NCBI GenBank assembly: GCA_012960465.1
Contig: DUBF01000047.1
Span: 1 to 34,978, forward strand
Length of the DNA stretch: 34,978 bases
From: Rhodospirillales bacterium
GTDB lineage: Bacteria > Pseudomonadota > Alphaproteobacteria > Rhodospirillales > UBA2165
Reading direction: 5' to 3'
Each line of letters starts with the position of its first letter. Position 1 is the stretch's first letter. The notes under the pieces were generated by a model. It was given only the letters and a program-made list of their open reading frames with translations. It was not told where the DNA came from and did no database searches. The position numbers and the translations under genes were made by a program. Positions 1 to 34,978 of the stretch are shown in pieces.

Positions 1-114
1 ACAAATTCCCTAGGGTTTAGCAAAAAAGATCTAGAAAACCAACCGTTGGCCGGTAGCCTGCTCGGCCTAGAAGTAAAAGCACAGGGATTACCAGAGCCCA
101 AATTTATAGGTTGA
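1..114 (+). CDS. C-terminal tail of an unidentified protein, truncated by the window edge
   Basis: The first plus-strand frame is open from base 1 to a TGA at 112-114 and gives 37 residues ending in LPEPKFIG. The composition looks protein-like (AGSLLGLEVKAQGLPEP) and the orientation is convergent with the next gene, as expected for a real gene end. The product cannot be identified from so short a tail. The 155 bases between it and the end of the HD-domain gene are AT-rich and show no clear hairpin or open frame. Confidence 0.45.
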   Translation, partial: TNSLGFSKKDLENQPLAGSLLGLEVKAQGLPEPKFIG

Positions 115-269
115 AAAACTTATTTAATAGAAGTTGGGTAATTGAAGAAAAATTGCCGAAAAAAGATACTCAGTAGTTTTATGAAACCACCATTTTCTTA
201 TAAAAATTTCATTTTAATCATACTGGGCTATCCTTTATATCCCATATACTAATATAGATCTATCCAAAT

Positions 270-1037
270 TTATAAAGCGTTAGATGGGCGACGTAAAGTT
301 CTCCACATATGTGAAGCTGATGTATTATCATTGCCCAACCCTTCACTTGGCTGCTTGAAACCACGTCCTAATACATCTTCAAATTCATCCCACTCAACTA
401 AAATATCAGGATTAAACGAATAAAGATCATTCATGCAAATTTGACGGGCAGTCATATACCATTTGTGTTTCCGAGCGCGTTCATATTCAGCGACAATATA
501 GGGTTCAGGTTGATAATCTTCTCCAAACATTCGGTGATACATTTCAGGATATTCATAGCCAACATCAGGATCTGCAAAAAATCTACAACACTGGTGCATT
601 CTGATCGCCCAACTCACCTCTTCATCGACATATGGCTCAATTAGGGCCGCGCCCCAGTAACCATGATCAGCACGAATAAAACCACTCACTGCGACGTCAT
701 GTAAGAGACAAGCCAAAACAATTTTCTCGGGCAAACCAGCTTTCTGGGCAAGACGTGCGCTTTGAAGCAAATGTTGTTGTCCACCAATAGAAAAGCGCAA
801 ACGAACAAAATCCATGAAAGTTGGATTTTCCGGCATTTCTGGCAAACGCGGATCATCTCCCATCATAAGGTGCACACCTGGGGTTGTTTTGCCTCGTTTA
901 TACGACGGTTGCCGCCCCTCTTCTAACTGAGCAATTAGCGACCTCGCGATAATTTTTCCCTCGAGTTCTTTGATCTGTTGATCTTCTAATTTATCAGCAT
1001 ATTCAGATAATGAGATAGTATCTACATTTTGCTTCAT
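270..1037 (-). CDS. HD-domain protein, possible di-iron oxygenase or phosphohydrolase
   Basis: A 255-residue soluble protein. Candidate metal ligands occur in the order of an HD superfamily site: His89, His113-Asp114 (in CLLHDVA), His125 (DHGYWG), His148 (RMHQCC) and Asp204 (MNDLYSFN). This six-ligand pattern and the 24-residue gap between the first His and the HD pair resemble, from memory, the PhnZ/TmpB type of mixed-valence di-iron HD oxygenases. Some HD phosphohydrolases also bind two metals, so hydrolysis is not excluded. The gene is last in a minus-strand run behind a Rieske oxygenase, an RraA/LigK-like aldolase and a LigJ-like hydratase, which suggests a role in the same catabolism. 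The start is the ATG at 1037 with GAGAGGAA upstream. The HD call is solid; the reaction is unknown. Confidence 0.75.
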   Translation of the reverse strand: MKQNVDTISLSEYADKLEDQQIKELEGKIIARSLIAQLEEGRQPSYKRGKTTPGVHLMMGDDPRLPEMPENPTFMDFVRLRFSIGGQQHLLQSARLAQKAGLPEKIVLACLLHDVAVSGFIRADHGYWGAALIEPYVDEEVSWAIRMHQCCRFFADPDVGYEYPEMYHRMFGEDYQPEPYIVAEYERARKHKWYMTARQICMNDLYSFNPDILVEWDEFEDVLGRGFKQPSEGLGNDNTSASHMWRTLRRPSNAL

Positions 1038-1051
1038 ATCTTTATTCCTCT

Positions 1052-1069
1052 CTAGTTTAGTTAAACTAG
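1052..1069. promoter_or_regulatory. Perfect inverted repeat upstream of the HD-domain gene
   Basis: CTAGTTTA and TAAACTAG form 8-bp arms around a GT centre, immediately upstream of the ribosome binding site of the HD-domain gene on the minus strand. It sits in the 101-base gap after the Rieske gene. It could be an operator for separate control of the HD gene, or a weak hairpin. No T-run follows, so it is not an obvious terminator. Confidence 0.4.
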
Positions 1070-1138
1070 CAGTAGATCAAGAGTTAATTGGAGGATAAAA
1101 TATTTAATCGAAGTTACACCTCGTAAAATTAATTAAAC

Positions 1139-2413
1139 TCAAAACCTTTCATCCATTTTAATTCCAAGCGCCTCTTCATAAGCCGTTTTGACATGATCCG
1201 GTTGACCCGCCTGGAATACAAAATTGCGGGTCGCTCGCATAAAAATATTTTCTTTGTCCTCGAGCAATTCGCGCGGATACCCATTAATCATACGTTCATA
1301 ACCAATCAGAGGGAATTTAATACACTTATTAAGTTTCTCATCCCGCACGATAGCTTTAGGATCTTTACCATTTTCAATCCTTTTTAAATCATCCAAAAAC
1401 CGTTTGCGAACCATTGCAATACCTCGATCACTTCGCCCAAGGTTTTCCTTTGTCCGGTCGGCTTGGATACCTTGGCCCACCCAAGCTACAAAATCTTGAT
1501 TCATAACATGCGATGTTATCCAACGCCCAGTCTCCTCATCAACCAAAGGACCATACCAATGAGGAATACTATCTTGAACATAAGGTTCACAATCATTTGG
1601 GACCCTATTAAAAAACCAGCCAATACTCATAGTGTTTTCATCATCAATTGGGATACGCCATTCAAAATGATCCCCGGTGTACAGTGCATTAGGCCATAAG
1701 CAATGGCGACCAATCGTCCATAGAGGATGATTCTTATCTGTGTCTTCCCGGACACGCTTATAGCTAATGCCCCACTCAAATTCCTCAAAATCCAACTCTA
1801 GATGGGTTGGAGCATAAACGTTGGCTTCCCCGGAAAGTCTCGACGACCAATTAGAATGCATCCACTCAAAGTGAACTGGATCGCATGAATTCTCCTGACA
1901 CTGTAGCCAATTGCATGGAATTTCCGTCATCACAATTTGCACAAACCCGTTTTGCCAAGAAAATGGTTCATAATTTGGCACTAAAGGAACAGGTTTTGGG
2001 CCAAGATATGCCCAAACTAGACCACCTTTTTCCTCAACTGGATAATTAATAATTTTAATTGTCTCACGCAACTTATGTTCAGTATCTACGGTATCTTCAA
2101 AGGGCTGGGCGATACAGTTACCATCTTGATTAAAAAGCCAGCCGTGGTAATTACAGCGCAAACCACACTCCTCTGCGTAGCCATACGACAAATCAGCTCG
2201 GCGATGCGGACAATGACGATCAATTAAGCCAAACGTACCGCTTTTATCCTTGTATAAGACAAGATCTTCACCCATTAAACGGATTGGCTTAGTCTCTTTA
2301 TTATCAAACTCTGATATAGCTCCAATAGGCATCCAATACCGGCGTAGTAAATTTCCCATGGGTGTGTTAGCACCAACGTTCATAAGTGTTTCATTACGTT
2401 CTTTTTCTAACAC
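1139..2413 (-). CDS. Rieske non-heme iron oxygenase, phthalate 4,5-dioxygenase-like (oxygenase 1)
   Basis: A 424-residue oxygenase component expected to add oxygen to an aromatic ring or cleave an O-alkyl group in the cytoplasm. The N-terminal motif NTPMGNLLRRYW is shared by all four Rieske proteins here. The [2Fe-2S] site is Cys68-x-His70 (CPHRR) and Cys87-x2-His90 (CNYHGW). The mononuclear iron site is Asp178, His181 and His186 in SCDPVHFEWMH. The C-terminal part carries the NLGRSDRGI stretch typical of the family. Single-chain phthalate-type oxygenases need a separate reductase, and none is in the window. It lies 24 bases after the RraA-like gene and probably belongs to the same operon. 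The substrate cannot be read from the sequence. Confidence 0.9.
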   Translation of the reverse strand: MLEKERNETLMNVGANTPMGNLLRRYWMPIGAISEFDNKETKPIRLMGEDLVLYKDKSGTFGLIDRHCPHRRADLSYGYAEECGLRCNYHGWLFNQDGNCIAQPFEDTVDTEHKLRETIKIINYPVEEKGGLVWAYLGPKPVPLVPNYEPFSWQNGFVQIVMTEIPCNWLQCQENSCDPVHFEWMHSNWSSRLSGEANVYAPTHLELDFEEFEWGISYKRVREDTDKNHPLWTIGRHCLWPNALYTGDHFEWRIPIDDENTMSIGWFFNRVPNDCEPYVQDSIPHWYGPLVDEETGRWITSHVMNQDFVAWVGQGIQADRTKENLGRSDRGIAMVRKRFLDDLKRIENGKDPKAIVRDEKLNKCIKFPLIGYERMINGYPRELLEDKENIFMRATRNFVFQAGQPDHVKTAYEEALGIKMDERF

Positions 2414-2437
2414 GGCTAACCCCTAGTTAAACCAACA

Positions 2438-3094
2438 TTAGTTACTGACCAACATAGTTTCATAATCACCGCCCATCACGTCACTAACTGGTTTTCCAGC
2501 TTTAACGGCCGCAGCCATTGCAACTTCCTTACCTTGAATTTCTTCTGCCTTATCAAGCACATCATCCGAATGCTTTTGTGGAATAAAAACAACGCCACTT
2601 CCATCAGCTAAAACAAGATCTCCCGGATCAACGGCCACGCCACCAACATTAATCTTTTTATTCCAGTTATGCTCAGCAACACGGCCACGAGCAGTAAACG
2701 GCGTCGCAGCCCGCGCAAATACAGGAAAATCAACATCCCGACTTTCGTCGGCATCTCGAGCAGGTCCATCCACAATTACTCCCGATAAACCTTTCGCAGC
2801 AGCGGCTGTAGATAAAATGCCGCCCCATCCGGCGGCAATTTCAGTTTCTTTATTCTCAACAACAATTATATCACCAGGCAAAGCCGCATCAACTGCTGAA
2901 GAGCACAGATGCTTTTTTGGAATATCTGGGCTCGCCTTCCCAAGTTTAACTGTCTGAACTCGGCCGGCAATACGCCTCCGCACCGAAATCGAACTAAGAC
3001 CCATGACAGTACCTTTTATTCCTAAAGCATCTAACGCATCTGAAACTGCACATGTATCAATTTTTCTCAACCGTTCAACTGCGATATCAGACAT
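2438..3094 (-). CDS. RraA/LigK-like aldolase (4-carboxy-4-hydroxy-2-oxoadipate aldolase candidate)
   Basis: A 218-residue protein of the RraA superfamily. The signature stretch runs from GWGGILSTAAAAKG (89-102) into VIVDGPARDADE (107-118), with Arg113 and Asp114 as the usual substrate and metal-contact pair. DPGDLVLADGSGVVFIP (156-172) is also typical. The family includes LigK/GalC class II aldolases, which split 4-carboxy-4-hydroxy-2-oxoadipate to pyruvate and oxaloacetate, as well as RraA inhibitors of RNase E. The gene overlaps the end of the LigJ-like hydratase gene by 8 bases. That enzyme makes exactly this aldol substrate, so the aldolase reading is strongly favoured. This is family knowledge plus context; the sequence alone would not exclude another RraA-type lyase. 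Confidence 0.82.
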   Translation of the reverse strand: MSDIAVERLRKIDTCAVSDALDALGIKGTVMGLSSISVRRRIAGRVQTVKLGKASPDIPKKHLCSSAVDAALPGDIIVVENKETEIAAGWGGILSTAAAAKGLSGVIVDGPARDADESRDVDFPVFARAATPFTARGRVAEHNWNKKINVGGVAVDPGDLVLADGSGVVFIPQKHSDDVLDKAEEIQGKEVAMAAAVKAGKPVSDVMGGDYETMLVSN

Positions 3095-4097
3095 TTAGTT
3101 TAAATACCTTTTTAGCGTTACCCGAGAATATCATCTCTCGATCAGCATCGCTGAGAAAATCAATCTCATGAAAGTAAGGTTGAATATCATCCATTTCTCT
3201 GCCGGTTTCGGGGTTAATTTTTGAACCAACACCTGGACATTCTGCACCAAATAAGGCCCGTTCCGGTCCAACAACTTTCAACAATAACTCGATGGCATCT
3301 TTTGTATAAAGGACCGTATCAAAATACAGCTTATTCATACCATCGATAAAACGATCGCCTTCTGGACGGCGCATGGAACCAGCCTGAAACCGACCCAACT
3401 GATATGGCATGGCTCCACCCCCATGTGAAACAACAATTTTCAGATCGGGGAAGTCCTTTAAAACATCAGAATTGATGAGACCAAAAACAGCCGTCGTTTC
3501 TTCATTAATAAAACGAAGCGAATAGGGCTCGCGCGGAGATCTTGAGCCCGTCCCATGAATATGAGCGGGCACATCCAGCTCACATAATTTTTCATATAGT
3601 GGATACCAATACTTGTCACCCAGCGCTGGAGGATGCGTTCCACTATTTTCATAAGGATCAGGATTGAGGAGAGTGCCTTTAAAACCTAATTCATTCACAC
3701 AACGTTCCAATTCATTTATGGCAATATCAAGAGGCTCCCCAGCTACCGTTGGGATACCCGCAATTCCAATAAATCTATCGGGATAAATTTGGGTCTCTCG
3801 GTGAATTATATTATTAACTTCCTCATGAAACCACTGCACTAAAATAGCCTGCGATTCACTGTGCATAAGTTGAAAAGGGCGCGGCGAAATTAACTGCATA
3901 TCGGTGCCAACTTTATCAATATAATGCATATGCGGATGAGGAAACGCTTCCTTGTGTTCTTCAACGGCATGACGAATTTGATCGTCAGTTACATTTACCT
4001 TGCCGCGACCGTGAGCTCCACGATGCGATAATAAAGAAGCTTTATACGCCCATAATTCAACCGGAGCGCTTACATGAGCATGGCAATCAATAATCAT
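3087..4097 (-). CDS. ligJ: LigJ-type 4-oxalomesaconate hydratase (amidohydrolase superfamily)
   Basis: A 336-residue amidohydrolase-fold enzyme that closely resembles LigJ of the protocatechuate 4,5-cleavage pathway, which hydrates 4-oxalomesaconate to 4-carboxy-4-hydroxy-2-oxoadipate. Visible hallmarks are the N-terminal HxH zinc motif (His6, His8 in IDCHAHVSAPVELW), TDMQLISPRPFQ (65-76), LNPDPYENSG, RYWYPL-like KYWYPLYEKLCELDVPAHIH with His179 and His181, VVSHGGGAMPYQLGRF with His225, and LFGAECPGVG with Glu286. Most relatives have Asp at that last site; as I recall, LigJ uses Glu. The downstream neighbour overlaps by 8 bases and is LigK-like, which makes the two consecutive steps translationally coupled. 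A GntR regulator lies 71 bases upstream on the same strand. The start is ATG at 4097 after GGGAGG. Confidence 0.87.
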   Translation of the reverse strand: MIIDCHAHVSAPVELWAYKASLLSHRGAHGRGKVNVTDDQIRHAVEEHKEAFPHPHMHYIDKVGTDMQLISPRPFQLMHSESQAILVQWFHEEVNNIIHRETQIYPDRFIGIAGIPTVAGEPLDIAINELERCVNELGFKGTLLNPDPYENSGTHPPALGDKYWYPLYEKLCELDVPAHIHGTGSRSPREPYSLRFINEETTAVFGLINSDVLKDFPDLKIVVSHGGGAMPYQLGRFQAGSMRRPEGDRFIDGMNKLYFDTVLYTKDAIELLLKVVGPERALFGAECPGVGSKINPETGREMDDIQPYFHEIDFLSDADREMIFSGNAKKVFKLNV

Positions 4098-4168
4098 TAT
4101 TTCCCTCCCTTAGGTATTATATAAGTAAATCTCTTTTTTGCCTACAATTCTGCGGTTCTATAATATGT

Positions 4169-4927
4169 TTAACAACAAATGGGGCCGTTAGATGACTGTT
4201 TATTATTTTCCGGAAAAGCTATCGTCCGAATACTAGAGAGATGGGCTACCATTAACTTTCTAGCTGGCTCAGCTTCACCTTCTTTAATCATGGTGAATAA
4301 TTTTTGATGTACCTCATACGCGTGTTCCGCAATTTCCCGCTTAGCGCGTTTAGCTCCCCGTGGCCAAATAACATGACGAAGAGATTTAAACTGAGCAACA
4401 AGAGCTCGGTTCCCCGAAGCTTCAATAATTGCCAAATGAAACTTTTGGCCTGCTTGTGTAAATTCTTCTGGATTATCTAATACCAAACTGGCTTCATCTA
4501 ACAATTGTGACAGACGTTCAAGATCTTTTTCAGTTCGATTTTGTGCCGCCAGTTCAGTCCCTGTGCTCTCAATCACTATCTGCATATCAAGGATTTCATA
4601 TTCAGTGACACCTGAAAGCTTAAATTGGATGGCCAGAGCGTCTGAAAAATGATCAAGATTACCGTTTGCTATTCGGGTTCCTCCAGTCGCTCCAACCCGA
4701 ATCTCAACAATGCCCATGGTTTCCAGGGTACGAAGAGCATCACGCACGGTAATTCGACTGACATCAAATTGCCGGGCAAGCTCCTTCTCGGAACCAATGA
4801 GGTCACCCGGCCCGAGTTTTCCCGCAAATAAAGCTTCACGGACTTGCGCAACTATTTGGTTCGCCACTGAGTTAGCGCGCACAGGTGCCCAAGATGGCGG
4901 TGTTCGATTAAGTAAAGACTTATCCAT
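4169..4927 (-). CDS. GntR family regulator, FadR/FCD subfamily (regulator 1)
   Basis: A 252-residue transcription factor. Residues 20-88 form the GntR winged helix (VANQIVAQVREALFAG, SEKELARQFDVSRITVRDAL, GIVEIRVGATGGTRI). An all-helical FCD ligand-binding domain follows (about 100-235) with candidate metal-binding His residues in KFHLAIIEASGN and EHAYEVHQ. The gene heads the ligJ-aldolase-Rieske-HD run and is divergent from the ABC transporter, so it probably controls both from the shared 171-base region. It is a paralogue of the regulator at 18687-19457: both contain an SLRxVIWP motif and both end in Ile-Cys-Cys. The effector is unknown, but an aromatic acid or ring-cleavage product is plausible. 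Confidence 0.9.
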   Translation of the reverse strand: MDKSLLNRTPPSWAPVRANSVANQIVAQVREALFAGKLGPGDLIGSEKELARQFDVSRITVRDALRTLETMGIVEIRVGATGGTRIANGNLDHFSDALAIQFKLSGVTEYEILDMQIVIESTGTELAAQNRTEKDLERLSQLLDEASLVLDNPEEFTQAGQKFHLAIIEASGNRALVAQFKSLRHVIWPRGAKRAKREIAEHAYEVHQKLFTMIKEGEAEPARKLMVAHLSSIRTIAFPENNKQSSNGPICC

Positions 4928-5098
4928 TTGAATTCTATTTGAATTCCCAAATAATTATTTTGATATAATGATATAACAATTAGATCATTATTTGGTTTAA
5001 CGTCAAGAATATTGTGTTAAATTAAAACGGCAAACAGTGAGGATACCAAGATTACTCAATAAAAGTTTGATTTAACAAATTTAACAGTAGGAATAATC
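4928..5098. promoter_or_regulatory. Divergent promoter and operator region between regulator 1 and the ABC transporter
   Basis: This 171-base AT-rich gap separates two divergent genes. Inverted arms CCAAATAAT (4947-4955) and ATTATTTGG (4987-4995) are 31 bases apart, and AAATAATTATTT (4949-4960) is itself palindromic. ATTTGAATTC occurs twice, at 4926-4935 and 4937-4946, with an 11-base period. A candidate plus-strand promoter is TTGATA (4960-4965), 17 bases, GATCAT. A candidate minus-strand -35 is TTGACG (complement of 5001-5006). The promoter calls are weak. The symmetric elements are seen directly, but which protein binds is inference. Confidence 0.45.
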
Positions 5099-6016
5099 GT
5101 GGCACGTTTTTTACTCCATCGTTTCTACATATCGATCCTTGTTGCAATTACGGTCTCCGTAATTGCGTTCAGTTTGTTGCGCCTATCGGGTGACTTAGCC
5201 GCAGAACTTGCTGGCGAAGATGCAACCGAAGATGAAATTGCCCTCATCGCACACCAATATGGGCTCGATCGTCCCCTATACGTTCAGTATTTTGACTGGG
5301 CCAAGAATGCAGTATCCGGTGACCTAGGTCGCTCTTTATTCACAAATGAACCCGTCGCTGAAATGATATTTGAAAGACTTGGTGTGACAATCAAACTAGC
5401 CTTCTACTCCATTACGCTTGGCTTAATATTGGCAATTCCCCTTGGCGTTCTAGCATCGATAAAACCAAATACATGGATAGATCGGATGTCATTAGGCTTG
5501 GCAGTTTTTGGTCAAGCAATACCAAACTTCTTTTTTGCGCTGTTACTCATATTATTATTTGGTGTTCAACTTCGATGGCTACCAATATCTGGCAATGATA
5601 CATTTGCACATTTTATTATGCCGACAATGACTTTAGGAATTGGTGTAATGCCACAGTTTATGCGTCTAACAAGAACTGGGATGCTCGATGTTCTAGACTC
5701 AGACTTCATTCGCACAGCACGAGCCAAAGGACTTAATCCGATGCGCGTTTTATTTAAACATGCGTTACGCAATGCAATCCTGCCAATTGTTTCATTAATG
5801 GCTGTCGTGCTCGGCTTTCTACTCGGGGGCACGGTGATTATTGAGTCAATATTCGCATTAAACGGTGTTGGGTTCTTAGCATTTGAATCAATAATGCGCC
5901 AAGATTTTCCTGTGGTTCAATCGATAGTGTTTATTTTGTCCTTATCATACATTTTACTGACGTTGTTTTCCGATTTGATCAACGCTCAACTCGATCCAAG
6001 AATAAGGCTGGGATAA
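5099..6016 (+). CDS. ABC transporter permease, DppB/OppB type
   Basis: A 305-residue inner-membrane permease of the peptide/nickel/opine (DppB) family. It has an N-terminal membrane helix, then the conserved QYGLDRPLYVQYFDW and GDLGRSLFT stretches, about five further hydrophobic segments and the EAA-loop ATPase contact TARAKGLNPMRVLFKHALRNA near residues 207-227. The start is GTG at 5099 with GTAGGA seven bases upstream. It is first in a four-gene plus-strand operon with permease 2 and two ATPases. No binding protein lies in this operon; three paralogous ones are encoded nearby on the other strand. The cargo is probably an aromatic acid or conjugate rather than a peptide, judging by its neighbours (inference). 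Confidence 0.93.
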   Translation: MARFLLHRFYISILVAITVSVIAFSLLRLSGDLAAELAGEDATEDEIALIAHQYGLDRPLYVQYFDWAKNAVSGDLGRSLFTNEPVAEMIFERLGVTIKLAFYSITLGLILAIPLGVLASIKPNTWIDRMSLGLAVFGQAIPNFFFALLLILLFGVQLRWLPISGNDTFAHFIMPTMTLGIGVMPQFMRLTRTGMLDVLDSDFIRTARAKGLNPMRVLFKHALRNAILPIVSLMAVVLGFLLGGTVIIESIFALNGVGFLAFESIMRQDFPVVQSIVFILSLSYILLTLFSDLINAQLDPRIRLG

Positions 6017-6020
6017 AAAA

Positions 6021-6941
6021 ATGCTAAACCTTACGACTGAAAACAGTGAGAATAATCAAGCCGACGAATTTGAAATAGCGGTCCCCTCACCACCCGAATT
6101 GATGAAACGACGGGCAAAATCCCACCTAGGTTTTATTCTCGGAGGGAGTGTCGTTTTATTTGCATTAATCGTTGCCATTTTTGCACCGCTCTTGGCACCC
6201 TTTGACCCTTATGATCAAGACCTAACTCGGCGGCTAGTTCAGCCGATCTGGCATCCAACGGGCACCTGGAAACATCCATTTGGAACGGACGCCTTGGGAC
6301 GCGATTATCTCAGCCGAATTATGTTTGGATCGCAAGTCTCATTAATGATCGGATTTTTTGCCGCAATAATCTCAGCTGTCGTTGGGTCTACAATTGGCAT
6401 GATGGGCGGCTATTTCGGCGGTCGCACAGATAATTTCATTATGTATCTAATTAATGTCAAGTTAGCTCTCCCAGGACTGCTAGTGGCTCTTTCATTAGTT
6501 TCTGTTTTTGGCGGCTCCATAGTAGCATTAATTATCATCCTATCCTTCTTATTTTGGGATCGCTATGCTGTGGTAACACGCAGTATCACTCAACAAATCC
6601 GCGTGAATGACTATATAACTGCGGCACAGGCTTTAGGGGCTTCACGGACGCGGATTATTTTGGGTGAAGTCCTTCCGAACGTAATGAACCAAATTATTGT
6701 GATCGCCAGTCTCGAGATGGCCGTTGCCATTATAATTGAAGCCGCCTTATCGTTCCTCGGTTTAGGTATTCAACCACCGACACCCTCATGGGGTTTGCTC
6801 GTCTCAGAAGGCCGATCTTTTATGTTTTTCAAACCATATTTAATAGTACTGCCCGGTGTAGCTATTTTCTTCCTTGTAATCTCAATCAACATGATGGGCG
6901 ATGGCATCCGGGACATTACAGCACCGGAAGGGCGCAATTAA
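6021..6941 (+). CDS. ABC transporter permease, DppC/OppC type
   Basis: A 306-residue second permease. It has the N-terminal OppC_N-like segment (HLGFILGGSVVLFALIVAIF), the signature HPFGTDALGRDYLSRIMFG (about residues 89-107), several membrane helices, and the EAA loop ITAAQALGASRTRIILGEVLPN. It should pair with the DppB-type permease to form the translocation channel. It begins four bases after the stop of the upstream gene. Its TAA stop overlaps the ATG of the next gene (TAATG), which suggests translational coupling. Confidence 0.93.
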   Translation: MLNLTTENSENNQADEFEIAVPSPPELMKRRAKSHLGFILGGSVVLFALIVAIFAPLLAPFDPYDQDLTRRLVQPIWHPTGTWKHPFGTDALGRDYLSRIMFGSQVSLMIGFFAAIISAVVGSTIGMMGGYFGGRTDNFIMYLINVKLALPGLLVALSLVSVFGGSIVALIIILSFLFWDRYAVVTRSITQQIRVNDYITAAQALGASRTRIILGEVLPNVMNQIIVIASLEMAVAIIIEAALSFLGLGIQPPTPSWGLLVSEGRSFMFFKPYLIVLPGVAIFFLVISINMMGDGIRDITAPEGRN

Positions 6942-7957
6942 TGTCCCAAGAAATAGTTCTTGAGGTTAAAGATTTATCTGTTGATATCAACGTGCCGGCT
7001 GGCACTTTGCACGCGGTCTCCAATCTAAGCCTCCATGTCAAAAAAGGAGAAACCTTATGTATTGTTGGGGAATCCGGCTGCGGCAAATCAATAGCGTCAC
7101 TTGCAATAATGAATTTACTCCCACGGAGGGCTTCTCTGACAGCCAAAACACTAGCTCTCGAAGGACGTGATTTATTAAGTCTGAGTGAAGCAGAATTTTC
7201 TAACCTGCGCGGTGATCGAATCGGCATGATCTTTCAAGATCCAATGACTTCACTTAATCCAGTCTTCCGAATTGGGAACCAATTGGAGGAAGTTTATATG
7301 GAGCATGGCAAAGGCAATCGAAAGGAAGCTCGTGAGCGAGCAGAGTACCTGCTTGAGAAAGTTGGGATTGTCGCTCCGAAGGAACGTCTTTCGCAATATC
7401 CACACCAACTCTCCGGAGGCCTCCGACAACGAATGATGATTGCAATGACACTAATGTGTGATCCAGCGTTAATAATTGCCGATGAACCCACAACAGCTCT
7501 TGATGTTACTATGCAAGCACAAACTTTAAACCTCTTACGATCATTGCAAAAAGAATTTAATACTGGCTTAATACTTATTACACACGACTTAGGTGTTGTT
7601 GCCAGAATGGCAGACCGAGTAATGGTAATGTATGCAGGGTACGCTGTCGAAATAGGAACGGCTGTCGAAGTATTTGACAACCCCAATCACCCCTACACAC
7701 GAGGGCTTATAGATTGCATTCCAGTTCCCGGCCGCAGAAAGCCAGGCTCAAAGCTTGGCTCTATCCGGGGAATAGTGCCAGCCCTCGTCGGCGATATAAA
7801 AGGCTGCACGTTCAGAAATCGTTGCGATTTTTCTATCACCCAGTGTGCGGACGAAATTGTTGCTTTAAAAGAACTAGGTAAGGGTCGTGCCTTTCGTTGT
7901 ATACTGACGCCCGAGGAACGTAAGACGACTTTACAGAATCCAGGAATTACACAATGA
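6941..7957 (+). CDS. ABC transporter ATP-binding protein, DppD/OppD type
   Basis: A 338-residue ATPase. Walker A is GESGCGKS (about 44-51), the signature is LSGGLRQR, Walker B is LIIADEPTTALD, and the H-loop is LITHDLGVV. The C-terminal oligopeptide-transporter extension has a cysteine cluster, CTFRNRCDFSITQC. The open frame extends upstream to 6788, inside the permease gene, but the ATG at 6941 starts the conserved MSQEIVLEVKDLSVDI and overlaps the permease stop, so it is chosen. It energises uptake with the DppF-type subunit, whose gene overlaps by four bases (ATGA). Confidence 0.93.
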   Translation: MSQEIVLEVKDLSVDINVPAGTLHAVSNLSLHVKKGETLCIVGESGCGKSIASLAIMNLLPRRASLTAKTLALEGRDLLSLSEAEFSNLRGDRIGMIFQDPMTSLNPVFRIGNQLEEVYMEHGKGNRKEARERAEYLLEKVGIVAPKERLSQYPHQLSGGLRQRMMIAMTLMCDPALIIADEPTTALDVTMQAQTLNLLRSLQKEFNTGLILITHDLGVVARMADRVMVMYAGYAVEIGTAVEVFDNPNHPYTRGLIDCIPVPGRRKPGSKLGSIRGIVPALVGDIKGCTFRNRCDFSITQCADEIVALKELGKGRAFRCILTPEERKTTLQNPGITQ

Positions 7958-8937
7958 ACCAATTAAATTCCCAAAGCAACAATGGCAACATCCCTGCCTT
8001 GGAATGCAGAAATGTGAGTCAAACATTCATGATAAAGTCAGGTATCTTTGCTGAAAAACAACCTCTTAAGGCTGTTGAAGGCGTTAACCTTAGTGTTAAC
8101 CGCGGCGAAGTTATCGCGATTGTAGGAGAATCTGGCTGTGGAAAAACAACCCTAGCTAAAATGTTACTTGGCCTATTACCTCCTACAACTGGAGAAATTC
8201 TTCTGGATGGCATTCCGATAAACTCCGTCAGTATTTTAGACATAGCGCGGAAAGTTCAACCTGTATTCCAGGATCCCTATTCATCACTCAATCCAAGGAA
8301 AACCATTAAGTCTATCATCTCTTTACCTTTGAAAGTCCATAATATTGGCACTGAAATAGAGCAAAAAAATCGGGTCGAAGAGTATATGCGTCTGGTCGGT
8401 TTGCCAAATCGCCTCATTCATTCCTATCCAAATCAACTTTCTGGCGGTCAGCGCCAAAGGGTCGCAATTGCCCGGGCCCTAATTATGGAACCAAAAATCA
8501 TTGTATGTGATGAACCAACTTCTGCTTTGGACGTTTCCGTGCAGGCCCATATTCTTAACTTGCTCCAAGATTTGCGGAAAAAATTAAACTTAACTTACGC
8601 CTTTATAAGCCATGATCTTGCCGTTGTTGAACATTTAGCCGACTGGGTAGCCGTAATGTACCTAGGCCGTTTAATTGAATTTGGGAAAGCAACCGATGTA
8701 TTCAGAGACCCAAAGCATCCTTACACTCAAGCACTATTGGAATCGGTTTTAACTCCAGATGCCAGTCTAGGCCTTCCCGAAATTACTCTTGGACGTGGAT
8801 TACCCAATCCACTATCACCACCAAGTGGCTGCTATTTCCATCCACGCTGTCCCAAATCTAGTACAGAATGCAGTGAGAAAAGCCCCCTCTTAAAGAAAGA
8901 GAAAAACTATAGTATCGAATGCCACCTTTATAACTAA
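7954..8937 (+). CDS. ABC transporter ATP-binding protein, DppF/OppF type
   Basis: A 327-residue ATPase with Walker A GESGCGKTT, Q-loop PVFQDPYSSLNPR, signature LSGGQRQRVAIARAL, Walker B IIVCDEPTSALD and H-loop FISHDLAVV. The C-terminal oligo_HPY-type region contains CYFHPRCPKSSTEC. It is the last gene of the transporter operon, overlaps the previous one by ATGA, and is followed within a few bases by a hairpin terminator. Together with DppD it forms the heterodimeric motor of the importer. Confidence 0.93.
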   Translation: MNQLNSQSNNGNIPALECRNVSQTFMIKSGIFAEKQPLKAVEGVNLSVNRGEVIAIVGESGCGKTTLAKMLLGLLPPTTGEILLDGIPINSVSILDIARKVQPVFQDPYSSLNPRKTIKSIISLPLKVHNIGTEIEQKNRVEEYMRLVGLPNRLIHSYPNQLSGGQRQRVAIARALIMEPKIIVCDEPTSALDVSVQAHILNLLQDLRKKLNLTYAFISHDLAVVEHLADWVAVMYLGRLIEFGKATDVFRDPKHPYTQALLESVLTPDASLGLPEITLGRGLPNPLSPPSGCYFHPRCPKSSTECSEKSPLLKKEKNYSIECHLYN

Positions 8938-8940
8938 GAA

Positions 8941-8967
8941 AAAGCCGCCACGAAGCGTGACGGCTTT
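8941..8967. terminator. Bidirectional hairpin terminator between the transporter operon and binding protein 1
   Basis: The arms AAAGCCGCCACG and CGTGACGGCTTT form a 12-bp stem with one C-A mismatch and an AAG loop. Converging genes end on each side, at 8937 and 9000. On the minus strand the stem runs into TTTTTC, a good U-tract. On the plus strand the tail is CTTTATAA, which is weaker. It probably ends both transcripts. Confidence 0.82.
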
Positions 8968-8999
8968 ATAACCAGAATAATTTCCAGAATATAGTCCTA

Positions 9000-10556
9000 C
9001 TACTTCCAATGCATATGATTTAACGTTGCTCCATAGGGCGAAAGCGAACCATCTTCTATTACCAAATCCTTGCTATGTACAAAAGACGTTGGCAATGTAG
9101 AAATTGGCAGAATATAATTCATTTGGTTAACTCTGTCATAACCAACCTTGTAAACAGCCTTTCTTTTCTCTGGATCTAAAATAGCGCCACCCTTAATTCG
9201 AGCTTTATTGATGATCTCATCATGCCAGTAGTTACGCGGGCTCCACTTTCCCTTGCGACCTTTCGCAAAGAAAACATTCAAGGTTGAAGATGCATCGGGT
9301 AGCCCTCCCGAACTCCATAGACTCACCAAAATTTCAAATTTACCTTGACGTTGCAATTTTCGATAAACTCCAAAGCTAACTGGTTTAACTTTGCCACGAA
9401 TTCCTATCTTCCGAAGCTCACCTGCGACAGCTACCGCAACGGGGCCCGCCGAACCCAAAGCCGTTATTGAAACTTCAAAGCCTTTAGGATAACCGGCCTC
9501 GGCCAAAAGTTTTTTTGCAGCTACTCTATTAAAGGCAGGGGGCTTGGTTGAAAAATCACAACCTTTCTGCACACGCAGACACATTGAATCCAAGGTTTTA
9601 ACCTTATCACCACCGGCAAGCACTGCACGAGCAACAGCCAATCGGTCAAATCCCATGGAGATCGCTTTACGAACACGTTGATCGGAGAGCGCTTTATTAC
9701 CAGAGCGATTAACAGAATCCATTGAAAGATAGGTATAAAGTAAACCGCCGGTAGCCGTAGCTGCTAATGCGGGATTTTTTTTCAGATCGTCAACTTGGTC
9801 TTTTGGAACACTGCGGATAAGATCCGTACCTCCCGTCAATAATTGAGCAATACGTGTTTGAACGTCTGGAATAGATTTCGCGATAATAGTTCTTATCTTT
9901 GGTTTAGGTTTCCATGTCCCACCGTGCTTGTACTCGTTGTTACGGACCAAAATAATACCTTTATTGGGGTCAACCTGCGTAACTTTCAGAGGGCCCGTGC
10001 CAATCGGTTTTTTGCCAAATGTACTTTTTACTTTAAGCTTGCCGTGCGTATCCGATGGATAAATCAAAATTGATTTTGCCAGCCTCATTAGACCAACCGC
10101 TGCAGGCCGTTTGGTATGGATACGTACTTTGTATTTGTTAATTTTTTCAACTTTTTTAATCCAGATGTAGTTGGTTTTAAAACGAATTCGGGTTTTTGGA
10201 TTAATCAACCAATTAATTGTATAAACCACATCATCAGCATCAAATTCCGACCCGTCATGAAATTTAACATCGTTTCTAAGTTCAAAATCCATGGTCTTAG
10301 CATCAATGCGTTTCCAGGATTTTGCCAGCAATGGGTAAAACTTGCCTGTAAAATCATCGTAGTGGACTAAACCATCGTAGACAATTCTGGCTGTTAGAGC
10401 GATCTCCGGTTTTGGATCATAAGCAAGGTCTATAACCGAAATTGGATCAGCAAACGCTATTCTCAGTGTATCTTTAGATTTTTGGGCAAGTGCATTGGTG
10501 GTAAAAACGATCGAACCAATAAGCGCAACAGCCAGGTTAATTTTTAATTTTCCCAT
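9000..10556 (-). CDS. Periplasmic substrate-binding protein, SBP family 5 (binding protein 1)
   Basis: A 518-residue DppA/OppA-type protein. A signal peptide covers residues 1-24, with predicted cleavage after ALA and mature start QKSKDTLRI. Family features include LAKSWKRIDAKTMDFELRNDVKFHDGSEFDADDVVYTINW (about 80-120, quoted as separate motifs SWKRI, VKFHDGS and ADDVVYT), then GTGPLKVTQVDPNKGI. It ends in His-Trp-Lys. It is one of three close paralogues in this window. No permease is encoded beside it on this strand, so it most likely delivers substrate to the transporter whose genes converge on it. It is the last gene after the amidohydrolase, 81 bases downstream of it. Confidence 0.92.
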   Translation of the reverse strand: MGKLKINLAVALIGSIVFTTNALAQKSKDTLRIAFADPISVIDLAYDPKPEIALTARIVYDGLVHYDDFTGKFYPLLAKSWKRIDAKTMDFELRNDVKFHDGSEFDADDVVYTINWLINPKTRIRFKTNYIWIKKVEKINKYKVRIHTKRPAAVGLMRLAKSILIYPSDTHGKLKVKSTFGKKPIGTGPLKVTQVDPNKGIILVRNNEYKHGGTWKPKPKIRTIIAKSIPDVQTRIAQLLTGGTDLIRSVPKDQVDDLKKNPALAATATGGLLYTYLSMDSVNRSGNKALSDQRVRKAISMGFDRLAVARAVLAGGDKVKTLDSMCLRVQKGCDFSTKPPAFNRVAAKKLLAEAGYPKGFEVSITALGSAGPVAVAVAGELRKIGIRGKVKPVSFGVYRKLQRQGKFEILVSLWSSGGLPDASSTLNVFFAKGRKGKWSPRNYWHDEIINKARIKGGAILDPEKRKAVYKVGYDRVNQMNYILPISTLPTSFVHSKDLVIEDGSLSPYGATLNHMHWK

Positions 10557-10637
10557 ATCATATCCCCCCGTAGTTAATATTAATATTTAAAAAAAATTTC
10601 TAAAATTATTATATAAGCCTCCATAAGATCAAAGTAA

Positions 10638-12074
10638 TCAAGCCACCTTTTCGGTATCCTGAACTAATTCATATACCTCTTTCTCTATAATGGTTCCTTC
10701 GAAAAATCTCGAATTCTGGCGCGTGTAAAGGTTAACAGGATTGGTAAACATAAAAGCTTCAAAATCTTGATCAGTGAAAAGCTCTTTCTCAACATTCTTA
10801 TAAGCATCAGGGACACAGTCTCTTATATCCTCTACGTCCCAATGCCCAATATCTGAACCGAAAAAAGCTTTGAGTTTAGCACCATAATGATTAATTTTTG
10901 TATTGAATGCCACGGCATTCATCGCATCATCCGCTTCACACCCAAAATAAAAAGGTTGAACAAAAAGATCACGAATATCCTCTTTTTTACTAATCTCACA
11001 TCTGCGAAATTCATCGAGTTCAATTTCTTCCCGTAATATACCACCCATCCGATTAGTTGTACTTTCTCCAATCAATGCGTCACCCGTCAAAATTCCATCG
11101 CCATATTTTTCAGCCATTTCTCGGATGAGATCAGTATCCAATTTTGCGGGGTCGAGATTACCCTTCATAAAATCAAGATTTCGTTTTTCCCAGTGCTCAA
11201 ATAAATCATTGTAAAGTTGAACAGCCCAACCAACGCCTCCTTCTAGAAAAGCAAAATTTAACTCTGGAAAGCGACGCGTCACACCATCCATAAAAATAGC
11301 ACGGCAAAAATAATCGCCAGCAGTTGAAAACCCACCAAGATGGTTAAAAACAAAATTTGATGGCGAAGAATGCCGACTGCCGCCGCCTCGGGCTGCAGTG
11401 TGACAGGCCACGGGCACTTTTAAGTCAACACAACGTTGCCAAACGGGATCATAGTCATAGAGGCCATCAAGTGCGACAGGGTTTACACGTTCGGTATACT
11501 TACCAAGCTCCGGAGCATGTTCTGCAATTTGAGGAACAGGCAACCTAACCTCAGTGCCAAAAGTTGCGGCCTTAAAACCTAGTTCACCTACTGCAAAATC
11601 AAGTTCACTAATAGCTTCTTCCGGCGAGAACATCGGGATAACACAATTCATAATCAAACGGTCCCCAACTTCGCTAAATATATCTGCCAACATCGTATTT
11701 AGTGCTCGATGACCCACTTGACGCATTTCATCATCCCGCACATGCATGAGTGGTAAACAAGCAGTTGAATAAACTATTCCTACATCAATACCAGCCTCAT
11801 CAAGGCGTTCACGATAAAGCTTTGGTAACATTGCCGTTGCACGGTCAATTGACTGTGGGCCAGAGGGCATGCCCCAGAAGATTTGCTGGCAATCTTGATG
11901 CTTCCAAGGCGATTCTAGATTTTCATATCGCAGGGCAACCTCTGGACCAGCAATCTTCTTAACATAATCCAAGATAGTCAAACGAGCTTCAAGTATATGG
12001 CCATCGCCATCAACAATAGGATGAGACACTTTAGATCGGATATCGGCTGCATCAAGTTGGGTTGACTTCAACAT
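10638..12074 (-). CDS. Amidohydrolase-family (decarboxylase/hydrolase) protein, 478 residues
   Basis: An amidohydrolase_2 type TIM-barrel protein related to the ACMSD and gamma-resorcylate decarboxylase group. Putative metal site: Asp24-x-His26 in VDGDGHILEA, His225 in VPVACHTAARGGGSRH and Asp408 in AFFGSDIGHWD. FLEGGVGWAVQLYNDLFEHW (277-296) is also characteristic. At 478 residues it is well over the roughly 330-residue LigJ or ACMSD size, with inserts around 55-75 and 300-390. It lies 40 bases after Rieske oxygenase 2 and is part of the operon that starts at the LigB-like dioxygenase. A non-oxidative decarboxylase or a C-C hydrolase of the pathway is plausible. The family is clear but the substrate is not. 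Confidence 0.85.
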   Translation of the reverse strand: MLKSTQLDAADIRSKVSHPIVDGDGHILEARLTILDYVKKIAGPEVALRYENLESPWKHQDCQQIFWGMPSGPQSIDRATAMLPKLYRERLDEAGIDVGIVYSTACLPLMHVRDDEMRQVGHRALNTMLADIFSEVGDRLIMNCVIPMFSPEEAISELDFAVGELGFKAATFGTEVRLPVPQIAEHAPELGKYTERVNPVALDGLYDYDPVWQRCVDLKVPVACHTAARGGGSRHSSPSNFVFNHLGGFSTAGDYFCRAIFMDGVTRRFPELNFAFLEGGVGWAVQLYNDLFEHWEKRNLDFMKGNLDPAKLDTDLIREMAEKYGDGILTGDALIGESTTNRMGGILREEIELDEFRRCEISKKEDIRDLFVQPFYFGCEADDAMNAVAFNTKINHYGAKLKAFFGSDIGHWDVEDIRDCVPDAYKNVEKELFTDQDFEAFMFTNPVNLYTRQNSRFFEGTIIEKEVYELVQDTEKVA

Positions 12075-12114
12075 AAATTTCTTAGCTCCTTAAATTAGGT
12101 AATTTATTATTTAA

Positions 12115-13317
12115 CTATTTCATGTAAGGCTCATCGATAGCATAGTTCCCGGCTTCCAACACAATTGGTAAATCATTTTTATTAAAACTAACTCCAACCG
12201 GATTTTTACCCTCCATAACGGCATCGACCTGCTTCTTTAAAAAATGACGCAACATTACAATTCCAACATCGGACTGACCAAGGTGTTCATTTGCGTGAAC
12301 AGCAATTTCTCCCTGCCCACTGTGAGCTTCATAGTCACCAGGAAATTTCTGATGTTCATCAGGAGTAAGCTCCTCCCAAAGCTTTCCATTTAGACGCGAA
12401 CGCCCTTTAGTCATTGCTCCTTCTTCCCGTGTGCGGCCACAAGTATATATTCGAAACGCGGTGTTATCGATTGGCAAAACCCAACCAATAGAGCTCACCC
12501 GAGCAAACTCACTAACACGTGGACTAGGTACAACCCGTAAAGTTGGCAAAACTGCCATTGTTATCCTACGATGTGTTCGATCACCATCAAGTGGTCGTAA
12601 CGAAGTTACCTTAATTCCAAGCTCAACTTGCTCAAACTCAACATCTGGCATAGCCCCCATCTGTTTAGTAAATTGAGTGCCACTAAATGATCCGTGTAAT
12701 ATGGGAACATGGTACGGATCGACAACATTTTCATAGTGTTGCAACCAATTACAGTCGACAATTACAGGTCCCCCACTTCCAACGCTTGTATCATTGGCTT
12801 CAAGAAATTCATCTTCCGCCAAAACCTCAAGGCATTCATATGTCGGCAAAATAGGTATTCTATCAGGTGGTCCCATATAGGCAAAAATCAAGCCGTAATG
12901 CTCCTTTAAAGGATACCAAGGTTGACGAATTTTCTGCTTACCACGGCCTCCATTGGGTTCGCAAGGCTGACTGGTACAGTGCCCCTCAACATCGAATGCC
13001 CAACCGTGATAACAACAACGAAGACCATCTTCATCAACCTTACCATAGTATAAAGTCGTACCCCTATGACAACAATTGGCGTGTACCAGACCAGGACGCC
13101 CCTGCCGATCTCGAAAAAGAATCAGATCTTCGCCAAGCGCGCTAACCTTTTTTGGCGTTTCAGTCGCGTGGGAATTCAGCCCAATTGGATGCCAATAGCG
13201 CCGCAATAGTTCACCCATCGGTGTGCCTCGCGTCACTTCGGTCATCGTCGGATCATAGGGCAAACTTTGATTTAAATAGCCACTGCCTGCATATTGTTCA
13301 TGATCAATGGTATCCAT
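12115..13317 (-). CDS. Rieske non-heme iron oxygenase (oxygenase 2)
   Basis: A 400-residue oxygenase. The N-terminal motif is GTPMGELLRRYWHP. The Rieske cluster site is Cys82-x-His84 within NCCHRGT and Cys101-x2-His104 within RCCYHGW, so an extra Cys neighbours each ligand pair. The catalytic iron triad is Asp200, His203 and His208 in VDPYHVPILH, which resembles oxygenase 1 more than 3 and 4. Late motifs include EHLGQSDVGIVMLRHFL. It follows the SnoaL-like gene by 16 bases, with a GGGGG-type ribosome binding site. It should need an external electron-transfer partner. The substrate is unknown; an aromatic carboxylate is likely from context. Confidence 0.9.
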   Translation of the reverse strand: MDTIDHEQYAGSGYLNQSLPYDPTMTEVTRGTPMGELLRRYWHPIGLNSHATETPKKVSALGEDLILFRDRQGRPGLVHANCCHRGTTLYYGKVDEDGLRCCYHGWAFDVEGHCTSQPCEPNGGRGKQKIRQPWYPLKEHYGLIFAYMGPPDRIPILPTYECLEVLAEDEFLEANDTSVGSGGPVIVDCNWLQHYENVVDPYHVPILHGSFSGTQFTKQMGAMPDVEFEQVELGIKVTSLRPLDGDRTHRRITMAVLPTLRVVPSPRVSEFARVSSIGWVLPIDNTAFRIYTCGRTREEGAMTKGRSRLNGKLWEELTPDEHQKFPGDYEAHSGQGEIAVHANEHLGQSDVGIVMLRHFLKKQVDAVMEGKNPVGVSFNKNDLPIVLEAGNYAIDEPYMK

Positions 13318-13333
13318 TTTAAACCCCCTATTT

Positions 13334-13774
13334 TTATTTATTTATGCGCTTTTTTAGCATAATAGGTTGCCCACGCTTATCGCTGATCTTCCAACCTACT
13401 TCAGTACGCAACATTTTATCTTTATAAAGGAAAATTACTCCAGGACCGTCAAGTGGTGCAGGACCCTCAACTTTTTCATTACTATCGTAACGATAAATTG
13501 TCACGTATTCGTTAGTTTCCACATGATCCTCATCTTGGATTATCACCGCAATATTAGTTACAATATGACGAATGACTAAATTATAACTACGTTCGTGCAT
13601 TGCCGTCAGTATTGCTTCACGACCTTGTAATTCATTGCCTTGTCGCTTCCAAATACCTTCTTCCGTAAAACAGTCAACCAAGTCGTCATAAAGACGTGCA
13701 TCAAGTGAATTATAAAATTTGTTAACGACTTGTGTACAATCCCATTCGATTGCACGTTCCTTCTCACGCTCCAT
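13334..13774 (-). CDS. SnoaL-like / NTF2-fold small protein
   Basis: A 146-residue protein with the start pattern of SnoaL-like NTF2-fold proteins: VVNKFYNSLDARLYDDLVDCFTEEGIWKR (20-48), then LQGREAILTAM and RHIVTNIAVIIQDEDHVETNEYVTIYR. Members are small isomerases, hydratases or dehydratases, or non-catalytic binding domains. The beta subunits of some ring-hydroxylating dioxygenases share the fold, so an accessory role for a neighbouring Rieske enzyme is possible. Phthalate-type oxygenases normally lack such a subunit. It lies between the binding-protein-fold gene and oxygenase 2 with short gaps of 19 and 16 bases. The ribosome binding site GAAGGAAG precedes the ATG at 13774. Confidence 0.78.
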   Translation of the reverse strand: MEREKERAIEWDCTQVVNKFYNSLDARLYDDLVDCFTEEGIWKRQGNELQGREAILTAMHERSYNLVIRHIVTNIAVIIQDEDHVETNEYVTIYRYDSNEKVEGPAPLDGPGVIFLYKDKMLRTEVGWKISDKRGQPIMLKKRINK

Positions 13775-13793
13775 CTTATACTTCCTTCAATCT

Positions 13794-14663
13794 CTAAACG
13801 GCGTTAACAACAGCGTGGTCATAATTCTCAGCGCCGATTTTATCTTCGGGGAAAATATCTCTTTCAATTACCCACTCACGCGTACCGTCAAATATTTCTT
13901 TTGAATACGGTTCAAATACAATGCGTTCTCCCGGACCAAAACGTCGAGTATCTGCCATATCGGTATAACGATCAGGTAATTCATTGAGAAAGTAATGAGT
14001 ATATAAGTCATGCCTTAGATCAATATCGGCTTGGGCTCGTTTTAGAGCCTTAAAATATTTAACAACGTCATCCCTGTTTACGTTAGGAGGTACCATTGTT
14101 GCGATCATAAATGTCGTATCAAGTATTTTTCTAAAACCAAGTTGTTCAAGTATATACATGGGTGCTCCAAATGCATTACCTGCAGGCACTTCACCATCCA
14201 CCAGCAGGTTCAAACGACCCATTAACAATCCTCCAAAGTGCAGGTTTATCTCCTCTGGTTTTAAAAACGGCTCTAATCCTTGAATAGTCGAATAATGGCT
14301 TCCTGATTGATATCCAACGGTAACAGGTATATTGGCAAGGTCTTCAGGCTTTTCTATGTTGGAGTCTGGTGCCACGAAAATACCCGAGGGCGTAACAGAA
14401 TAGGCGTCTCCCCACAACTGACCGTGCCCTGCGGAAGCTGCCATATTAACAGTCCAGTGGCATGCACAGCTAACATCAGCGTCTCGACCATCTTCAAATG
14501 TTTGATAGGCACCTTTTTTATTTTGCTGTCCTGCACCCACCGTTTTTGAAGGAGCTGTGTTTTTACCAAATACATAATCTAGGCCCTCGTCCTTAAAATA
14601 GCCTTTCTCCTCGGCGACCCATTCTTGTAATCGCATGTGTGGACGAATAACAAATTTAGTCAT
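13794..14663 (-). CDS. Binding-protein-fold (NMT1/SsuA-like) protein without signal peptide; decarboxylase candidate
   Basis: A 289-residue protein that starts directly with MTKFVIRPHMRLQEWVAEEKGYFKDEGLDYVFGK, quoted here for its family feature VAEEKGYFKDEGL, typical of NMT1/SsuA-like periplasmic binding proteins. There is no signal peptide or lipobox, so it should stay in the cytoplasm. From memory, 4,5-dihydroxyphthalate decarboxylase (Pht5) belongs to this fold group, which fits an operon with phthalate-type Rieske oxygenases and an extradiol dioxygenase. No matching SsuB/SsuC transporter genes are present. The ribosome binding site AGGAGAG lies seven bases before the ATG. The fold assignment is fairly sure; decarboxylase function is inference. 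Confidence 0.72.
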   Translation of the reverse strand: MTKFVIRPHMRLQEWVAEEKGYFKDEGLDYVFGKNTAPSKTVGAGQQNKKGAYQTFEDGRDADVSCACHWTVNMAASAGHGQLWGDAYSVTPSGIFVAPDSNIEKPEDLANIPVTVGYQSGSHYSTIQGLEPFLKPEEINLHFGGLLMGRLNLLVDGEVPAGNAFGAPMYILEQLGFRKILDTTFMIATMVPPNVNRDDVVKYFKALKRAQADIDLRHDLYTHYFLNELPDRYTDMADTRRFGPGERIVFEPYSKEIFDGTREWVIERDIFPEDKIGAENYDHAVVNAV

Positions 14664-14692
14664 ATTTACTCTCCTATCTAATAGTTCATTCT

Positions 14693-15991
14693 TTATTCTG
14701 CTGCAGACTTAATATTTCCCCCTAAAAATAAATTCTTAGCCCCGTCTGAGAAAGCTACATCGTCATCAAGCAAAATTGATACCGACCGCACATTGTATAA
14801 ATGTCCGCGAGACGCCGCCAAAGGCTCTTTGCCCTCTGTAAGATCCTTTGCTAACTGGATCAGGCATTTTCGGAATTTTATAACCGCTGCATCAGATGTA
14901 CCTAAACGTTCTTTGGAACGATCAATAATAGGACCCATACTCTCCTGCACCGCTGCATCTTGATTTGGAATTCCACTAATACCTGTGAATGTTTGGGTGC
15001 GCTGAACGTCTCTATCAATTAAATAATTATTTCTACTATTTTGGAGTGGGTGGTAATTCTCATCAATTGGCCCCCACATGCCATTTTGACCGCCAGCAAA
15101 TTCACGTTCTTCTTTTGTATAATCACGGGTCGGATTTACGCCAAATGACCATGTCCAGGTATTCTCATTATCAATCGGAACCCAGGCGTGACCCGCATAA
15201 GGTTGACCTTCGGAAGTCTCAAAATCCCCAACAGGCGGAATTATTGTATAATATGGAAAAAGGTACTGAGTAATCCGCCAATAAAATTTTCCAGGATCAG
15301 CATTACGTCGGGCCGCTACCCTAAGTCCATAATCCACTTCTTCTATTTCAAAAACCGGGTGTCTATCCTGAGCATGATACTTATTTCGTGGGATAGGTGA
15401 TTTTTCATTAACCACTTGTCCAATAGAGCGGTTATGTAAAAAAGAAATATGACTTGAATCAATACCTCCTTCAACGGCCTGCACCCAATTATTTTCTTGC
15501 AAACGCTTTGTCGCCGTTCGCCTTGCTTCCGGTAAATAGGCCCATTCCAAATCTGGGAGTTCTGGCTTCAATCCCACAGGCCCCATATAAACATAAATTA
15601 TACCTCCACGCTCAAACGTAGGGTAAGATGTCAGTTTAACTTTATTTTTAAAATTTGTTTTTTCAGGCTCCGATGGCATATCAATACAATTACCGGCAAC
15701 GTCAAATTTCCAACCATGGTATACACATCTAATGCCACATTCTTCGTTACGTCCATAGAATAGGTTAACGCGTCGATGTGGACAGTAAGCATCAAGAATA
15801 CCAATAGAGCCATTACTATCTCGGAAACAAACCAAGTCCTCACCCATTAATCGCAAACTTACCGGATTACAATCAGGTGTCGGCAATTCTTCAGATATTA
15901 GGGCAGGCGTCCAAAAACGTCTTAACAACTCGCCCATTGGAGAGCCGCGATCAACACGTGTTAGGAGTTCATTATCCTCTTTTGATAACAT
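14693..15991 (-). CDS. Rieske non-heme iron oxygenase (oxygenase 3)
   Basis: A 432-residue phthalate-type oxygenase component. It has SPMGELLRRFWTP at the N terminus, the [2Fe-2S] ligands Cys70/His72 (YCPHRR) and Cys89/His92 (RCVYHGW), and the iron triad Asp178, His181 and His186 in GGIDSSHISFLH. ERLGTSDAAVIKFRKCL lies near the C terminus. It is more like oxygenase 4 than 1 or 2, sharing KxNFKxKV, the ID(S/T)SH triad form and the TGI(S/N)GI region. It begins seven bases after the LigB-like dioxygenase stop, so hydroxylation and ring opening are co-expressed. Confidence 0.91.
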   Translation of the reverse strand: MLSKEDNELLTRVDRGSPMGELLRRFWTPALISEELPTPDCNPVSLRLMGEDLVCFRDSNGSIGILDAYCPHRRVNLFYGRNEECGIRCVYHGWKFDVAGNCIDMPSEPEKTNFKNKVKLTSYPTFERGGIIYVYMGPVGLKPELPDLEWAYLPEARRTATKRLQENNWVQAVEGGIDSSHISFLHNRSIGQVVNEKSPIPRNKYHAQDRHPVFEIEEVDYGLRVAARRNADPGKFYWRITQYLFPYYTIIPPVGDFETSEGQPYAGHAWVPIDNENTWTWSFGVNPTRDYTKEEREFAGGQNGMWGPIDENYHPLQNSRNNYLIDRDVQRTQTFTGISGIPNQDAAVQESMGPIIDRSKERLGTSDAAVIKFRKCLIQLAKDLTEGKEPLAASRGHLYNVRSVSILLDDDVAFSDGAKNLFLGGNIKSAAE

Positions 15992-15998
15992 TTATTCC

Positions 15999-17015
15999 TC
16001 ATTCTTGCGCCCAAGTTGCAAACGCCATAGCGTTGCCAGTGCCGGCGTCCGACCGATAACACGGCACATAATCGAGTAAATTCATTTTAAATCCTGTTTC
16101 AGCCAATATTCCCGCGGTAACGATCCAGTTTTTTGTCTCTGATGTACCAGACCTAAACATAGAATTTGGTTCATCAAACATGGTCTGAAAATCTCCTTCT
16201 TGCATGGCATTCAAAATGCGGTGATCAAATTCTTCGTCAATCACAAAATGACTGACCCCGCCTGAAGCACACACGGCAACTTTCTTATCGCTATCCCAAT
16301 TTTTAATGGCCCGCCCGATCATGAGGCCAAATTCATAGCATCGTTTTGGCTTAGCTTGGTTGGGAGGAAAAAATGTATTTATAAGCACGGGAACTAGTGG
16401 AATTGGTTTATCATTCAATAGTCGCCGATAGACAAAACCAACGGCATGACCGATGCCCTTAGGTCCTTTTGGACCAACCGGAGGTGACTTCGAAGCAGAA
16501 ATATCAAATTCATCTTCAATAGCTTGCTCAATAATTCTACCTGCCAGCTCTGCCTCGCATGGATAAATTTGGGCTTTAGGCGGATGGGTTGCCCGCATAC
16601 TATATGCTAGACCCGGAGCCATACTCAAAGCCTTCTCCTCATCGTACGCTGTATTGATCACCTCATCACCATAATAAATTGAAAAGGCAGGCTGTATATC
16701 TTCCATGAACCATTCACGTTGATCATCACCAACGAGTAAAATTACATCAGGTTTAGTAGCTGCCAACTTCTCTGTTAAATAGTCTAACTGTTTCTGACAC
16801 CGACCATGACGCTCAACACGAACACTAATAACATTCTGTTCTGATAAATTTTCTGCTTTGCGCAATTTTAATAATTCATCGTAATTATAGGTCCCCCCAC
16901 GGAACGCATGGTTTGGGTTTTTCTTATCTGCCTCTGCCCGCAAATCCCATTTTTCGGGCGGAGTAGACAATAAAGGCCCATGTGCAGTACCAAAACCTAG
17001 AACAATTTCTGCCAT
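15999..17015 (-). CDS. LigB-type class III extradiol ring-cleavage dioxygenase
   Basis: A 338-residue enzyme of the LigB superfamily, expected to open a catecholic or gallate-type ring with Fe(II) and O2. It shows LGFGTAHGPLLSTPP with His12, a candidate second ligand His70 (VERHGRC), LLVGDDQREWF, the likely catalytic His190 (GIGHAVGFVYRRLL), ASGGVSHFVIDEEFDH with a likely Glu ligand at 261 or 262, and LDYVPCYRSDAGTGNAMAFATW at the end. Ligand assignments are by recalled LigB positions. No LigA-like small subunit is encoded nearby. The gene follows binding protein 2 and precedes oxygenase 3 by seven bases. Gallate, a methyl gallate or protocatechuate are possible substrates. Confidence 0.86.
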   Translation of the reverse strand: MAEIVLGFGTAHGPLLSTPPEKWDLRAEADKKNPNHAFRGGTYNYDELLKLRKAENLSEQNVISVRVERHGRCQKQLDYLTEKLAATKPDVILLVGDDQREWFMEDIQPAFSIYYGDEVINTAYDEEKALSMAPGLAYSMRATHPPKAQIYPCEAELAGRIIEQAIEDEFDISASKSPPVGPKGPKGIGHAVGFVYRRLLNDKPIPLVPVLINTFFPPNQAKPKRCYEFGLMIGRAIKNWDSDKKVAVCASGGVSHFVIDEEFDHRILNAMQEGDFQTMFDEPNSMFRSGTSETKNWIVTAGILAETGFKMNLLDYVPCYRSDAGTGNAMAFATWAQE

Positions 17016-17086
17016 TTTAAATTTTTCCCTTTATTATTTCGCCACGTTTTTCGCAGGAATTCCTCACGTGTTGCTCCAAACCTCAA

Positions 17087-18625
17087 TTATTTCCAATACA
17101 TTGTGTATGCAGAAACACCGAACGTCTCTGTCTCGCCGCCATCAATGACCAAATCTTTTGTGTGAAGGAAGGTTGGTGGATTTGGTGTAATTGGCATCAT
17201 ATAGGCTTCGGTATTGTTCCGATCAAATAACGTTGAATAAATCTTACGTCGTTCAGTATCGTTAAAAGAAGCTTCAGCCTTTGGAATAGTTTTAGAAATT
17301 ACTTTGTCTCCATAGTAATTTCGAGCACCCTTGCCATGAAAAAATGTGGCCGTAGACTGTACGTCTGGAATGCCACCCGACGCCCATTGATTTACAAGAA
17401 TCTGAATTTTACCTTGGCGTTGTTTTTTTCGATAAGCTCCGAAAGTTAACTTGGAAACACTAGCTTTAATACCAATCTTACGTAAATCTCCTGAAACAGC
17501 CACTGGAATAATACGGGGTAACGTCGATGTGATATTTACTTCAAAGCCATTCGGGAAACCGGCTTGAGCTAGCAAATTTTTTGCGGCAGTTGGATTATAA
17601 GCCGGTGGCTTGGTGGTAAAACCACATCCGCGCTGCCATTTCTGACACATTGCATTCATCTGCTCCATTTTGCTACCGCCAGGGATAAGCGTTCTCTTGA
17701 TCTCCTCTCGATTTATCGCCATCATTATAGCCTTACGGACACGTTTATCTTGAAGTGCCTTATGGCCAGATTTCCCGATAGAATCCATAGCTATATAATA
17801 AAATAATTGTCCTTTTTGCGTAGTCACAGTCAATGCCGGATTATTTCTTAATGAATCCAGTTGGTCTTTGGGTACACGATACATTAGATCAAGACCACCA
17901 GTTAGTAACTGAGCTATTTGCGTCTGGACATCGGGCATTGGTAAAACATGAATACGACCAATTCTAGCAGCAGGCCGCGCTGGACCGCTGTGCTTAAAGT
18001 TTGGATTAGCCTTTAATACAACTCCTTTGTTTGGATCTACAGATTCGACCATATAGGGTCCCGTACCAATACCTTTTTTTCCAAAAGTGCTTTTTACTTT
18101 TAGTGCGCCATGAACATCTGATGGATATATAGGTGTTGATATAGCAAACCTCGCCAAAGCCACTGCAGCTGGCCTCTTGGAATGTATGCGGACAGTATAT
18201 TTATCTATCTTTTCTGCATTTTTAATCCAAAGGTAACGGGTCTTAATTCTAAATTTGACTTTTGGATTTGCAAACCAATTAATTGTATACACCACATCGT
18301 CTGCATCGAACTCCGATCCATCATGAAATTTGACGTCATCACGTAATTTAAATTCAAGAGTTTTCGCATTAATCCTTTTCCAGGATTTTGCTAGTGCTGG
18401 CCGAAAGGTATTTGTTTTTCTATCATAGGCCAAAAGATTATCATAAACGGCTCTAGATAAAAAACCAGTCTCGGGCTTAGGATCGTGTGTAGCATCCACG
18501 ATCGATATTGGATCATAAAACCCAATTCGGAGAGTATCTTTGGACTTTTGAGCCCACACAGGGCTTGCTACAATACCTAGTACGAATACCACGGATAATA
18601 ATTCAGTTAACTTAAACTTTTGCAT
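17087..18625 (-). CDS. Periplasmic substrate-binding protein, SBP family 5 (binding protein 2)
   Basis: A 512-residue DppA/OppA-type protein. The signal peptide ends at about residue 25 (SPVWA) and the mature protein starts QKSKDTLRIGF, nearly identical to its two paralogues here. It shares SWKRINAKTLEFKLRDDVKFHDGSEFDADD-type sequence (motifs SWKRI, VKFHDGS, DADDVVYT) and GTGPYMVESVDPNKG, and it ends Tyr-Trp-Lys. It lies 61 bases after GntR regulator 2 and 71 bases before the LigB-like gene, so uptake, regulation and ring cleavage are linked. It probably uses the transporter encoded at 5.1-8.9 kb. Confidence 0.92.
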   Translation of the reverse strand: MQKFKLTELLSVVFVLGIVASPVWAQKSKDTLRIGFYDPISIVDATHDPKPETGFLSRAVYDNLLAYDRKTNTFRPALAKSWKRINAKTLEFKLRDDVKFHDGSEFDADDVVYTINWFANPKVKFRIKTRYLWIKNAEKIDKYTVRIHSKRPAAVALARFAISTPIYPSDVHGALKVKSTFGKKGIGTGPYMVESVDPNKGVVLKANPNFKHSGPARPAARIGRIHVLPMPDVQTQIAQLLTGGLDLMYRVPKDQLDSLRNNPALTVTTQKGQLFYYIAMDSIGKSGHKALQDKRVRKAIMMAINREEIKRTLIPGGSKMEQMNAMCQKWQRGCGFTTKPPAYNPTAAKNLLAQAGFPNGFEVNITSTLPRIIPVAVSGDLRKIGIKASVSKLTFGAYRKKQRQGKIQILVNQWASGGIPDVQSTATFFHGKGARNYYGDKVISKTIPKAEASFNDTERRKIYSTLFDRNNTEAYMMPITPNPPTFLHTKDLVIDGGETETFGVSAYTMYWK

Positions 18626-18686
18626 AATTTTTTCCCTGTTTAAAAAAAATTGTCGTTAATTATGGTTATATTCTTGGCCGATAAAC

Positions 18687-19457
18687 TCAGCAGCAGATAG
18701 CGTCTTCCAAATATCCTTTTTCTCTAATTTTACGATGTTGATTTCGAATATGTTCAATATGATCTCGCATAAACTCGTGTGCTCCAGCCCCATTGCGGTC
18801 TTTAATGAGATCTAATAAAGTACGGTGAGATCTGATTACATTCTCAGCAACCTCGGGTTGAGGAATGGTGTTGTGGGGCGGCCAAATCACATACCGCAAA
18901 CTGTTAAGTTGCATATGCAACGCTTGGCTATGTGCCGCCTCTGCAATCGCCGTGTGGAATTTTAAACTTGAATTGCTGAATGCAACAGTATCATCAATAA
19001 GCTCACTAGCTTCTTTGAGAAGCATTTCCAATTTTTCAATGTCCTCTTTAGTAGCATATTCTGCCGCGCGCTCTGCCGCCAACCCCTCAAGTACAGATTG
19101 AATTTCGAGGACCCCATCTTCCGGAATTTCAGATAAACAATGTTGAATAGCTAACGTTTCTCCAATAGCATTAACGTCGCCTTCAGCAATGGTGGCGCCG
19201 CCTTTAACACCAACTTTAATTTCAACTGCACCCATCGCAGCTAGAGACCGTAACGCTTCACGCGCCGTATTGCGGCTAACATTAAAATTCTCAGAAATAT
19301 CGCGTTCTGAACCAAGAAAATCACCTGAACGCATTGCTCCAGCAAGAATTCCATCACGAATTTGGGCCACTAATGCATCTGCGTTTGTGACAGGTTTGCG
19401 TAAAGAGTTAATCTTTGTAACGAATTTTTGGCGTTTACGTTCTTGAATTTGTATCAT
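18687..19457 (-). CDS. GntR family regulator, FadR/FCD subfamily (regulator 2)
   Basis: A 256-residue regulator. The winged helix spans about 22-92 (ADALVAQIRDGILAG, SERDISENFNVSRNTAREAL, GAVEIKVGVKGGATI). The FCD domain follows, with KFHTAIAEAAHS, SLRYVIWPPH and RDHIEHIRNQH supplying candidate metal-binding His residues. It ends Ile-Cys-Cys, like regulator 1. AAGG lies six bases before the ATG. A TTGACA-type promoter directly upstream contains a perfect CCTAACGTTAGG palindrome, repeated in front of binding protein 3. This makes autoregulation plus control of that gene likely. Confidence 0.92.
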   Translation of the reverse strand: MIQIQERKRQKFVTKINSLRKPVTNADALVAQIRDGILAGAMRSGDFLGSERDISENFNVSRNTAREALRSLAAMGAVEIKVGVKGGATIAEGDVNAIGETLAIQHCLSEIPEDGVLEIQSVLEGLAAERAAEYATKEDIEKLEMLLKEASELIDDTVAFSNSSLKFHTAIAEAAHSQALHMQLNSLRYVIWPPHNTIPQPEVAENVIRSHRTLLDLIKDRNGAGAHEFMRDHIEHIRNQHRKIREKGYLEDAICC

Positions 19458-19481
19458 AAATTACCTTATATTTTAAATAGT

Positions 19482-19514
19482 CCTAACGTTAGGTCTGTTT
19501 ACAAAAAGTGTCAA
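19482..19514 (-). promoter_or_regulatory. Regulator 2 promoter with palindromic operator CCTAACGTTAGG
   Basis: Read on the minus strand, TTGACA (complement of 19509-19514) is followed after 17 bases by TAACGT (19486-19491). The perfect 12-bp palindrome CCTAACGTTAGG (19482-19493) covers this -10 position. The same -35, spacing and palindrome recur upstream of binding protein 3. The -10 matches consensus only 3/6, so the promoter call rests on the conserved geometry. The likely binder is regulator 2, whose start codon is 25 bases away. Confidence 0.68.
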
Positions 19515-19529
19515 TAATTCTTATAAATA

Positions 19530-20852
19530 TCAATTACTAGCGGAATTTAAAAGACCAGTTGGATCAACACAACGACGAAGTTGTTCTGCATAGGCATCTT
19601 GCCATTTAGACGCACGATCAGATACAAAATCACCAGCACGGGCTCGTAGAAAACCATTCTCACTATTTAAGCCTGGCGGCTGCTTTCCCCCTTTGTCCAT
19701 TTCTTTTGCAGCTTTTAACAACGCCTTGCGTGTTTGTGTGATCATCAAATCGCTGGGCGCTAGATGCTCAAAGTTATGATCTGTGATTGGCCCCATGCTC
19801 TCAGTGATTGCCTGATCTTGTAGATGAATCCCATTAATCCCAGTAAAGGAAGAATTACGTTGAGCTTTACGATCAATTTTATAATCATTTGAGTTGTTGG
19901 AGGTCAACCTCCAACGGCCATACCATGACGTATCACGAGGCTTGTAATCCATTCCCAATTTGATCCCCGGTAGAGGCTTGCCATCTTTATCTATTCGCAG
20001 CCCCTGTGCATTTCCTTTCCATGAAATATGAACAAACATAGTGTGTTTATCATCCATAGGGACCCAAGCGCGGGCGATAATGTGCTCCGCTAAATCACCA
20101 TCCGGCGGCATGGTCCAAAAAGGGAAGAGGAATTGCGCCATGCGCCAATAAAGCTTATCTGGCTCTCCAGTATCCCGATAGGCACCGTACATTGTTCCCC
20201 ACTCAGTATCTGCGACGTGCAAATCAGGTGCTCGGTTTATTAGTTGGTATTTACCAGGATTATCCGCGGGAACTTGGTCTAGTTCAATACTACCAGCATG
20301 CAGCCAACTAAAATGAGAGGTATCTATATCTCCTTCTAATGCTTGCAACCAATTACATTCCCGTTGGACAAAAATAATACGCACCTCACCTTCTTCCAGG
20401 AGAGCTGGCTCTATTCCCGGAAGTGCTGGTATATTCTGCTGATCTCCCATAAATACCCAAATTAAGCCATTACTTTCTCTCGTTTGATATGCTTTAGAAT
20501 GAACTTTATGTTTAAAATTCTGCTTTTCTGGAACGTTTGGCATGTCCAGACAATTGCCATCAACATCAAACTTCCAACCATGATAAACACAGCGGATACC
20601 ACCCTTTTCATTTCGGCCAAAAAATAGTGAGGCACAGCGATGTGGACACCGATGATCCATTACCCCAACTTTTCCAGAGTTATCTCTAAATGCCACAAGT
20701 TTTTCACCCAATAGCATCAAACGAATAGGATCTCCATCTGCAACCAATTCGGACGATTTAGCAGCAGGTATCCAATACTTACGCATCAAGTTACCCATCA
20801 TAGTACCGTCACCAACTTGCGTTAGAATTTCACTATCCCTTGGGGTAACCAT
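19530..20852 (-). CDS. Rieske non-heme iron oxygenase (oxygenase 4)
   Basis: A 440-residue phthalate-type oxygenase component with TMMGNLMRKYWIP at the N terminus, cluster ligands Cys69/His71 (RCPHRC) and Cys88/His91 (RCVYHGW), and iron ligands Asp177, His180 and His185 in GDIDTSHFSWLH. The TGINGIHLQDQAITESMGPITDH region closely matches oxygenase 3, quoted as TGINGI and ESMGPI, so the two are probably recent paralogues with related substrates. GAGG lies eight bases before the ATG at 20852. It follows the hairpin after binding protein 3 and lies upstream of GntR regulator 2. No strong promoter of its own was seen, so it may depend on read-through. Confidence 0.91.
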   Translation of the reverse strand: MVTPRDSEILTQVGDGTMMGNLMRKYWIPAAKSSELVADGDPIRLMLLGEKLVAFRDNSGKVGVMDHRCPHRCASLFFGRNEKGGIRCVYHGWKFDVDGNCLDMPNVPEKQNFKHKVHSKAYQTRESNGLIWVFMGDQQNIPALPGIEPALLEEGEVRIIFVQRECNWLQALEGDIDTSHFSWLHAGSIELDQVPADNPGKYQLINRAPDLHVADTEWGTMYGAYRDTGEPDKLYWRMAQFLFPFWTMPPDGDLAEHIIARAWVPMDDKHTMFVHISWKGNAQGLRIDKDGKPLPGIKLGMDYKPRDTSWYGRWRLTSNNSNDYKIDRKAQRNSSFTGINGIHLQDQAITESMGPITDHNFEHLAPSDLMITQTRKALLKAAKEMDKGGKQPPGLNSENGFLRARAGDFVSDRASKWQDAYAEQLRRCVDPTGLLNSASN

Positions 20853-20931
20853 GATATTTACCTCGAGAACACCCTTTGTTTTGACCTAGCCACCGATTGC
20901 ATGCGAAGGTCATCCTCAACAAAAAAGAAAA

Positions 20932-20969
20932 AACACCGCATAATCTATGCCAATAGATTATGCGGTGTT
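20932..20969 (-). terminator. Strong intrinsic terminator after binding protein 3
   Basis: Perfect 16-bp arms AACACCGCATAATCTA and TAGATTATGCGGTGTT surround a TGCCAA loop. On the minus strand the stem continues into TTTTTTCTTTTTT, a strong U-tract. It lies 16 bases after the stop of binding protein 3. In operons of this kind such a hairpin commonly lets the binding protein be made in excess over downstream genes (inference). Confidence 0.92.
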
Positions 20970-20984
20970 ATCTTCTAACCAACA

Positions 20985-22544
20985 TTACTTCCAGCTAACT
21001 CGATTTAATTCAAAACCTTCTGGATTTTTATGACCACCATGTATAACTATGTCTTTCGTATGAGCCAGTACAACCGGCAGCGGAACCAAAGGCATCATAT
21101 AAGCTTGATCATTAACCCGATCAAAAGCTGCTTGATATACAGCTTTCCGCTTGTTGAGATCAAAAGTCACTTGACCGGCAGCATGCGCCGCCGTCAATTC
21201 TTTGTCACCCATGTAATTCCGGGAACCCTTCATGAAGAAAAATCCAGCAGTTACATCAACGTCAGGGGCAGCCCCACCATTGTCCCAAAGGCTCACAAAC
21301 ATCTGAACCTTACCTCTGGCTCGTTTCTTAACAAATCCCCCAATTTTTAAACTATCTATTTTGGCTTTAATACCAACTTTACGAAGTTGACCAGATACGG
21401 CTATGGCAATTTGTCGAGATGGACCCCAAGTCGTGATTTCAACATCAAAACCATTTGAAAGCCCTGCTTCAGCAAGTAATTTCTTAGCCTTAGCCAAGTT
21501 ATGCTTGGTAGGCGGAACAGAGGAAACACAACCAACATGCCAATCGTGACAAATGGCACGCTGTAACGGCTGGCCATGCAATTGAGATGGTACAAGCGCC
21601 TTTACCAAGGCTTTCCGATCAATAGCGTGTAATACTGCTTGACGAATTTTTTTGTTTTTAAAATGTCCAAATCCCGAACGGTCAGCAGAATCAAATAAAA
21701 CATAAACAAAAGATACTGTGGGTGTAACAGAAATTGAGAAATTTGGATTTTCTGCTAAATTTTCACCTTGATCTTTTGGAACATTATACATGATATCCAA
21801 ACCACCAGCCATCAATTCTGCGATCTGTGTCTGTTTATCTGGAATAGGCCGGGCTATAAGTTTCTTAACAATACCAGCAGGTTTGCCGCCATTATAGTAA
21901 TTTTCATTTTTTTCGAAGAATATCCCTTTATTAGGATCAACTTTAGTAACTTTATAAGGACCTGTTCCAACAGGATTACGACCGAAGTCACTTTTTACTT
22001 TTAGCGCTCCATGGACATTCGAAGGATAAATCGGTAATCCTGTCGCAAGCCTTGATAATATCGGTGCGTAGGGTCGTTTACTTTTAAAGCGAACGGTATA
22101 CTTATCCACTTTTTCAATGCTCGCTATCCAGCCAAAACGCGACCCTTTAAAGCGAAACTTGGTTTTTGGATCTGTCACGAATTTAACCATGTATACAACG
22201 TCATCGGCATCAAAGTCAGAACCATCATGAAACTTCACACCTTTACGGAGACTGAACTCCATTGTCAATTTGTTGATGCGTTTCCAGGAAGTAGCCAATT
22301 GAGGTTTATAAATCCGCTTTTCAGCATCATAAAACAATAGCATATCAAAAACCGCGGGCGCTGTTAGATTAGTTTCTGGATGTGGATTGTAGATCCGATC
22401 CAATATTTTAATCGGCTGATAGAGCCCAAAGCGAACCGTATCTTTAGATTTCTGTGCAAACGCACTGCCGACTAAAAAGGCGCTAATTCCGGCTATCATT
22501 GCACCTGTTACAGCTAGACTTGTGAAAGTCCTGAATATACTCAT
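20985..22544 (-). CDS. Periplasmic substrate-binding protein, SBP family 5 (binding protein 3)
   Basis: A 519-residue DppA/OppA-type protein. Its signal peptide is longer than in its paralogues (about 30 residues, ending GSAFA) and is followed by QKSKDTVRFGLY. It shares SWKRINKLTMEFSLRKG, VKFHDGSDFDADDVVY and GTGPYKVTKVDPNKGI, and it ends Ser-Trp-Lys. It diverges from the cupin gene and is driven by a promoter carrying the same palindrome as the regulator 2 gene. A strong terminator follows. It probably supplies the single transporter encoded in this window with a related ligand. Confidence 0.92.
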   Translation of the reverse strand: MSIFRTFTSLAVTGAMIAGISAFLVGSAFAQKSKDTVRFGLYQPIKILDRIYNPHPETNLTAPAVFDMLLFYDAEKRIYKPQLATSWKRINKLTMEFSLRKGVKFHDGSDFDADDVVYMVKFVTDPKTKFRFKGSRFGWIASIEKVDKYTVRFKSKRPYAPILSRLATGLPIYPSNVHGALKVKSDFGRNPVGTGPYKVTKVDPNKGIFFEKNENYYNGGKPAGIVKKLIARPIPDKQTQIAELMAGGLDIMYNVPKDQGENLAENPNFSISVTPTVSFVYVLFDSADRSGFGHFKNKKIRQAVLHAIDRKALVKALVPSQLHGQPLQRAICHDWHVGCVSSVPPTKHNLAKAKKLLAEAGLSNGFDVEITTWGPSRQIAIAVSGQLRKVGIKAKIDSLKIGGFVKKRARGKVQMFVSLWDNGGAAPDVDVTAGFFFMKGSRNYMGDKELTAAHAAGQVTFDLNKRKAVYQAAFDRVNDQAYMMPLVPLPVVLAHTKDIVIHGGHKNPEGFELNRVSWK

Positions 22545-22604
22545 TAACTTACTCCCTTATAAATCTGAATTTTTATAATTTGATACAACTAGAATTTAAT
22601 TAGA

Positions 22605-22654
22605 CTCAATTTGATAGATATCCTAACGTTAGGATTGTTGGAATTGAGAGTCAA
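22605..22654 (-). promoter_or_regulatory. Binding protein 3 promoter with palindromic operator
   Basis: On the minus strand TTGACT (complement of 22649-22654) is followed after exactly 17 bases by TAACGT (22626-22631), inside the 14-bp palindrome TCCTAACGTTAGGA (22621-22634). A second, outer inverted repeat, CTCAATT (22605-22611) and AATTGAG (22642-22648), is nearly concentric. The layout repeats that of the regulator 2 promoter. Being in the divergent gap, it may also affect the cupin gene. Confidence 0.68.
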
Positions 22655-22769
22655 TAAGAGATAACATGCTAGTGGTTAACATTTTCAAGGATTGAATTTT
22701 AAACTACATAATCAAAACATTTAAATTCTCAGTATAATTAAAATAACTGGTCAAGGGAGATAGTCGACC

Positions 22770-23282
22770 ATGGGGGTACGTCGAATAGTTGCCGGGCATG
22801 ATAAAACCGGAAACGCCACTATCCAATTTGATAGCGAAGCATCAAATGTACACAAACCGACAGGCAACATCGAGACAACTCTTTTATGGGTTACAGATAA
22901 GACCCCAGCAAACAATGAAGGCAGTGCGGATACCGCGGATCAAGATATTGGAATTCCACCACCGCCAAATGGCTCCATCTTTCGGGTTGTAGAATTCGGG
23001 CCAGAAAGTAGCCAGGGAGGATCTGACGAACGAGAGTATTTATCATCCGTCGGCGCTACACAGCATGAAAGCGCGCGTCACCCAAGTATGCATAAAACCC
23101 ATTCCATTGACTATGCAATTATAATGAGCGGTGAAATTGATATGCTCGTGGATGACGATGAGGTCCACGTTAAAGCCGGCGACGTTGTCGTACAACGCGG
23201 CAACAATCACGCTTGGGTAAATAGGGGTACAAAACCATGCAAGATCGCCTTTGTACTTATCGATTCAGATCCCATAACCTAG
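22770..23282 (+). CDS. Cupin-domain protein
   Basis: A 170-residue protein with one cupin domain in its C-terminal half. Motif 1 is HPSMHKTHSIDYAIIMSGEI (about 103-122), where the His residues and Asp/Glu could bind metal. Motif 2 is GDVVVQRGNNHAWVN (136-150). The N-terminal half resembles the extended region of small stand-alone cupins often found with aromatic-catabolism genes. GGGAG lies ten bases before the ATG at 22770. It is divergent from binding protein 3 and shares its operator region, so co-regulation is likely. Isomerase, dioxygenase or sensor roles are all possible, and the substrate is unknown. Confidence 0.87.
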   Translation: MGVRRIVAGHDKTGNATIQFDSEASNVHKPTGNIETTLLWVTDKTPANNEGSADTADQDIGIPPPPNGSIFRVVEFGPESSQGGSDEREYLSSVGATQHESARHPSMHKTHSIDYAIIMSGEIDMLVDDDEVHVKAGDVVVQRGNNHAWVNRGTKPCKIAFVLIDSDPIT

Positions 23283-23318
23283 CATTATATTAAGGTGGAA
23301 AATTTTTATGTTCAAAAT

Positions 23319-23774
23319 TTATTTGTGATATGGATGCTTGTTCAAAATACATTGGGCTCGATACACTTGTTCCAGCAACATAACCCGCGCTAACATGTGG
23401 GGCCAAGTCATAGCCCCCATAGAAATACTAAGATGAGCTTTATCGAGGATGACCTTGTCAAGACCATCAGAGCCACCAATAGTTATTGCTAGATCATTAA
23501 TCCCGTCATCTTGCCAGGTACTAATTTTTTTTGCGAAGTCACCACTCGAAAGGAACAAACCGTTCTTATCCATTGCTATAAGAACCGCACCCTTTGGGAT
23601 TTTAGACAATAACAAATCTGCTTCTTTCTTTTTTATTTGTTTAGCCCCAAATGAATTCTTTTCCTCAACTTCTTTAAGTGCCAAAGGCCACTTCAAGCGT
23701 TTGGCATAAACATCCCACAAGCTTCGCTCTGAACCCTTCCTCATTCGGCCAACTGCAACTATAGTGATATTCAT
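23319..23774 (-). CDS. rlmH: 23S rRNA (pseudouridine-1915-N3)-methyltransferase RlmH
   Basis: A 151-residue SPOUT methyltransferase that methylates pseudouridine 1915 in helix 69 of 23S rRNA. Visible features are the N-terminal ITIVAVGRM, LIAMDKNGLFLSSGDFA, the knot motif ITIGGSDGL and the C-terminal MTWPHMLARVMLLEQVYRAQ followed by NKHPYHK. The length fits the usual 155. It lies 18 bases after rsfS, the usual order in Alphaproteobacteria, and is the last housekeeping gene before the catabolic island. Confidence 0.97.
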   Translation of the reverse strand: MNITIVAVGRMRKGSERSLWDVYAKRLKWPLALKEVEEKNSFGAKQIKKKEADLLLSKIPKGAVLIAMDKNGLFLSSGDFAKKISTWQDDGINDLAITIGGSDGLDKVILDKAHLSISMGAMTWPHMLARVMLLEQVYRAQCILNKHPYHK

Positions 23775-23792
23775 TCTAGGTAGCTTTTTTGA

Positions 23793-24122
23793 TTAAGCAA
23801 CTTCATCAGACCGTGGCATTTCACCACTCCAGATTTTTTCTAAAGCATAAAATTCTCTAATTTCAGGTCGAAAAAGATGCACGACGACATCTCCACTATC
23901 AATAAGAACCCAATCATTTTGATCTGTTCCTTCGAGCGAAATTTCCGTCTGACCAGTCAATTTCATTTTTTCTTTGAGATGAACGGCCATAGCCGCAACT
24001 TGCCTTTGAGACGTGCCCGTTGCAATGACCATATAATCGGCAAAACTTGTTTTACCAGCGAGGTTGATAACGACGACATCTTGAGCCTTATCGTTTTCTA
24101 GGGACGCTTTCGTTATATCCAA
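23793..24122 (-). CDS. rsfS: Ribosome silencing factor RsfS
   Basis: This factor binds ribosomal protein L14 and blocks subunit joining in starvation. The coordinates give 109 residues from a TTG codon: KAQDVVVINLAGKTSFADYMVIATGTS near the start, then NDWVLIDSGDVVVHLF and REFYALEKIW, all typical. The TTG lacks a ribosome binding site. In the same frame, 26 codons upstream, an ATT codon (complement of 24198-24200) stands nine bases behind a perfect AAGGAG (complement of 24210-24215). The extra residues are basic and end in AKKLL, so a 135-residue product from a rare ATT start is possible. Confidence 0.93.
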   Translation of the reverse strand: MDITKASLENDKAQDVVVINLAGKTSFADYMVIATGTSQRQVAAMAVHLKEKMKLTGQTEISLEGTDQNDWVLIDSGDVVVHLFRPEIREFYALEKIWSGEMPRSDEVA

Positions 24123-24235
24123 AAGTTTTTTCGCACGCGTTTTTAGATTTGCATTTGATTTTCTTTTTGAACTAATTAGCGTCTTAGCTTTACGAGGAAT
24201 AGTGCACTTCTCCTTTAGTTTATTACATTAAGTTA

Positions 24236-24841
24236 TTAATAAAATTTTATCGCGCCAATCCCAGCACGAACACGCGTTGCAGAAATTGCATCCGGTTTAA
24301 TATTGAGAAAAGACCAGGCAGGTGCTTGCATAACACTTAAGCGGCGCACCTGACCTTCACTTACCCGATAACGAGCAAACCGTTTGGCTGCAAATCCCGC
24401 TAAAGCTCTGTTAGTGTATGTTGGCCTTGTAAAAATCGCAATGGGGACGGTCCTAAAAATATCCTGCCAATCTTTCCACTTTGAGATTTGAATTAAATTG
24501 TCGGCACCCATAAGCCAGACAAAACTGGCTTTCGGATAAATTTGTTTTAGTTTCTTTAACGTTTCAGCCGTGTACGTTGTACCCAGCTCAATTTCAATAT
24601 CCGTCACCCTGATACGCCGGTCTTGAGACATTGTGTGGGCTGATTGTATACGAACGTCAAAATCAGCCATTCCATTCGATGGCTTCAAAGGGTTCTGTGG
24701 CGAAACCATCCACCACACCTCATCCAGATACATAAGGTCAAGGGCTTGCCGACTAACATGTAGGTGTCCCCTATGCGCGGGATTAAATGAACCACCTAAT
24801 ATTCCAATTCGCTTATGCGCGAATGATTTGTCTCTATTCAA
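24236..24841 (-). CDS. nadD: Nicotinate-nucleotide adenylyltransferase NadD
   Basis: A 201-residue nucleotidyltransferase making nicotinate adenine dinucleotide for NAD synthesis. It shows the phosphate-binding GILGGSFNPAHRGHLHVS (about 13-30), VSPQNPLKP, FVWLMGADNLIQISKWKDW and the ISATRVRAGI motif at the C terminus. The start is TTG at 24841 with AAGG eight bases upstream; no in-frame ATG fits better. The 179 bases back to proA contain no convincing gene. Confidence 0.95.
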   Translation of the reverse strand: MNRDKSFAHKRIGILGGSFNPAHRGHLHVSRQALDLMYLDEVWWMVSPQNPLKPSNGMADFDVRIQSAHTMSQDRRIRVTDIEIELGTTYTAETLKKLKQIYPKASFVWLMGADNLIQISKWKDWQDIFRTVPIAIFTRPTYTNRALAGFAAKRFARYRVSEGQVRRLSVMQAPAWSFLNIKPDAISATRVRAGIGAIKFY

Positions 24842-25020
24842 AGTAGCAACCTTAACTTTATGACTTTAGCGTTTTATAAATATTCTTTAAAGTTTCCATG
24901 ATCAAAAAATTGACAAATAACATACGCACCAACAACCATTTAGTTAACTGCAACTTTTTGGGTAGGTCGGATAAAACTTGATAATATAACCATTGAAATT
25001 TCAAAACCAACGTGATGTTT

Positions 25021-26283
25021 TTACGGACGTGTTTGACCATCACCACGAACAATATATTTAAAGGTGGTGAGTTGTTCAACTCCTACTGGCCCGCGAGCAT
25101 GCATTTTACCTGTCGAAATACCAATCTCTGCACCCATACCAAACTCACCACCATCTGCAAATTGAGTGGAAGCATTGTGCACTGCTATAGCACTATTAAC
25201 ACCCCTCAAAAAAAACTCTGCTATATCTACGTCATTCGTAACAATAGCATCGGTGTGTTCTGTGCCATGGTGGTTAATATGGTCAATAGCTTCCTCAACG
25301 CCATTAACCACGCGAATACTTATTATTGAATCGAGATATTCAGTATCCCAATCAGCCTCATCTGCAGTAAACACTCTGTCATCAAGCGCCCGAATTTCAG
25401 CTTCCCCTCTAATCTCACAACCTGCCTGATCTAGCGCATCTAAAATAGGTGCTAGATGTGTTCCAACCGCCTCATGATCAATCAACAGGGTTTCCGTCGC
25501 TCCGCAAATACCCGTGCGGCGCATCTTTGCATTTAATACAATATCGCACGCCATATCAGGGCTCGAATCAACATTCACGTAGGTATGACAAATACCCTCT
25601 AAATGCGCAAAAATGGGTATCTTGGCTTCCGTCTGGACCCGTTCAACCAAAGAACGACCGCCGCGTGGCACAATTACGTCAATAAAGTCAGTCATCGTCA
25701 GCATCTCACCAACAGCGGCTCGATCTTTTGTAGGAACCATCTGTATTGCTCCTGCAGGCAGTTCGGCAACTTCTAGAGCAAATTCTAGGCAGTCAAAAAT
25801 AGCAGAAGAAGAGTGAAAACTCTCGGAGCCACCTCTCAAAATAGATGCATTACCAGACTTAAGACATAAGCCCCCCGCATCGGCCGTCACATTTGGCCGC
25901 GACTCATAAATTACACCAATAACTCCGAGAGGCACACCAACCCGAGAGATTGAAAGCCCATTGGGCTGCTTCCAACTATCGATAATACGGCCAACAGGAT
26001 CACTAAGTCCTGAAATAGCGTCCAATCCATCGGCCATACTATTAATTCGCTCGCGATTTAATTCTAATCGATCTAACATCGCTGGTGTTAGACCCTTTTG
26101 TTTTCCCTCCTCAATATCTTTGTCATTAGCCTGAATTATTTTTTCCATATTATCACGCAAGGAACTAGCTGCTATTTTGATAGCGTGGTTTTTAGCTTCA
26201 GTGGAAGAATTGGCGAGCACCTGAGCGGCATCTTTAGCTTCTTTGCCTATGTCCCTCATAATTTTTGTAACAGTCTTAGACAT
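25021..26283 (-). CDS. proA: Gamma-glutamyl phosphate reductase ProA
   Basis: A 420-residue NADPH-dependent enzyme reducing gamma-glutamyl phosphate to glutamate semialdehyde, the second step of proline synthesis. Features are GVIGVIYESRPNVTADAGGLCLKSGNASILRGG (motifs ESRPNVT and KSGNA), VPRGGRSLVERV, the active-site region MRRTGICGATETLL with the catalytic Cys, and NASTQFADGGEFGMGAEIGIST. It follows proB by nine bases. The ATG at 26283 has AGGA seven bases upstream. Confidence 0.98.
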   Translation of the reverse strand: MSKTVTKIMRDIGKEAKDAAQVLANSSTEAKNHAIKIAASSLRDNMEKIIQANDKDIEEGKQKGLTPAMLDRLELNRERINSMADGLDAISGLSDPVGRIIDSWKQPNGLSISRVGVPLGVIGVIYESRPNVTADAGGLCLKSGNASILRGGSESFHSSSAIFDCLEFALEVAELPAGAIQMVPTKDRAAVGEMLTMTDFIDVIVPRGGRSLVERVQTEAKIPIFAHLEGICHTYVNVDSSPDMACDIVLNAKMRRTGICGATETLLIDHEAVGTHLAPILDALDQAGCEIRGEAEIRALDDRVFTADEADWDTEYLDSIISIRVVNGVEEAIDHINHHGTEHTDAIVTNDVDIAEFFLRGVNSAIAVHNASTQFADGGEFGMGAEIGISTGKMHARGPVGVEQLTTFKYIVRGDGQTRP

Positions 26284-26292
26284 CTCTCCGTC

Positions 26293-28516
<2,224 letters not shown>

Positions 28517-28578
28517 TTAGGTGCTAAAATCTCATTACTTTAAAGAAAACCGAATAGATATCTTATAATCTTGACACT

Positions 28579-28607
28579 AAAAAAGGGGAACAAATAGCCA
28601 TTCCCCT
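28579..28607 (-). terminator. Intrinsic terminator after rpmA
   Basis: On the minus strand AGGGGAA pairs with TTCCCCT around a ten-base loop and is followed at once by TTTTTT. It lies 30 bases after the rpmA stop and before obgE, so obgE is probably also read from its own promoter in the remaining 80 bases or by read-through. Confidence 0.9.
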
Positions 28608-28636
28608 CAAAAATTCTGGATTGGCTGTCAATATAC

Positions 28637-28894
28637 TCAGACCAACGGCTCCACGCCAACAAATGTTTTTCCGGAACCTGCTTTCCGAAACTTAACTTTA
28701 CCTTCAGTAAGAGAAAATATCGTATGATCTTTTCCAATACCAACATTTTCGCCTGGATGCCATTTTGTACCACGTTGCCGGATTATTATATTTCCCGCAA
28801 GAACGGCTTCGCCACCAAATTTTTTAACACCAAGTCGACGGCCAGCCGAATCACGACCATTCCGAGATGAGCCTCCAGCCTTTTTATGTGCCAT
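28637..28894 (-). CDS. rpmA: 50S ribosomal protein L27
   Basis: An 85-residue ribosomal protein whose N terminus reaches the peptidyl transferase centre. [52 protein letters not shown] and KDHTIFSL are all diagnostic. The length is standard. The ribosome binding site AAGGAG lies inside the last codons of rplU, and the genes are two bases apart, so they are co-translated. Confidence 0.98.
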
Positions 28895-28896
28895 AT

Positions 28897-29508
28897 CTAT
28901 TTCTCCTTAGTCGTCTTCGGGACAGATTTCTTTTTAGTTGGTGCTTTTTTTTCAACATCAGATTCAGTTCCGGTAGCCTTTTTCTCAGCGGCAATTTTCT
29001 TCTTTGGGGCAGGCGATTTAACTTCAGTGCTATTCCTCGTAGCTGGCGACTTAGCACTCGTACTTTTTTCTTCGGCTGGTGCTTTGGTTTCTGCAGTTTT
29101 TGGCTTATCAGCCTTAGGCTTTTCCTTTTCTGCTGGCTTTGAACCACTATCTTGAGACACTGTCTCTTTTTTAGCTGCCGTTTTTACTGCTCCTTTGCCA
29201 TTGATGTCTAAAACACGTAGAACAGTCTGATTCTGACGATGACCTTTTTTACGCTTGTAACCCTGACGCCTTTTTTTCTTAAAAACGATTATCTTATCGG
29301 CACGTGATTGATCCATCACTTCGCAGTTAACCGCAGCATTAGAAACCATAGGCGCACCCACTTCTGGGTCTTTGCCATCTTCTCCAACAATCAACACCTT
29401 ATCTAGCTTTATCTTGGCACCAGCATCGCCTAAAAGTTTCTCAACGACGATAACATCGCCAGGTGTTACTCTGTATTGCTTACCGCCGGTTTTTATGACT
29501 GCGTACAT
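28897..29508 (-). CDS. rplU: 50S ribosomal protein L21 with long basic tail
   Basis: A 203-residue protein. Residues 1-103 are a normal L21: [46 protein letters not shown] and TVLRVLDI. The last 100 residues are a low-complexity Lys/Ala/Pro/Thr/Ser tail rich in KK, AEK and PAPKKK repeats, doubling the usual length. Such tails occur in alphaproteobacterial L21 but this one is long. The ATG at 29508 starts the conserved core; a GTG at 29523 in frame lacks a ribosome binding site. Confidence 0.96.
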
Positions 29509-29540
29509 GGTTCTCTTTTTCACTTAATTTTATGCCGTAC

Positions 29541-29567
29541 AAAAATAGGGCACCAACTCTGGAGCCC
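29541..29567 (-). promoter_or_regulatory. Hairpin with U-tract in the rplU leader, possible attenuator
   Basis: On the minus strand GGGC-T-CC, an AGAGTT loop, and GG-T-GCCC form a GC-rich hairpin (29548-29567), followed by TATTTTTG. It lies between the predicted rplU promoter and the rplU start, which is the layout of a transcription attenuator or ribosomal-protein leader. The stem is short and has a T-T mismatch, so function is uncertain. Confidence 0.5.
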
Positions 29568-29582
29568 ACACGGAAGGCGCGG

Positions 29583-29611
29583 AAATTAGCGGTCTAAGGG
29601 GCAAATGTCAA
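29583..29611 (-). promoter_or_regulatory. rplU-rpmA promoter
   Basis: On the minus strand a perfect TTGACA (complement of 29606-29611) is followed after 17 bases by TAATTT (29583-29588). It sits 75 bases upstream of the rplU start in a gap of about 230 bases. The -35 and spacing are ideal and the -10 is moderate. Confidence 0.7.
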
Positions 29612-29736
29612 TGGGTAATAATCCCAATTTATCTTGATTTTTTACTATCTCTGCTTTTTTTACTAAAGTCCAAGACAAGATGGCTAGGTTATATAAGATT
29701 AAACCGCTTTAATTTTGTTAAACTATTACCTAATGC

Positions 29737-31338
29737 TTAGTTTTGGGCATTGAAACTAGAGCCATCGACGCGATCCCAGTATACGTCAAGCCGGGCGTCT
29801 TCAATGCTTTCACCTCTTAATAACGCCCCTGTTTCGACCTTTGGATAAATCTGGTCGGCTAGAAGTATTTTACTTCCCGAGAGCCTTCGTACGATATGTC
29901 GCCGAGTTAAAAATTGGGGGTGCTCCACTCCTGAGGCTCCGATCAATTCACCAATCGCTATAAGAGTATTGTGATGAAAATTCCGAACTTGAGCCGCTTT
30001 CTTATCAATATCTAATACTCGATACCGTCGAGGATCCATGGTTGTAATACCAGTAGGACAGTGGCCTGAGGCACAATCTCTAGCCTGGATGCATCCGAGT
30101 GCAAACATAAATGGTCTAGCCATATTGATCCAGTCAGCACCTAAAGCGCAGTGTTGTACGACATCATATGCACTGACGACCTTTCCTGAAGCAGCAATTT
30201 TTATCCGGTGGCGCAGATTTGCGCCAATGAGAGCGTTATCAACAAACACAAGTGCATCTTTAAGGGGAGAGCCCAAATGATCGGTAAACTCCGCTGGCGC
30301 AGCACCGGTTCCACCTTCAGCACCATCAACAGTTATAAAATCAATAAATTGCTGCCGATTAACCATAGCCTTTACGATCGCAATAAATTCCCAAGGATGA
30401 CCAATACACAGTTTTATGCCAACGGGTTTGCCGCCGCTAAGCTCTCTTAATTCAATAGCAAATGTTAGCAATTCATCAGGTGTAGAGAATTCAGGGTGAG
30501 ATGCGGGTGAAATACAATCTTCCCCTATTGGCACACCTCGAGTTGATGCAATTTCTTGGTTTACTTTGCTTGCAAGGAGCATTCCACCATGTCCTGGCTT
30601 AGCTCCTTGGCTTAATTTAATCTCAATCATTTTGACTTGATCAAGTTTAGCTTTTTCTTCGAATAATTTTCTATCTAGACGCCCGTCTGGTGTACGACAG
30701 CCAAAATAGCCTGTTGAGATTTGCCACACTAAATCGCCGGCGCCTGCCTCGTGATATTTTGACAACGACCCCTCACCCGTATTATGCGCAAATTTACCCA
30801 GGGCTGCGCCAGTATTAAGGGCTTGAATAGCTCGAGGAGAAAGCGAGCCGAATGACGTACCGGAAATATTTAATAGTGACATTTGATAAGCTTTATCACC
30901 TTCACCAACAGCCGTATAAAAATCTTCTGGCTCAGGATGTATTGGCGCTAATGAATGATTGAGCCATGTGAAATCTTCTTCGTACATATTCTCTATAGAA
31001 CCCAAAGGCCTTGCTGCTGTAATCGACTTTGCGCGCTGATAGACCATGGATCTTTGATTTCGCGAATAAGGCAACTCATCTTTATCGTCTTCCCAGAAAT
31101 ATTGGCGTAACTCTGGGCGGAAACTCTCAAAAAAGTAACGCATATGGCCAACGATAGGGAAATTTGCCCTCACTAAACTAGTTTTTTGAAAATAATCAAA
31201 AATGCCAATTACAGTTAGAAATACTGTTAATATTAAAATAAGCGCGAGGAGGGGTGTCATGATTACGAGAGGTAGAAGTATTATTGATGCTATTGCTGAA
31301 TATACTAATACTGAATAACGGCCCCATAAAAAATCCAT
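29737..31338 (-). CDS. Membrane-anchored FMN-binding glutamate synthase-like protein
   Basis: A 533-residue protein. Two hydrophobic helices lie near the N terminus (about 8-48: SVLVYSAIASIILLPLVIM and LLALILILTVFLTVIGIF). The rest is a glutamate-synthase central barrel: GSLSPRAIQALNTGA, AHNTGEGSLSKYH, EIKLSQGAKPGHGG, GIKLCIGHP, FITVDGAEGGTGAAP, then the 3Fe-4S cysteines C-x5-C-x4-C in GCIQARDCASGHCPTG. It lacks the glutaminase and GXGXG domains of true GltB, so its reaction is uncertain. The start chosen is ATG at 31338; the frame opens at a TTG, 31353. Confidence 0.88.
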   Translation of the reverse strand: MDFLWGRYSVLVYSAIASIILLPLVIMTPLLALILILTVFLTVIGIFDYFQKTSLVRANFPIVGHMRYFFESFRPELRQYFWEDDKDELPYSRNQRSMVYQRAKSITAARPLGSIENMYEEDFTWLNHSLAPIHPEPEDFYTAVGEGDKAYQMSLLNISGTSFGSLSPRAIQALNTGAALGKFAHNTGEGSLSKYHEAGAGDLVWQISTGYFGCRTPDGRLDRKLFEEKAKLDQVKMIEIKLSQGAKPGHGGMLLASKVNQEIASTRGVPIGEDCISPASHPEFSTPDELLTFAIELRELSGGKPVGIKLCIGHPWEFIAIVKAMVNRQQFIDFITVDGAEGGTGAAPAEFTDHLGSPLKDALVFVDNALIGANLRHRIKIAASGKVVSAYDVVQHCALGADWINMARPFMFALGCIQARDCASGHCPTGITTMDPRRYRVLDIDKKAAQVRNFHHNTLIAIGELIGASGVEHPQFLTRRHIVRRLSGSKILLADQIYPKVETGALLRGESIEDARLDVYWDRVDGSSFNAQN

Positions 31339-31419
31339 CACACTCACCCACAATGGTTTATCTAGATATACATTTAATCGTCATTATAAATTCGAAGCAA
31401 GAACTGTATTTTTTATCTG

Positions 31420-33081
31420 TCAAGAGACCTCTTGTTCACGTAAACGAAATCGCTGCAGTTTACCTGTTTGTGTTTTAGGAAGTTCATCAACAAAAACAAC
31501 AGATCGGGGATATTTATAAGGTGCAATTTCTTCTTTAACGAAATCTTGTAGCACCTTAATCAGCCCTTCATTACAGTCAAAACCATCCCTGGCAACAACG
31601 AAAGCTTTGACAATATTACCACGATCCGGATCCGGCGACGCAATAACAGCACATTCCGCGACTGCCTCGTGTTCCAACAATACACCCTCAACTTCAGGTC
31701 CAGAAATATTGTAGCCCGATGAGATGATCATATCATCAGCGCGCGCAACGTACTTAAAGTAACCATCTTTATTCATTTCATAAATATCACCAGGAAAATT
31801 CCACCCATTTCTGACGTAAATCGCTTGGCGCTCTGGATCATCAATGTATTTACAACCTGTCGGTCCCTGAACCGCAAGTTGGCCCGGCGTGCCTGCACGC
31901 ACTTCATTTCCAGTATCATCTACTACACGTGCCCGATAGCCAGGAATAGCTTTACCAGTATAACCGGCTCGCATTTCTTCTGGCGGAGCCGAAACAAAAA
32001 TATGAAACATCTCGGTTGATCCCAGGCCATCAATTAAACGAATACCCGTAGCTTTATTAAAAGCCTCCCATGTTGCTTTTGGCAAGGTTTCGCCCGCAGA
32101 AACGCCTTGTCGAAGTGATGACACATCGTAATCCTGAACCATATCCGCCATAGCTCGGTAGGCCGTTGGAGCGGTATAAATTTGTGTCACCTTATATTTT
32201 TGAATAGTTTCCAGTATCTTATCTGGCAAGGGGCTTTCTAAAAAACGGCTCGACGCACCAAATCGCATAGGAAAAATCGCAATTCCACCAAGCCCAAAGG
32301 TGAATGCCATCGGTGGTGTGCCGGTAACAATATCATTGGGCTCTAACTTAGCTATATAACGGCCACAGGTATCTGCCGTCGCGATTACGTCTCTATGAAA
32401 ATGCATAGCCCCTTTAGGTTGGCCTGTCGTACCAGATGTAAATGCTATTAATGCTATATCATCGGCGGCGGTATTTATGTTAATAAATTTGCCGGTTTTC
32501 TTTTCACATAAATATTCAAGTGTCGCTCTTTTTCCACCATTACCCACCTGGGATAAATACAATGTGTGCTTGATGCTACTGGTAAGGTCCAATGCGCTCT
32601 GCATTTCTTCGGCAAGATCCAAATCGCAAAGAGCTATTGATACATTTGCCCGATTTATCGAAACTTGAAGTTCTCGAGCGCGCAACATAGGCATCGTGGT
32701 CACACAGATTCCGCCAGCTTTCAAAACACCAAACCACGCTGCAAGGAGCATCGGTGTGTTAGGAGCCCGCAACAAAACCCTATTTCCGGTTACCAGTCCA
32801 CAGTCTTCTGTCAAAACCTCAGCGATGCGATTTGCCCGATCTAATAATTCTGAATATGTCCAGCTAACATCACCTAAATGAACAACATTGTTATTTTTGA
32901 ACCCTTGGTTAACGGCGTTATCTAAAAGTTCTGATGCGACGTTCATATAGTCAGGATAGGCGGACAATTCCGGCGTAGCAGAAAAATCAAAAGTGGGTAA
33001 CAAATTTTTAGGTGGGAGGCGATCAGCCGCAAAAGTATCATTATAAGCTGTTGGGACGCCGCCCGGGATTTTATGTGCCAT
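31420..33081 (-). CDS. Benzoate-CoA-ligase-like AMP-dependent acyl-CoA ligase
   Basis: A 553-residue ANL-superfamily enzyme expected to activate an aromatic carboxylate with ATP and CoA. The P-loop-like AFTSGTTGQPKGAMH lies at about 213-227. Other motifs are TGTPPMAFTFGLGG, IYTAPTAYRAM, IRLIDGLGSTEMFHIF, WNFPGDIYEMNKDGYFKYVARADDMIISSGYNISG and the C-terminal PKTQTGKLQRF with the catalytic Lys. The FTFGLGG segment is like benzoate and 2-aminobenzoate-CoA ligases. AAGGA lies seven bases before the ATG. A MarR regulator lies 20 bases upstream on the same strand, as in many aromatic acyl-CoA operons. Confidence 0.9.
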   Translation of the reverse strand: MAHKIPGGVPTAYNDTFAADRLPPKNLLPTFDFSATPELSAYPDYMNVASELLDNAVNQGFKNNNVVHLGDVSWTYSELLDRANRIAEVLTEDCGLVTGNRVLLRAPNTPMLLAAWFGVLKAGGICVTTMPMLRARELQVSINRANVSIALCDLDLAEEMQSALDLTSSIKHTLYLSQVGNGGKRATLEYLCEKKTGKFININTAADDIALIAFTSGTTGQPKGAMHFHRDVIATADTCGRYIAKLEPNDIVTGTPPMAFTFGLGGIAIFPMRFGASSRFLESPLPDKILETIQKYKVTQIYTAPTAYRAMADMVQDYDVSSLRQGVSAGETLPKATWEAFNKATGIRLIDGLGSTEMFHIFVSAPPEEMRAGYTGKAIPGYRARVVDDTGNEVRAGTPGQLAVQGPTGCKYIDDPERQAIYVRNGWNFPGDIYEMNKDGYFKYVARADDMIISSGYNISGPEVEGVLLEHEAVAECAVIASPDPDRGNIVKAFVVARDGFDCNEGLIKVLQDFVKEEIAPYKYPRSVVFVDELPKTQTGKLQRFRLREQEVS

Positions 33082-33101
33082 TATATCGTCCTTAAACCAA
33101 A

Positions 33102-33629
33102 CTATTCAATTTCAGCCTTTAGTATAGAGTTCTTTAAATCTCCTAATAACTTGTGCAGATCTAATGCACTTTCTCGATCTAAATTAGCCATAAGACTATT
33201 GACCCAAGAACTATGGGCTGGGATCATTTTATCGAGTGCATTTTGACCCTCCGAAGTAAGGCTTACATGCTGTACGCGCCGATCTTCAGTTGAAGGATCT
33301 CGTTTAATCAAATTATCATCGACTAATCGATCAACCAAAGGCGTAATATTCCCATTTGTCACCATCAAACGGTTTGATAGTTCGCGCATTGGCTGCCCAT
33401 CTGGCGCCCGGTCAATTTGCGCCAAAACATCAAAACGAGGTAACGTAGTATCAAAATCATCCCGCAAATTTTTTCTAACTCTACGCTCAATTAAATGTGT
33501 ACAAGTCAGGAGCCTCAGCCAAATCCGAAGATCAAGCTGTTCGTCATCGCTAAGGCCTGTCTCATAGTCACTCTTCGGATTATTAACCTTGTTTTTCCTA
33601 TCTGTTTTCGATAATGGTAAATCACCCAT
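33102..33629 (-). CDS. MarR family transcriptional regulator
   Basis: A 175-residue winged-helix regulator: DLRIWLRLLTCTHLIERRVRKNL, then RFDVLAQIDRAPDGQPMRELSNRLMVTNGNITPLVDRLVDDNLIKRDPSTEDRRVQHVSLTSEGQ, where TNGNITPLVDRL is the recognition helix and DRRVQHVSLT the wing. The ATG at 33629 is used; the frame also allows a TTG at 33647. It precedes the CoA ligase gene by 20 bases, so it likely senses an aromatic acid or its CoA ester and represses both genes through repeats just upstream. Confidence 0.9.
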   Translation of the reverse strand: MGDLPLSKTDRKNKVNNPKSDYETGLSDDEQLDLRIWLRLLTCTHLIERRVRKNLRDDFDTTLPRFDVLAQIDRAPDGQPMRELSNRLMVTNGNITPLVDRLVDDNLIKRDPSTEDRRVQHVSLTSEGQNALDKMIPAHSSWVNSLMANLDRESALDLHKLLGDLKNSILKAEIE

Positions 33630-33659
33630 AGATTCTAACCACCCCAATTAACTTATTAC

Positions 33660-33696
33660 TTTAGATCTAAACCATTTAATTTTAGATCAAATTATA
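33660..33696 (-). promoter_or_regulatory. Repeated MarR-type operator downstream of a TATAAT box
   Basis: A perfect palindrome TTTAGATCTAAA (33660-33671) and a near copy TTTAGATCAAA (33681-33691) start 21 bases apart, two helical turns. On the minus strand TATAAT (complement of 33691-33696) directly precedes them, so a bound repressor would block the start region of the marR-ligase transcript. No good -35 is visible at 17 bases. The rest of the gap, 33697-33966, shows no gene. Confidence 0.55.
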
Positions 33697-33966
33697 ATTT
33701 TGAACAAGCATCGGTAGATGAGGTTTAATGAAACAAATTATTAAATTCTGGAAGATATAAAATTTTTACTTTACTAAACCAGATGCACCAAATTGGAAAC
33801 CCTCAAAAAATTTGTGAATTAAACTGACGCGGCATTTAAATAACTGTTGGCATAACATAGGTGTAAAAATATTAGGAATGCAGTGCACGGACGTTAGTGG
33901 GTTAATATTCGAAAGTTGATACATATCATCTATAATCCTTAAGATTAAAATGACGGTTTGGAATCC
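33697..33966. other. Noncoding gap between divergent MarR and lipoprotein genes
   Basis: Very AT-rich sequence with no open frame worth calling and no clear hairpin. A TATAAT at about 33931-33936 (in CATCTATAATCC) may be the -10 of the lipoprotein gene, but its -35 is not convincing. Confidence 0.4.
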
Positions 33967-34978
33967 ATGACACTTAAAATACCGATAAAAGTATTATTTT
34001 TTTTAATCAGCATTTTATGTGTAACAGCATGTTCCGATGTTAATCATTACGCATTAGGCCCAATAGAAGACTTGGAGCACATTGATTTGCCGGTGGGCAT
34101 GCTTCCTGCTGCTAAGCCCGCAGCACGTGAAGAAGCTCAAATGATGGTACTATGGTTGTTCGCAAAAGATATTGATAAAACAAAATCCAACCCACCAGAA
34201 ATGTTACGTGGTTTAGCTTATCTAGAATACTTACTAAATGATATTCTACAAGATTTAGCTACCGTCGTAAGTACGAAAAAATCAGTAAAGAAGATTGTCC
34301 TAAATCTCCGTGATGCACTAGGTATGCCACTCTACGCACCCCCCAAAAAAATGATAAAAATGTATTGGAGCACTGCTAAATTCATGAAAATCAATAAATT
34401 TACCAAGCTGGAATTAGCAGAATCTGTAGTCACAACCCAAGAAAATTTAAGTGAGGTAAAGTCCTTAATTACACTAGCCATTGTCACAGCCAAGTTAAAT
34501 ATGATCACTGCACAGAATCAAAATATATCCAAAAAACTGGGTATAAAGGAACTAAAGTTTGAGGACAAACCTTACCCTTACCTTAAGAATGCTGAACCTA
34601 TAAATTTTGACAAATTTCGGACGATCACTTCACAAGATAATAAAAATTTTCCTCCAAAACCATGGTCTCATTGGTCGAGAGACCTGAAAAATAACCTTAA
34701 CTCCATTTCAAAAAAGATAGAAGAAAAAAGGAAGTTTTTTTCAGTGTCTAACTCTAATTATGAAAAAGATTTTTATAAAGCAACTGCAAAAGTTTTTCAA
34801 AATATATTAAATGAGGATCAAAATACTTGGATAACATTACAAAAACTTCAAAAATTATCTGATTTTATGGCTCTGTCTTCGTTACGGTTGCCCAAAAAAC
34901 TTGTCGTGGATAAAAAAAGAAATATTGAGGTTCAAACGAAACTAAGAGCGCTTACACCAAATGACTTTAACAATCTGC
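33967..34978 (+). CDS. Lipoprotein of unknown function, cut by the window end
   Basis: The frame is open from ATG at 33967 to the last base, 337 codons, with no stop, so it is a partial gene. Residues 1-21 are a lipoprotein signal (MTLKIPIKVLFFLISILC) and the lipobox is VTAC, lipid attached to Cys22. The mature part begins SDVNHYALGPIEDLEHIDLP and is hydrophilic, Lys- and Asn-rich and mostly helix-like (for example LAYLEYLLNDILQDLATVV). I recognise no family. Codon and base use become more A-rich than in the genes to the left. Weak GGAA lies before the ATG. It is divergent from the MarR gene. Confidence 0.82.
   Translation, partial: MTLKIPIKVLFFLISILCVTACSDVNHYALGPIEDLEHIDLPVGMLPAAKPAAREEAQMMVLWLFAKDIDKTKSNPPEMLRGLAYLEYLLNDILQDLATVVSTKKSVKKIVLNLRDALGMPLYAPPKKMIKMYWSTAKFMKINKFTKLELAESVVTTQENLSEVKSLITLAIVTAKLNMITAQNQNISKKLGIKELKFEDKPYPYLKNAEPINFDKFRTITSQDNKNFPPKPWSHWSRDLKNNLNSISKKIEEKRKFFSVSNSNYEKDFYKATAKVFQNILNEDQNTWITLQKLQKLSDFMALSSLRLPKKLVVDKKRNIEVQTKLRALTPNDFNNL

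Follow-up and report, generated by a model that had tools for sequence, protein, structure and literature searches.

A predicted palindromic operator for a GntR/FCD regulator, present in two promoters of an aromatic ring-cleavage locus in an uncultured Rhodospirillales bacterium

In the 34,978-nucleotide stretch of contig DUBF01000047.1 analyzed here (Rhodospirillales bacterium, assembly GCA_012960465.1; hereafter "the window"), one 12-bp perfect palindrome, CCTAACGTTAGG, is found at two places, each time over the -10 box of a candidate promoter. This raises the question of which regulator would read this word, and which genes would be controlled through it. The two sites and their promoters are as follows:

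19482 to 19493, no strand assigned: operator 1 (predicted), a perfect 12-bp palindrome that covers the -10 box in the promoter of regulator 2
19486 to 19514, minus strand: regulator 2 promoter, TTGACA, 17 bases, TAACGT (reads from 19514 to 19486)
22622 to 22633, no strand assigned: operator 2 (predicted), the operator 1 palindrome again, 14 bp long as TCCTAACGTTAGGA, covering the -10 box in the promoter of binding protein 3
22626 to 22654, minus strand: binding protein 3 promoter, TTGACT, 17 bases, TAACGT (reads from 22654 to 22626)

Reading of the window sequence confirmed the original prediction of one palindrome in two promoters, and the distance from the -35 box to the palindrome, claimed to be identical, is the same in both, each following TTGAC(A/T)-N17-TAACGT on the minus strand. 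Outside of these shared elements, the two sequences differ (identities of 23% in the 39 bases preceding the -35 box, 37% in the 60 bases downstream, and 47% in the 15-base spacer), and the low flank identity supports the proposal that selection rather than recent duplication is at work. TAACGT agrees with the -10 consensus TATAAT at three of six positions, and a promoter scan demanding at least four of six matches listed neither the regulator 2 nor the binding protein 3 promoter. Promoter and terminator scans were overall near chance level (40 vs. 33.6 and 15 vs. 12.8), so that single entries weigh only by form and place.

Within the window, CCTAACGTTAGG occurs at two places when up to one mismatch is allowed, compared to a mean of 0.03 in shuffled sequences, with none of 100 shuffles reaching two. 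The whole genome (3,743,986 bases) holds two exact copies, both at these promoters, for about 0.2 expected from base composition. A genome-wide scan at up to one mismatch, proposed along with the original prediction of a small regulon, returned five places (12 for the reversed control), i.e., the two exact copies at promoters and just three more, located within a 453-aa transporter-like ORF (C62), within an ORF which we take to be gyrB (C88), and across an ORF's stop codon (C223). Across 24 genomes of the family, five exact copies were found, two in this genome and one each in G001, G002, and G005, with none in the other 20 genomes; the exact reversed control is just as frequent, with five occurrences in four other genomes. 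The 14-base form, searched at up to three mismatches in four genomes, was rarer than its control in all of them (98 vs. 128 in this genome, and 53 vs. 106, 57 vs. 73, and 41 vs. 122 in the others), so that no wider regulon is visible. Since these word counts do not exceed the reversed control, weight comes from the location of the exact copies and not from their number. With only two exact genomic copies and no wider set visible, the regulon does appear to be small.

The location of the exact copies is uniform, with TTGAC at an identical distance before all five (the five zero-mismatch composites of the 24 genomes). The chance of this, on either strand, is about 4 × 10−14, with TTGAC occurring at 0.001 per position and strand. 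Pairwise identities among the five sites are 15–36% over the 39 bases upstream of the -35 box, 27–45% over the 60 bases downstream, and 47–73% in the 15-base spacer. In all five spacers, AAC followed by A or C precedes the palindrome, and an A comes after it. A search of the 24 genomes for the composite promoter at up to two mismatches yielded 10 places (nine for the control), corresponding to the five exact composites, the two window sites read on the plus strand, and three more that were set aside: one faces a contig end, with no ORF of at least 60 aa listed there (G000:C11), one has two palindrome mismatches and ends 2 bases before an ORF start, which is too close for normal initiation (G001:C18), and one lies within a 385-aa ORF (G017:C116). 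A three-mismatch copy in G005 (C21:41081) was discarded as well, being within a TetR-type ORF.

The original prediction had assigned the palindrome, as probable, to the regulator encoded behind operator 1:

18687 to 19457, minus strand: regulator 2, with a GntR winged helix and an FCD domain, presumed to act as a repressor at operators 1 and 2

Both domains scored over the curated Pfam cut-offs (FCD, 9.9e-22; GntR, 1.5e-13), and an AlphaFold2 model (mean pLDDT 85) has a GntR/FCD fold, with GntR/FCD regulators as its top Foldseek matches. Effector domains have seven helices in the FadR group and six in the VanR group; the model has seven from residue 95 on, and the 50 Foldseek matches listed include both groups (query TM 0.36–0.59). 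Regulator 2 belongs to the FadR/FCD subfamily of the GntR superfamily, and among NCBIfam equivalogs no named GntR regulator scored above its cut-off, the best being NanR (87.6 bits vs. 260). In metal-binding FCD regulators, the metal is held by three histidines plus an Asp or Asn, and H168, H211, and H233 of regulator 2 are invariant across 27 homologues. Equally invariant are E51, R62, and R66, which, as mapped by eye, would correspond to Glu34, Arg45, and Arg49, described as the DNA-contact residues of FadR (PMC4494728).

Matches to regulator 2 at an E-value of 1e-20 or better were obtained in 18 of 60 genomes, its own included. Close orthologues among these 60 genomes are found only in G001, G002, and G005 (68–73% identity), and a further 317 genomes of the order yielded no additional one, the next best match being at 47%. 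This makes four such regulators, all from one genus, in assemblies 57–99% complete. Exact CCTAACGTTAGG is present in all four of the family genomes with regulator 2 or an orthologue, and in none of the 20 without. A candidate operator in the regulator's own promoter and kept in its orthologues, as expected of autoregulation, was found for each of the four: the exact word stands directly upstream of the regulator in this genome, in G001, where the palindrome is lengthened to 26 perfect bases, and in G002, and the G005 regulator is preceded by CCTAACAATAGG, with two mismatches to CCTAACGTTAGG.

More distant relatives of regulator 2 carry words of their own. Regulator 1 (4169–4927), 40% identical to regulator 2, is preceded by the following:

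4964 to 4979, minus strand: TTGTTATATCATTATA, operator-like word before regulator 1, the only exact copy in the genome

Upstream regions were inspected for 29 homologues (28 search rows plus L101), and in 20 of them a related 12-base word precedes the gene, largely by clade, while eight, all distant, have no such word upstream, and L101 is doubtful. Besides those of the four regulators above, which count among the 20, these words include CCTATCGATAGG (G015), CCTATCGATGGG (G018, G022, and G023), CATATCGATAGT (one G011 copy), and CCTATCGTTAGT (a second copy in G001). Nine other rows, in the regulator 1 clade and including regulator 1 itself, have TATATCATTATA or a near form, that of G003 being TATATCATTTTT (identified by eye, outside the script's top two). 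The words track the clades of the protein tree (27 rows, some of them long, with 8 of 24 inner branches well supported), and the recognition helix varies with the word: SRNTARE is found with CCTAAC, SRNTARD with CCTATC, SRIT(V/I)RD with TATATC, and both SRVTARD and SRMTARD with CCTATC or CATATC halves. An exception to a simple helix–word code is the G020 homologue, which combines SRISVRD with CCTATCATTATA and whose gene has an internal stop codon; since the homologue rows are related, they also represent few independent changes. N63 of regulator 2 agrees with a published correlation analysis in which an Asn after the key Arg prefers A/T (PMC4494728), though this is no test. Together, the orthologues and the related words before paralogues support the assignment to regulator 2, and CCTAACGTTAGG is very probably its operator.

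What regulator 2 would control from operator 1 depends on the transcription unit behind it:

9000 to 18625, minus strand: genes after regulator 2, presumed co-transcribed, with gaps of 7–81 bases
8941 to 8967, minus strand: terminator-like hairpin after binding protein 1, presumed operon end (terminator scan)

After regulator 2, these genes encode, in order, binding protein 2, a LigB-type dioxygenase, a LigXa_C Rieske oxygenase, an NMT1-like protein, a SnoaL-like protein, a Rieske oxygenase, an amidohydrolase, and binding protein 1. By eye, the order behind the G001 regulator is comparable (Rieske, LigB, Rieske, SnoaL-like, Rieske), as is that in G002, which is shorter. Co-transcription of regulator 2 with the genes down to 9000 is plausible from their arrangement. 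The original prediction had coupled the ring-cleavage operon and, perhaps, a cupin gene to the regulon: the first part is plausible given the single strand, the short gaps, and the hairpin at 8967–8941, and the second was not borne out (see below).

The second operator precedes a gene of another kind:

20985 to 22544, minus strand: binding protein 3, family 5 extracellular solute-binding protein (Pfam SBP_bac_5, 2.6e-76), presumed operator 2 target
20932 to 20969, minus strand: terminator-like hairpin of 17 pairs plus a T tail, after binding protein 3 (terminator scan)

Because the hairpin at 20969–20932 comes after binding protein 3, operator 2 would mainly serve this gene. Control of the Rieske gene at 19530–20852 from operator 2 was rejected, as the hairpin separates that gene from binding protein 3, and no copy of CCTAACGTTAGG at up to one mismatch lies upstream of the Rieske gene itself. 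Orthologues of binding protein 3 in G001, G003, G005, and G008 (80–82% identity) have, in the 260 bases upstream, a best match with at least four mismatches, so that binding protein 3 as a target is peculiar to the present genome among the five compared. In G005, an HpaB-type hydroxylase gene instead begins 29 bases past the end of the exact copy of CCTAACGTTAGG. The same gene is present in G003, in two contig pieces at 94% and 96% identity, where the palindrome of its promoter has decayed and the -35 box is gone; G003 has no close regulator 2 orthologue, although this absence is not certain because the assembly is 82% complete. The predicted extra target therefore varies by species, being binding protein 3 here and the HpaB-type hydroxylase gene in G005.

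Membership of the divergent cupin gene in the regulon is unsupported, since 136 bases separate the end of the operator 2 palindrome from the cupin start codon, and TAGACT is all that the plus strand offers at the matching distance. The plus strand does read TAGACT-N17-TAACGT; a -35 core with at most one mismatch is expected at a given place with a frequency of 1.8%, and this is a single case. As the palindromic word is symmetric, it could conceivably provide the -10 box of a promoter in the opposite direction, and promoters working in both directions have been described from bacteria (PMC12825309, PMC10268837). In the gap between binding protein 3 and the cupin gene, the word may act as a -10 box in both directions, with one dimer closing both.

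Overall, we consider it very likely that regulator 2 binds CCTAACGTTAGG and represses its own gene, the ring-cleavage operon, and binding protein 3. A regulator 2 dimer would sit on the palindrome, each CCTAAC half being contacted by one winged helix, and would keep RNA polymerase off the -10 box, giving repression rather than activation. Such polymerase exclusion is in keeping with the placement of the five exact copies, all of which overlap the -10 box in one and the same register. Without inducer, the regulator's own gene and the aromatic ring-cleavage operon, presumably down to 9000, would be repressed, and the second copy would separately repress binding protein 3. An aromatic substrate or intermediate on the FCD domain would then cause release, this ligand being a guess from gene content.

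Three other explanations were weighed. The palindrome could be the operator of another regulator controlling both promoters, including that of regulator 2: a MarR gene is present in the window (33102–33647) and MarR proteins also use palindromes over -10 boxes, while regulator 1 is itself 40% identical to regulator 2. This appears unlikely, as judged for these two candidates, given that the word accompanies regulator 2 in every genome that has it and is absent from the 20 that do not, that regulator 1 and its relatives are preceded by TATATCATTATA or a near form, and that the window has no further copy at up to one mismatch, hence none before the MarR gene. The AACGTT center also resembles LacI-family operators, a reading that was dropped as the word accompanies a GntR/FCD gene and paralogues of that gene have related words.

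Some FCD regulators also activate, e.g., FadR at fabA, so that the site could be activating or dual, with regulator 2 activating binding protein 3 and repressing itself. We regard this as very improbable, since the -10 box is covered in an identical register at all five exact copies, and since AlkR (PMC12042122) and Atu1419 (PMC7797058) are described as repressing from palindromes over -10 boxes. A recent promoter duplication, or chance, could in principle produce two copies without any regulator, and the exact word is indeed no more common than its reversed control across the 24 genomes (five each). Yet flank identity is only 23% and 37%, and both the orthologues and the unrelated G005 gene bear the same composite, which leaves this explanation a negligible probability. 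Repression by regulator 2 thus remains the preferred reading and, judged from these comparisons, the predicted operator is real, well supported, and of an ordinary local-repressor kind.

If so, the unstudied regulator of this aromatic (LigB/Rieske) cluster from uncultured bacteria would now have a precise operator that can be tested. Targets would be both gained and lost, with one promoter–operator unit placed ahead of genes that are unrelated from species to species. Together with its paralogues, regulator 2 would also offer a small natural series for reading the DNA specificity of FCD regulators with BioR-like sites.

The operator rule described for the FadR subfamily is of the TKGT/ACMA type, with a GT-N2-3-AC core (PMC4494728), and CCTAACGTTAGG, which has no GT-N2/3-AC core, does not follow it. 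BioR, the alphaproteobacterial biotin repressor, is an autoregulated member of the FadR subfamily of GntR (PMC4494728, PMC4554459) whose box, TTATMKATAA, also falls outside the rule (PMC4494728); this breach is therefore no bar to subfamily membership for regulator 2. Both are alphaproteobacterial regulators with a rule-breaking palindrome, autoregulation being predicted for regulator 2, and the published BioR box alone was the basis of comparison. Compared to this box, the regulator 2 word has A instead of T as the fifth base of either half, and C/G outside, whereas the paralogue word CCTATCGATAGG contains TATCGATA, a fit to the inner eight bases of the BioR box. BioR controls biotin genes, and regulator 2 sits in an aromatic cluster. 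A broader picture is possible but tentative, in which regulator 2 and its paralogues would be neighboring repressors with separate operators, their specificity readable from a few helix residues and their sites being BioR-like variants with a TATC core outside the GT-N-AC rule, together with a shared two-way -10 box at the cupin gap.

Literature searches did not find CCTAACGTTAGG or CTAACGTTAG, with matching at the word start that longer printed sequences escape, and a subject search returned no paper joining four of the five subjects GntR, FCD, Rhodospirillaceae, Rieske, and operator. VanR of Caulobacter, also of the GntR/FCD type, represses vanillate O-demethylase genes and has a 12-bp palindrome close to the -10 box; its word differs from CCTAACGTTAGG and was not found among the literature matches listed. 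Atu1419 of Agrobacterium fabrum (VanR group), among the best Foldseek matches to the regulator 2 model, is described as a GntR/FCD repressor of hydroxycinnamate genes whose short palindromes are identical and in two cases overlap -10 boxes (PMC7797058), like the sites here. It differs in its palindrome, ATGTATACAT, in being a tetramer able to loop DNA (PMC7797058), unlike what we propose for regulator 2, and in an effector domain of six helices instead of the seven modeled here. Finally, AlkR of Pseudomonas aeruginosa SJTD-1 differs in its palindrome, ATTGTCAGACAAT, and in its release by acyl-CoA, but is likewise reported as a GntR/FCD repressor acting at a single palindrome that overlaps the -10 region of a gene for an oxygenase (PMC12042122).

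Regulator 1, the paralogue of the GntR/FCD regulator 2, has an operator-like word before its own gene:

4964-4979, minus strand: TTGTTATATCATTATA, in the gap that separates regulator 1 from the divergent permease gene

This is the sole exact copy in the genome, and the same word or a near form also lies upstream of regulator 1 relatives, so TTGTTATATCATTATA is probably the operator of regulator 1. A third paralogous regulator, in family genome G001, immediately precedes an amidohydrolase gene; the window's similar amidohydrolase gene (10638-12074) has no such regulator gene in front.

Stretch L034, 10968-11768: third paralogous regulator of G001, with word CCTATCGTTAGT

Three related family 5 binding proteins (9000-10556, 17087-18625 and 20985-22544) share one cluster, the first two being 45% and 47% identical to the last, binding protein 3; judged by eye, the cluster holds a single permease/ATPase set (5099-8937). 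In G003, G005 and G008 the orthologues of binding protein 3 have GTCAGTATAA in common in their upstream regions, and the G001 orthologue has a near form.

Stretch L037, 5128-5400, and upstream parts of stretches L105, L106 and L107: upstream stretches bearing GTCAGTATAA or, in G001, its near form

The GTCAGTATAA stretch is promoter-like and was not seen upstream of the window's own binding protein 3 gene. There, operator 2, the palindrome over the -10 box, can also be read towards the divergent cupin gene:

22601-22633, plus strand: TAGACT-N17-TAACGT, reverse reading of operator 2, facing cupin

This reading makes the region a possible bidirectional promoter.
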